The translations under genes were made by a program, and so were the position numbers. The notes beneath the pieces were generated by a model. It made no database searches. It had not been told where the DNA came from and saw nothing but the letters and a program-made list of their open reading frames with translations. From contig NC_054746.1 of assembly GCF_018143015.1 (NCBI RefSeq), positions 28,237,129 through 28,301,128 of the forward strand: DNA of 64,000 nucleotides, read 5' to 3'. Below are positions 1 to 64,000 of the stretch, in pieces. The DNA is from Lytechinus variegatus. Taxonomy: Eukaryota; Echinodermata; Echinoidea; Temnopleuroida; Toxopneustidae. The number at the start of each line of letters is the position of its first letter. Within the stretch, counting starts at the first letter, position 1.

Positions 1-1565
1 CAGCAAGATTTGATAAGTAGAATGCAAAAGCCACTATTTACATGATCAAATTAATTTTAAAGGAAATGTGTCATATTCTTAAAAGAATAATAATCACAAC
101 TTGAAATAGACTGTATATGCCATATGGAATAAACATATTGGTGTTGGAATTTTAATGGAAAATTAATATCTAAATTTTATGCGGTGAACTGAAAAGAAAA
201 TAAGATAAAAAAAATAAATTCATATTTATGCAAGTTATTTAATTTCCAACGAAAAATACAATGACATTTCCTAATCATAAGCAATATAAATTGAGATATA
301 TACATAATGATTTTATTCTTCATGAGTAAAAAAAAGGGAGAAATAAAATTGCAACTTTGAGGATGAATGCTTTACAAGAAGTGTTGTATATATTTTACTC
401 TACACAGTATCAATATTGAATTCATTATTGAAATATCTGCCATGTGTGATTCTGTTTGATGGATTTGCTTTTTTTTGCTTTTTTTTTTGGGGGGGGGCTT
501 TTGCCTTTTTGTGTGTATATTAACTTGAACACTAATTATTGCGGGCGGATAGCTTCGTAGAAAGACACAAAAACTAAATTTATCAACCCAAACTCGAAAA
601 CTTCTTCAGCAAGACAAGATAAAGCTCTAAGTAGAATAGTAACAAGTCAAAATACGTACAGTATATAGCGTTTGCCAATATTTTGGTGGGTATACTTGCA
701 TTTATCAGTATGAGCAGGGAAAAGCTGGGCCCTCAATATTCTTCGACCACTAATTACGTCATGATTTTTCGGTGACGGGGAAAATGATCGAAACTCGTGG
801 TGAATTTTAATTGCGTTCATAAGCATCCTCAGAGACGCAATCATACCGCCTCAAGGGCATCATTTTGGTAGAATTTACGAGGTAGTCATACTGAATGTCA
901 ATTAAGTGACATTCAGAACTCTCTCATGGTTCTTGATTTGGGATAATGAGCTGATTTGAAGTCCTCAGTGTGGCTCGGTTATGTCACCCAGGCTTTCGAA
1001 AAAGATCTTCGACTTATAAAATATTTAATAAATCTGACTCCTTCATTAAACACAGGGTTACACTGACACCAGTGTTGAATATCAGATCTAAAATGACCCA
1101 CCAGTCAGACAAATTATTATTCCATGAAGTAAATTAAGATCAAATTCACTTTTAGATATGGGTAAAAACGATGGGCACAGAAAACAGACAGAAAACGATT
1201 TTTGTCTTCTTTAACATAAGTACTTGACACCCATTTGTTCTTGTATAAACGAACATGTTATAAAGAATGGTTCTTAAGTTGTTTCTTGAAGAAAAGTGAC
1301 TTGTGATTTATGATCACAAAGTATATTTTTATCAATCTTGCTTAAAGAGAAGACAGTAAAGCAATGAAAGAAAAGATCACTTTTTATAGGAAGGATGAAT
1401 TATGTTTTACAGCTTTTAGATTGCTATCGCGTGATATTCTTCCTGCTATTATACGACATATTTGCCGTACATCTTGCCGTCATGGGTCTAGCTCTATCAT
1501 GCCTATTGGCCTACGCATTATATGAGAACATTTTCCAGTGCCTTTTTATTGAATGATATATAGGT
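1..1565. other. No gene seen
   Basis: AT-rich sequence with short homopolymer runs (a T run followed by a G run near 480-497). The only open frames are short and look like chance. No splice-framed coding pattern or repeat family recognised. Confidence 0.5.
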
Positions 1566-2015
1566 TCATTTTCTTGTACATAAATACCTTTGTGATCCTA
1601 AATTAATTTCCTTCATCAAATTAGGGTCACCTATCCAAAACATTATCATTCTTTTTTTTAAGGGGGGATTATTCTGATAACTGGAATAAATTGTTAAGGT
1701 ATATTCTGGCGAATAGCAGATAATGTCCCCCAAAGCAGTGACAGGGTTGTTGAGCAATTGTCGATGATCGAAATGAAAGAAATATGTGAAAGACTCTTGT
1801 CTATTGTATAAAGCTTTGTCATCGACGCTATCATTTGCCATGATCATGAAGTCAAAAAAATATTTTTCACCCATCATCGTCAATGAGGTGCAATGAATCA
1901 CTCTTTTGTACTTTATAGAACTCTCGGGGAACACGTTTTTTCTAATTTTATGCCAAGTAAAATAAAACACGTAATTATTTAGGTTTAATACAAAACGCTC
2001 AAGGAGGCCGTTCAT
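1566..2015 (-). CDS. Unrecognised 149-aa open frame, possibly chance
   Basis: A single open frame of 149 codons from ATG to stop on the minus strand. The predicted protein is rich in aromatic residues and has no signal peptide, membrane segment or known motif that I can name. A frame this long can arise by chance about once in a window of this size and AT content. No flanking exon or promoter was identified. It could be an exon of an unknown gene, a decayed element or noise. Confidence 0.15.
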   Translation of the reverse strand: MNGLLERFVLNLNNYVFYFTWHKIRKNVFPESSIKYKRVIHCTSLTMMGEKYFFDFMIMANDSVDDKALYNRQESFTYFFHFDHRQLLNNPVTALGDIICYSPEYTLTIYSSYQNNPPLKKRMIMFWIGDPNLMKEINLGSQRYLCTRK

Positions 2016-4559
2016 TCAATGGTTCATTTGTTTTTACGATGACCAAAGGCGTATCATAAAATCACATAAAACTTGAAATTAGGGATCATTCTGAATAATG
2101 TTGCCTTTTGTTACCCGATATCAAAAGCTATATGCTTGGATGATATCATCTTGTGGCGTCATATGCTTCGTTTATTTTTACGATTGCCAATCATGCCAAT
2201 GCAAAGAATATCAATAGATGTTGCGTTCATTCTACTTCTTACCTGAATGTATATGCAAAAATCTCTATGTTTATTCTATTTGTTTGAGTGTTTTGGCGAT
2301 GCTACATTTCGTTGAACGATGACCGATCAAAAGCCTTTTATCACGTGTTTTTTTTATTATTAATGTTTTCCCGCGGTTTTTCAATTCAAAGCACAATCTT
2401 ATCATGGGCATGACGATTGGGAAAATAACCCCACCCCTTTACTGCCAGGCTAGATATTGAAATTCCTATCAGTAAATATAAACGTGGTTGAAGTTATGGG
2501 ATCAAGAGAGTGAAAACTTTCCATTAAGGCGAATGTTTCAATCATCAGATAAGTTCAAGAGACTGAAATTTACATTAACTTATAAAAGTATTTAACTCTC
2601 CGATGCGTAATAAGAATTACAAATTGAAAAAATGGGGATATGACATTATATAAAATCATCAGCCCGCTCATTGCATTTTCATGGCGATATTCGTGAAATA
2701 TTTTCATCGAAATAATACAAAACCTAACTTCATTAATGATAGATTTGAATGGAATTTCAATCTTGTGCTTAATTTTATTCTATGATTTCAATTTGCATAG
2801 AGCGGAATAACCCTTTAATGGGGGAACTGTCCCCAAGGGGGTGCAGTGGCACAGATGGGTTCATATACGCCCGGCATATGCTTTATTGATGGTCTTGATA
2901 AGCATTTTCATAAATGAATGGAAAAACATTTCAGGTATTTTTTTAAAAACAAGTCATTGATCTTTATTGAAAAAAAAATCTTTGCAATCGTACTAGTAAA
3001 ATCTTTATGCTCCTTGTCCAAATTTGTTATAATTTTTTTTTACAATTATCCAAGATGCTGATTACTTGGACTTTAGCTATAGTATATATATACAGCATGA
3101 GAGTGGCGCTTTGACTTTAAATATCCAACGCACCTGCATAACATGCGATATGTCCGTCTTCTAAGGGCAGTCTTGATAGAAACATTCCGTTACACACCTT
3201 GAGACAAACTAGAACAGACATGTAGAATAATTGCCAATTTGCTTTCACCGCCCGTGTTATGCCGGGATGAGTAGGATGCCCCTATTCTTGAACTTTTGTA
3301 AATGTGATTTCCCGGACGGTTCCAGTTTGACTTTCTAGAAAAGAGTTATCGTGTCTGTCTAGGGTGATCAAACCACCCCCTCCGTCCGTGTGGAAATTTG
3401 TATCGATTTTTTGTTTTCACCTGAGAGTGCAAAGGAGTTGCCGGGGTCGGCCGGTGTCCTTTAAAGTGGGGATGTAAAAATGGGTACATGCTAGGGGCAT
3501 TACTATAGAGGGAGTGGGAAAGGGGGGGAAGGATGGAGATAACATTTTCAGTGATGAATATATTGCTACAATTTGAATAATACACGATGAGGACTATAGA
3601 AGATCATTTTCGACACAATGATCTATCTATCCTCAAATGTTTTATTAATGCAACGCTCGCATTGTCGTGCGATCCGTTGCGAACGCCACGATTTGCCCTC
3701 TGTATATTGATCGCATTTTTTTTTTACCATTCAAACGTTTTCTACTATTAACACGATCTCCACGAATAATTTCATACGATCTTATACGACCTAATCCAAT
3801 CCGACATGATCAGTACGATTACTCCACGAGTACGACCATAGATCTAATCGTGGCGCGCATCGTGACAAGGGGAAGTACATCGGGCGAGGTTTTGAAAAAT
3901 ATTAGACAGATATCATTGCTGTTATTAATTAAATATGACCCTGTAAACGACTATTCAACTAGGTGAAAAAAAATAATGTACACGCACAGGTTCATTCTTA
4001 TTAATCCTCTTAAATAAAGTGTATGTTGGAAAATATTTAGGTAAATCATCAGAAAATGACCGCCTTTGCTGTATAATTCTCCCTGAAATCTGACTAAAGT
4101 AAAGCATTCTATTCTATTTGGAGTTAGTATTGCACTTGCTCATGTATATTTATATCTCGTCTCCAAGAGTCCTTGGCTAATGTACTGAGTTAACCCAATA
4201 CACCCAAGCATCCATTACCATTATCACTCCTTTGTGGGTATTTACAAAAGTGCACAACCAAGTTTAGTTTCGACGCAAATGTATTCCAGATTTAAAGCAC
4301 GTCTCTTGATTTGTATGTTATGCGACATCTTCAGTTAGTGCCGCGTAATTACACATAATTCAATCAGAAAGGGCCGATATTATGTTGACAAATAGAGAAA
4401 TCTTCACCTTTTCCGATAAACGGGTCAGATGCTCCCATGCCCCATTGCCGTCCATGAATGTTTTGTTTTGTTTTGAGATTAAACTTTGTTAGCTCTGAAT
4501 CAATCATCCCTGTTAATAACTAAAAACATTGTAATAACGATGATAAAACAATAACAATT
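2016..4559. other. No gene seen
   Basis: AT-rich intergenic-looking DNA. Open frames of up to about 100 codons are present (for example near 3350-3580 and 3670-3966) but have low-complexity composition and no recognisable domain. Confidence 0.5.
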
Positions 4560-4660
4560 CACTGCAAAAACACCGGTGCTGATTTAACACCAGCCCGGCA
4601 TCTATATCGGCCCACACCAGAAAGGTGTTGAAACGCCGGTGTTATACACCGGTATTTTTG
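4560..4660. mobile_element. Short palindromic MITE (CACTGCAAAAACACCGGTG type)
   Basis: Begins with CACTGCAAAAACACCGGTG and ends with ACACCGGTATTTTTGCA, so the ends are inverted copies of each other. The inside repeats ACACCAG and GGTGTT in inverted order. A diverged second copy follows at 4697-4766 and a ~260-bp relative lies at 31912-32174. It has no coding capacity. Confidence 0.6.
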
Positions 4661-4662
4661 CA

Positions 4663-4905
4663 TAATAATAATGAAGATAATAACAATAATGATAATACAC
4701 AGCGAAAACTGTGGTGTTAACCGGTGTACAGGACCACACCAGTTATTTTACACCGGTGTTTTTGCATAAAAATAATGAAGATAATATAACAATAATGATA
4801 ATAATAATAATAATAATAACGATAATGATAATGATAATAATAATAGTAATAATAATAATAATGATAATAACAAATGATGATGATGATGATGATGACAATG
4901 ATAAT
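4663..4905. repeat. AAT/GAT trinucleotide microsatellite with embedded second palindromic MITE
   Basis: Imperfect (AAT)n and (GAT)n runs flank and follow a second copy (4697-4766) of the neighbouring palindromic element. Open frames here encode runs of Ile, Tyr or Asp depending on frame, which marks them as microsatellite translations, not genes. Confidence 0.8.
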
Positions 4906-7096
4906 AATATATATTGCGCAACTGTGCGACATGGAGAACGTTGTGCATTACAGTACCAGGAGAAACACATCAATAACGAGATGAACGTATTTCAGGTCTT
5001 TGTAGAAACAACAAAACAAATGTTACAAAAAATAAAAATGATAACGGGAATAATAAAGATAATGATGACAATAAACAGAATGGTATTTATGAACGTAAAA
5101 AATACATATTTCGGGTTCAATTCTTGCACGAGGGGAGATAGCCAAGAGATGATGTTTCGCCTACTGATGGCAGGCCGTAGGACATATACTCACAAGCAGA
5201 GGGCAAAAGCAAATTAACTTTGTCATCTGCATCTGTTTTTTCTCTCACCAAGGGTATGATGTTTACATTGTCGTTTTAAAGAGCACAGTGTGGTGAAGGG
5301 TTCATTAAGAGGCTAATCTAAAGGTATATACGAGGGAATATAAAGAGACAAAGGTTTATAATGACGATGGAGAGAACGAGGATGAGTAGGGTGCGTGTGT
5401 ATATGTAGATGAAGTATCAGACGCAACTGTCATATTCTTTTGACTGCGAATTTTCACCAGATTCAAAATGTTCACCTTTCTATTTTGCCTGGTTGTTTCA
5501 CTTCCTTGAAATAGATTACACATTAATCCCCACCCCCTCCCAACCTCCCAAATCGTACCTACGGACATGGCAAGAATACAAATACAAAGTTCCGTAGGAG
5601 ATATGACTAACGTATTTCTTAGAACCTATTCATAGAATGAAATGTTGTAGATGAAATTGAAGCGTACACCTTTTGATTGGTTTTCTTCATTTTTTTGTAA
5701 TTTTGTGTCTAAATGTTTCTTTGTTTCTTTGATTATGCCACATTTTTGTTGTTGCTCTTTTGTTGATGTTTTACCGGAGGTGTTGCCATTGTTCTCAGTT
5801 AATTCCACTCTGTGTTTAACCTTTCGATTATATCCACCACATTGATCGAAACAAGTACCGGTATAGCCATTTTAGCGATTAGATGAGAAAGGAAGAGATA
5901 TACAGGATAAATCAAATCCAGACTTCCATTTTCGACTATATTCTATTCAAATGAGATTCATTGTTAGAGATCGGATGTGGATATTGTTCCGCTAACGGAA
6001 CGGCACTACATGGAGGCAAGGGATGACTGCCCTTTATTCAAGTCATAAGATGTATTTAAAAAGAGAGAGAGGGAAGAAAGAGGAGAAATCAGAAAATGTA
6101 TGTTATAAATGATGCTAAGAGAGGAGTGAGTGGTAAAGTTATTCAGTACTTCTAAATTTCAATTCACACATAAAATGACTTCTCCTTTGATAGGTCTTGA
6201 CCCCTTTTTAATTCACCATATTGTGCCGCCCCTGTTCTTATATGGTTCTCTTCAGGATAATATTTTACTTTAACACCAAAGCATATCGGAAAAATCAATC
6301 ACTTTAATGATTGTAACAAATGGATAAAACAATCTTTATTTCAGATTACATTAATTTGGGACCACATTATCGTTGATATAGGTGTTGACCTTAATTTGAA
6401 ATGTAATATAGTCAAACTTACTGTCCCAAAACTCGATTATTAGGGCCAAATTTATCATTAAAACATCAGGTAAACTACAGTTATTATGATCACTGAAATG
6501 TTAAAAATCTGTCGCTCTTGGGGACATGTCTTCAGACCATTTTCACCACTCTCAAAATGACAACAAAACAATGTCAATTTGAAAATTCGGTTTTCAAAGA
6601 AATCCTGCGAACCCTTGCGAACTTTTCAAGAGGTTGAAAAGGGTAGAATGGATTTATGGAACGTCTTGATACAAGATGACAGGTTAGTTTCCCTGACCTA
6701 TACTGCAGGGGGGGGGGGGGCAGACCAATACATTCATTTACATAGATGTATGACTCATCAGCTGGAAATGAGAGTGTCAAATAACACGTGCTCCACGCAC
6801 TATGTTTGTATTACATCAGGAGACACCACACAGAATATGATGGATTATTCATATCTAGAAAAAAGTATACGCAAAAATATGCGCATTTCTCATCGCATGC
6901 GATGTAGATCAATTGGAAATGATTAATTAAATGATTTTCAGTTGTGTCTATGCCATAATAGTATTGATAGGCCCAGAGATTAATAGATGTGAATCACGAC
7001 TGTGTGTCTCTCCATGCCTTTATGTTTGTTACTGTCTCCCCTCCCCCTCTCCCCCCCCCCTCTCTCTCTCTATCCCTCTCTCTGTTACTCCATGCA
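4906..7096. other. No gene seen
   Basis: Only short unsupported open frames. A G run at 6710-6720 and a C plus (TC)n pyrimidine tract at 7036-7084 are the only distinctive elements. Confidence 0.5.
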
Positions 7097-7545
7097 CCCC
7101 ACTGGCGTACAAATGGGGGCTTAAGGGGCCATAAAATATCACGACCAAGAAAAAAACGAATATCCTCATTTCCAATCCAACCATAGCAGGGGCGGGGGAA
7201 TATTCATCCACATTTTCCCCTGTCGGCATCTTAAAGCTGATTTTTTTTTTATTTGAAGGATTAGTCTTTTAAGACTGTTAAGACATTTATTAGTAGCTTT
7301 ATTCTTATGAACAGTGTAATTTTATATATGCCCTGATTATATAGTGCGAGCGCGAAGCGCGAGCTAAAAGTGACATGAAAGATATTTTTTATTTTCCAAG
7401 CCTTTCCCCTACCTATTTTATTCACTCATTTTCCTCCTTCTTTTTCCTCTTCTCTTTTCTCCTTTCCTCCCCCTTTTTTTTGGTTTTGTTTCTTCTCCCC
7501 CCTTTTTTTTTTTTGGGGGGGGAGAGCCTGGGCCCGCTGAATCCG
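7097..7545 (+). mobile_element. hAT-like non-autonomous element (GCGAAGCGCGAG family), degraded
   Basis: Left end CACTGGCGTACAAATGGGGG resembles the CAGTGGCG-type ends of the better preserved copy at 34821-35957. One internal core, GCGAGCGCGAAGCGCGAGC, lies near 7346. A stretch around 7199-7240 (ATCCACATTTTCCCC) also occurs at 24318-24345 inside the transporter gene intron. The right end is poorly defined, in a T-run/G-run sequence near 7510-7545. No coding capacity. Confidence 0.5.
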
Positions 7546-8779
7546 TCTAAGCATAGTTTATTGTCTTATGTTAATAAATTTACGATTACCAGATATCTTG
7601 AAGATTTCAATTCCGTTTGAATTTTAGATCCTGCCGTCCGTCACTAACGCGACATTGCCTTACTTTTAACAGTTACACGAAAGAAAAAATCACTTACTTT
7701 TGACCTTAAATCCTCTCGGCTAAAAACAAGTTGTATATTGAAGATATACCCACGATGACATTTTCCACCAGGCAAAAGATCAAGTACCTTTATTCTCAAA
7801 AGTATTCTGATGGTATATACCTACACCCCTTCTATTTTTGTAAATGAATAATATTGATAAAATAAGAAAATATCGAATGATGTGAAATAAACAAGACCAT
7901 TATCCCAAGACATCTCAGGGATGAAATTGGGTCGAACTGAAATAATTTTCCAATTCAAAATATGATCTCTCTTTCATACAATACGATATCACTATGTTAC
8001 CTCATTGGTAACATAAGAACAATTAGAACAACATTTTCATCACGATATCCTATTTATCAGTGATATTTTCTGGTATTATTTCTCCATTATACAAAACGCC
8101 TAAATCGACCTGTATAGTCCGAATATCTGTATATACGAATTTTACTTATTGGATGAAGACATTGGTGTAAATATTATGCTTCCATATGCTTTTAATTATG
8201 AAGACCGTTTGTTATTACTCCATCAGTACTGATGGTGCCCAAAACTCAATAGTTTCAGTCTTTAGTGTATGCCATCACCATGCTTACAATCAACAGTATA
8301 GTGACATTCTTTTAAAAAGAAAGAATGATTTACTTTACAAGCGAGAACATCAATCGGGATTTGTTACATTTCAGCGGGAACCTGATATACATGATGAGAA
8401 CAGTTTTGCCACACATCCACAATTAATAAATATTTCATCGGTGCCTTTCATCTCCTGCATTCGTTTAAACTGCTATTTTCTTTTCATTAAATATCGCTAC
8501 TTTTTAATATGAATTTTTCATTGCTTTGCTATGACTATGGCTTAAATTGTTTTGTAAAACTTAATTGTATCACCTAAATGTTATGTTGCATATTTATGCT
8601 GAGTGCAGAAATAAAATAAAATCAACCAACCAATCAATCAACCTATCATTTTCAAGTATTGAACCTTATTAGACGATTTGTCTCTTGTTATATGGCACCA
8701 CGCGCGACGTTTACGGGAGAGAATGGGACGCTGGTTAATTATAAGGGTAACGACAGGGTATTGAGATTCAATTAAGGGT
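7546..8779. other. No gene seen
   Basis: AT-rich sequence. An AAATAAAATAAAATC then (AATC)n run at about 8611-8645 could be the tail of a retroposed sequence, but I could not recognise a body. Confidence 0.45.
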
Positions 8780-9185
8780 AAATTACCAATTCGTCTACTG
8801 TCAATCTGTCCACTCACCTCATGGCCTACTTTCATTTTGTCTAATGTCATTCCGTCCATTAACATTTCGTCTAACAGCCATTTGGTCCAATAACCATTTA
8901 GTCTAATAATATCTTCTTCTAATAACCAGTTCGTCTATGTCCATTTCGTCTCATAACCAGTTGGCCTAATATCCAATTCATTTTCATTCATTTTGCCCAT
9001 TAACACTTAGTCCAATTAGACAAAATAGTATATAGACTAAATGGCTATTGGACCAACTGGTTATTAGACGAAATGGTAAGTGGATAAATTGGCAAGTAGA
9101 CCATGTGGATAGTGGACGAACTGATGGTAGACCAAATGATAATAGACGAGTTGGCATTGGATGAACTTGCATTAGACGAATTAGA
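8780..9185. repeat. Mirrored minisatellite (GTCTAATAACCAxTT unit and its reverse complement)
   Basis: From about 8790 to 8990 the sequence repeats a ~16-18 bp motif of the form CCATTTCGTCTAATAA. From about 9020 to 9180 the same motif runs in reverse complement (TTATTAGACGAAATGG). The two halves form a large inverted repeat around 9000-9030. Units are diverged but clearly related. No coding frame is credible. Confidence 0.75.
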
Positions 9186-10729
9186 AATAAACCGATTCAA
9201 GGGGGGAGGGGTCAATCGACTCGCAAAGAATTTGATTGAGTTCTAAATGAGAGAAGAAATATTCATAATCATCACTAATTTCTAGAATTTATTCATAGTC
9301 CCCTTTCCCAACTGAACCATTGTTTCTTCTTTCTTCTAATTTTCATTATTTCTTTATCCATTGTCATTCTTATTAAATTTCATGGGGTATCATATGTACA
9401 GAATGTGTAACTGCCCCCCCCCCCCGCCACCCCCGATAACTTCCTTGCTTGTGATATATACTTTATTATATCCCTCTTTTGAATTTTCATGAGTTTTCGA
9501 GACAAACGATTCGTCAATTTGCGATCATGTGACAAAGTATAGTAAAGCACATCGCTGCAAATAGCTCCCTTTTCTTCTAGTTCCGTATATTTTTCGGTAT
9601 ACTTTCATGGGCACAACTGCGCATGCTTATGCTCGATATGTTCTCTCAACGTTGAACTACGCATGCTCCCTGTCTTGACCGGATCCAGATCCGTACGGTA
9701 ATATGAAACACAAGCTCTCGCTCAAATAACTAACCGAAAATCCATTGGTTGTAGATTATCATGCGAAAAATATAATTCCATGACGGCCATTCATACAAGA
9801 TTTATAAATTATTACTAGAATACCAAACAAGGTGAGTCAAGATCCATTACTATATAATAAGTAAAGTTATTCTGTCACTGAGCGTTTTATCTCGAGTTAA
9901 ACTGCAGTGGCCTCCACAGCGCGTAGCGCAGCGGACCTCTCATTAACTGGATCGGGTAAAAGCCGCGCGCAGCCTACCCATGCAGCAACTGGCTAGCATT
10001 AGCTCAACAGGCCTGGGAGCAAGACTAGGTTCGGCAACGTTAGAAATTGGTCTAAATGTTTTACACATCAGCAAGCACTAGGTCTTCAAGTTAAAGAGGG
10101 ATATAAGACAACTACTAGTATATCAGGCACTTCCTTCGAAAGTATTTGTATAATACTCAAATAAAGATTGATATACCCATTAGGTATGAGATAAGAGTAT
10201 GTTGCAGAATGATACTCAATAAATATTTGCCATCGTCCTGCCCGGCTTGTATACGTGCTGGAGGAACCGTTACCATGGAAACGAGGCGGACATGACTGAG
10301 TATGAATGTTAGAAGTTGACATAAGATAGAAAGTTCTACATCTCCAGATAGGAATACAATCGCATCAATTTAATGGGGGCCTAATGAAATCCATTACACG
10401 AAAGCTCACGGTTGAGTGTACTAACGAATAACAAAACTTGTCGCAGTTCCTCAATAATGATTGCCTACTTAATCACGATCTTGATGAATAATGTTACTTT
10501 TCAGGTTTTCACCTTGCACCTAATTATATCTGTAATCGAGCAGAACTTTAGAGGCCAATAGAAATGAAACAGTTTATTGAAAGCATAAATTCATTTAAAA
10601 ACACGATTAGATATGTGAAATCAAACAATGTCGGTTTCAATTTATTTATTCATCCTATATCCTTCCTTTAAATTTATCTATTTTTAATAATTCATTTAAT
10701 TTTTCATCTATACTTTATTTATTTCATTA
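9186..10729. other. No gene seen apart from the possible promoter at 9.6-9.85 kb
   Basis: Contains a GC-richer patch at 9900-10060 with tRNA A-box-like strings but no complete tRNA fold. One isolated X-box-like sequence, GTTACCATGGAAAC, lies at 10269-10282. No coding exon recognised. Confidence 0.4.
9600..9845 (+). promoter_or_regulatory. Possible promoter and non-coding first exon
   Basis: A locally CpG-richer stretch has two GCATGC-containing motifs (ACTGCGCATGC near 9617 and TACGCATGC near 9658), resembling NRF1-type sites of housekeeping promoters. It is followed by AACAAG/GTGAGTCAAG near 9825-9840, a good splice donor on the plus strand. No downstream coding exon that would belong to it was identified in the window. 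This is inference from motifs only. Confidence 0.2.
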
Positions 10730-10875
10730 ATTCATTTTATTTACTTACTAATTTATTTATTAATTCATTCATTCATTTATTCATTCATGCATTCATTCTA
10801 CCTTCATGTTCAGACAGACAGTCAGTCAAATGTTGTATCAATTCCTTCCTTCCTTCATTCGTTCGTTCGTTCAAA
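10730..10875. repeat. ATTC/TTCC/GTTC tetranucleotide microsatellite
   Basis: Successive imperfect runs of ATTC, CTTC and GTTC units. It has no coding significance. Confidence 0.8.
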
Positions 10876-11099
10876 TATTATCTCCATTCATAGATTGATC
10901 TACATACTTAAGTTTCATGTATACAAAATATAGTTTTCATTTATGACAAAACTTTGTTACGTCAGGTCATGTACATAATTTCATTTGATTTCATTTTTTT
11001 TCCATTTCCAACATTAATATAATGCATGGTTCTGTACATATTGACAACATCAATAAAATGAATATGTCACCATTGTGTTTGTTACGAAGGACTCCACGA

Positions 11100-11345
11100 A
11101 AACCAGCTTGTTGCTGATTGGGACACCCTTCTTTTAAATATTTGAAATAAATAATTGAATAGATAAATAAATAAATAAATAAATATGAAATTCATATAAT
11201 CGATTATGACACAAGCAAATAAAATAGAGGAGGCTGCAAAAAAAGCCGAGCTTGTAAGATGCCGCAGCCTCCTATTAAACATATTCTTATAAATATTACA
11301 GACCAACAACAAAAAACCCACAAGTACAACAAGATGACATTTTGA
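11100..11345 (-). mobile_element. 5'-truncated LINE 3' end, same family as the intact LINE at 57.9 kb
   Basis: Read on the minus strand, this contains AGGAGGCTGC, a loop with ATCTTACAAGCT, then GCAGCCTCCT. The same hairpin occurs in the 3'UTR of the intact LINE at 61252-61293. Upstream sequence rich in TTGTGTTTT is also shared. The 3' side ends in a (TTTA)n-type tail (TTTATTTATTTATTT on the minus strand). No coding part of the LINE remains, as is usual for truncated target-primed insertions. Confidence 0.7.
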
Positions 11346-12483
11346 GCATGAAATCAGTTAAATGTAAATTTAGAACGAAAAAAGAGAAAAGAGACAATAA
11401 GAAAATGAGAAAGGGAGAGAATAAAACTGAGTCTCCAGAATCATGCCCATGTACTCACAGCGAATCTCAACGATTAACATGATGCATAGGTGTACGTAAT
11501 AGTAAAATATATGCCATATGAGGGTGTTTGAGTGTGAATATCTAGTGATGAAGAGTTAATCAATGATAGTCTAATTTCATGAGTAGATTCATTTAATTCA
11601 GCCTTTTCACGTTTCATGATACTTAAAACTCCAAAGTTTGATTTTATTTGAACTACCAATCGAGTCTTTTTGATTTCCATTATGGATTTAATGACTGCAA
11701 TCTTCGAATGATTTTCACACCCTATTCGTCCTCTGCAACCCTTCAACTGTTTATTCAGCATTAATGTCAACCACCACATTCATGACATTATCTTAACTCT
11801 TATAATACCACAATAACTTACATGGTATTTAAAAGGCAATTAGCCATGACCACAATCTAGTCTCAAATAGCCCAAACGCTTATGGTAACCAGAATGCAAC
11901 ATTTTGGTTGTGTATTATTTTCTTGTATACCCAATAATAAAAGAAATGTCTCCTTTATTCTCTACAACGCTAACTTATCAAGGATCAGAACTATCAAAGC
12001 TTTTTTTCCACAAAGATCAAATTGTCATCGCAATTCATACCAAACTTCAAATCTTGTCAAATGTTCTATAAAGGTATATGTATCAAGATTACTATACAGA
12101 ACACGATCAAGTCTGTTAGAGGATAATATACCCACTGTGTTATATTGACTTCTTTGGAGGACAGTATACCACATACACCACTTTTATTTCTCAAACACTA
12201 AATAATTGAAATGTTATACGAGGAAATCATAGAACTGATTTCATATGCATTCAGTGACTTTATGAGTAGTGGCTATTTGAAAAAAAAAAAAGAATTACAT
12301 CAGAATCAGTATGTATCCCATTCCGAAAGATTCAGTAAAGGTCAAGAATATAATGCTCAATCTAAACAAAAGTTAAAGGATTTGCATGCAATCTTTACGC
12401 GGAATTCCGGATGTTCTCTTGTCTAACTTCCAGCGTACGTCGTGAATCTTCCCATTTCCAGTTTCAAGCTAAAAGTCACACCA
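11346..12483. other. No gene seen
   Basis: Several 70-100 codon open frames on both strands, none with recognisable composition or splice context. Confidence 0.45.
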
Positions 12484-13230
12484 TTAAAGATCCAGTCCAC
12501 ACAAAAAATGTTGATTTGAATATAGAATAAAATTGAAAAAAAAAACACAGAAAAATCAAGCAATATTAAATTAAGCATGCATGTCGTCCCGTACTTCTGT
12601 CACCTTATTTTCATTTTTTACTATCATATTTTTTCTTTAAAATATTTTTCCTATTTATCACATTTTACTTACCCATTTTATAATATTGTATATTTATACA
12701 TTTTGTACAATCGAATGAATGAATTTTTGATATTTTAAGATTTTGCTTATTTTACTCGAAACTGTAAGATGCACAATAATAATGATAATGCAAATTCAGA
12801 GAGTGGATGGTGTCCCTCACCCACTATTTCTTTTGTTTTCTTCATTGTTTGAATTATATAATATTTCAATTTTTACAGATTTACATTAAGAACCCTATTG
12901 TATGACCAACACAATAATAAAACATTTGCAGTTCTACATGTTCAGAGAGAAATGAAAGTTTATTTCACAGTACAATGTGAAGAACATTATAATAATTCAT
13001 ATTTCATATAATGAAATTTTAAAAATGTGAGTGGGTGATGCCATCAGTCCCCTAATTTGCATACCGAACGGGATGTGCATCATGTTTTGTGAAATTGTGC
13101 ATAAGTTTAAAACGTCATAACTATCTTATGTTACATCCGATTTTGATGAAATTTTCAAATCTATGCTTGCTTTTTATTTTTCTCTTTTTGTTCAAATCAA
13201 CTTTTTTATTCGATGGACTTTTCCTTTAAA
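12484..13230. mobile_element. Foldback MITE, copy 1 (TTAAAGGTCAAGTCCACC family)
   Basis: The left end ATTAAAGATCCAGTCCACA and right end GATGGACTTTTCCTTTAAA are imperfect inverted repeats. The internal sequence matches copies at 31768-32606 and 38746-39375, including ACATCCGATTTTGATGAAAT, a phrase on conserved atgatgtc.. flanks and CACTATTTCTTTTGTTTT. The whole element is close to one long palindrome with no coding capacity. Confidence 0.7.
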
Positions 13231-13997
13231 CAAATTAATTTCAGGGATGGATAGAGTTTCGTACATATTTCGCTGAAAAGTCGACCTGCGTAAACATTGG
13301 AAGGTGAATGGCAACGAAGTGTCACCAAAAGCGGATCAAATTTGACCCCAATTATGGGCTTCCATTTTGTTTATGTTGTTCGTTGACATACATGGACTTG
13401 AACCCCCTCCCACTCTCTCAATCCCTCTCCCAAGCTATCTTTCCCAATCCCTCTCTTATAGAGGATTTTAAGTCCTTCCTCTGTATATACTAGCTATTTA
13501 AGTTGTGCAGTGACTGCGCACTGGAATATGATTTTTTTTAGATAGAGCCTCGTCAGTGTCCAAAACAAAATCACTTTGCCATAGCAGCGATATCGCCTGA
13601 ATATAATAGAATAACCAGTGACCACTGATCACCTCACACTTTCCTCCCAGTGGTGTGTACAATGGAATGCCACTGGAGAACTGGCGCCATGTCGAGTATG
13701 GTATATCAAGAAATGTCTAGAAAAAAAGTATGAAAATCGAACAAGATGGTTAAATATTGTTCATTAGTTTCATGACAAGACAACACCCCATTAATTAGTG
13801 AATAAATAAAGTGACAAAAATGCAACAACAACAGAATAATAAGTAAGTCAAGTAAATTTGCCTCTTTATTCAATATTGTGGAACAGGAAAAACGAATGAA
13901 TAGAATTTAACGGCATCGGTACCATGCACGCATGTTAACGATATATAGTACGTAATTTAGCTAGACTGTCTGTATCCATAATGATTGTTATCTCGAG
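13231..13997. other. No gene seen
   Basis: AT-rich, only short open frames. Confidence 0.45.
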
Positions 13998-14200
13998 AGA
14001 TGGGTGGGAAAAGGGAGAGAGAGAAAGGGAGGGGTAGGGGTAAGAGAGGATTGGATCCCCCTCCCCTGTCTCTCTTTCCCTCTCCCTCCCTTCCTCCTTC
14101 CTTCTCCATCTTTCTCCCTGTCTTTCTTCATTTTTTAGCGTTATATTTACCACCCCCATTCCCCCTCTCCCTTCTCTCTTCCTCCCCTGCAAAGACTCTC
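13998..14200. repeat. Purine tract followed by pyrimidine tract, imperfect inverted repeat
   Basis: GGAGAGAGAGAAAGGGAGGGG at about 14013 is followed after a 20-bp gap by CCCTCCCC and CTCTCTTTCCCTC tracts running to 14195. The arrangement could fold back or form triplex DNA. Open frames across it have strongly biased composition and are not genes. Confidence 0.6.
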
Positions 14201-16169
14201 TCTCACTAACCCTCGTCATCAGCATCCATTCTCCCTCTTGTGTCATGATATGTGTGATGATTCACGCTCGCTCTTCTATTTTTACATCACACTTTTCGTC
14301 CAAAAAAGACCTTCCTGTCAAGAGGGTAGAAAGGGAAAAGCAAAACACTTAACTAAGAAATCAGAGCCTTCATTCCCGCCAGCAAATGCACGTAACTACT
14401 TCAGCTTACCACTTTCGTGCATATAATGGCACGCGGAAATTAACCGGCTTCATCCGATTGTCTTTGCAATACGTACTAATACGCATCAGTAATGCAAACT
14501 TGTCCACCCAAGGTACCAACGGAAGGGTTCTAGAACGTCCGAGGCATAGCCGAGGGTGATTGTTTCGAAATTATCGAATGTGGTTGATTAAACCATAGAG
14601 CTATTAGCTCTATGATTAAACCAACATCTTAATGGTTTTTTTTTAAAGCGTGATCGGTCAAAAGTAAAATTGCGTGTCAGGTCAAATATGCCAGGTCACG
14701 TGAACGTTCTTAACCTATCATTTCATTAAGTTCCAATATTTATTGCACGGCACTCTGAAGAAACAAAAGACAGTCCGTTTGGTTTTTGTTAATCAACTAT
14801 GTCAGGGTTACATCTATACACAATACTGGCGTAAAGGTTGTTCGAGGAATTGTACCCCCTCCTCTGTATTTGTTTTACTTATATTTTAAGTGATATGACT
14901 TTACGCTTTTCTATTCTATGTAGTCCGGATGTAATCCGGGATGTAATCTGAATCGCACCTTTCACATCGCATGTGTTTCATGATAAAATATTCATCTTCA
15001 TCTGAAAACTTTATTCAAATTTGGATAATGACTGACAAAGTGATTAACCAACACTTGATTTAACACATAGTGTATGCACAAGCTGTGTAACTTGTCACAA
15101 AGAACGGGCAAAATGAAGAAGCATTCTAATTTCTGCACGGCTTGTTAATGACATAATCATGGAGCAATTTATTACCTGACGAGTGTTACTTCATTACAAT
15201 TAAGCGTTCTTTTACGACAGATCAGGGGTAGAAGGGTGCCGCTGTGCAATCTTATTTCGTCCGTTCGATTATTTGACCAGGCCCACATGAATGCGCGCCT
15301 ATGGCTCGTGTTAAAGTTTTTTTTTTATTTTCCTCCTCATTTTTTTTCGAAATTGTACTTCAAACATGTCAAAGGAGAAAGGAGGTTGCAGCGGCGAATA
15401 TGGCAAGTTCTTATTTACCCCTCTTTTAGTTTTCGTATCGTCTGTTTAAATTTTTTGGTCACAATATCAGTACCAAAATGATAATACTTGTTTTCACCCT
15501 ATGAAGGGCACTTCAGCTTTGAAACCGTTCTACCAGGGTATAAGGGAGGAAAAGCACACATTGATTGTATCGGTGGTGTATAATTCAACCAGGCGTTCAC
15601 AAGGAAATGCCCTTTTTTCCCTTTACCTGAAATGAAGTATACACCTTGACCTGTGACATGACCTTTCGGTTGACGTCATAAACGATTTAAAGAATGACGT
15701 TCCTACCGTTGGCGAAAAGCGCGATGGTGACACTGCCCTCTTTTGTCACAATAGTGCATATTCTTGAATGTCAACATATTCAATTTTAGGTTGCATACTC
15801 TAAAAAAGTTTGTTCTTGACGGCCAGAAAGTTTGACAGAGACTTTCCAAAATAAGTTATAGTAATAATATGTTTTCATTACTACAGGTTAAAGGAATATG
15901 AATATATTCTGTTCCAATAAGAATGTAGCATCTAACCATTCCATAAACTGCATAATAATCAGGCTTAATTTTAAAGTTCGTTGTGCCATGTGTGTTTAAA
16001 TGCCCTTGAACCGCCTCTAATTTTGCACCGTGAATTTTTACTATATTTATTACAATATTTTCAGCCCGGACCATGCTTTTAAGACAGAACTTAAGAAAAA
16101 AAAATTACATCCGGTCCCTAAATTATTGAGAGATTTGCGTAGTTATAGTTTTTGGTCGATTGGTTGGTA
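14201..16169. other. No gene seen
   Basis: Includes a short inverted repeat (ATAGAGCTATTAGCTCTAT near 14596-14614). No supported exon or RNA gene. Confidence 0.45.
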
Positions 16170-16312
16170 CCGGGTAAAAATGACAGAGGTTAACATGGCA
16201 TAGGTAAAAATGGCAAGGGTAAAAATGACAGAGGTGAATATGACAGAGGCAAAATGGCAGAGGTAAACATGGCGGAGTTAAAATTGGCAGAGGTAGAGAT
16301 GACATGCTACAT
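16170..16312 (+). repeat. 15-bp minisatellite (GGTAAAAATGGCAGA), short diverged array
   Basis: About nine imperfect units such as GGTAAAAATGACAGA and GGTAAACATGGCGGA. The unit is the same as the large array at 26440-26985 and the inverted remnant at 28638-28735. Confidence 0.8.
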
Positions 16313-17120
16313 TATCAAGGAAAAGAGAGAGTCTTTTGACCTTAAACTGAATCTTGTCGACAAAATGAGCTATAATTCTGACATTATTACATATTATTTG
16401 TTTTGTTTTTCATCATTATTAGGTATATTTTTTATCATTGATATGATGAAACTCAACAATTTTCTTGCCTTAAAAATTTCAATTAGTGAGTGATGAAAGG
16501 ATTTATTTTGGCCAGTTCGTTAGTAGAACAGCGCTTCGCATTCATACCCAATGATTTTTAATGTAAACACCAAATGTGCACTGCTATTAACTCACTGAAA
16601 TAGATAAGTTCGAAATAGATAAGTTCGGAATCTCGGAATCACGAAATATTACTTCAAATTTGCATTTTCTTTGGTTCACTGGTACAGTAAATTATAAAAC
16701 TACGTTTTTAAGTGAGACGATATACATGGATACTATGAAACAATCTGGATTCAGCAAAAGGAAACAAACATAAGGTGTTGGATATATAACTCACTACATG
16801 GAAATATATGGATTACGACTAGACGCCACAATATTGTAGTCCCACATACTATCAGAGGCGGACTACGAACTATTGATCACGATCTATACAACGTAAGTTC
16901 TTGACTAAAAAATCGTACATCTAAATTTTCTTGCACGTGCCGAAACCAAATGGAACAAATATAGCACACAATCTCGATCATCTTTCATCATGTTAAATCT
17001 GAAAATGAACGAATGCTCTGGGTCATCGGGCAATGATTCTTTTCGTTATAAACTGCCCAAATACTAAAACTAGTTTATTATCGGCAGTTGAATATCTTCT
17101 AAAATCCTACATGACGGAAG

Positions 17121-18525
17121 ATGAAATGTCCGAAAACGAACACATCTTCGATGGCCTATGCAAGATCTACCCTCATCTTAACTCTAATATTTGTCATCAT
17201 TTTGCCAATTTTATGGGCTTTCGACATTATGATATCTACTAGTGATAGCCCTTTACCAATATCACAAGGGACCAAAAAAGCTGTAAGAGAGTATGTTTCT
17301 AAACAATTGATTCAGATGAAAGACCAGATTTCGTCATTAGTAGAGTCATTAACCTCACCTACACAAAGCAACATGAATGCTCAAATGAATGAAAGTCCAT
17401 CTCCTTCCATGGAGGTCCCTGTCCCTAACGTCGAAGTAAACAACAGATACGATACTCTACTGCTTGATAACACTGAAGATGAAGTAGAAGAAACAATCGC
17501 CATTGTTAAGAGTTCTTGTGAGCAATTGGCAGATTATAGGCAGAAGAAAGAAAGTGACTTCATGCTAACAAAGAAAACTGAGAAAGGAAAAAAGGAAGAT
17601 CCAATGTGATGTTCTTATAATAGGAGATTCAATGATAAAGCCTCTCAACCCATCTGCGATGTCGTCAACAAAGAGAATTAAATGTAAGACCCTTCCAGGA
17701 GCAAAAGTAGAAGATTTGTTTGAACCAACAAGGAATATGGTTGAAAAAAACCCTGCCTAAAGAGGTCATCTTACACGTTGGATCAAATAACATGGCAGTG
17801 AATGACTCGATTACTATTGAAAAGAAAATAGAGTCACTGGTCCTTCAAGTCCAAGGTGAATGCACTTCATTAGATACGATATCGATTAGCTCATCATCAA
17901 AAGAAGAGCTTATCAAAGTGAACTTCTAAACAAACTGAATGACACCAATGCTCGACTAAAATCAATGACCTTATCCCATGGATGGGGCTTCATCAACAAT
18001 GACTGCATTGAGTCAACCCGGCATCTATGCAATGATGGCATACATCTCAGTCCTGAAGGTGTTAAATTATTCGCCGACAGTCTAATCCGCCACATCAACT
18101 CAGAAAGAGATAGGCCTATCTCAAACGATGATCAACAAAGGCACGAGAATCGCAGAACCTTATCTTCCACCTATGCTTCTAGACATCCCTTACCATCATC
18201 ACCCCCGCATCCCGCATCCTACCTCCATGACAATGCAGAACCCACATCTGCAACCTGCATAGATGTATCAAATGAACCTAAACTATGGAATCACAGAATG
18301 AGTTATGCGCATGTTACATCCTCCCATAACTATTCTGGATGCTTTTACTGCGGAGAAACAAATCACAAGTACCAAAACTGCCGCTACGGGGAAAAAAATC
18401 AGATGCTACCTCTGTAATGAACTTGGTCACAAACGCAAATTTTGTAAGAATATAAACTACAACTAAAAATCTGGCCAGGAAGGCTGTGCCGATAAAGATG
18501 CGCAAAAGAAACACTTTCAAATTAA
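17121..18525 (+). pseudogene. LINE ORF1: coiled N-terminal part, SGNH esterase domain, two CCHC knuckles
   Basis: 17121-17609 encodes a hydrophilic N-terminal region with a likely coiled stretch (SKQLIQMKDQISSLVESL). The esterase blocks then appear in three different frames. GDSMIKPLNP (about 17626) has the GDS nucleophile block. VILHVGSNN (about 17766) is the GxN block. DGIHLSPEGVKLF (about 18034) is the catalytic D-x-x-H block. They are followed by CFYCGETNHKYQNC and, in another frame, CYLCNELGHKRKFC, both C-x2-C-x4-H-x4-C knuckles. Frameshifts near 17.6, 17.75, 17.9 and 18.4 kb separate the blocks. In living CR1/L2 elements this protein binds RNA and assists retrotransposition. Confidence 0.75.
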
Positions 18526-18555
18526 ATAAAGAAAAACAATTAACACTCCAAACTC

Positions 18556-20316
18556 TTGGAAGTAGCGCATCTCAATGTTCGAAGTTTGTTTGATAAACTC
18601 GATGAAATCATTAATCAATTATGGAAAGAAATGCAACAAATTACAGGCAAGTCAAAGAATGATAATTCATCATCCTGCTGTATAGATAGTGATAAAATGA
18701 ATGATTATTTTGTCAATGTTGGTAAAAAATATATCCCAATCTTTTCCTCAAAATGTGTGTGTAAATTGGAAAAATCCCTCCTGTATTTACAAATTTGAAG
18801 TAGAATATTTAAAAGAGGAGAAAATCCTTAAACATTTACTTCATTTAGACAAAACAAGTAATATTGATGTACTAGGATTTGATTCAAGATTACTTCAAAT
18901 AGCAGCACCATATATTCATCAATCCTTAACCCAAATTTTTAATTTAAGTATAAAATGTGGTGATGTACCAGAAGACTGGAAGTTGGCAAGAACAACTCCA
19001 ATCTATAAAGGGAAAGGCCCAAGGAATGAAGAAGCAAATTATCGCCCAATATCTGTACTTAGTCATATCTCTAAAATAATAGAAAAGGAGATTCAAGAGC
19101 AATTGCTCCGATATCTCCTTAAACACAATCTCATCAATACTGAACAGTATACGTTCCTACCACACCACTCAACGACTACGTGTCTCCACAGAGTCATTGA
19201 TGAATTCCTTGATGCATTTAATGAAAAAGAAAAAATAGGAGCATGTTTTTTAGATATATCGAAATGTTTCGATTGTGTAGATCATGAGATTCTACTCTTT
19301 AAAATGCAACAATATGGTAAAGTAGGAAATATGCTTAAGTGGTTTACATGTTACCTTAGAAATAGAAATCAGGTTGTTTTTTCACAAGGAAAGCTTTCTG
19401 CTAAGAAAGAACTTTCTGTAGGAGTACCTCAAGGGGAGTTCTTGCTCCCACGCTTTTCTTGCTGTTTATAAATGATATATCACAATCAATTAAGTATGGT
19501 GTTATAGCAATTTATGCTGATGATGTTATCATATTTGAGACTGGTAAAGATGTTGAGAAAATTGCAATCAAATATGGATTCCCTTAATGACTGGTATAAA
19601 CTTAACCATTTAAAGATAAATGTCGACAAAAAAATGTATGTTTTTAAAAACACGCTCCCATGATGCTATGAAAATTTTTATTGATGGGACTGAAATTGAG
19701 CAAGTTAAGTCAATTAGGGGTTTTAATACATGAAAATCTTAAATGGTACATTCACGTCAATAACTTATGCAAATCCATCGGATTCAAGATCCGTTCTCTT
19801 GGAAAATTAAGAAAATTTTTAAGTCCTTCATTATTAAACACTCTTTATAAATTTACAATACAACCTTGCATCGATTATGGATTACCTATTTGGGGAAATA
19901 CTACTGATAAAAACAAAAGCAAAATTTATAGATTGCAAAAAAGAGCCGCACGTTACATAACTGGAAACTTTGATCAAAATATTTCTCTTAAAACACTTGT
20001 AAAAAACCCATCCTGGACTGACATGGATGAACGAAAAGAATACTTTCTTGCCACACAAATGTTTAAATGTATACATGGATTAGCCCCTCCCCAACTTTGT
20101 AATGACATTGAAATGGTCTGTGGTCGACATAATTACCACACAAGAAATAATGATAGCCTTAACGTAGTTTCACCCGTTGTTAACCTTTCAATTTTCAAAC
20201 AAGCTTTCAGATTTTCCGGTGCCAAACGATGGAACGACGTACCCCATAATATTCAAAATGCACAAACTATCGAAACATTTAAATTGATTTATAAGAAATT
20301 TTATTTCAATAATTAA
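18556..20316 (+). pseudogene. LINE ORF2 remnant: endonuclease mostly deleted, reverse transcriptase nearly whole
   Basis: The frame opens with VAHLNVRSLFDKLDEI, the first strand of an EEP-type endonuclease. It then jumps directly to the linker before the RT (SDKMNDYFVNVGKKYI), so most of the endonuclease is missing. The RT shows NYRPISVLSHISKIIEK, ACFLDISKCFDCVDHEILL and VGVPQG. After a frameshift near 19435 come FLLFINDIS and the catalytic IYADDVIIF (about 19511). After further breaks, the C-terminal part with DYGLPIWGNT, LQKRAARYITG and RFSGAKRWNDVP ends at 20316. A single-copy internal deletion of perhaps 0.9 kb plus at least two frameshifts inactivate it. Confidence 0.8.
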
Positions 20317-20965
20317 TATTAGATGCTTATTGTTCCATTTCATTTTATTTTTTTTTCTTTTTGATTGTGTTAATAATTTGGGATATTCAATGTGTTGGAA
20401 CGAATTCTTTTTATGTAATATAATTAGCGCATTTAGCAAGTAAGCTTCCATTACTTTTCTTGGCGATGTTTATTTTGTAAAATTTTATTGTTAAGTCTAG
20501 TATACTATGCTCAATGGTTAATAGATTCTTAGATTTCTTCATAAATTTTGTTTTATTTGTATTTACTATGCCAATTATACCATATTATATCATATTTCAC
20601 AGTTATTGTATTGTATACAGGATAGTTTTCCCATTTCATCAATTAAAAAAATGAATACAATACCAGTCACCATTCTTTTGAATCACTATTGCCTGTTTCG
20701 GCTGGATTTTGGCTGAGGCAGGTAGTGGTAAGTCTGGGAATTGTGACTGGTAGTGTATGTTATCTTTGAACAATTTTGTATTTGTACTAATTCTAATTTT
20801 AAATGTTATTGAACTCAATCATTACAGAACCCAATGTTACTTTTTTATCTATTATGTATATACTGTTATTTTCATGTTAACAGGACCAGGCTGAAAAACA
20901 GTTAATCTGAGCCTGCTATCCTGTATAAAGATATTTTAATAAATAAAATTAAAAAAATAACTTGA

Positions 20966-21518
20966 ATAACATAAGAATAAAAACATTCTGTCATAAAAGT
21001 AAATTAATTTATTGCCACATCATAATGGATCCAAATATAGATATTGATACAATACCTATGTAAATGATGCAACTATAGCAATTAATGCTTTAGAGCAATA
21101 CCTCATGGCAGCTAGTCCAAGTGGATTTATGGGTGTTTCTTATCACCCGATTCTATCGACCTGTTTTGAAGGGGAAGTTCGCAATGACGAATAGTTGTAA
21201 ATTGGAAAAATATATTGTTGAAGGTTTGAGGAAAATTTTATCAAAGATTAAAATAAAATGGAATCAAAGTCGTGATATAACGCGTGTGACTTAAAGAAAG
21301 TGACAATCTTTCCTTCTGACGGTGCTCACAGGAAATCACACCATTCTTTTTTGTGAAGTTCATTGGTGCATGGTCCCAAAATAATTCAAGATATTATGTA
21401 CGCTAAAAAGGGTTACTTTCAAGCAATGTCCCTGCTTTGATAGTCTATTCGAGAAAGGTGACATTCCGTTTTTCCTTTTTTTAGGATACATCCTGGTACC
21501 CATCGGGTTCACAATGTC
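20966..21518. other. Intergenic gap and 3' flank of the transporter gene
   Basis: AT-rich sequence between the LINE tail and the stop codon of the minus-strand SLC16-like gene; presumably includes its 3'UTR. No clear polyadenylation signal was picked out. Confidence 0.4.
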
Positions 21519-21658
21519 TCATTCAGAAATGGCACTTGTATTTGTTCTTCTTCTGATGCAGACCGTTGTTATGATGACTTGGAAGGCGACGGTTACGAGT
21601 ACCATCCCAATGATGATGAAGACTTTTGTGAAGGACTGTGTTAAGTCAAACAGAGATC
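21519..21658 (-). CDS. SLC16-like: SLC16-like terminal coding exon 4
   Basis: 140 nt after a TTTTGTAATGCAG acceptor. Encodes SLFDLTQSF, TM12 (VFIIIGMVLVTVAFQVIITT), an RRR stop-transfer cluster and a short tail ending SAISE before TGA. Confidence 0.8.
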
Positions 21659-24600
21659 CTGCATTACAAAAGAACAAAAATACAGCATTGATGAACAGGT
21701 AGGAGATGTGCAGATGAAAAGAGGACGAATTATATAATAATTTCATTGAAAGATTTTTTTACGAGGACAATATTAAATGAATATGTCCGCAAATAGAAGG
21801 GTGTGGTGGTGAATCTGTTACACTCCATCCCAAAATTATAGTACTACTATTTTGATACTAATTTTCGCCACATCCCGCTTGGAAAAAAATATCTGATCCT
21901 TTACTATCAATATCAAGAAAATGGAAAATGTCCTCGTTATCAGATATGTTGCTTCAGTCTCTGACAGATATATATTCTTATATATTTATATATATACATT
22001 TCATATTATTGCACCCCCGAGTTATGGGTACATTCATGCTTAGATTTGCTATTCAAATTGGCTTCCATTGCAGTATATGGCAGAAATAAATGGTTGGTCT
22101 ATGTTTACTCTGTGCTGAAATTTCCTTTCACTGTATACCGATTTTAAGAATGTTTTAAAAGAGTTGTGATACTTGTTTTGATAATATTTATTTAAGACAG
22201 ACATTGTTATTCACATTTTATCCCCCGGTCTACCCATTTCCCAACTAAATACCTGTAATAAAACCTGCTGATGTTCCACCAAGTCCGAAGAAGAATGAAA
22301 CAAGAGCAATGGCGAGACTTAAATGATCCGGGTTAAACAGCGTGTTCTTTGCGACGGTGAAAAATATAGCATCTTCTGCAAAAAAACACAATCCTTGCAA
22401 AAACGCCAATCCAGCTCGAATCCAATACTTCGACCCGATGAAATCCAAAAGAAACGGCAAAGTGACTGTGATTCCGGAAACTATGTAGATGTGAAAAGCG
22501 TCGACACCTTTTGCTACTAGTACGATAAATATTGTCCTGCCGAGGATACCCCCGATTCCAGCGATGGTCGAGAGAAACACAGCCTGAGATTCAGGGATAC
22601 CAAGTTGCTTCGCGTGGGGTACCAGGAAATACATCCAAGAATAGTAGGCATAGCTAAAGAGGTAAATAGTTAGGAGATTGAACAAGAACAACGGTTCTTT
22701 GAGAAGAAATGACCTATAAAAAGATTCATTTTGGTTCACGTCTGGTGAGAGATCAGAAGGACGGTTGATTTCGTCGTGAAACAGTGGTGCGGAACTTTGA
22801 TCAGTGCCACATTCCCCTACGACTTCTTCTTCAAGAGAGGAAAGTGATGCTGATCGCGCGATATCTGAAGTTACAGACGGACTTTGGTCTGACATGAAAT
22901 CTTTGACGTTCTTCTGCTCGTGGTCTAATTTTGAGTGTTCCGGGGTTTTCAAGGTCTGTTGAGTTTCTTGGTCATTCTCTACTAACATCTCGTCACCTTC
23001 AATGTGAGACGGGCGAGAGCCATGTCGCTGACTTTCATCAGGGTTCTCCAAGATCGGTTTTCGTATGGCCACAGCACACACAACCAGGTGCAGTGCGAGT
23101 CCGCCCAAGATGAGGAACGTTCCACAGTACCCATAGGCTTCAAAGGATCGTTCAGTTATGAATGGCAGAATCATTGTCCCAGCAGTATGACCGTAGAGAG
23201 ATATGGTGTTTATGACAACGAAATGATCGGGGAAGAAGTCGTTGACCACAAGCATGTAAGGCATGTACACACATGCTATGCCAGCACCTGTACGGGAGGT
23301 CAGATCAAACATGTTTCTATGAAATATTGGATATTTGTGGGGTATTTATCAATATCATGCCTATACAGCTCACTTATTTACCACGTAGGAATGTGACAAA
23401 AGTATTTGAAGCAAATGTGGACAGCAATATTTATATTTTTTTTATTTCGTTAATCGTACAGTACTTTTCGCGTTGGGTTATGTTTTCTTCAAAATAGTCG
23501 CGATTATATTATGCATATCGAGGACTGAGTTTGCGTAACCACAAATAGTCTTTATTTCTTATCATGATTTTGGTCAAGAAAATAAGTCATCTATTTCAAA
23601 GTAATGATAGTCAATGTTCATTCATTAACTATGCTTCAGACATTGTATCATACAGTGACCTGCATCCACACTGGCGGATCCGGGGGGGGGGCACTGGCCG
23701 GCTTTGCCACCCCCCCCCTTGAAAGCAAAATGAAGATTTGTAATGTAAAAGTGCCGTTAAAACAGAAGTTTGCCCCCCCCCCCTTGAAAGTGAAGACTTT
23801 TTTCTTGTCAATTTTTTCCTCGGAAAAATGCCCCCCCCCCCCTTTGGGAAAATCCTGGATCCGCCCCTGACTATCCATTGCTCTAAAAAAATATATATAG
23901 CATATCTTTGTACACGTATTTCAGACATGCATGCAATGAGTGAGCTTACATCATACCTGTCAGTGCCATTGACACGCCTGTAAGTACAGTGTTGGGAAGG
24001 AATCCTGAGAGTGCCAAAGACATGCCACTCATCGTGCCTCCAAACAAGGCTAATGGACGACGACCTACTCTCTTCAAAATCAAAGATATCATTGGACCTG
24101 AAAAGGAGGCAGAAGAAAATTGATTACTGAGATCAGAGATAAATAGCACTGTGAATATGAGCTGCAAAACTTCTGGACATAACGTTAACAATAGCATGCC
24201 AACAGCAGACCCGTAGCCAGGATTATTTTTCCGGGGAGTGGTGTCTGAATTATAAAGTAGACATTTTAGAGATTTGGATCTAGCTTTTGCCAACAGGGCT
24301 AGAAGGGCAAGGTATATTTTATCCACATTTTCCCCGATCGGCAGCTAAAACCTAACTAGATTTTTTTTATTACATCTTAACTTTTTCTTGCATGGATAAG
24401 GTATCTCATAAAGATAAATGAATAATACGAACACGAGCTCAAATTTTTCGACATGTAATGTATTTGGACCTGAAAATTATAAGAAATTTCCGTAATCATG
24501 ATGAATCACAAATAAACACTTCGAGGAAGAAGCTCGAGCAGAACATTTTAACATACTGACCTGAAAAGGGACCTGGTTTTATTTTGCAGCTGAAGATGAT

Positions 24601-25745
24601 ACATATATCATCATCCAAATCGCGGAACGCGAGCTGAAAATCTTAAATATTCTGACCTGAAAACTTGATATCCTAAAGCACTGGTATAACCATGATCAAG
24701 TATAACCTAACAATTGATGCAAGCGCGAAGCGCGAGGTGAAATTTTTGGCGAATTAGACATAAAAAACGGGACATTATAACATTCAGCAAGATATGGGTA
24801 TCTGATTGCACAGTATGCGAGCGCGAAATATGGCAAGAGCTTCAGCAATGTATTCATTTGGTTTAAAAGAAGTGAAGACATTTAGACATTTCCAGTTCTA
24901 AATCTATTCATAGTTGACTAGTCGAGCCCATTTAATGTTATTCAACCGTAATAGACATGATAGAGAATCCAGTCGTGTTGAGTGTAAGGTCGAATGTCAA
25001 ATAGCCTGTAAACATGATAAAGATAACTATTGAAAACTAAATAAAACAGGGACTCATATTTATGATTATGAGGGGAGCAATGAAAAGCTTTCCTAAACAT
25101 GCTAAAGGTTTTAAGGGGAGCGATAGGGGAGCTGCACCGCAAAAAGCTATTACATGTATTTGCATATACAAGGGGAGATTTTTTTGTCTGATTACAAAAA
25201 ATGGATTGATAAACGTACACTTAGTTACAAACCACAACTAGGAGACAAACAATCAGATGTATATACTGCATTTATCTCAATTAACTTTTTATTGTCATTC
25301 TTGCAATGTGTTTTATTGCTTACAATATAATTGTGCAATTGTGTGTTCTTATTTGACTGAGAATGAGGATTTCAAGACCCTAGTTTAAAAATAATTTGGA
25401 AATTTATGCAATGAAGAGATCGCACATAATGATTAGGTCACACCCCACGTCACATTTCTAGTTCAAATATTTTCTGCAAATTTCATGCTTGCACACTTCT
25501 TCTTCTTTTTTGTAAATAATTAACGTACGATAAAAGTATAACTTACAGCAGAAGTACATGAGTGTTGCAGGAAGGCTGCAGATAAGACCGACGGTAGCAT
25601 AATTTTCATCCAATCTTTCAACCATACTGGGAATAAGAACACCAAACGACTTGGCGATGCCTGAGTCCAGGAACATTATTGTACACTTGCAGATGACAAC
25701 AACGTATCCCCAGTGCCATTTTATGAAACGATTGTCCGACATCAT
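21519..25745 (-). CDS. SLC16-like: SLC16/monocarboxylate-transporter-like protein, 504 aa, 4 coding exons
   Basis: A 12-TM major facilitator protein of the plasma membrane, of the family that carries monocarboxylates or related small molecules. Coding exons join as 25745-25547, 24097-23957, 23287-22253 and 21658-21519 (1515 nt). Every intron is GT-AG and phase 1; the joins read MYFC/CPMIS, ALTG/GAGIA and FITG/SLFDL. TM1-2 lie in exon 1 and TM2-4 in exons 1-2. TM5-11 and a ~115-residue hydrophilic loop (residues about 193-307) lie in exon 3. TM12 and a short tail lie in exon 4. The fold and the FDLTQSF segment before TM12 fit the family. The usual TM1 DGGWGW-type motif reads KWHWGY, and TM8 keeps the key Arg (GGILGR, R364) but has Gly where MCT1 has the proton-coupling Asp. 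The substrate is unknown. A 5'UTR exon was not found. Confidence 0.85.
22253..23287 (-). CDS. SLC16-like: SLC16-like coding exon 3
   Basis: 1035 nt, phase 1 to 1. The acceptor CCCGTACAG was chosen because it alone keeps frame with exon 2; the nearer upstream CATAG does not. Encodes TM4 to TM11 with the long central cytosolic loop, which is rich in Ser, Glu and Asp. Confidence 0.8.
23669..23869. mobile_element. Short hAT-like MITE in SLC16-like intron 2
   Basis: The left end CACTGGCGGATCCGGGG and right end CCTGGATCCGCCCCTG are imperfect inverted repeats of the same type as the element at 36797-37886. The ~200-bp interior is mostly C runs and two CCCCTTGAAAG repeats. No coding capacity. Confidence 0.6.
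23957..24097 (-). CDS. SLC16-like: SLC16-like coding exon 2
   Basis: 141 nt, phase 1 to 1, between a TTTTCAG acceptor and a GTATGATG donor. Encodes end of TM2 to TM4, including ILKRVGRRPLALFGGTMSG, the typical TM2-TM3 loop pattern. Confidence 0.8.
24205..24850 (+). mobile_element. hAT-like GCGAAGCGCGAG-family element in SLC16-like intron 1, degraded
   Basis: The left end CAGACCCGTAGCCAGGATT is hAT-like. It shares the ATCCACATTTTCCCC block with the copy at 7.1-7.5 kb. Cores ACGCGAGCTGAAAATCTTA (about 24637) and GCGCGAAGCGCGAGGTGAAA (about 24722) recur about every 90-110 bp together with TGACCTGAAAA. The right boundary is uncertain. Confidence 0.55.
25547..25745 (-). CDS. SLC16-like: SLC16-like coding exon 1
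   Basis: Starts with ATGATGTCGGAC (MMSDN), encodes TM1 and the start of TM2, and ends at a consensus donor (GTAAGTT), phase 1. The first ATG of the pair was chosen because no upstream in-frame start is evident. Confidence 0.8.
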
Positions 25746-26430
25746 TCACATCAGAAAGTATAGCTATGATTCGGAGTTTTGGACGCTCAGTTGCTTCTCA
25801 ATCGCCATACTACAGAAAATAACAAAGAAACCGAACGGAAGGGTGTCAAGAGTTGAAACAGCTAGCAGTTTTCAGATCATCGACTCTCCATCTAAACAAG
25901 AATAGTGCTCCATTTTACGATCCTTGAATAGTTAAATTGTATCGTCTCGAGCTCTCATCCATTCAAGTGTAGCGGTGGCACAATATTTCTTTTCTTTATT
26001 ATTATCATTTGACGCATGAACTGCAAATCTGTGGGAAATGAAGACAAACCATGGCCCGGTATAATCCTCCCCCTGTCACAAGATCTTTTCGCTCACACCA
26101 AGGAGCTTCCTTGCTAACACCTGAGGCTACCCTCAAAAGGCCCCAATCATCGATAATGGAAAACAGATCGTCAAATATACAAGACAAATTTTCTAAAGCA
26201 ACTATCAAAATACTTCGACATTCGACAAAGTGTCAGATCAGTGCCTTAATGCAGGTTTTGTCCAATTGTTATCACCGCTATCTGTTCCTGTCAGTGGACT
26301 GTTGCATGTGGACTACATTGGTGGATTAATTATTAACCATAATTTTGCTATATCACGCTTCTCATATGGTTAGGGAAGGATTAGGAAAAAGGCATGGGCG
26401 TCGGTTGGCCTTTTCCAGGGGGGAGGGTGA
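25746..26430. other. Upstream flank of the SLC16-like gene, no gene seen
   Basis: Presumed promoter side of the minus-strand transporter. A plus-strand open frame at 26051-26329 (92 codons) has ordinary composition but no domain or splice partner that I can recognise. Confidence 0.35.
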
Positions 26431-26439
26431 GGGCTCGGT

Positions 26440-26985
26440 GTAAAAATGGCAGAGGTAAAAATGGCAGAGGTAATAATGGCAGAGGTAAAAATGGCAGAGG
26501 TAAAAATGGCAGAGGTAATAATGGCAGAGGTAAAAATGGCAGAGGTAATAATGGCAGAGGTAAAAATGGCAGAGGTAATAATGGCAGAGGTAAAAATGGC
26601 AGAGGTAATAATGGCAGAGGTAAAAATGGCAGAGGTAATAATGGCAGAGGTAAAAATGGCAGAGGTAAAAATGGCAGAGGTAATAATGGCAGAGGTAAAA
26701 TTGGCAGAGGTAATAATGGCAGAGGTAAAAATGGCAGAGGTAAAAATGGCAGAGGTAATAATGGCAGAGGTAATAATGGCAGAGGTAAAAATGGCAGAGA
26801 TAATAATGGCAGAGGTAAAAATGGCAGAGGTAATAATGGCAGAGGTAAAAATGGCAGAGGTAATAATGGCAGAGGTAAAAATGGCAGAGGTAATAATGGC
26901 AGAGGTAAAAATGGCAGAGGTAATAATGGCAGAGGTAAAAATGGCAGAGGTCATAATGGGAGAGGTGAAAATGACAGCTCTAGGT
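26440..26985 (+). repeat. 15-bp minisatellite, about 36 units of GGTAAAAATGGCAGA / GGTAATAATGGCAGA
   Basis: Near-perfect tandem array with two alternating unit types (AAAAATGG and AATAATGG), so the higher-order unit is about 30 bp. Because 15 is a multiple of 3 and the unit has no stops, several frames stay open for ~200 codons (repeating AEVKM / AEVIM, NGRGK, or TSAIF on the other strand). These are artefacts of the repeat. Flanking units are diverged; central ones are nearly identical. Confidence 0.95.
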
Positions 26986-27354
26986 AAAATATGGCCAGCC
27001 TCAAACCCCGATGCAATGAATTGTCAAAAGCCCCCCCCCCCCATGTACATAGATTAAATTAGAAGTGCATGTCACGGTTAGGCATTTCATCATATCGTTA
27101 TGTCTTTATCGGCCTAACAATGCTATTTACGAATTCGTTGGAGGTGTAACGTGAAGGCTTTTTAAAAAGAATTCAAACGACAAATATTTTTTCATTCAAT
27201 TCATCAGGAGCAAAATGAAACTGCACTATTCTCATTCATCATTTTATAACATTTCTTTTTGTCTAAAGTTTATATCTAAAGTTTTGCCAGGTTTACCGTT
27301 ACAAAAAGGAGGAAGAGTAGACAAAGGGGGTATCTCAGTGTTCGCGACTACAAA

Positions 27355-27860
27355 TTTTGCTAGTTGCAGAGACGTCTCCGCGACATCTCTGAGACGTCTC
27401 ATGAAAATTACAGCTTCTCCGAGGAGTCGCAAGAAGATTAAACATGTTTAATATTTTTGGAGACTGTTTCTAGTCTCCGCGACGTCTCCGAGAAGTCTCC
27501 ATCAGTTGCTGCGACGTCTCGGAGACTAATGATATCCGCGACTGCTGAGACGTCGCCGCGATGTCTCCGCGATGTCTCAGAGACGTCTCAGAGACATCGC
27601 GAAGACCTGCTGGAGACCAAAAAAAATTATAATACATTGCGGAGACGTCTCCGCGACACTTCTTCACACTGTTTGACCCACTTCAGAAACCACGTGACTG
27701 AACGCGTGCTGATATCCCTCCTCCTGCTCCAAGTCAGGTGTATGATCTTTCAAACGTTCCATCGAGACGTCTCCTTGGTGAGAGCGCAAGCCATTTTTGC
27801 CTCCGCGACTGCAGCGACTGATAAGTTGGAGACTGTCGCGGCGACGTCTCCGTTGATGAG
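27355..27860. repeat. Cluster of GAGACGTCTC palindromes
   Basis: A CpG-rich patch has many copies of GAGACGTCTC, CCGCGACGTCTCCG and GCGATGTCTC in both orientations. It includes a perfect 16-bp palindrome GCGGAGACGTCTCCGC at 27639-27654. Spacing is irregular. Frames across it encode repeated LRDVSETS-like strings on both strands, which are products of the repeat. Confidence 0.75.
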
Positions 27861-28637
27861 ATAAGGCCTTTAGAGAGGTGGAGAGACAGAGAGGGTTAGG
27901 GGTGGGAAAAAACATAGAGAACATAGCGGGAAAAGCTTAGACCTTGAAATTGTCACGAATGATTGTGGTTGAATATCATCAAGGAGCTTTATTTTTATTG
28001 TCGTCTATACTATTCTTTTTAAATATTTGAATGACAATAAGCCTGCGTTCCCAGGCCTGGCACTATTGTGTAACTGATTATGAAAATCAATAATAATCTT
28101 GCTTTGACTGGTAAACCAATTTGGGGTCGATCGAGGGGGACCGTCTGGTTCAGATTCTTTGCATAAAAGAAGACCATAAACCTTCTTTTCCATTGCATGA
28201 TATAGACGGCTTGATGGTCATAACCCTTGGAAGCGGAAGTGCTGTTGGTGTGCTTTCATTTTTGCTTATGCCATTTGTACCTTTGCCATTTTCAACTCCA
28301 CCACTTTTTACACTGTTAGAAAATTTATATTTAAAAAATAAAAAGAATCCTGCAACAGAGTCTGGAGAACACCTGAAATCTTACTGCACTGTGTAATCCT
28401 ACATGCATGCATTTGTATAAACTTACAGAAAATTGGCATGTTGTGCATGTACCATTACAAATTTATTGTAATAAAACTGTTTCCCCCTTTTTTAAAACAT
28501 ATCTGTTCTGTAAAATTGTAGAAAAATTGTGGAAAACCCTCCTGTTATTATAATCTTCAAAATTATTTGTTTGTTTTTTCTGTAAAACCTTTTTTTTTTA
28601 GTTTTCTTCTGTAGAATCTACTGTTTATTTCTAATAG
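27861..28637. other. No gene seen
   Basis: AT-rich, with repeated CTGTAAAA / TTGTAGAAAA motifs at about 28500-28620 that look like a decayed repeat. Confidence 0.4.
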
Positions 28638-28735
28638 TGTACCTCGGCCACTTTTACCTCTGCTATTGTCACATCTTCCCTTTTTACCTCTTGTCATTTA
28701 CCCCTCTGCTCTTTTTATCTTTGCTCTTTTTATAT
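28638..28735 (-). repeat. 15-bp minisatellite remnant, inverted
   Basis: Reads as TTTTTACCTCTGCTATT-like units on the plus strand (CCACTTTTACCTCTGCTATT, CCCTTTTTACCTCTTGTCAT), the reverse complement of the 15-bp unit at 16.2 and 26.4 kb. About six diverged units. Confidence 0.6.
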
Positions 28736-29449
28736 ACATTACTAAAATTCATCTCAAAAGGTAACTTCAAAACTAGCACAGTAAATGCGATACAATACAC
28801 AGTGTTGGTAAATATCCCACCCACTTTAAAGAGACCTATACCAAAATAATATAGAATGAAAAAGGGGATATTATATTTTTCTTATTTCATAGGATTTTTT
28901 TTCAAAAATGTTTTCTTTTGAAACGCACTATATATTATCGGTCAACAAATAGAACAGCTTTAAACTAAGGTGAAAATTAAGTTTCAGTTAATTATATTTC
29001 TTAATTTGATTTTCAAAATGAAGAGAACTCTTATTTTTAACACCATCTTGATAGAAAAACCCGGAATAAATTACATGTCAAATCCCTATGAACCCTAAAC
29101 ACGATATTGATACTAAATTGTGAAATAACCAACAAGTAAATCAACTGGTCCATTACATATAGTATATTTTTGTTATCTCTTTAAGATACTGATGAATGAA
29201 AATATAATCTTGCTCCTTATTATCTGCACTAGGCAGACCATTATCAGATTGTTGTACAGTAATGTACGTTGCTTCCTTGATGGAATTTTGTCTTGCCTGC
29301 ATATAATAGCAGAGCGAGAATTTTGGCGCCGCTTTTCCGACGACGGCGGCGGCGTCGTCAACATCAAATCTTAACCAAAGGTTAGGTTTTTGAAATGTCA
29401 TCACTAAAAAAAAGTATATGGACCTAGTTCTAAAACATGGACATAAGGA
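28736..29449. other. No gene seen
   Basis: AT-rich. A small CpG patch at 29320-29355 (GACGACGGCGGCGGCGTCGTC) is the only notable composition change. Confidence 0.4.
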
Positions 29450-30960
29450 TAATGAAGCATTACTTGTAATCCTGTTAGAGTTTCAGGTCACATGACTAAG
29501 GTCAAAAGTCATTTAGGGTCAATGAACTTTGATCATGTTGGAATGTTTAGTGATCTTGTTCATGAAACTTGGACATACGAGTAATCAAGCCGTATCACTG
29601 AATATACTTCGTGAGTTTCAGGTCACATGACCATGGTCAAAGGTCATTTAGGCTCAGTGAACTCAGATTGTGTTGGGGGAATCAAAACAAAATCGGGTCA
29701 AGGTTAAGTTGTTTTTAATAAACTCAAAAAAGTATATGGATCTAGTTCATGAAACTTGGACATCAAGCATTAGTGAACACATGACCAAGGGCAATGAACT
29801 TTGGCCGTGTTAGGGGTTATTTGTTGAGCTGCCATCATAACTTTGAAAGTTTATGGATTTAGTTCATGAAATGTGGGCATAAACTACAGTGCGTATCAAA
29901 AAAAAGTTTACACTTTGAAAAAGTCCTGGGAATTAAAAAAATACACAACACGTGGGTAATTTTTTCACATATAATCTTCAGTTGGGTCTCATCTGTCCAA
30001 TGAAAGTAAAAGTTTTGTCAGAATGTTACACTTGAGTGAGCACTGTCCATTTCTGTAAAGCTCGCAGAAATCTGTTTGCGCAGAAATGCTCGTTTTCATG
30101 CTGTGTCAAGTCGAAAGGACGAAATCAAACTGACACTACGAAAGATTTATCATACATTTTCCTTGCACTTTTAGGCAATTGGAATAAAACGGATACATTT
30201 AAGCATTTTGTGACAATTTTGCCACCCAAATTGAAATTTCAACACTCAATAAGCACAACCTTTACCCTATTTGTGCCAGCTGGATCTGAGGACATAACTG
30301 AATCCGAACAAAAGTTTACATCAAACATCTCCAGCATTTTTTCACTAAGTTTTTGTCATTGAAAGTTGGTTTACATTTCATTTTTCATTTAATACTTGTT
30401 TATCCACACTTTTCCCAAGCTAAGCAATGATTAACAAAATGAAAATCAAGCTTAAGCCATTCCATGTAAATCACAGCTCAGTGTAAAGCAAATATCGTCA
30501 CGATGGCCTCGGTGTGTTGGGGAGTGGGGTGGGGCAAAATGCACTCTTCGAAGTGTTTTGGGCAAGGAAACAAGTCAAACAATGTAGAAGATATCTTAAA
30601 ATCAATTTTACTAGCTAAATTCCATGTGTTCTTCATGATTAAGGGCTACTTTTATTCACATAACTATTTCAAATTTCTGCGCAAATCATTTTTCACTAAC
30701 TTTTCAAAAGTGAGTGGTGCTCACTCAAGCGGAAATATTTTTCGACAGTTATATCGTCATTTGCTTTAATGGACCTGTACCAATGTTAAAATGTGGAACA
30801 ATCTTCAGGATATTACAAATGTATAATTTTGCAGGATTTTTTCAAAGTGTAAACTTTTTTTTGATACGCACAGTATAGTAAGGTTAATCAAGTATTACTG
30901 ATCATCTTTCACAAGTCTTCGGTCATACGATCAATGTTAAATGTAAGTTAGGGTCAATGA
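29450..30960 (+). repeat. Dispersed repeat with AGGTCA half-sites, interrupted by a transposon
   Basis: Repeated phrases such as TTCAGGTCACATGACCATGG, GGTCAAAGGTCATTTAGG and GTCAATGAACTTTG run from about 29480 to 29886. They resume after the TA-flanked element, at about 30876-30960 (TTAGGGTCAATGAAC). Two or three internal units of ~115-150 bp are visible. TGGTCAAAGGTCA at 29634-29646 is a DR1 nuclear-receptor-type site. No coding frame. Confidence 0.65.
29887..30873 (+). mobile_element. Tc1/mariner-like non-autonomous element, copy 1 (987 bp)
   Basis: Terminal inverted repeats start CAGTGCGTATC and end GATACGCACAG, extending inward over AAAAAAAAGTTTACACTTT. They are flanked by TA on both sides (29885-29886 and 30874-30875), the target duplication of the Tc1/mariner superfamily. 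A subterminal inverted pair (ACTTGAGTGAGCAC near 30031 and GTGCTCACTCAAG near 30717) is also present. No transposase is recognisable. The ~100-codon open frames inside differ from copy 2 mostly at amino-acid-changing positions. The inverted copy 2 is at 50426-51403. Confidence 0.85.
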
Positions 30961-31767
30961 ACATATCATTTAATCATCATATCATTATGAATGATTATTC
31001 TATAGTCGTTTTCAAAGTCAGCACCGCTGCAATATTGAATCGCGTAATGCAGCCGAGACTGTCAGATGCTCTCTCTCTCTCTCTTTGTCATCTCCGGATT
31101 TTAACCCAGGACACGGTCTATCATCATGATCGGTTCTTGAATGTCATTTCGGATTCTAATAATTACACAACCCAGCCTAAGGCAGATGAAATAGTTTCAC
31201 GGTCGATAGAAGGAGAAGAATAACATCACAACATCCCACAGGGATATTAGATGCGTACGGTATTGTTTAAATAAAAGCAGAAGACCCCTCTCTCGGACAT
31301 CTTGTATAAACAATGCTTTATAGCTGCACAAGATGAAACAAAAACATTAATCAACTTATAGTCCTTTTGAGCGAAGTGTAATTAAAGACCGCCTAAATCG
31401 TCCCGCGCTCGTATTATCCACAATATATTCTAAAGATATATATAGAAAACCTTTTTACTGGATTCTCTGGGTTAAATATTTTGCATGCATGCAGTATGTC
31501 ATTGGTATTTATATATATTGCAAATAATTACCTTGACCCAAGACTAAATTTCAATATGCCATTCGGGAATATTTCGTAGTTTCATTCTGGTATTTCATAG
31601 TTGGCCAAGTATTGTTATAACAACATGCATGCACTCAAAAGTTCTATACATAATTAGTATAATTTAGGGGGCATTAGAAATAACAGGGTGTATATTCTGG
31701 TGCATAGAAAAAATCCCTTTAACGGTCACTCCGGGTAGTAGATTTTTATTTAAATTCATAGTCATTC
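30961..31767. other. No gene seen
   Basis: Contains a (CT)n run at 31069-31083 and a repeated ATGCATGCA. No exon supported. Confidence 0.4.
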
Positions 31768-32606
31768 TTTTTAAAGGTCAAGTCTACCCTCAAAAAATGT
31801 GATTTTAAATAAATACCAAAAAAATCACAACACTGTAAATTTCATCAATTGATATAAAATAAAGAAAGTCATGATATTTCAAAATTTTGTTTAATTTTCA
31901 CAATCCAATTATACACTGGAAAAACTCCGGTGTTGATTAATTTAACACCAGTCTGGAATCTAGGTACATGTATATATGTCCACATTAGAGAAGTGTTAAA
32001 CAACACCAGTTTGGTTTTGGTCTAACACCAGAAAGGTGTTTACTCAACACTAATTAGTATTAAAAGAGAATCGGTTTGATTCCAAACTGGCGTTGTTTCG
32101 ACACTTCTCTGGTGTGAACATTTACATGTATAGATGCCGGTCTAGTGTTAAATTAACACCGAGTTTTTGCAGTGTATGCAAATGAGAGAGTCAATGATGT
32201 CCCTGAAACACTTTTTTTTTCTTATTCAAATTATACAATATTTCATTTTTTTACCGATGTGACAATATGGACCAACGTGACTGAACCATGCATGTTAATG
32301 TTAAAACATTTGTAGTTCTACATATACAGGGAGAACAAAACTTTGTTTCGCAGGACAATGAGGAGAAAATTAGGATATTTTATATAAGAAAATACCAAAG
32401 AAATAGTGAGTAACGTCATCAGTCCCCTCATAATCATATCAATTATCAGGATGTGCATAAATGTTTTGTGAAATTTAGCAATATTTCAAAATATAAATTT
32501 TCTTCTTTTTACATCCGATATCGATGAAATGTTCGGTGGTGTGGTTGTTGGATTTTGTCTCTTTTTATTCGAATGAATTTACGGTTGGGGTCGCCTTGGC
32601 TTTAAG
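31768..32606. mobile_element. Foldback MITE, copy 2, with another MITE nested inside
   Basis: The left end TTTTTAAAGGTCAAGTCTACC and internal phrases (ACATCCGATATCGATGAAAT, ATGAGAGAGTCAATGATGTCC) match copies 1 and 3. The right end is degraded (GGGGTCGCCTTGGCTTTAA). A second, palindromic element occupies 31912-32174. Confidence 0.6.
31912..32174. mobile_element. Palindromic MITE nested in the foldback element
   Basis: Starts CACTGGAAAAACTCCGGTGTT and ends ACACCGAGTTTTTGCAGTG. The interior is an imperfect palindrome (ACACCAGTTTGG / CCAAACTGGCGTTG). Related to the elements at 4560-4766. It splits the host repeat between CAATTATA and TATGCAAATGAG, so it inserted later. Confidence 0.7.
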
Positions 32607-34102
32607 TTTATGGCTGTTTTATTTCATTTTTCAGTTTTACCGCTTTTATTGTGGTGAAAAGAAAGCCACTTGGAGTTGATTTTATAACCTGACTATTCGA
32701 AAGGCCTGAACATTTACTTCGCGATAAAATCATCATGATTTTGATTTGTTCAATCACCGTCAAAGCAGAGGAAATTAAACACCTCGGATACTTTACTTAA
32801 AGTCACTCCATCTTTATTATAAACTCAGGCTGAAAATGCTTGAACATAGCCGACCATAAACATAACAAATAGTGACGTCATCCATTTTCCCCTCAACATG
32901 CACCGTTAATCGATCATAATTTCATATTCAAGAGATACATGCTGAAGCACCAGAAAATTCTTATACCTGGGGCATTCCACCTCACTGAATTACCGTTACC
33001 ATTGTATATTGTGTATGTGGTACACAACTTCAACTCTACATCTCTAGCGAATATCACGACTGAAATTATAAACTTTATAACACAATACAACACATTACGG
33101 TGAACATAATTTCTAAACAACGCTGTTAAACAAAAGTGGACAAAGCCTTGCCCAGCCTGATTCCAAAAGAAATGTTTTCTTTCTTCTCACATCATTGCAC
33201 CTTCTCCCTAACAGCTAATAAAGTATAAGTGTACGAGTAACATCTTTATAATGTATACCGTACATAGTATATTATCATGATATTGTGTATGCAACCCTAG
33301 AAATACATGTAAAACGAAATCTCTTTGAGCATGTTAAACACAATACTGTATAAACAAACACATTATAAAATGCATGAAATGAAACTAACTTCAAATGACA
33401 ATAAGGCAGACTTTTTCCTTTCCTTCTTGCATACCGACATATAGTCAAACTACGTAAAGACATACTAGCAGCTTTACAACAAATTAAGAATGACCTGCCG
33501 ATTGTCCCACATATTCTTTTAGCTATATAAGCTAATTAAAAGCTGATATGTCTTTTGGCATATCAATTAATTCTTTTGTCTTAACAATACGAATCCCTTT
33601 GTACATTTAAGCTGTTCATACGAATACTACGAACATTGTGACTGTCCTCAATCTGACACACCCTTGTCATTCTCCTGTGACAGTATAGCAATAAAAATAT
33701 ACCAAGATATGATAAAAATAACTAAATATGTAATCAACATCCATGTAAAGGAGAACACAAATAAACAAATTGATATTATCGATAAAGTGAAGAGCAATAG
33801 TAAAAACGCTTTCACAAAATATAATCCACATACTGATTATAAATGAAATAGGAAAAATACCTTAAGTGCTTTTCCCCACTGCACATGATGTAATATTGAG
33901 CTTTGGCATAAAAATCCAAAATAACTTACAACAATTGAAACGTTACTCTTCGAACATGTCGAACGACGGCGTTATTGATACATCATCCGTTTAGGGCGTC
34001 ATCATAGAGTTGTATAACGTATTTAACTCTATCGGCGTCATGTGCATGTAATGAGTAGAATGACTTGATACGCTCTCTCTAAAAAAAAATCTTTCATAAC
34101 CT
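32607..34102. other. No gene seen
   Basis: AT-rich with only short open frames. Confidence 0.45.
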
Positions 34103-34234
34103 GGGTCCCGTAACACAAAGGTTAGTGATCAATCGTATGCTTGATTTTCACGATTGGTTGTACATTGTAGTCAATGAAATCAATAGTAGAAAATTGTTCT
34201 ACGATCAGTGCTAAGCTTTGTGTTACGGGCCCCT
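34103..34234. mobile_element. 132-bp palindromic MITE
   Basis: GGTCCCGTAACACAAAGGTTAG at the left is mirrored by CTAAGCTTTGTGTTACGGGCC at the right. The arms also pair GTGATCAATCG with ACGATCAGTG. No coding capacity. Confidence 0.7.
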
Positions 34235-34820
34235 GATTGCCGAAAAGTGCAAAAACACGTAATGATAAATGATAGGAAATTGTAAACTTACACACATTAA
34301 TAAAACCATTGCTAATCACCTGAACACTGCGTACAAACCAAGGCCATACAGTGACCAGTTTTACATGTACTTCATGTGTGTTTTTTTTAAACGCTACAAC
34401 TCACATAAAAAACATGATGATGGGTACACTATGTTGAGAGCAATTTGAAAAAAAATATCAGGTGTGTCAGTCACAAGTTAAATGCAGATACAAAAAGGGT
34501 TTTAAAAAGTCACATATAAACATTATAGGAAGAATAACTTACGAAGAAAAAGTAGAGATTTGTGTACTGGTATCTAAAATAAATTTTGAGAATTTAAACT
34601 CGTAATTGAAAACTGTTCTCATTACTGATCTTTATCATGATTGGACACTTTTTTTGCAAAACACGAAACTGATATGGGTTGATGTAATTCGATTTTCACA
34701 AAGAATTAATTTTTCTCAATTTTGCAGTGTGACAGATTTGAATTTGAAATATATACATATCGTGGCAAAATATTTGATTAACAATTTTTACAATATTATT
34801 ATGAAGATAATATAGTAGGC

Positions 34821-35957
34821 CAGTGGCGTACCGTGGGTCACGGCATTGGGGGGCACCAGCAAATATTTTGAGTCACTTTGTAAGAGCGCGAAGCGCGCTC
34901 TTGCCAGCTAGGTAGGCCTATACTGACCTGAAAGAGAAAGTTTAAGAATTGTGCCATTAAACGGATATGTATCTCACTAATCAATTAATGCAAGCATGGC
35001 AAGTGCGAAGCGCGAGCTGAAAATTTTGTACATACAGAACTAAAAAGGGGACATTAGACGCAATTTTTTACAATCATGATACATATCTGACTCACTAAAC
35101 AAACAATGTGAGCGCGAAGCGTGAGCTGAATTTTTTGTTGGTGCATTTATTGACCCCAAATAGGGACAATTTAAGGACCTTTTTTAGAAATTCATGAAGA
35201 GCTTACATATCTCACCATAGCCATCTTATGCGAGCGCCAATTGCTTGCTAATTTTGTTAGAATTACATTTAAACACATGAAACACTTTTTGTAGTCATTG
35301 TAATTATGAACATGATACTTATATCACAGATCAAATATTGCGAGCGCGAAGCGCGAGCTGAAAAAAAATTGAAATGCAAACATAAAAGGGGCATTCTAAT
35401 GCTTGTTCGTAGGAATTGACTAAGACAATAAGTATTTCACTATACAAATGAAGCGAGCGCGAAGAGCGAGCTGAAAATCTTCGACATTCAGACTAGAAAA
35501 GGGGACATTTTAAGAAGATCATACATATCTCATCTATCCACTAACGCGAGATATAGTACGGATTTGAAAAGTTTATATTCAGATATTGAAAGGAGGTAAT
35601 CACTTTAGGTAATCATGAAAAAGAAGCATAATATCATGCCACTACATGAGAAATAATAACTGCAACTATAGGCCTATTTGGTGTATATTGACTTGAAAAC
35701 GGAATGTTTTAGTACATCAGGAATTAAACAGACAATTTGAGCACCAGAAATGATGAACACATAGGCCCTAAGCAATTTATGTTTCATAAAGTTGTAATAT
35801 TATATAATGTAATATATAACGTAACATAATAGAATATAATATACAATAATTTCTTTATCCCCCACTGTTTTTCTTACTTTCTCCCTCTTTTTCTCCTTTC
35901 CCCCTTTTTTGGGGGCCAGCCGATGGGGGGGCACGTGCCCCCGTAGTTGCGCCACTG
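34821..35957 (+). mobile_element. hAT-like non-autonomous element made of ~112-bp GCGAAGCGCGAG units
   Basis: The ends CAGTGGCG and CGCCACTG are hAT-type terminal repeats. Flanks TAGTAGGC (34813-34820) and TAGAAGGC (35958-35965) form an 8-bp target duplication with one mismatch. Inside are about seven tandem units with cores near 34884, 35000, 35108, 35229, 35341, 35454 and 35546. Each has GCGAGCGCGAAGCGCGAGC, then GAAAATTTT and an ACCTGAAAAGGGGACATTT-like phrase. No transposase. Confidence 0.75.
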
Positions 35958-36119
35958 TAGAAGGCAATGAGTGGTACACAGCCCTGGTTTTGGGATTGTA
36001 TTTAGATAGGTAGTGCAGCCAGTAGTGAAATCATTACCCAAGCTTAGATTGCAATAATTACAAATTTTCATTATTTGGAGACGCTTCGAGGGAATGATAT
36101 TTGTAAGTCATTGTATTCA

Positions 36120-36398
36120 TAGGGCGTAATGAGCCGAAAGGTTTGAGGGGGCAGATATGGCCCATCGGGCGAAATTTATAAAAAGAAGTTGCGAGCGACT
36201 GAAGCGAGCGAGCAAAATTTTGACACTTTTTCTTTTAAAAATTCCATTATGATATATTTTTACATAATATTCAGAACATGATATCCAATTTCACCCTTTT
36301 CGCTGTTTCCTTTTCTTTTTTATTCTCGGTCGAGATTTATTATTATTTTTTTTTGGGGGGGGGCAAGATCTCCCAGTTACCCCATCTGTACGCCACTG
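36120..36398 (+). mobile_element. hAT-like fragment
   Basis: Contains GCGAGCGACTGAAGCGAGCGA (about 36189) and ends in a T run, G run and GTACGCCACTG, like the right end of the element just upstream. The left end is degraded. Confidence 0.45.
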
Positions 36399-36796
36399 CT
36401 TTAAATAGTAGGTTAACCCTGGTTTTAAGATGGTTTTATTGAAAATATGAAAATTTGAGAGAACTGTCAACAATGCTTGATAAATGGATATAAATATACG
36501 CCTGTATATCAAAGGATTACAGAGTTCGATTTTTGTTAATTCACTTTGTTACCGTATCGCCACGTGCGAGTTATTCGCCAACATATTGTGTACCATATCA
36601 GTCCTCTAGTGATTGGTTAACATTGGTTTGACTTTTTAAAAATCTGAGCTAGAAGGTCACACTTGTCACCTGTGTCTGCGATATGTTACAAAAATGAAGC
36701 CCAGAAAAAATTGCGTTCGAAAATAATTTATTTAGTGCTTCAAAAATTGAAATATAAAGTGACCAGAAACACCATCTTAATTTCATCCCATACACT

Positions 36797-37886
36797 CAGG
36801 CGCGGATCCAGGAGGGGGCCGAGCCGGCCCCGCCCCCCCCCCCCTATATTTTGACAGCCTGCAGAAAAAAGAGTACTCTTTATCTTAATATTGTAACTAC
36901 GAAAATCAGAAAGAAAGGTAAGAAAGAGGTATTATACCCATGATGTGCAATTTACAGTGTCGTAACGGCCGGCCCGACCCCGAAAGGAAACAAATAAAAG
37001 ATGAGGGAAAGAATTGAAAAATAATATAGACTTTACATAAAAAGCTTCGCTCGTGCTTCGCGCTCGCATTGCCTGTGTAATGAATTCCATTTAAGAGGAT
37101 TAAATGACACTTCATATATCCAGTTCTGAAATCAATTTGCACACAATATTTTAGCTCGCACATCAAGCTTTCATTATTTTGTTTGATTTACACAAATTGT
37201 TATATCAAAATTTTCAGCTCGCGCTGCGCGCTCGCATTGTTTGATTTGTGAGATACCTATCCTGTTTGGAAATTCTTGCCAAAATTTGTCAAAATGCTTC
37301 TTTATTATGTCAGTATAAAAAAAAATTAAGCTCGTGCTTCGCGCTCGCATTTAATTGTTTGAGACACACAGCTTGTTGTTTATTTAAATAAAAACGCGCT
37401 TAGACTGTCCAGTTTTCAGGTCGGAATATCAAAAATTTTGAGCTCGCGCTTCGCACTATCATTATTTAATTGGTGATACTTGTATCCTCTTCATTAATAA
37501 AAAAAAACAGTCACAATTGAGTCCCTTTTCACGTTACTATAACAAAATTTCAGCTCGCGCTCGCATTGTTTAGTTGGATACTTATCTTTGTTCATGATTA
37601 TAAAAACTGCTCAGAATCTTCAGTTCTAAGGACATAAAATATCAAAGAATTTTAGCTCGCCCTTCGCGTTCGCATTATATATTAAGACCACATGAGATAC
37701 CTTATCTTGTTTATAACAATAAAAACTAACATATACTTAAGACTTCAGTCTTTAGTTAGGATTACCCGCTGAACCCCCCCCCCCAAAAAAAAAAAAAAAT
37801 CAGATTATAGCGGCCAATCGAGAAAAATGTTGATGAAAATATTTTTCGGCCCCCCCCCCTATTGGCGAAAGCTGGATCCGCCCCTG
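36797..37886 (-). mobile_element. hAT-like non-autonomous element, inverted array of GCGAAGCGCGAG units
   Basis: 15-bp ends CAGGCGCGGATCCAG and CTGGATCCGCCCCTG are inverted repeats with one mismatch. TACACT abuts both ends (36791-36796 and 37887-37892), a likely target duplication. Inside, units on the minus strand recur near 37045, 37218, 37330, 37440, 37550 and 37655 (AGCTCGCGCTTCGCGCTCGCAT). It faces the opposite way to the neighbouring 34.8-kb element, so the two arrays form a large inverted arrangement around 36.3 kb. Confidence 0.75.
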
Positions 37887-37892
37887 TACACT

Positions 37893-38745
37893 TATGTGTA
37901 CTATTTAGGTGTATATAAGACGCCTATTTACAAAATCGGGGTTTGCCTTGTAGTTTTAGCTTTTCATTCTCAATAATGGTTGTTTTCAGGGTTTATTAGT
38001 TCTAATACATGCACTTGTACACATGTTTCATCTTGGTTTGAGAATTTTTTAAATCGGCTGCTCACAAAGTTAAACAATACCTCCATTGTAGATATTATTA
38101 ACGTATTTCTTTCACTGGAAGCGTTTAGGAGTAATGTTTCCGATCGTTTCTTTCATCAACAGCTCAAGTTATTTGAATTTTTATCGAAAAGGTATTTTAT
38201 AGAGTCTCATATTTACATGTCGCACTTCACAAAATAAAATTTGAAGAAAAATCATGGCAAAGTTTACTTTGTAATAATCACGTAGACTGGTGTGGTGACC
38301 TTAAAAATATATATTGTTGATCAATTTTGTACTCCAATGGTTAGAGGTAAAATGACGGGCAAAGAGGTCTTAATTTTGAATACCGTGTATTGTTTTTTTT
38401 ATTCAATTGAGCTAAGCGTGCAAGCCAAAAGATACAATGAAATGTTTTTTTATTATAACATTGGATGATACAAAACAATGATTTTGCAAAAAAGATCAGA
38501 TAGTATAAAAATATTGAGGGAGGTCCATCCCCCAGCAGCCCCCCCCCCCTCCTAGTAGTCTGCAGGCACAGACCCTGATTGAAACTTTGATCAGCAAGTG
38601 CACCTCCACGCAAAGACTAGCACAGGGCCTTCAGTGCACAAGGCATGAGTAGGCTGCACATTCAGACCCTTAACTCGAGTGAAGGGTTTACACATCAGAC
38701 TACACTCCTAACTCCCCCCTCTTCAGTACATCAGCCTTTTCATAC
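37893..38745. other. No gene seen
   Basis: A C-rich patch at 38540-38550; open frame 37980-38237 is unrecognised and probably chance. Confidence 0.4.
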
Positions 38746-39375
38746 TTAAAGGTCAAGTCCACCTCAGAAAAATGTTGATTTGAATCATTAGAGAAAAATC
38801 AGACAAGCACAATGCTGAAAATTTCATCAAAATCGGATGTAAAATAATAAAGTTATGACATTTCAAAGTTTTGCTTATTTTCAACAAAATAGTTATATGA
38901 ACGAGCCAGTTACATCCAAATGAGAGAGTCGATGATGTCCACTGATCTCAGTGATGATGTCACTCACTCACTATTTCTTTTGTTTTTTATTGTTTGAATT
39001 ATACAATATTTCAACTTTTACGAATTGATGATTAGGATCGACCTCCTTGCCTGAAGCACAAAATGTTAAAATAATGAAATGCCACAGGGAGGGATGAAAC
39101 TTCATTTCACACGACAATGACGAGAAAATCAAGATATTTCATATTTCATATAATAAAATACAAAAGAAATAGTGAGTGAGTGATGTATCAACTCTCTCAT
39201 TTGGATGAAACTGGCTCGTTCATATAACTATTTTGTTGAAAATAAGCGAGACTTTAAAATGTCATAACTTTCTTATCTTACATCCGATTTTTATGAAATT
39301 TTCAATGTTATGCTTGTTAAATTTTTCTCTTTTTATTCAAATCAAGTTTTTGTTGGGGTGGACTTGTCCTTTAAA
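38746..39375. mobile_element. Foldback MITE, copy 3 (best preserved, ~630 bp)
   Basis: The left end TTAAAGGTCAAGTCCACC and right end GGTGGACTTGTCCTTTAA are inverted repeats. The arms stay complementary far inward (for example ATAGTTATATGAACGAGCCA pairs with TGGCTCGTTCATATAACTAT), so the element can fold almost end to end. No coding frame. Confidence 0.8.
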
Positions 39376-42300
39376 CTAGGATGCACTGAGCATTTATTAT
39401 GTTTTGTGTTGAGGTTGAACTACGCTGACCCATTCATTCTGAAATGCCGGGGGATATACGAACTGAATCATCGTATCCGGAATGACATTAAGTCATGAAG
39501 GAGGGGGCAACGACATACCCTACTTACTCCCCTGAAGTATACCCATAGGCAATATACTCCTTCACTCTCTTGACAGAAACTTACCACTCGTATACCATGC
39601 TATCCCGTGGGCCTAAGCTGACTTATCCCTAGATCAAAAGTGCATGATATTCCAGAGAGGGGGAGAGGAAAGGTAAAAAAAAAATAAGAAAAAGAATGTG
39701 GCGAAGAGTGAGTGGAGTTTCAAGAAAGGGAGGCAGAAAAAGGGAAGCATATGAATGAACAGTAACCGAATGGGGCTTGCGTGGGGAGGGGCGTTGGCGT
39801 ATCTAGGGGCAAGGGGAGACGTGTCTGGACCCCCATTTCCAGTTGACGCAAAAAGGGGGATAAGATAGATGGGGGAAACGGGAAGAAAACACGAGAAAGA
39901 TGGATTTAATGAACAACATGAGAAGCCAGTAAAGGCGTCAGCGGTATAAGGGATGATTTTAGTACCTTTCCTAGAGTATCCAGATATACATGTTGGTACT
40001 CTAGCCCGTTTCGACCTCACTGAGATGCTGAAAAGCATTGCAATATTAGCGGTTGCCAGGGTGCCCATTTTCCCGGAATGTACGCCGTTACGGGTAGATG
40101 GAAAACAATGTAGCGAGGAACATTTGGACCATACGGGGGAGGTATAGGGTGGAGTATTGGGTGGATAATGGATGAGGAAAGGGGAGAGAGTAGCTGAAAA
40201 TGACCGCTAATGCTTGCTAAGGACTGTTTTCAAGTGTTTCATGGAAGCCACTTAAAGAGTGCATTGTTTCTGACTCTCCAGAGGTTGTGTTTGCCGATAA
40301 TTTTCTTCTTCTTCTTTTCTTCTTTTTTATACATTTTGCATTTCTCTATTATGAGAGGTCATGACCAAGCGTGGAAAGAAGTATACTCAAACCGAAGATC
40401 AAATTAAGGTGTAATTTTTCTCACTGACATTAGATTTGAAAATGATACTTTTTTTTACATCGTTTCCAAATTATGTTCCAAGCCATCTTTTCGTTTTCAT
40501 TCGTATAACATGAAATGAAAAAGACTAAAATGTTCTGTTCCAGGGACGTACAAAGTCTATTATACATGGATAAACTGATTACTTGAGGTTTTTTTTTGTC
40601 CCTTTTCAAATACATTAGGTGAGTAGAAGTGAGAAGAAAATATGTGTGCTGTTTGATACAAACTGACGAACAGTCGAAAGGAAAGTAACTATTTTTATCA
40701 ATTGTCGGGATAATAATACACCTAAGAATGATAATGATAAAATGTATCAATTAACCACCCACATCCCACCCTATAAAACCAATTCATTATGAAAGAATAA
40801 TGTTATGCAACACTTGATTTTCTATTTTAAAAGTGTACACGAATTCTCTCGTGTTAAGAAAAAAACACTCTTAACACATTCTAAAACCAGCCAAATATAT
40901 TCAAATACAACTGTTTTACAAAATAAATGCTCTTCAAATGATGTCGAAATTGACATTGTTTTAACTGTTTGTTTGATACTTTATTGTATATTTTTTAGTC
41001 AACTCAATATTTGATTGGAGCAATCCCTTTAAGAAAGGATTCTATCAAAGACCATTAACTGTTGGGCTCATCAGAGTATAAACGATCAAACCACACTTGT
41101 ACACTCCAGTTGAACTTCATCGTCGACGTCAAAACTATTTGACCCCACTGAGAGCTGAAGCATTCCTAACGGTTTTGACTTTGTCTTTGAAGAAACAATC
41201 AAAATTGTTATTTTAATGGATTTGAGAAGACATAAGTCAAGGCACTCCAAGAAAATAGCTCACATTAAATAATTTATTTTGACAAATCATTCTCCATTCT
41301 CTGCAGGAGTGAAAAAAAAACCCGGACTATCCTTGTAATCAATTCCCCCAAATCCTCCGACTAGACATCACATACCCCTTTAACACACTCCCGGGGTGCT
41401 TTCCAAGACAGCAATGCATCCTTCGTTTCTGTTGATGAGGATGATGATGATGTTGCTCCTGTCGCCGCTGTTGTTGTCGTTTTTTCCAAGTGATGCGTTC
41501 AGGATTCTATCGAGATGGAGATGAGGATGAGAAGCAGTCTTGGACAGCTGTTCGTGTCAGGACACCCTAATGAGGTTTACAAACTAGAAAATACTTGACA
41601 TGAAAGGTCACATCCTCAGTTACACACGATCTCCAATAGGATGGCGGGGGTGGAAGTAGGCTGGATAGGGGTGTTTTGGAAAAGATTTGTGTTGTGGAGC
41701 GAGTGTATCAATCGAAGTATATTCGCCCAACTTTATACGAGGGATTTCTTTATTCCAGGATTATGAGAGGCGGACCGGAAGGTGAAGTAAAATCGCAAAA
41801 TCACACTTAGTTTTGTATAATTATCATCAAATATCCATAACCAAAAAGAAATGAAACAAATTATCAACTCAATTTCATGGCTAAAAGATTGTCCCATTCA
41901 TGTGGCTTTATATCTTAACTTTGCTACGTAATGTCCCAGTTATTTTCTTGTTTAGAAATTGATTAAAAACGTGATATTCATTGTGATTACCCCCCCCCCC
42001 CCCCCCTCTCTCTCTCTTTCTGTCTGTCTCCCCACCCCCATCTCTGTCTCTCCGCCTCCACCAATAAGAGCTGAATAAGAACCATAATAAAATTTTGATT
42101 TGGATTTCACTTTTACCCTTCCACGCTGCCAGCCTCCATACCCTACCTGAGTATTCCAATACTACCTGACGTTTTTAAGCCTCATATTTCACGGCCCTTC
42201 TATCTGCGCGACTTTTGTGACATGAAAACCAGGTTCTGATGACGGGAAGGAAGTATGACGTCATAGACGGTCGTATGTCCCAGGTTTATACATCCACCAA

Positions 42301-42585
42301 GAGCGGGAAGACGAATCGGATTATGGAAAATGTCTGATGACGTAAATCCGAGAACCAATTTTGGGTCATCGCTTGCTGTCTTCTCCCAACATCACCAAAT
42401 ACTCCCTCCCTTTTCTCTCTTTTGATACAGTAACACCACACAGTATTGATCAAACTTTTTAAGAATAAAAAAATGACGAGGAAAAGTGGAATATTATATA
42501 ATTTCTGAATATTTTGTCTAAATCCATCAACACACTTGCATTAAGAACGGTAAAAGTGTGTGTGTTTTTTAGAGCTTTCGCTCAA
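39376..42585. other. No gene seen
   Basis: A hAT-end-like string GTTGGCGTATCTAGGGG occurs at about 39793 with no partner found. A C run plus (TC)n tract lies at 41991-42030. Short open frames only. Confidence 0.4.
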
Positions 42586-42589
42586 TTCG

Positions 42590-42870
42590 CCATATTCAAT
42601 TCAATTTATTCAACCATGAAAATATGTATATACAAATCATACAGTGTACATAATTATTCAATAAATAGTACAAAATATGGCTATCGGACTATAAAACAAG
42701 CAAATTGCTTGTAGACAATGGCCCCAATTAATATCTAGTCGCTCCACTTTTTTTTTTTCATTTTATTTGTACGTTTCAAAACTGCACATGCAGGTGATGT
42801 ATATTTATACTGTAAATTATTAATTATGAAATGTACTTTAAACATTTGTGGAATATGAATATATGAATAA
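42590..42870 (-). mobile_element. Possible LINE or SINE 3' end
   Basis: On the minus strand the sequence ends in (TTGAA)n-like ATTGAATTGAATTGAAT, a tail style common in CR1/L2-type elements. It is preceded by ATAGTCCGATAGCCATATTTTG. The body is not recognisable. Confidence 0.3.
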
Positions 42871-44600
42871 ATAAATAAAAATAAATAACTATTTTTTTTT
42901 CATATTTTCGGGGGGCTCAATGCGTCAATGACCTATCACTTGCGCCGCCATCCTCGTTTGTTGTGAGTTTATGCTGATTTTACATTATCACCATTCGCAA
43001 ATTCAATCTCTAGTATATTCTTGGAAAGCCAGCGGTGGCTTTTCCCGTCGTCTTGATAGATTTCTTCTCTCACACAGCATTTGGCACATCGATCGAACCA
43101 GTATCTGTCACAAAAGTGTAACGAACTTCTTTAGTATTGCATCCCTGATTATTGTAAGCGATTAGATTTGAACTGTTTATCTTTTGTTCATTAACCTACA
43201 TTCAGTCGTGGTGTTACAAGTAGATTAAATGTGATTAAACTAATGAGCTAAGGGGTTGTATGAAGAGGAGGGTGGTTATAAAGTATACGCATTACTTTCT
43301 CTGAGTCACAATTCAGTGGCAGCTATGTATACGTAGATGTTTGTTTGATGACATTTCCTTTATTATAATCAGGTAAAAGTTTGGCAGGTCTATTGATTTC
43401 TGTTCCTCTGTTTGCAAATCTGTTATCATGGCTATTGGGCCTATATCATGATGTCAGTAAACAATGTTAAAGTGGATTGAGGGTATGTGTTGCATTCCGT
43501 AAAAATAAAAATCATATCTAAAATTTATTGCATGTTTCACAAATTTATACCCAAACTATGCCCCTCAAATTGTTAAATTCAGCTCGGATGTTTCGCTGCC
43601 TTGTTGGGTTTTCTTGAACGTTTTGTAGATAATAATATAATTATTTGCTTCCGTGTAATCCTGCATAATTATGCGGTCAACGGTCACTATGGACTAAATC
43701 AATTTGTATGAATGAATGCCTATTTGACATTAATCGATGAAGAATCATAAAGATGAATTAGAACAATCGCCTATGTATTCTTTACAACTTAAACTGTATG
43801 GTGTTTATTATAGTCAACTGTGTGGGGTTTTTTTTCGTTGGCCGATTATCTGTGTGCTTCTCTGACTTAACCCCGTTCTTTGCTTAACTTAATCAACGAT
43901 TTCAGCCTAACATGGCCTAAAGGACCCATACAGCTTTACAGCTGTTAGCACGAATTTGACGAATTACGTATCCCCTTCACAGCTACGTATGCCCTAAAGA
44001 GGGTATTATCCAAAGTCATAGGAATGAATGAAAAGGGGGTGGGGAACACCAGTCCTCATATAAATTATATAAGGATGTTTAATAGTAGTATACACATATC
44101 TGGCAAGACTTTTAACTGGAATTTTAGTGAGCTAATAATGGCATGCTTGGCAGGTTTATTGAATCGCATGTGCATCTTTTCTTGATATTACATTATAATT
44201 GATATTGAAATTTGTGTTCTGGGGCCATAATTCAAATCATAATAATCAAAGATGCTCGCAAGCTTTGAAGAATCGCTCGGGAACCATTTTGTCCCTCATG
44301 TTTTAAGATAGAGATAGATATTGAGAGAGGGGAGAGGTGGGCGGGTGAGTCCTTGATCGCCCCTCAAAAAACATAAATGGCCGAGATTAAAACTGAAGTG
44401 TCCTTAGTTATCCCTTATTGAAGTCAAACGTTTTCAACACAAATAGAAAGTTTTGGTTTGATTTGGAATGTATGTCATGCAGAGTCACATAATGCGTCAA
44501 TGGTACCCTTGAAGGGACGCAATCAGGATTGATCTAGAATGGGTCTCTAAAGTTCTTGAAGCGTCGTATATTAGAGGCTACGAACTTCCCTTTGTTTTCT
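42871..44600. other. No gene seen
   Basis: AT-rich with no supported exon. Confidence 0.4.
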
Positions 44601-44660
44601 CTATCTCACATCATCATGCATCCGCACCATCATCATCCTCATCATCATCGTCACCATTAC

Positions 44661-44693
<33 letters not shown>

Positions 44694-44740
44694 TATCATC
44701 ACCATCATCATCATCACTAACACCATCTCCATTCATCTGT
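44600..44740. repeat. ATC trinucleotide microsatellite
   Basis: Imperfect CATCATCATC run with CACCATC interruptions. Confidence 0.85.
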
Positions 44741-47700
44741 GAAAACCTACTTGGTTCCTCTAACCCTGGCCACATAGCTTTACCCCTCACTCTTCCTCGT
44801 GGAGTTATCGTTGACGGTGAGACAGTTTACCATCTTATTTAGATCGCATAATAGCCGAGGCGCCAGTGAGCTAAGGATATCATGCAGTGATCATTATACC
44901 AAGCTACCCCGCCTCCTTATCATCTAACTCTTTATATGAAAGAAAGTCGTTTACTGTTTAGGTAGAAAACAGGTTTTGATTAATGTGTAATTTGTCAGAT
45001 ACCACGCGGGACAATTCGAGTGTTTGGATAAATCAATATATGTTTTCATAATAGACAGTATGGAAAGATGTTTGAGGAAACGATATTTCTTCCTGAGATC
45101 ATCATACCAATAAAACAAATTTTAGTTATTTCTCCATGCGGGTGATTCAAAGTACGAAACACTCTTTTAAATGTTCCCAGTTTGCAGATTAGTTGGGGGG
45201 GTCTTGTATAATTATTTAGAATATGTAGAAAAAAGCAGTAATTCAATAAGTTTTGTCAAAAAGAACCAAATTTCATAGTGTATAACTAAACAAAAAATAT
45301 ATTGAAGCTCATGCAAGCTCTGTTTCTATTTGAAAAGGACTCGCTCTGTTTCAGTAATTTGGTTCTAGTGGGCAAAGACAGTTGATGATGGAGGTAGATT
45401 GGGTCCACAATAAAAAGGAAATAAATCCACAAACGGTCGACTTTTGAAATTTGATTTTCTAGGGCAAAGGAGTAGTTATTACGGTCTTGTCTTTAGATAT
45501 CCCTTTAACTACCTTTTTGTTACTGCGATTTCTTCTAATACCAAGATAAATATTAACTTTTTTCCACAATGGACAAAGAATCAATCCCGGTAGTGCATGT
45601 ATTTGTAAAAACCAATGTCAGATTTAAACCATATAAACACATACAAATCATGGGGGGGGGGGGCTAAATGCCATCGATGTATCATAATAAAATTTGAATA
45701 GTTACAAATTGTGCTGCTCTGAAACTGAGTCATCGAATAAAACGCGTATCTCGGTTTAAAAGTTAAATGATTGACACTGTATTATTTCGCCTATTTAAAC
45801 CGCGTTGCACAACCATTTACTTTGCTGCAAGCACCTTCTAATTTGAGCTTGAATTATTTTCCCCTTTCAACGTTGTTTGAAGTTTAACTCTGGACTACCC
45901 TATAGGGCTCCTTTTTGAAATAAACAATGATGATGGGATCTTGTAAAGCGCCGGTATCCGCCTCAGCTGGGCGCTCATGGCGCTTGCTCAAAAATAGGAA
46001 CTATCTCACAAATTTCAATGTCTTCAAACAGTGCTTAGGATCATCATTCAGTTAAAGTACTGTCCTATAGTAATGCTACAATTTAGTTATTCTTGCAATA
46101 AGGTTGAAGTAGGGAACGGAAAGGTCTTCAGGTAAGACTCAAAAGTTGATTGGGACTCTGCTCTCCTGATAGATTGGGAAGGCTTTTCCACAGCTTCGAT
46201 CTATACTCTATCAGAAATAAGAGGCTCATTGAAAATGTGATACTTGAGGAAAGTAGAAGATTTAAGACATCGTGACAAATCTTGACACCGGGTATCCCGT
46301 CTCCCATGATGGATAGCGATCTACTTTTAAACGATTATTACCGGTTATCATTGCGATAATGTGTATCGGGTCAAGGTGAGAGTGATCATGGGGTACTAAT
46401 TAAATTTGGAGTGGTGTAGACTTGACGCCAACCGGACGCGTCGCAAGCCGGGCATCGTTTAGTTCACGAGAAAATAACATGTTATCTTGCATGCATTGAC
46501 CACCAAACTTTAAAATACAAACGCATTTAAATGTAATGGGAAGTATATTTTCATACGCCCGATTCTACAAACACTTAATGAAGAAAATGATTACATATAC
46601 ATGTCTTATAATTCATGACATCAAAGTCTTTTCATAAAAATCAGTATTACAAACTAAGAAATTAAGGTTCGTGTTTGCACTCTAAATGCAACACTACAGC
46701 AACACCTTCAATGGGGGTACATTCTATTTTTATACAATAGGTGAAAAGGTGTAAAAATTCATTTTTGTTCTTGTTTTAGCTTGAAAATGTTCATTTTTAG
46801 CCTAAAAATTGCGACATTGCAACTAAAAGTCTGCGTATAACTTCATGAATTAAAAAGGTGCAAACTTTATTGTAGCTATTATAACGACACAACTCAAGAT
46901 GCACAACAGCAACCGGTGGGGATGTAATTGTAAAGCAAACCCACATTTCTTAGTGTGCATAATACATAAAACATAATATACTATCACTAAATGAAAATTT
47001 CTACAGAGTAACAGAAGGGTACTAGGGTTGTAAAATCAAATATTAACGCTAAATGAGCTGTAATGGGATATACCTTAAACTTGTTCCAATCACATAAATG
47101 TCTTTTTTCGAGGGACTTGAAGAATGACGTCAATTTGTCTATCTTGAAAACACTTCAAATTAACTGCCGCTGGGGGCGCATGAGCACTATGTAGCCAACT
47201 CATGTTGGAGTCCATGCGTGTCTGAAGCTCTTGTAACTTCTCTCAAACTATTTCACTTACTTTGAGGGCATTATAGTTATTCAGATCACGGCACAACCAT
47301 TATCGATTACCCCCTTCACACTTGAAGAGGGTATCTTTTATCGAGATCGAGGGAAAACGAACAAAACATCCGAATGGAGAAAGGGGTTTGTAACCATTTA
47401 GAAAACAGCAAATAATTTTCCCCCCTCAAAATAGTCAAATTTCGAAAACAACACAAGCAACAAGGGGAATGTACCGTTACAAAATATTCAGCGATTTTCA
47501 CTACCAAATTCCTCTGCGTCAACTAGATACAACGAATTCGGCAGATTATAACAATAGTAAATGAAAATCCCTGAGTTTTTTGTTCCCCCCGATGAGGAGT
47601 TTTGGGAAAATTATCACCCCGGCACACTCACATTAAGCTATACATAGAAAAAAAAGATGTCGATAATGTGTCAGTCGGAATATAATCATTATGAAGAGAA

Positions 47701-47884
47701 AAGGTGGAAGTCTTGTAAGAAAGCATGTCCACTTCTTCTCCCATCAAAAACCTTGACCAATAGCCACCATTCCCTGTTCTCCGTCAAAGGACAGATCCGA
47801 TAATAAGGTAATACATTTACCCTCCCTTCCCAGCATTTTGTAGCTGAAAAGTTTGCCATGGATGAGAAACTTGAGCACTAACTA
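44741..47884. other. No gene seen; 3' flank of peripherin-like gene A at its right end
   Basis: Only short open frames. The last few hundred bases before 47885 probably hold the 3'UTR of gene A; no polyadenylation signal was confidently placed. Confidence 0.4.
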
Positions 47885-49504
47885 TCATCGTAATAGTGGT
47901 GTATCTGAGGATATACTTGTATCCCATTCGTCCGAGTCTCCGGAAATAGAACCAGTTTCCAAATCAAGAGAGCTGCTTTCCGATGATGACGTTGACGATA
48001 TGGTTTCCTCGGTATCTGAACTGCCGCTATACGACGTTTCGCTTTCACTAGATTCAACAATATTATTATTTCTGTTCCTCGACCGTTTCATCTTGGTACC
48101 ACCTCGTTTTACAGGTGACCTACCTTTCCCCGCCTTTGCTGAGCCTTTCTTCCATTTGGGGGCACTTTTGGTCTTTCCCATGGATTTTTGCCTACTTTTC
48201 ATGCTTTTCGTCGGGCTTCTCTTAGGACTTCTCTTAGGACTTTTCTTGGGACTTCTCTTAGAACTTCTCTGGGGGCTCCTCTTTGGACTTTTCATTGGTT
48301 TTCGCTTTACAGATTTCGATTTAGGGCTTGTCTTGGACTTGGTGGGGCTCCTCGATTTAGGACTTGCCTTGGACTGTCTCGTTGAAGCTGATTTAGTCTG
48401 CTTCGTTTTAGCACTTCCTTTCTTCTTGCTCGGGCTGGCACTTCCCCCTCGTTTTGGAGATGACTTCACACTTTTCTTGGGGCTCTGTTTTGGTGCTGAC
48501 TTTTTAGGGGTACTAGTTTTTGGTTGATTGCTTCCAGCTTTCTTTGATGGAGGTTTGTCAGGTCTCGGAGGACCCTTTTTGCCTGCCTTCGTTTTTCCAC
48601 CCGGAGATGATTGCGATGGCGGTTTGCTGGGTCTAGGCGGTGCTTGTTTCTTTGGAGAAGCTTTCTTGCTAGATGGTGGGCCGTCTGGTCTTTTGGGCGG
48701 ACCTGTAGCTGGGCGTGACGGAGGAGCTCCTTTGGGCCTTTGAGGTGGAGGGGCTTCTGGTCTCTTTGGTGGAGGACCGCCAGGTCTTTTAGGTGGAGGA
48801 CCACTTGGAAGTGCAGGAGGCATCGGAGCATCTGGTGGACCACTTGGAAGCATGGGAGGCAACGGCGCATCGGGAGCTGTATCATAAAAATCCGCCATGC
48901 CCCCTGGAGCATATGCTTGCATGCTGTCATAAAAGTCGTCTATTGGTGGAGGGGCATATGCTGGAATATTCTCATAAAGATCTTCCTCTGCCGTAGGGAC
49001 ATAAGCTGGAATGTCGTCATAGATATGTTCTTCGTCGCGGCGAATCGGTTCTTCGTAAGGGGACTCACTTTCGTACTGATTAATGTTTTCATAGATTGGT
49101 TCACTCTCGTAAAGCTTAATGTTTTCGTAGATTGGCTCACTCCCGTACTGACCATCGTTCTCATATGGATTGTAGCTTTTTGTCTGATTAGAGGCATATG
49201 CAGTAACGGGCTCATCAAATTCTTCATCAAATGTCGAATCATCTAATAAAGTGTCGTACCCTTCTTCAGCATCCAAGTCATGATCTTCAAAATCTTCCAT
49301 GGATCCTCCTAGGCCACCTTTATCTTTTCCAGAAGGAACATCTCCGCCACCTTTCTTCGGTTTTGGGCCGTCTCCTTTTGGCGGTGGAGGTGGTCCGTCT
49401 CCCCCTGGGCATAAGAATCCTGGTGTAGGAGCCTCCGGGTCACCCTCGGCTATGGCACCAGCTATTGAGGTCTGAAGGTAACGGGCAAGCAGGAGAGCCA
49501 ACAC
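47885..49504 (-). CDS. PRPH2-like: Peripherin-like A terminal exon 3 with long tail
   Basis: 1620 nt after acceptor CCTGTTTCAG. It opens with VLALLLARYLQTS (end of TM4) and runs uninterrupted for 539 codons. The tail has four Y-x-N sites (PYEND, two IYENI, LYENI) and many other Tyr in acidic context. PPPKRP and PPRPSKPP repeats follow, then blocks such as SPKRSPKRSPTKS, and finally SESETSYSGSSDTEE to DTPLLR. Low-complexity translations on the opposite strand over this exon are shadows. Confidence 0.85.
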   Translation of the reverse strand: MLALLLARYLQTSIAGAIAEGDPEAPTPGFLCPGGDGPPPPPKGDGPKPKKGGGDVPSGKDKGGLGGSMEDFEDHDLDAEEGYDTLLDDSTFDEEFDEPVTAYASNQTKSYNPYENDGQYGSEPIYENIKLYESEPIYENINQYESESPYEEPIRRDEEHIYDDIPAYVPTAEEDLYENIPAYAPPPIDDFYDSMQAYAPGGMADFYDTAPDAPLPPMLPSGPPDAPMPPALPSGPPPKRPGGPPPKRPEAPPPQRPKGAPPSRPATGPPKRPDGPPSSKKASPKKQAPPRPSKPPSQSSPGGKTKAGKKGPPRPDKPPSKKAGSNQPKTSTPKKSAPKQSPKKSVKSSPKRGGSASPSKKKGSAKTKQTKSASTRQSKASPKSRSPTKSKTSPKSKSVKRKPMKSPKRSPQRSSKRSPKKSPKRSPKRSPTKSMKSRQKSMGKTKSAPKWKKGSAKAGKGRSPVKRGGTKMKRSRNRNNNIVESSESETSYSGSSDTEETISSTSSSESSSLDLETGSISGDSDEWDTSISSDTPLLR

Positions 49505-52500
49505 CTGAAACAGGGTATAAAGACAGCGTCTGATTAGTTAAGGGTACGAATTTCTCCGCCCGAATGTGACGATCGTGGATGTTATGTTCTAAGGCCCGTT
49601 TCATAAAGGACTTGCAACTGTTGTAACTTTGCAATAATGACAACTACCATGGTAACAGGACTCTGCAGCCAATCATGGTAACTTTTTTAAATATTTATGA
49701 AGAAAAACAGTTGGACCTACGTGAAGCTGACCCTCTAACAAAATCACTTTAAATTAGTTTGTCTTATAAAGTATAGCAAAATTACAACAGTTGCAAGTCC
49801 TTTATGAAGACACTCTCAGCCCCCCCCCCCCCCCCCCTCCTCCTTGGATGCCATCAAACGTGACTCTCATTTATTCAACTTTATTTCTCAGTAACTTGCA
49901 ATAATGACAACTACAGGATTCAGCAGCCAATCAGAATCAAGGTTACCATGGTAAATTACAACAGTTGCAAGTCCTTTATGAAGCGGGTCCCAGATCATTT
50001 TATAGTTACTCAACTTCATTTCGCTCTCACAAGTATGGTGGTTCGGCTGAAGAAAGACAAACGAAGGCGTTTTTCCATTGCATAACAAAAAGAAGCACAC
50101 ATGAAGATGCATGTTCAGACAAGTTGTAAATTCGAGCAAGAAGGCGATTTGAATAATATAAATTTAATTCAATTGGAAGAATCATAATTTCGGTATTGAA
50201 GAATTGTTTTGATAATTTCACAAAGAAGAAATTTGAGTTTCCTTTATGTGTTCTTCAATCCTTAAAATTTTGGAAATCTAAAACCGCAATACACGGGGAG
50301 GGGTGCCTGACACCAAACCCAAATCCAACTTTTATAGAACAGAGAATTGCTGACAATAGTAAAAAAAATTAGGTTATTGGTGCTACTTACTGTGTGAATT
50401 CATTTATTTGATACTGTTGTGTATACAGTGCGTATCAAAAAAAAGTTTACACTTAGAAAAAATCCTTTAAAATTATATATTTGTAATATCCAGGCGATTT
50501 TTCCACTTTTTAGCATTGGTACAGATCCATTTAAGCAAATGACGATATAACTGTCGAAATATATTTCCGCTTGAGTGAGCACCACTTACTTTTGAAAAGT
50601 TGGTGAAAAATGACTTGCGCAGAACTTTGAAATAGTTATGAGAATAAAAGTAGACCTTAATCATGAAGAACACGTGGAAATTAGTTAGTAAAATTGATTT
50701 GAAGATATCTTTTACCTTTTTAAACTTGTTTCCTTGCCCAAACACTTCGAAGAGTGCATTGCGCCCCACCCCACTCCCCCACACACCGAGTCCATCGTGA
50801 CGATATTTGCTTTACACTGAGCTGTGATTTACATGAAATGGCTTAGGCTTGATTTTCATTTTGTTAATCATTGCCAAGCTTGGGAAAAGTGTGGAGAAAC
50901 AAGTATTAAATGAAAAATGAAATGTAAACCAACTTTAAATGATAAAAACTTAGTGAAAAATGCTGGAGATGTCTGATATAAACTTTTGTTCAGATTCAGT
51001 TATGTCCTCAGATCCAGCTGGCACAAAAAGGGTAAAGGTTGTGCTTACTAAGTGTTGAAATTTCAAATTTGGGCGGCAAAATTGTTACAAAATGCTTGAA
51101 TGTATCCGTTTTATGTCAATTGGCTAAAAGTGCTAGGGAAATTTATGAGAAATGCTTAAGTATGATTTCGCCCTTTCCCCTTGACACAGCGTGAAAACAA
51201 GCATTTCTGCGCAAACAGATTTCTGCGAGCTTTACAAAAATGGACAGTGCTCACTCAAGTGTAACATTCTGTCAAAATTTTTACTTTCATTGGATAGATG
51301 AGCCCCAAACCCATAATTATATGTGAAAAAATTACCCACATGTTGTATATTTGTTAATTCCCATGGCTTTTTCAAAGTGTAAACTTTTTTTTGATACGCA
51401 CTGTATATTCATTAAGAAAGCACAGGGAGCCTGATTCTTCACAAAACTTAAGATTATGGAAATTACCATGCAAACCATGATGCTATTATGGGTAAGGGCC
51501 ATGTTATTACAACGATGGTAAATTAAATATTCCCATACTTCTTTTACTTAGGAATTGGCGCCATTTTCAGACACTCTCAGCCCCCCTCCCCCTCCTCCTC
51601 CTCCTTGGATGCCATCAAACGTGACTCTCATTTAATTCATTCAACTTTATTTCTCAGTAACTTCAATGAAGGTTCATACAACAAAATGAAATATATACTA
51701 TTTTCAAGAAACATTAATTATTGTTAAACTCTAAATCAAACAATTTGAACTGACCAGTCAGCTGACCGGTAAATGATATATAAATTAAAGTTATTGAAAT
51801 ATATATTTTCTATTAAACAATACTTATTATTTTAGTAACGAATGGTAACTTTTTGAATATTTATGAAGAAAAACAGTTGGACCTACGTGAAGCTGACACT
51901 CTCACAAAGTCACTTTAAATTAGTTTGTCTTATAAAGTATACCATCCGTCGTTTTTCAGGAGGGGTTGAATAATGTCAACACATACCTGTACTCCTAGCA
52001 AACCAAACGATGCTGCTCCCAGCTGGTTGAATTTCGATCCAAAGTACTCCATCAGTTGTTCCTTACAGCCAACAGGGTGGAGAGTGAGGTCGGTCTGGTA
52101 GTCGTAGTTGTAGTGGATGTCGTTATCCTGAACTTGATGGTGGATGCAAGGGCGTGGTGATTTCGGTCGACAGCACGAGAACGGAACATCATCGGTTAGA
52201 TACTTGCCCGTCGTCATCTTACTGCCATCAACCAAAGAAATATATTACGACTTCTAGATATTACAGGTAATTGAAATTATTTTGTTTGTCTGTCTGTTTG
52301 TTTTGTCAACACTTTGTATGAGTCATAATCGTCCTTAAATCATGTGAGCTTGAATGGGAATGGAATCTAGGCCTATATCCAAATAAAGATCGTCAGTATT
52401 CAGTGACTAGGCCCATCAATAGCGATAATTCTTTTTTTTTTTCAAGTAAAGAGTTAAATTATCTTTGGAGTCAAAGGACCCTTTAATATCCATTTCTTCA

Positions 52501-53584
52501 CATATTGTCTTCTGGATAATACGTCGGATAATACTTTGTCGAATAAAACATTCGATAATTGCTTTCATTAAAAAATCCCCCTGATTATCAAGAATAAAAT
52601 CAAAGGCTTTAGCCCATATTTTTCTCGGTGTTACCTGAGAATTTGTAATAAACCTTACTATTAAAAAAATGTGTTGATTTCGTCCAATTCCCCAGACTTG
52701 ATGGGCAATTCTATTCTGCTTTCTTTAAATTTGCCAATCCGTTAATTCGTAACTAATTTGAATTACTTTGTATTATGTTTAAATTGAATTGAAATAAATC
52801 ATTGAAATAAAAATTTGAAAACCTCCTGAATTGGAATTCTTTATTATTAATAATAACCAATGTTGTCGACGGTCCCTATAGCTATTTCTTGAACTGTTAA
52901 AAACGATCTTATGAAAAAAATAGGGTTAGATAGCTTCCTCCAAAACATGTAAGCAGCAATTATTTTTTCATTATTAAATCTATTCATGTCTTGCCAGTGA
53001 TTATTAATCATATCATTTTACCTCTGTATTTTGCTGTTGGAGATATCCAAGAAATTGTTGTTAATCCACTGAACGTCGAACCAGTCTTCATATCCATTAT
53101 TACCACAGCATGTATTTTTAATTTGGAGCATGTCGATGTCATATTTCAGAGTGCTGTCTTCGTGGTATTTCCCCATCGCCTTGATGAGACCATTATGAAA
53201 AGACCTCGAGAGATGGTGTCGGTGAGCAAAACACATGCTTCCCGCTGTGAGCAAGGCGATGAGAACGACAATGAGAAGCACAAGGATCACCATCAGCAGA
53301 CTGCGAAGCCGTTTTCTATTCGCGGGATTCCCGACGTCGAAAGCGACCTTGCTGCCGGCGAGGTTAACCAATGCGGTGAGTCCTCCGACGACCATGAGGA
53401 CGATGGGAAGGACGTTGCCGTCGTATCCTTCGACTAAACTGACCTTAGACTGGAGAGTGAAACGGAGAAAGAATCCCACTGTGCAGAGTCCTACTGCGCC
53501 CAAGAGAGTGATGACGTGAAGGATAACGAGGAGTACGGCGATTGTCTGCCGTCCTCCTTCATTCAAATTGATTGCTAAAATCAT
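47885..53584 (-). CDS. PRPH2-like: Peripherin-2/ROM1-like tetraspanin A with giant cytoplasmic tail, 805 aa, 3 coding exons
   Basis: A four-TM protein of the family that shapes photoreceptor disc rims and other curved membranes. Coding exons are 53584-53022, 52221-51987 and 49504-47885. Intron phases are 2 and 0 and all splice sites are GT-AG. TM1-TM3 lie at about residues 14-42, 59-80 and 94-119. The large loop (about 120-252) has IDMLQIKNTCCGNNGYEDWF, DDVPFSCC, PRPC and VGC, six cysteines in the PRPH2 order. TM4 is followed by ARYLQTSIAGAIAEGDPE, as in PRPH2. Instead of ~60 tail residues there are ~525. Residues 335-476 are acidic with Tyr repeats, 477-586 Pro-rich, 587-744 Ser-Pro-Lys/Arg-rich, and 746-805 an acidic Ser tail ending DTPLLR. 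An OTX/CRX-like TAATCC lies about 75 bp upstream of the ATG. Tandem with gene B. Confidence 0.88.
49592..49991. mobile_element. Palindromic MITE(s) in gene A intron 2
   Basis: The left end GGCCCGTTTCATAAAGGACT is mirrored by AGTCCTTTATGAAGCGGGTCC at the right. A second right-end-like copy (GTTGCAAGTCCTTTATGAAG) sits inside at about 49791-49810, so two copies are nested or one is partly duplicated. Confidence 0.6.
49675..49895 (+). repeat. Duplicated intron segment, copy 1 of a rearranged pair
   Basis: Two blocks, TATTTATGAAGAAAAACAG with downstream sequence, and CTTGGATGCCATCAAACGTG with flanks, recur at 51840-51945 and 51570-51660 respectively, in swapped order. The copies are near identical, implying a recent duplication within intron 2. 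Confidence 0.6.
50426..51403 (-). mobile_element. Tc1/mariner-like non-autonomous element, copy 2 (978 bp), in gene A intron 2
   Basis: Ends CAGTGCGTATC and GATACGCACTG are perfect inverted repeats, flanked by TA (50424-50425, 51404-51405). Its sequence is the reverse complement of the element at 29887-30873 with scattered differences (identity looks about 90%, not computed). No transposase. Confidence 0.87.
51570..51950 (+). repeat. Duplicated intron segment, copy 2 with blocks in swapped order
   Basis: Holds the same two blocks as 49675-49895, here separated by ~170 bp of AT-rich sequence and in reverse order. It lies just 3' (in gene sense, upstream of the donor side) of exon 2. Confidence 0.6.
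51987..52221 (-). CDS. PRPH2-like: Peripherin-like A coding exon 2
   Basis: 235 nt between acceptor TTGATGGCAG and donor CAG/GTATGT, phase 2 to 0. Encodes the second half of the loop (GKYLTDDVPFSCC, PRPCIHHQ, VGC) and the start of TM4. Exactly as long as the gene B counterpart. Confidence 0.87.
53022..53584 (-). CDS. PRPH2-like: Peripherin-like A coding exon 1
   Basis: 563 nt from ATG (MILAINLNEGG) to donor CAGAG/GTAAAA, phase 2. Encodes TM1-TM3 and the first half of the large loop including the CCG motif and QWINNNFLDIS. Close in size to human PRPH2 exon 1 (581 coding nt). Confidence 0.87.
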
Positions 53585-54864
53585 ATCTCTTGTCCCAGGA
53601 CAACCAACAGCCTAAATTGTTGAATGATAAGTTATTTTCACCTGATTTGGTGACCCCTTAATCCTAACCCTTTCTTGAACTTATTACAAAGATAACGTCA
53701 TCGAAATATTATAGGAGGCTGAAAGCGCTAAGCGCAAAATAATGTTGAAGTTGCGTATGGAGTCTATGGAAAGGCGCATCCTTTGTTTTACGCGCCTGTA
53801 CTGTGAGATGCGCTTCAGCTAATTAATCGAGTAAAGCTGTTGCAAGCTGCGCTGCGAGCTTTTATCTTTATTATTTTATTTCTTTCCTCGTTTTTCCCCT
53901 TATTTTTTCACTTTTGAAATAAGCCTTATGTAAAAAAAAAAAATTACGGGAGTCCTTATCAATTTCCTTCTTCAAGCTGGTAGAATATGCCTATTAGATT
54001 ACTCACGTTTAAATAGGCAAGTTCTTTCGACAATTTTTTTTTCTTTTTTCTTAAATTGATAAATGTGAATCATCATTTTCCCTCCAAAACAACAATATCT
54101 AATTAAAAGGATTGGTAAGATTAATTACCTTTGATGCTTGGAAGTTGACTAACATCGCAACAAGAATTGTTAATCCATTGCCGATTTTACCTAAGCCAGT
54201 GTTTATTTTGTTCCTTTACAAAGCCTATAGGAATCACAAAATCCATTAGTCAACGATTTCTTTGAGAAAAAAAAGAAAAGAAATATCATCACAAAGCAGA
54301 ACATTTTGTTTATTTTGAAGTGAATTTTAATTCATACCATAGTGACATAATGAAGTTACTTGTAATCAGCATGGACAACATTGTTTTCAAGAGCAATAAG
54401 AAAAACATCAAGAAGTTACGGCGAAAGTTTGATGCTATTTTATGTGGCCTTCACACATAGTCACTCCCATCACTAGCTCATTCCTGTGCAAATATATCTC
54501 TATGATCTTATCCGAACCTCATTCAATAACGAGGATACCATGCTCTTGAAAGGAAGAATATCTTCAGAGCCCACTGCTTGGGGTGACACGACATATGCTC
54601 CTGTGACATTTGATCCGGTCTTGATCTCAGAGGGCATGGGTTTAGAGTTTCTGGTTCAGAATAATGTGGAGATAAGCATTGGGGTTTATTTAGTTTTGGA
54701 GGTTTGGTTTCACGTTTGGCTTAGTGTGTAGATTTTTCATCAGAGCAATTGTCGTAGGAGCAAATGTCATGGAACAGCCACTGGGGCTCATCGTCTCAAG
54801 GGATGGGTGCATTACTACCATCTTGATGATTTTCCAAAATTACCAATATGTAAATTCCCAAGTT
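53585..54864. other. Intergenic space between tandem peripherin-like genes
   Basis: About 1.3 kb between the ATG of gene A and the stop of gene B, both on the minus strand. It should hold the promoter of A and 3'UTR of B. Motifs seen are TAATCC at 53659-53664 and homeodomain-type TTAATTA strings near 54100-54130. No other gene. Confidence 0.45.
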
Positions 54865-55026
54865 TTATATCACGGCTCCAAGGATCATTGCCGTGATTGC
54901 TTTGAACAAAGTGACAAGAGGGAATTCTTCAAAGATCCATCCCTTGGCAGTTCTCTCGGGATTGCCACGATCCAGAGCATTGCAGATTGATGAATTCAAG
55001 TATTGGGCTGTCAGGAGGATGCTCAA
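54865..55026 (-). CDS. PRPH2-like: Peripherin-like B terminal coding exon 3 (short)
   Basis: 162 nt after a strong acceptor (CTCTTTTTTTCTCAG). Reads LSILLTAQYLNSSICNALDR and on to GWIFEEFP, stop TAA. It has no internal start codon in a useful place, so simple ATG-based searches miss it. Identified by phase 0 and by alignment of the QYLNSS segment with RYLQTS of gene A and PRPH2. Confidence 0.8.
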   Translation of the reverse strand: MSILLTAQYLNSSICNALDRGNPERTAKGWIFEEFPLVTLFKAITAMILGAVI

Positions 55027-57361
55027 CTGAGAAAAAAAGAGGAAGGGGTGAAATTAAGGATATTGAAGGATTTACAATTAGGCGGCGAAAGGTGGGGGTG
55101 AGAGGAGAGAAGATGTTGATGGTGATTAGTGGTGACGATGATGATGTTGACGAGGAGGATGATGATGAAGATGATGAAGACATTGTTAATAATGATGATG
55201 ATGACTGTGGTGATAAAACTATTGATGGTAATGATGATGGTGTATAGTGATGACGATGAAGATGATGAGGTTTTCGATGCAAATGGTGATGATAGTCATG
55301 ATGACGATAATGACGATAATGATGATGGTGGTGGTGGTGGTGGTGGTGATGGTGGTGGTGATGATGATGGTGATGGTGATGATGAAGATGAGGATGATGA
55401 TGATGATATAGAAATGTCAAAGTTATAGGTACGTTAATCATATTAATAGTAAGTGCAATAATCATGCAGCAGGACCCAGACTTATGGCAGTCCGAGTTTT
55501 TGTCGCTAATCGGTTGAGGCCAAGTTTAAATATTTGATATTCAGTGGCATTTGATGCATGGAATGTGCCATTGGTGACGGGTGACGGCTTGTATTTTAAT
55601 CTCAAGGCAATAGCGAAACCGCTAAGGAAGGTGTCTACTTTCATACTATAAAAAACTTAATACTGTAAAAACGCCATTCAAAAATGTGTATACAACTTTG
55701 TATCAGTTTAAACAGGTGTTTAAAATCCTAAATAACAATGTTCACTTTTTAATATATAATTCTCAATAAATTGAGCATGGTTATTTCAACTGTTAAATAA
55801 CTACTGTAAGGTCCATAGCATAGTAAAAAGCGTTGTGTAAAATTTTAAAGTGAGTTTTTACTGTGTATGCAAAAACAACAAACATGTATTGGGACCGCCT
55901 TTCATCGAGGAATATTGAAAGCTTGCAGGGCATGTGGAGGAAGATAGTATGCATTTTGGCAGTCTATTTTGAAAAGGTTCATGATAAGCACGTTTGCTGT
56001 GGATCCAATAAGACCTATCTGCAGACCTCACAGGTGCCTACAAGGGTGCCGATTTTTTGGCATCCAGAAGGATGCATAGTATTCCCCGCTCCTATGTGTG
56101 CATCCTTACGGATGCAAATCTTTAGGGTTTTCCTTTTCAAAGTTCCACCCTCTTTGGTGTTATTATGAAGCGTGTGACATTGAGCCAATATTTCTTAATA
56201 AGAAGGTTTCATTTTATCTTCACACACGACCTCCGCCATCTTACCTGTAGTCCGCAAAGACCCATCACACATCCACCGATTATATTGAGTTTTCTGTTGA
56301 AGAACTCCATGAGCCGATGTTTACAGCCAGTCTTATGAATGGTAAAACTAAGATCGAAGTTGTAGAGGTAGTGGGCATCGTTGTCGAGTACGTTGTGGTG
56401 AATACATGGTCGAATAGAGCGCGGATGGCAGCAAGAGAAAGGCGTATCATCGTTGAGGAATTCTGTAGATTCTGTTCCTCTGTAAGGGTATATAAAAGGG
56501 TCAGTAAGCCACATTAACGAAAAGAGAATGGAATCAGAATATATCGGCAATATTTGGAGCAAGAAAAATATCTAAAAAATAATGCGTCTAAAACGTAAAT
56601 CATATATACCACATGGGATTTTTCTAATATTTGAATCTTTGAATTTTTGGTTGGCAGAAAAACCTTTCTTGTTGGTGTTTATAAAAATCTTTTGAATCTG
56701 TATTCCAACTTCACAACATGGTACTCTGGCTAGGGCTATGTTTTGATTATACCAACCCGTCATCATCGTGTTCATCATCATGATGGGAATCTCGAGCAGG
56801 TCTCTTCGAGCCTTCGATATAATCATCATTAATCCACTGTATTCTGAACCAATCTTCATAGTTTTCGTTTCCACAACATCCAAAATCCAATTGGAGAGAA
56901 TCGATTTCCTCCTTGATTTCAATATCGTCCTTGTATCTCTTCATGGCGCTAGTGAGACCATTGTGAAATGATTTCTTCAACGAGTGACCGTGGATGAAGG
57001 TCATGGATCCTCCTATAAGTAACCCAAGGTCGACGATACAGAGGATGACCACCATAGCAAGCAATGCACTTCGGAGCTTTTCCCTCTTCCATGAGAATGA
57101 CGCCTCGTGGCCAATCTTGGCAACGACCGGGTTCATGAGCACGGTGATGCCACCGACGACCATGAGGGTGATTGGTAGTTGTTCGAAGTCATAACCTTCG
57201 ATGAGATTGACTTTGGCTCGGATGTGACTTCGTATGTAAAAGCCGATGCCGATGAGTAAGGTGCCACAGACGATACCGACGATGATTTGGATTATGAGGA
57301 ATGAGATGAGACGTTGCCGACACTCCTCACTTATGTGGCAGGGTAAGACCGCTTGCTTCAT
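54865..57361 (-). CDS. PRPH2-like: Peripherin-2/ROM1-like tetraspanin B, 333 aa, 3 coding exons
   Basis: Coding exons are 57361-56757, 56479-56245 and 55026-54865 (1002 nt), with intron phases 2 and 0 as in gene A and vertebrate PRPH2. Four TMs lie at about residues 20-43, 62-82, 98-122 and 265-290. The large loop has IDSLQLDFGCCGNENYEDWF, DDTPFSCC, IRPC and TGC: six cysteines, lacking the unpaired one of vertebrate peripherin-2. TM4 runs into AQYLNSSICNAL, matching the RYLQTS segment. The tail has GWIFEEFPLVTLFKAITAM, comparable with the PRPH2 GWLLEKS amphipathic helix that promotes membrane curvature. An extra Asp/His stretch (DSHHDDEHDDD) precedes intron 1. The exon 1 donor (GG/GTTGGT) is weak but is the only GT that keeps phase. 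Confidence 0.85.
55115..55430. repeat. GAT/GGT trinucleotide microsatellite in gene B intron 2
   Basis: Imperfect (GAT)n and (GGT)n runs. Open frames encode poly-Asp on one strand and poly-His on the other, which are artefacts. The array ends ~90 bp before the exon 3 acceptor. Confidence 0.9.
56245..56479 (-). CDS. PRPH2-like: Peripherin-like B coding exon 2
   Basis: 235 nt between acceptor ACCCTTACAG and donor CAG/GTAAGA, phase 2 to 0. Encodes TESTEFLNDDTPFSCC to the start of TM4 (GLCGLQ). Confidence 0.85.
56757..57361 (-). CDS. PRPH2-like: Peripherin-like B coding exon 1
   Basis: 605 nt, phase 2 end. Encodes TM1-TM3 and the first half of the large loop. ATG (MKQAVLPCHIS) is the first in frame. 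The 3' boundary is the least certain splice site of this gene. Confidence 0.75.
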
Positions 57362-57654
57362 GGCATCTCGTCAACCAAACAATAGCAACAAAAAATCTGT
57401 TGGCTCTTGGAAATTTTCAATCAGATTTGCTGGCGATTTATTGTTATTGATCCTAAGTAAATGAGCTTCATGTACAGAAATGGTGCAAAAACTTGCGTTT
57501 CAGAACTATGTTCTCCCCGTAAGATCACGAAGCAAGACTCTACACTGATTATTCCTCCATTTCAAGTCACAACTCGTGACAAAATAGACCAATTTTAACA
57601 AAACCTGACGTGGGCACAACTTAATTACGTCATTGCGTGGTTATACAAGTTTAT

Positions 57655-57672
57655 CGCGCAATATATTGCGCG
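57655..57672. promoter_or_regulatory. 18-bp perfect palindrome upstream of gene B
   Basis: CGCGCAATATATTGCGCG, about 300 bp upstream of the gene B ATG. Nearby TTAATTACGTCATTG (57620-57634) combines a homeodomain-type TTAATTA with a bZIP-type ACGTCA. Role in gene B expression is inference. Confidence 0.25.
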
Positions 57673-57881
57673 CTTAGCCTACTCATCACTGGCGTAAATC
57701 CGCTCCGAGCATGCAGTGCAGTGAGGGGAGGGGGGGGGGCTGTGATAGCAATATTGACCTGAAAATTCAAATTTTGGGGACATCCCCACCAAAATGTTAT
57801 CTATATTGTTAATAGCCGTGTTCATATACCAAGTTTCACTTCAGGGCCTATCCCGATTTTTTTTTCGACGGCTATATTGTA

Positions 57882-57892
57882 AAGAATTTGAT
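57882..57892 (+). repeat. LINE target-site duplication, left
   Basis: AAGAATTTGAT, repeated exactly at 61437-61447 on the other side of the LINE. Confidence 0.85.
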
Positions 57893-60800
57893 TTCGTGTT
57901 ATTCTCACAAAATTCCCGGTCATTGAAAATCAACCTTTTGCAATGTTGAATGATGATGAGTTATACCATTTGTTTAGGCCGAATACTGAAACCCAACAGA
58001 AAAATTGCAACCTGCCGTATTTTGAAAACCTTGTATCCAAGGAAATGAATTTAGCTGTAGACTTAAACGATAATAATGACAATAATTATCACAGTTCAAA
58101 TTACTTTACCATAAATCAATTTAAATCTCCGGAAAAGTCAGCGAATACATTTTCAATCATGCACATGAACATAAGGAGCCTGAGCTGCAACTTCGATAAT
58201 TTACGTCTTTTAACGGATACATCTCCACAAACGAATTTGTCTGTAATCGCGTTAACCGAGACATGGTTATCTCAGGAATCTAATACTTTATACTCACTTC
58301 CCGGTTATACCTTTGTAGAAAATAATAGAGCTAATAGGAGAGGAGGAGGGGTGGGTCTCTATATTAATGAAAAAATAGAATATTTCATACATACAGATCT
58401 TAATTGTATGAATGAATTTGCTGAATCTATCGTTATTGAAATTCAAATCCAAAAATCTAAAAACATTATTATAGCGGTATTTTATAGACCTCCCAACTCC
58501 AACTCACATATTTTTTTAGAATACTTACAAGATTTTCTACGAAATCCAGTTTTTATAAATAAAGATTGTTATATAGCAGGAGATTTCAACATAGACATAT
58601 CTAATACTAACCATAATGCCTCACAAGAATTTTTGGACATAATGATATCCTCATCTTTTTTACCATTAATTACAAAACCAACCCGGGTTACTAACCAATC
58701 TGCAACCCTTATTGATAATATTTTTTGTAATGTTACTCCTTTACCCGAGTCGGGAATTATTTTATCTGATATCTCAGACCATTTTCCGATATTTTCAAGA
58801 GTCCCGTTTAGGTTAACAAAAAATCATTCCCCGCAGCATAAGTTCCGAAAAGTAACGCCAAATAATATAGCGAGGTTGAAAGAAGGTCTAGAAGACACCG
58901 ACTGGTCTGAGGTGTTCGGTTCGCAAGATACCAATACAGCATATAATATATTCATTAAAAATTTAACCACACACTTAGATAGACACGTACCACTAGTCAA
59001 TAAATGCTACAATTATAAAAAGAGTCCAAGACTTCCTTGGATATCGAAATCAATATTACGGTCAATAAATCGTAAAAACAACTTATACTATGCCGACAAA
59101 ATAAATCGTTCAGAGAAGTCGCATCGCAAATACACCATGTATAAAAATACCCTCACAAAAATTTTGCGCAGCGAAAAACGAAAATACTTCACAAACCAAT
59201 TAATTCATTTCAAGCATGATATAAGAAAAACATGGCAAACTATAAACAATGCCTTGAATAAGTATAGCGTAAAATCGAACATAAAAACAATAAAACACAA
59301 TGATATCGAAATTCATGATTCTGCTCGGATAGCTGACATATTCAATCAATATTTTTCACAGATCGGAAAAAATCTAGCCGACAATATACCATTAACACAA
59401 AAGAAATTTACCGATTTCACTCACCGACCAAATCCTAATTCTCTTTTTCTATTACCAGTACATAGGAATGAAATAATAGATACAGTGAATAACTTAAAAA
59501 ACAAAAAGAGTTGTGGTCATGATGGTATTGATAATATTTTATTAAAAAATGTCATTGAATATATTGTTGATCCTTTAGTACACATATTTAATCTATCCTT
59601 AATTAATGGCGTCGTGCCCGACAATATGAAAATATCTAAGGTAATACCAGTGTACAAAAAAGGAGATAAGAATAATGTATGTAACTATAGACCGATATCT
59701 TTATTGCCTACTCTATCAAAGATTCTAGAAAGAGTGATATATACAAGACTATTAAAATTTTTGAATAAATATAACATAATTTCTGATTTTCAATTTGGAT
59801 TCCGCCAAAAGCATAGTACTTCTCATGCCACTCTTTCATTTGTTGAAAAAATCACAAAAGCTATTGATAACTTTGAACATACAGTAGGTGTTTTTCTGGA
59901 CCTCTCCAAGGCCTTTGACACTATAAATCATGAAATACTACTATACAAACTTGAAAATTACGGAATCAGAGGAAAGGCCTTGGAGTGGTTCAGGAATTAC
60001 CTAATAAACCGTAAACAGTTTGTTAACATAAACGAACAAAATTCTTCTCCACTAAAGGTTAATTGGGGTGTTCCTCAAGGCAGCATACTGGGCCCACTTT
60101 TATTTTCGATCTATATAAATGACATTCACAATTCTTCGATAATGTTATCTTATATTCTTTTTGCAGATGATTCAAATGTACTTTATTCTCATCCTAATCC
60201 CGATATTTTAGTCAATATATTGAACATTGAACTGGAGAAGCTAGTACAATGGATAAGATCTAATAAATTGTCAATCAATGTAAAAAAAACGAAATGTATG
60301 CTTTTCAGCAATTCTTTAGATAAATTACCATACGATATCAAATTGGACAACGCTGACATTGAAGTGGTCACTACAACAAAATTTTTAGGTCTGATAGTAG
60401 ACAACAATTTATCTTGGAAAACACACATTGATTTTATATGCCGTACAATTTCACGCAATATTGGTGTTGTAAATAAGGTCAAGTTTTTTCTTCCAACTTC
60501 CTCCCTAAAAATGCTTTATTCAACATTAATTTTACCCTATCTAAACTACGGGATAATTGTCTGGGGAAACACACATACATCTTATCTAGAACGAATATTA
60601 CTTTTACAGAAAAAGGCATTGCGCGTTATTTTTAATATGTCCTGGAGATCCCACACAGACCAATTGTTTATTGACAATAAAATCTTAAAAGTAAAAACAT
60701 TATATCAATATAACTTGGGTCAATTTATGTATCAATTAAATAATAATATGCTACCATCAATCTTTGATTCTTCATTTAATAAAAACAAAACTATTCATAA

Positions 60801-61436
60801 ATATCCTACACGTCAATCCGAGGAATTTCATTTTCCTCTACCCCGGACAATTCTTGCCAAATCCATCTTCACTTTCGAAGGCCCTCGACTTTGGGGCACT
60901 CTTGATAATACTATCAAAGATTCCCCAAGCCTAAATTCTTTTAAATTTAAGTTGAAAAAGTTTCTCCAAGATACTCGTTAGTTTGTTTAACTCTTCATCA
61001 CTCATACATTATACTTTTCATATATACTCAGCACTACGAGCTGTGAAATATGATATTTTTCGTTTTCCTGTTGATCCGTAAATTCGCTGTGAGTGTTGGG
61101 GCAAGAATCTGGAGACCACTGATCTTGCTATTTTCTCTCATTTCTATTTCTTTCTTTTTATTCTTTTAAACTATTCATTCAGATAGTTTTACGTTCAAAT
61201 TTCTACCATGTTGTGTTTGTGTTTTGTTTATATTCTTCATACGTATGTTATAGGAGGCTGCATCCTACAAGCTTCGCTTTTTAGCAGCCTCCTCCGTTTC
61301 CGACCTGTTATCTTGAGTATTATACATAATAAGTTTCTTTGTTTTATTGATTATAATTATATCAAGATGTATGTAACAAAACTATTGTAAATGTAAATGA
61401 TTGTTGGAAATGGAAAAAAATAAATGAAATGAAATG
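57893..61436 (+). mobile_element. Apparently intact CR1/Jockey-group LINE, 3544 bp
   Basis: Bounded by an exact 11-bp target duplication. A ~50-bp leader precedes a 1012-codon ORF with endonuclease and reverse transcriptase. It is followed by a ~455-bp 3'UTR with a 10-bp-stem hairpin (AGGAGGCTGC 61252-61261, GCAGCCTCCT 61284-61293) and an (AAATGA)n-like tail (AAATGAAATGAAATGA). No ORF1 is present: either the family has a single ORF or this copy is slightly 5'-truncated. The lack of stops and the exact duplication mean a recent insertion. Confidence 0.88.
57943..60981 (+). CDS. LINE endonuclease/reverse transcriptase, 1012 aa
   Basis: The EEP (APE-like) endonuclease spans about residues 69-290, with MHMNIRSL, LTETWLS (E106), GDFNID (from 213) and SDHFPIF (from 278), the metal and catalytic blocks. 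A linker follows. The reverse transcriptase spans about 480-770, with NYRPISLLPTLSKILER, FLDLSKAFDTINHEILL, WGVPQGSILGPLLFSIYIND and the active-site FADD at 740-743 (a variant of YADD). A C-terminal region has LNYGIIVWGNT, LQKKALRVIF and FTFEGPRLWGTLDN, as usual for CR1/Jockey-group proteins. It acts in target-primed retrotransposition. All key residues seen are intact. Confidence 0.92.
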   Translation: MLNDDELYHLFRPNTETQQKNCNLPYFENLVSKEMNLAVDLNDNNDNNYHSSNYFTINQFKSPEKSANTFSIMHMNIRSLSCNFDNLRLLTDTSPQTNLSVIALTETWLSQESNTLYSLPGYTFVENNRANRRGGGVGLYINEKIEYFIHTDLNCMNEFAESIVIEIQIQKSKNIIIAVFYRPPNSNSHIFLEYLQDFLRNPVFINKDCYIAGDFNIDISNTNHNASQEFLDIMISSSFLPLITKPTRVTNQSATLIDNIFCNVTPLPESGIILSDISDHFPIFSRVPFRLTKNHSPQHKFRKVTPNNIARLKEGLEDTDWSEVFGSQDTNTAYNIFIKNLTTHLDRHVPLVNKCYNYKKSPRLPWISKSILRSINRKNNLYYADKINRSEKSHRKYTMYKNTLTKILRSEKRKYFTNQLIHFKHDIRKTWQTINNALNKYSVKSNIKTIKHNDIEIHDSARIADIFNQYFSQIGKNLADNIPLTQKKFTDFTHRPNPNSLFLLPVHRNEIIDTVNNLKNKKSCGHDGIDNILLKNVIEYIVDPLVHIFNLSLINGVVPDNMKISKVIPVYKKGDKNNVCNYRPISLLPTLSKILERVIYTRLLKFLNKYNIISDFQFGFRQKHSTSHATLSFVEKITKAIDNFEHTVGVFLDLSKAFDTINHEILLYKLENYGIRGKALEWFRNYLINRKQFVNINEQNSSPLKVNWGVPQGSILGPLLFSIYINDIHNSSIMLSYILFADDSNVLYSHPNPDILVNILNIELEKLVQWIRSNKLSINVKKTKCMLFSNSLDKLPYDIKLDNADIEVVTTTKFLGLIVDNNLSWKTHIDFICRTISRNIGVVNKVKFFLPTSSLKMLYSTLILPYLNYGIIVWGNTHTSYLERILLLQKKALRVIFNMSWRSHTDQLFIDNKILKVKTLYQYNLGQFMYQLNNNMLPSIFDSSFNKNKTIHKYPTRQSEEFHFPLPRTILAKSIFTFEGPRLWGTLDNTIKDSPSLNSFKFKLKKFLQDTR

Positions 61437-61447
61437 AAGAATTTGAT
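61437..61447 (+). repeat. LINE target-site duplication, right
   Basis: AAGAATTTGAT, directly after the AAATGA-type tail; exact copy of 57882-57892. Confidence 0.85.
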
Positions 61448-62879
61448 GTGAGATGATCTGATAAATTACAGTTAAAATCAATATGCGAGGAAGCGAAGCG
61501 AGCGAGTTATTCTTCAGTAGTTAGAATAGTCCGAAAACATCCTTCAAGTGGTGTATAATTATCACATGAAGGGCTGTACATACGGGAATAATATAACCGT
61601 GTACATAATATTACCAACTATCACTTTTGGAAATGATATAGAGGACTATCTAGATTTTTTAATGGCTGTGGTAATGGTTTTGTAGTAATATATAAAATAC
61701 TTATACTAATCAAAGGTTATATCTAAAAGCGAGCGAGCAATATTTGAATAGTTAGAATACAGAGTGATGACCAAAATCGTCTTTCAAGGGGTGCGTAATT
61801 ATTTGAGAAAGGCCGCGAGTGAGCGTAGTGAGCGAACCTTGAAAAGGCTGTTTTGTTTCAGTCGTTAATTTGAAAGATTACATAGGATAAGATAATAAGT
61901 GCAAATTATTAATAGCGTTAATCTTAGAACAGGAAAATGAAATATATAGAGCAATTAAGGATTGAGCAATTCATATTTGTTCAGTGAAAATTCTTTAGCT
62001 GAATAGTAGGTGAGATGAGAATAAAAATAAATGGTGATTAATAAGCCTTATCTAGGCCATTATCTGATCAGAGGCCACAATAATAAACTTCCAAAATCGT
62101 GGAAATAGCACAATAATGCAGAATAATGAAATGGAAAAAACATTGCAGAAAGGAATAATTGATAAAATTGTAAAGATAAGTTATGTGGGAAATATTGCTG
62201 ACCTAAATGCCCCCGTTTTTCATCATTCACTTTACTTGAAGTATAGGGTATATGCCTATATTTTGTTATTGGTTTATGATCAACGTTATAACAATATTTA
62301 AAAATCATTGGTCTCATAAATGGACTTATACTTCGCATGATGCAGCGGATGTACAATAAGCTAAACGTAAAAGGATTTATCATGGTCAATTTCTTGTAAG
62401 AATAATTGATTGACCGCGCGAGATTTTTTTTTTTAAATGCAAAATCAGGCCAATTTAAGAACTTTGACTTCATTTATTTTTGTTTGAATAAGTGAGGGAG
62501 GAATGATAGCACATTCCACCCCCCCCCCCTCCAGAAAGTAAGGCACTATATCCCTTAATCTCCCGCCCCCCCCCGTATTTACGCCCTGGATTTACACTTT
62601 CATAATTTTCAGATGTCTGTTTCACTTTCCTCTCATAAAATATCTCCCTTTTTTCTACAATGTCCACTTTCTCATTGAACTTTTCACTCTCTTTAATTTC
62701 TTCTTTTAATAAGTGTACTCTCCAAGGTTTCAAAAGTTCCCTTGTTAATTTAGCTAAATTGATAGGACATATTTATTTGAGATATCCATGCTCTTCATTT
62801 GGGTCCTACATGATCAGAAACGAGACAAAAGTTAATATCTGAAGCATAAATATGAATGCGTTAATCAGTAAAGAAAACA
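61448..62879. other. No gene seen; remains of the older hAT-like element
   Basis: Has GAAGCGAGCGAG-type cores and C/G runs near 62518-62575. Short open frames only. Confidence 0.4.
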
Positions 62880-64000
62880 TGAATAGGTTAATCAGTAATA
62901 GTAGAGCGGATAAGCTCCAAAAATCACAAGAATTGTGCAAAATTTGACTAAAGCATGAAACTTTCACAAGTATTAGTATATGCCGTAAGATTTATTTTAA
63001 AGATGGGAGGTAAATTTTAAAATGCCATTTTCGGCCGTTGCCATGGCAACGGAATAATTTCTCAAAACTGACATACATTCCCATGTAAATGGTAAATAAA
63101 CATGATATAGATGAATAAAATGATAACTTTCAAGCTTCCAATTGAATATATATAAAATTTAGAAACATTCAAAATCAACAAGATAGTTCCAATCGGTCCG
63201 TTGCCATGGCAACGGCTTGTTTTTCCCCAGAAAAATAAAAATTTTGATTAAAAAAATGTTGTAGAATATGATTTCTTTAATTTTCCCTAATTTTACAGTG
63301 TTAAACAAAGATATTTTGGTTGCTAGATGTATAAATTATATCTCAAGCCATTGCCATGGCAACCAAATAACAACTGATTTACAAAAATAACATGGTTGAC
63401 AAGACAATGGGCAGGTGGAAAAATCAACTGGAATTGACTTAATCTGTATGCTTTAGTTTTGACCCCCTCATTTGAACCAAAAATACAGAAAGTGTTCTGC
63501 AGGAGTTCTTTATAAAGATAAAACTTTATGTTGCATTGGTAATGCTTGAATTAAATAAAAAGAAACAATGTTGCAAAGAACCCGTTGCCATGGCAACAGC
63601 TTATTTTCCTCTAGAAAGGTAAAATTATTGATAAAAATGTAGAATACATGTATGATCATCAGTCAATTTTCAATAATTTTTAGGTACTAATCGAGATATG
63701 TTTGTGACTAAATTTATATATATATATAAAACATCTTAAGTCATTGCCATGGCAACCAGATAACATTCAATTTAAAAAACAACAAAACAGGGATGACAAG
63801 GTTATGGATAGGTGAATAATACAATGAAAATAACTTTTATGCATAAGGTTTGACCTACTCAATTAATTTAGGGGAAATAATAAAGTTAGTGTTTTGCATG
63901 AACTCATTAGAATGTCCAACATTGATGTTGCCTTAGCAATACTTGAATTCCACGATAAATATCAATGTTGCAAATGACCTGTTGCCATAGCAACGGCTCA
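62880..64000. repeat. ~390-bp tandem satellite carrying X-box palindromes, runs off the window
   Basis: GTTGCCATGGCAAC or a one-base variant occurs at 63037, 63200, 63350, 63584, 63743 and 63981. Two kinds alternate: type A (GTTGCC...CAACGGCTT, 63200/63584/63981) and type B (ATTGCCATGGCAACCA, 63350/63743). The A-to-A spacing is 384 and 397 and B-to-B is 393, with B 150-159 bp after A. Intervening sequence is also repeated (for example TAATGCTTGAATT and ACTTGAATTCCA before type A). Each palindrome matches the RFX X-box consensus. Confidence 0.85.

Follow-up and report, generated by a model that had tools for sequence, protein, structure and literature searches.

In the window analysed here, a 64,000-nt stretch of Lytechinus variegatus DNA, a three-exon gene on the minus strand (gene A) was found to encode a tetraspanin of the RDS lineage (peripherin/ROM1-like) with a 525-residue tail. 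This family is known and the identity of the protein is firm; its sequence and those of its relatives show a long-tailed peripherin form that has a shared tyrosine motif and a tail that may act as a signalling dock. Among the matches listed from the open-licence literature on peripherin and EPIYA, no title or abstract start described a long-tailed peripherin. We assign a probability of about 0.5 to the reading that the gene A product is a curvature tetraspanin without the disulfide link of PRPH2 that would double as a disordered phosphotyrosine scaffold.

The exons of gene A (Table 1) were spliced in phases 2 and 0 to give an 805-aa protein. The exon 1 donor reads AG/GTAAAATG, exon 2 lies between the acceptor GGCAG/TAAG and the donor ACAG/GTATGTG, and the exon 3 acceptor is TTTCAG/GTGTTG. 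In the alignment, the start residue matches the start of the Diadema protein. Exon 3 encodes 539 residues ahead of its stop, 525 of them past the RYLQTS boundary, as the first-pass annotation had proposed for this exon, and the reconstructed protein is identical to the L. variegatus entry P0001 in NCBI/UniRef (100% identity over 100%). From the base composition of exon 3, the chance of 540 open codons was computed as ~3e-12, and the remaining five frames hold 11 to 44 stops each; a chance open frame was therefore rejected.

The NCBI name of P0001 is "trithorax group protein osa-like". An Osa protein is expected to carry an Osa/ARID-type domain. The Pfam scan of gene A revealed no Osa-type domain, and Tetraspanin alone passed the cut-off, indicating that the name of this database protein is a misnomer. 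The name, together with a third-position GC of 0.59 in the body vs 0.37 in the tail, would fit an artefact in which exon 3 is part of another gene through a gene-model or assembly error. We consider this extremely improbable: TM4 and the tail share one uninterrupted exon, Tetraspanin is the sole domain above the cut-off, and a like join of body and long tail occurs in six other species, with the same charge order in four of them (the other echinoderms). Because of these comparable joins, an assembly or fusion artefact was rejected.

The assignment of the body, which the first-pass annotation had also placed in the peripherin/ROM1 lineage from its CCG/FSCC/PRPC loop and RYLQTS boundary, agreed with several lines of evidence. 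The Pfam Tetraspanin domain (PF00335) covers residues 16-276 (E 4.3e-30). Against solved structures, the body scored 194 bits with PRPH2 and 120 bits with ROM1, followed by 39 bits with a CD53 chimera, the best tetraspanin outside PRPH2/ROM1 within that structure set. The alignment of the body, with its CCG/FSCC/PRPC loop, to PRPH2 runs through TM4, and the four membrane spans were taken from this homology. EC2 contains exactly six cysteines, in columns common to the family, for which the available text of PMC2965184 gives the RDS-lineage pattern CCG..PxxCC..C..GC. RDS/ROM genes have a frame-breaking intron 4d and an ancient phase-0 intron 6, according to the accessible portion of PMC2650405; the phases 2 and 0 of gene A fit these introns, the comparison being by phase and not by exact human PRPH2 position. 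Gene A thus resembles PRPH2 and ROM1 in its tetraspanin body, six EC2 cysteines, PFSCC/RPC loop, RYLQTS boundary, and intron phases. In contrast, the vertebrate-type tails measure 51-71 residues (6 rows), close to the previously stated value of about 60, vs 525 in gene A. A Gly/Pro-rich stretch occupies the place where PRPH2 carries an amphipathic helix, and a crude helix scan with a Pro/Gly filter retained no 14-residue stretch among the first 60 residues of the tail. Furthermore, gene A has an EPIYxN array, whereas vertebrate PRPH2/ROM1 do not.

Table 1. Features of gene A and gene B in the window (all on the minus strand)
Feature	Position	Strand	Remarks
Gene A exon 1	53022..53584	-	ATG, TM1-TM3, first part of EC2; residues 1-187 plus 2 nt
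Gene A exon 2	51987..52221	-	235 nt; FSCC/PRPC part of EC2, start of TM4
Gene A exon 3	47885..49504	-	rest of TM4, RYLQTS boundary, entire 525-residue tail, stop codon 47885-47887
Tail zone 1, Gly/Pro-rich linker	49268..49462	-	residues 281-345; site of PRPH2 amphipathic helix
Tail zone 2, acidic tyrosine array	48905..49267	-	residues 346-466; net -29, 16 Tyr
EPIYENI motif 1 (Y392)	49118..49138	-	
EPIYENI motif 2 (Y404)	49082..49102	-	with motif 1 fits ITAM-type spacing YxxI-x8-YxxI
EDLYENI (Y443)	48965..48985	-	divergent further copy
Tail zone 3, proline zone	48563..48904	-	residues 467-580; 40 Pro, PPxRP-type repeats
Tail zone 4, Lys/Ser/Pro basic zone	48089..48562	-	residues 581-738; net +55, SPKR/KSP repeats
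Tail zone 5	47888..48088	-	RNRNNNI box, then acidic serine-rich end with terminal TPLLR
RNRNNNI box	48059-48079	-	residues 742-748, in tail zone 5
Candidate AATAAA poly(A) signal	46866..46871	-	~1 kb past gene A stop; consensus match only
Gene B, whole	57361..54865	-	directly upstream of gene A
Gene B exon 1	56757..57361	-	
Gene B exon 2	56245..56479	-	235 nt; length and phases equal gene A exon 2
Gene B exon 3	54865..55026	-	TM4 and short hydrophobic tail

The tail of gene A is low in hydrophobic residues (10% VILMFWC) and charge-zoned, a composition from which it is probably disordered. TPLL is terminal in both echinoid proteins and internal in the starfish tail. An acidic dileucine/DxxLL sorting signal at the C terminus was considered and not pressed; the residue preceding TP is D, E or L.

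The first-pass annotation, which knew of no described peripherin with such a tail, overstated its singularity: four other echinoderm and two gastropod proteins are long-tailed, and the gene A product itself had a misnamed NCBI entry. With gene A, the comparison covered seven long-tailed proteins from two echinoids, one starfish, two crinoids, and two gastropods, with tails of 210-525 residues (232 to 525 in the echinoderms). The relatives, from Diadema, Acanthaster, Antedon, Anneissia, Littorina, and Babylonia, share the peripherin body with gene A and differ from it in their shorter tails (210-406); their database names are uncharacterized, peripherin-2-like, or photoreceptor outer segment membrane glycoprotein 2-like. 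The Babylonia sequence, P0006, belongs to an isoform and begins past the first membrane spans. The motif [DE]P[ILV]YxN was present in 7/7 long tails vs 0/10 short-tailed relatives (P0010, a fragment with 3 tail residues, was left out of this count and of both trees), and it arose in 0 to 0.11% of residue-shuffled long tails (20,000 shuffles each). The Diadema tail has three EPIYA (as EPIYANI) plus one EPVYA, the Lytechinus tail has EPIYE twice, and the starfish version of the tyrosine motif reads YENW. All five echinoderm tails contain a [KR]NR[NH]?NN box and 10-14% VILMFWC; when each is divided into fifths, the first is acidic and the third and fourth are strongly basic. In both gastropod tails, the NRNN box was absent, as was the long basic zone. 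The two echinoid tails gave 11 and 7 PPxRP-type matches, and none occurred in the remaining five long tails; SH3 docking would therefore not be family-wide.

Search candidates were picked by shared 5-mers and length, and the tail words EPIYE and PIYEN were among those shared, so that long motif-bearing relatives were favoured; body words nevertheless outnumbered tail words in 6/6 long-tailed relatives. Two of the protein searches scored the best 7999 candidates by word sharing, so that a set free of amphioxus, hemichordate, tunicate, or further urchin relatives says little about whether such relatives exist.

The similarity of whole tails to that of gene A was assessed against shuffles in which residues were permuted within 15-residue blocks, 300 times per tail. 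The Lytechinus and Diadema tails scored 500 against a best shuffled score of 264, and none of the 300 shuffles reached the observed value, which supports whole-tail homology clearly for Diadema. The observed score was reached by 1 shuffle for Antedon, 3 for Littorina, and 13 for Anneissia, and homology is weakly suggested for these three. For Babylonia (68/300) and Acanthaster (155/300), whole-tail alignable homology was not borne out. Given this control, the kinship of tails beyond the echinoids rests on short motifs and zone order.

The starfish tail has kept its composition while its sequence is no longer alignable with gene A, which would be expected if the tail acted by bulk and charge only, through membrane bending, membrane spacing, or attachment to tubulin or acidic lipid, with the tyrosine motif incidental or a YxxI-type sorting signal. 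The scarcity of hydrophobic residues in gene A, the strong charge zones, the SPKR/KSP repeats, and the variation of echinoderm tail length while charge order holds also point this way, and disordered domains have been described as curvature sensors in the available text of PMC6175956. We regard this explanation as rather unlikely, as the retention of EPIYxN in every long tail and of the NRNN box in every echinoderm tail exceeds the needs of bulk, and the starfish YENW is incompatible with a YxxI/L sorting signal.

The paired EPIYxNI sites of Lytechinus raise a further alternative, that they form an ITAM docking a tandem-SH2 Syk-family kinase in an immunoreceptor-like manner. Compared with the ITAM consensus, an acidic-xx-YxxI-x7/8-YxxI arrangement was found in Lytechinus, Diadema, and Littorina, and residue shuffles of these tails yielded the spacing in 0.02-0.22% of cases (20,000). 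However, the pair occurs in only 3/7 long tails, being absent from the starfish, both crinoids, and Babylonia, and tandem duplication of a single site (a 36-nt repeat) creates the spacing by itself. An ITAM is thus very unlikely.

EPIYA is a phosphotyrosine-docking motif that also occurs in bacterial effectors. Under the phosphotyrosine-scaffold reading, the gene A body would dimerise, possibly with the gene B product as PRPH2 does with ROM1, and the dimer would sit in curved membrane with its tail extending into the cytoplasm. Phosphorylation of the EPIYxN tyrosines by kinases of the Src or Abl type would then recruit SH2 proteins; in echinoids, the proline zone might recruit SH3 proteins. 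The basic zone could hold acidic membrane or cytoskeleton under the control of Ser-Pro phosphorylation, and the tail bulk itself may favour outward bending and space neighbouring membranes. Precedents come from the available text on two proteins, p140Cap, whose EPLYA is phosphorylated by Abl and binds the Csk SH2 domain (PMC3561454), and Pragmin/SgK223, whose EPIYA is phosphorylated by Src-family kinases and likewise binds Csk SH2 (PMC3593179). Both share with gene A an E-P-[IL]-Y site that has an aliphatic residue at -1 and an acidic one at -3; unlike gene A, they are not tetraspanins, and they have EPIYA/EPLYA whereas the candidate phosphotyrosine site of Lytechinus is EPIYE (Diadema alone has EPIYA). 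That the Lytechinus motif is EPIYE and not EPIYA counts against the scaffold reading, as do the poor alignment of tails beyond the echinoids outside the short motifs and the difference in third-position GC between body and tail. The first-pass annotation had suggested a scaffold linking rims to cytoskeleton or signalling; its scaffold part gains from EPIY[EA]N, the NRNN-type box, and, in echinoids, the PPxRP-rich zone, but its "rims" lack support, the linking cysteine C150 being absent.

Vertebrate PRPH2 is a blindness gene; its product has a short tail and relies on a single linking cysteine for higher-order assembly. The C150 column was a gap in 12/12 invertebrate rows and Cys in 6/6 vertebrate-type rows, and the 11 invertebrate rows that span EC2 have exactly six structural cysteines there and no extra one. 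Gene A lacks both the free EC2 cysteine that links PRPH2 dimers (C150/C153) and its 5-residue stretch, and thus should not build the disulfide-linked chains of PRPH2. As far as the accessible portions of the sources go, C150S blocks PRPH2 oligomers and some rim-like contacts in PRPH2 are noncovalent (PMC9645710), and C150S PRPH2 still reaches rims and discs enclose (PMC7198881); the missing C150 is therefore compatible with rim-like assembly. Neither this absence nor gene B had appeared in the first-pass annotation.

Gene B is a short-tailed tandem paralogue of gene A. Its protein has 333 aa, with 98% identity to a Lytechinus pictus protein, and is 41% identical to gene A over 307 aligned positions; the two genes agree in intron phases and in the length of exon 2. 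Unlike that of gene A, the gene B tail is short and hydrophobic (39 residues, as measured in the equal-length L. pictus orthologue) and lacks EPIYxN. Two trees, both carrying long-branch warnings, bear on the origin of the tail. On the 17-row tree, 2 changes account for the seven long-tailed rows, and a single origin is also compatible. In the second tree, with 15 rows after Mytilus and Babylonia were dropped, genes A and B group as a weakly supported echinoid pair (66/93), and the short tail of gene B would then be a loss, provided the root lies outside; holding the five long-tailed echinoderms together without gene B was weakly disfavoured (p-AU 0.042). It is conceivable, though we think it unlikely, that the long EPIYxN tail is the ancestral peripherin state, predating the echinoderm-mollusc split, that vertebrate rim peripherin lost the tail and gained C150, and that gene B lost its tail independently after tandem duplication. 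This scenario is weakened by the fact that tails outside echinoids hardly align beyond the motifs.

Taken together, the analysis brings to light a misnamed database protein and candidate EPIYA-type arrays in an animal membrane protein, and the origin of the disc-rim protein becomes a concrete sequence question of tail loss and C150 gain. If the tail is ancestral, a signalling tetraspanin would have become a self-polymerising rim protein in vertebrates, and EPIYA-type docking arrays would be native and ancient in an animal membrane protein.

Gene A, the peripherin/ROM1-type tetraspanin under study, was assembled from three exons with GT/AG splice sites and introns of phases 2 and 0, giving a product of 805 residues. 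Exon 3 contributed 539 of these, running from the last part of TM4 through the RYLQTS boundary into a tail of 525 residues, which confirms the very long tail reported in the first-pass annotation. The chance of this open frame was approximately 3e-12 from base composition, and the other five frames of the exon contained 11 to 44 stops each, indicating that the frame did not arise by chance. The gene A protein was letter-for-letter identical to P0001 (NCBI/UniRef, Lytechinus variegatus). The database name of this entry, "trithorax group protein osa-like", found no support, as the sole Pfam match above the cut-off was Tetraspanin. Intron 2 contained two duplications (copies 95% identical) together with inverted pairs, which may be short mobile elements.

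Coordinates of gene A, gene B and other features in the window
Feature	Position	Strand	Remark
Gene A exon 1	53584..53022	minus	
Gene A exon 2	52221..51987	minus	
Gene A exon 3	49504..47885	minus	
Gene A intron 2, 95-nt duplication	49684-49778 and 51850-51944		
Gene A intron 2, 66-nt duplication	49808-49873 and 51569-51634		
Gene B exon 1	57361..56757	minus	
Gene B exon 2	56479..56245	minus	235 nt, as in gene A
Gene B exon 3	55026..54865	minus	
Gene B intron 2, trinucleotide repeat	55126-55430		GAT/ATC-type
Endonuclease/reverse transcriptase frame	57892-60978	plus	1029 residues
Second reverse-transcriptase region	18701-19471	plus	neighbouring frames 17115-20316
Tandem array	26362-27057		units read NGRGK or MAEVK
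Transporter-looking frames	22245-24344	minus	

In a comparison with solved-structure sequences, the gene A body scored 194 bits with PRPH2, 120 with ROM1, and 39 or less with other tetraspanins. PRPH2 was likewise the first match for the Littorina protein and for the L. pictus orthologue of gene B, the tandem short-tailed paralogue. The six cysteines of the large extracellular loop (EC2) were kept in every covering row (18/18 for two columns, 17/17 for four). The intron phases fit the RDS/ROM gene structure described in PMC2650405, and RDS orthologues in invertebrate deuterostomes are reported in PMC2965184.

Immediately upstream of gene A, in the same orientation, gene B encodes 333 residues (41% identity to gene A over 307 aligned positions) with a short, hydrophobic tail. 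Its full-length relatives were from L. pictus (98% identity), S. purpuratus (79%) and D. setosum (62%); the fourth match was a fragment. A long trinucleotide repeat precedes its last exon, and an unbroken frame approximately 0.5 kb from its start, in divergent orientation to gene B, is, judged by its endonuclease and reverse transcriptase domains, a LINE-type element. Elsewhere in the window, the second reverse-transcriptase region looks broken, with RVT_1 in one of several separate frames, and the tandem array, with several open frames spread over both strands, is a repeat and probably not a gene. The hydrophobic frames look like a transporter, perhaps of monocarboxylate type; a 366-residue piece had no Pfam match at 0.001.

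The annotation was aware of no described peripherin with a tail of this kind. The PRPH2-lineage body with a long tail stood, but six relatives were also long-tailed: Diadema antillarum (343 residues), Acanthaster (406), Antedon (269), Anneissia (232), Littorina (210) and Babylonia (253). Ten relatives (three gene B orthologues, six vertebrate-type rows and Mytilus) had tails of 35-71 residues. The motif [DE]P[ILV]YxN occurred in 7/7 long tails, gene A included, and 0/10 short tails, leaving out the tailless fragment P0010, and in at most 0.11% of shuffled long tails. It read EPIYENI twice in gene A (plus EDLYENI), EPVYANI and three EPIYANI in Diadema, EPIYENW in the starfish Acanthaster, DPIYENL and DPIYENM in the crinoids, and EPIYENI in the gastropods. 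A [KR]NR[NH]?NN box was present in 5/5 echinoderm and 0/2 gastropod tails, and net charge, taken by fifths, started acidic and was strongly basic in fifths three and four in 5/5 echinoderms. Relatives were selected on 5-mers in common, and in the first search only proteins of 0.55 to 1.75 times 805 residues were admitted. Body words outnumbered tail words in 6/6 relatives, yet this selection favours the motif and length counts. Under shuffling within 15-residue blocks (300 shuffles), the Diadema tail aligned with that of gene A far above chance (score 500, best shuffle 264). Alignment was weak for Antedon, Littorina and Anneissia (1, 3 and 13 shuffles equally good), and the Acanthaster and Babylonia tails did not align (155 and 68). 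Since only Diadema was clear, the case for a single tail beyond echinoids comes from short motifs and zone order.

C150 (ROM1 C153), the free cysteine linking PRPH2 dimers (PMC9645710), was found with its five-residue stretch in 6/6 vertebrate-type rows, five fishes among them, and in 0/12 invertebrate rows; all 11 invertebrate rows spanning EC2 had exactly six EC2 cysteines. In mice, C150S PRPH2 is still found at rims and does not stop discs from enclosing, but homozygous outer segments turn into whorls (PMC7198881). Some PRPH2-ROM1 contacts are also noncovalent (PMC9645710), so rim-like assembly without C150 is possible. PRPH2 has an amphipathic helix after TM4, whereas the Gly/Pro-rich start of the gene A tail has no evident counterpart.

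The peripherin-type body, intron phases, tail zones and motif conservation of gene A are read directly from sequence. Gene A would form a membrane-shaping dimer without disulfide chains, and its tail may be a disordered, phosphorylated docking array. Among the closest worked precedents are p140Cap EPLYA, with Abl and the Csk SH2 domain (PMC3561454), and Pragmin EPIYA, with Src-family kinases and Csk (PMC3593179). The latter review also describes EPxYAxV as under-represented among mammalian proteins; an EPIYA array in a tetraspanin from an animal is therefore remarkable, although the array is EPIYANI, not EPxYAxV. The basic SPKR/KSP and PPxRP zones suggest cytoskeletal or lipid contact and, in echinoids only, SH3 docking.

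The trees were too thin to settle the history of the tail. Genes A and B formed an echinoid pair (support 66/93), and forcing all long-tailed echinoderms together was weakly disfavoured (p-AU 0.042); if the pair is real, gene B lost its tail. The same motif occurs in two gastropods, so the tail may be ancient and have been lost in vertebrates. Gene A offers a testable link to the origin of the vertebrate rim protein.
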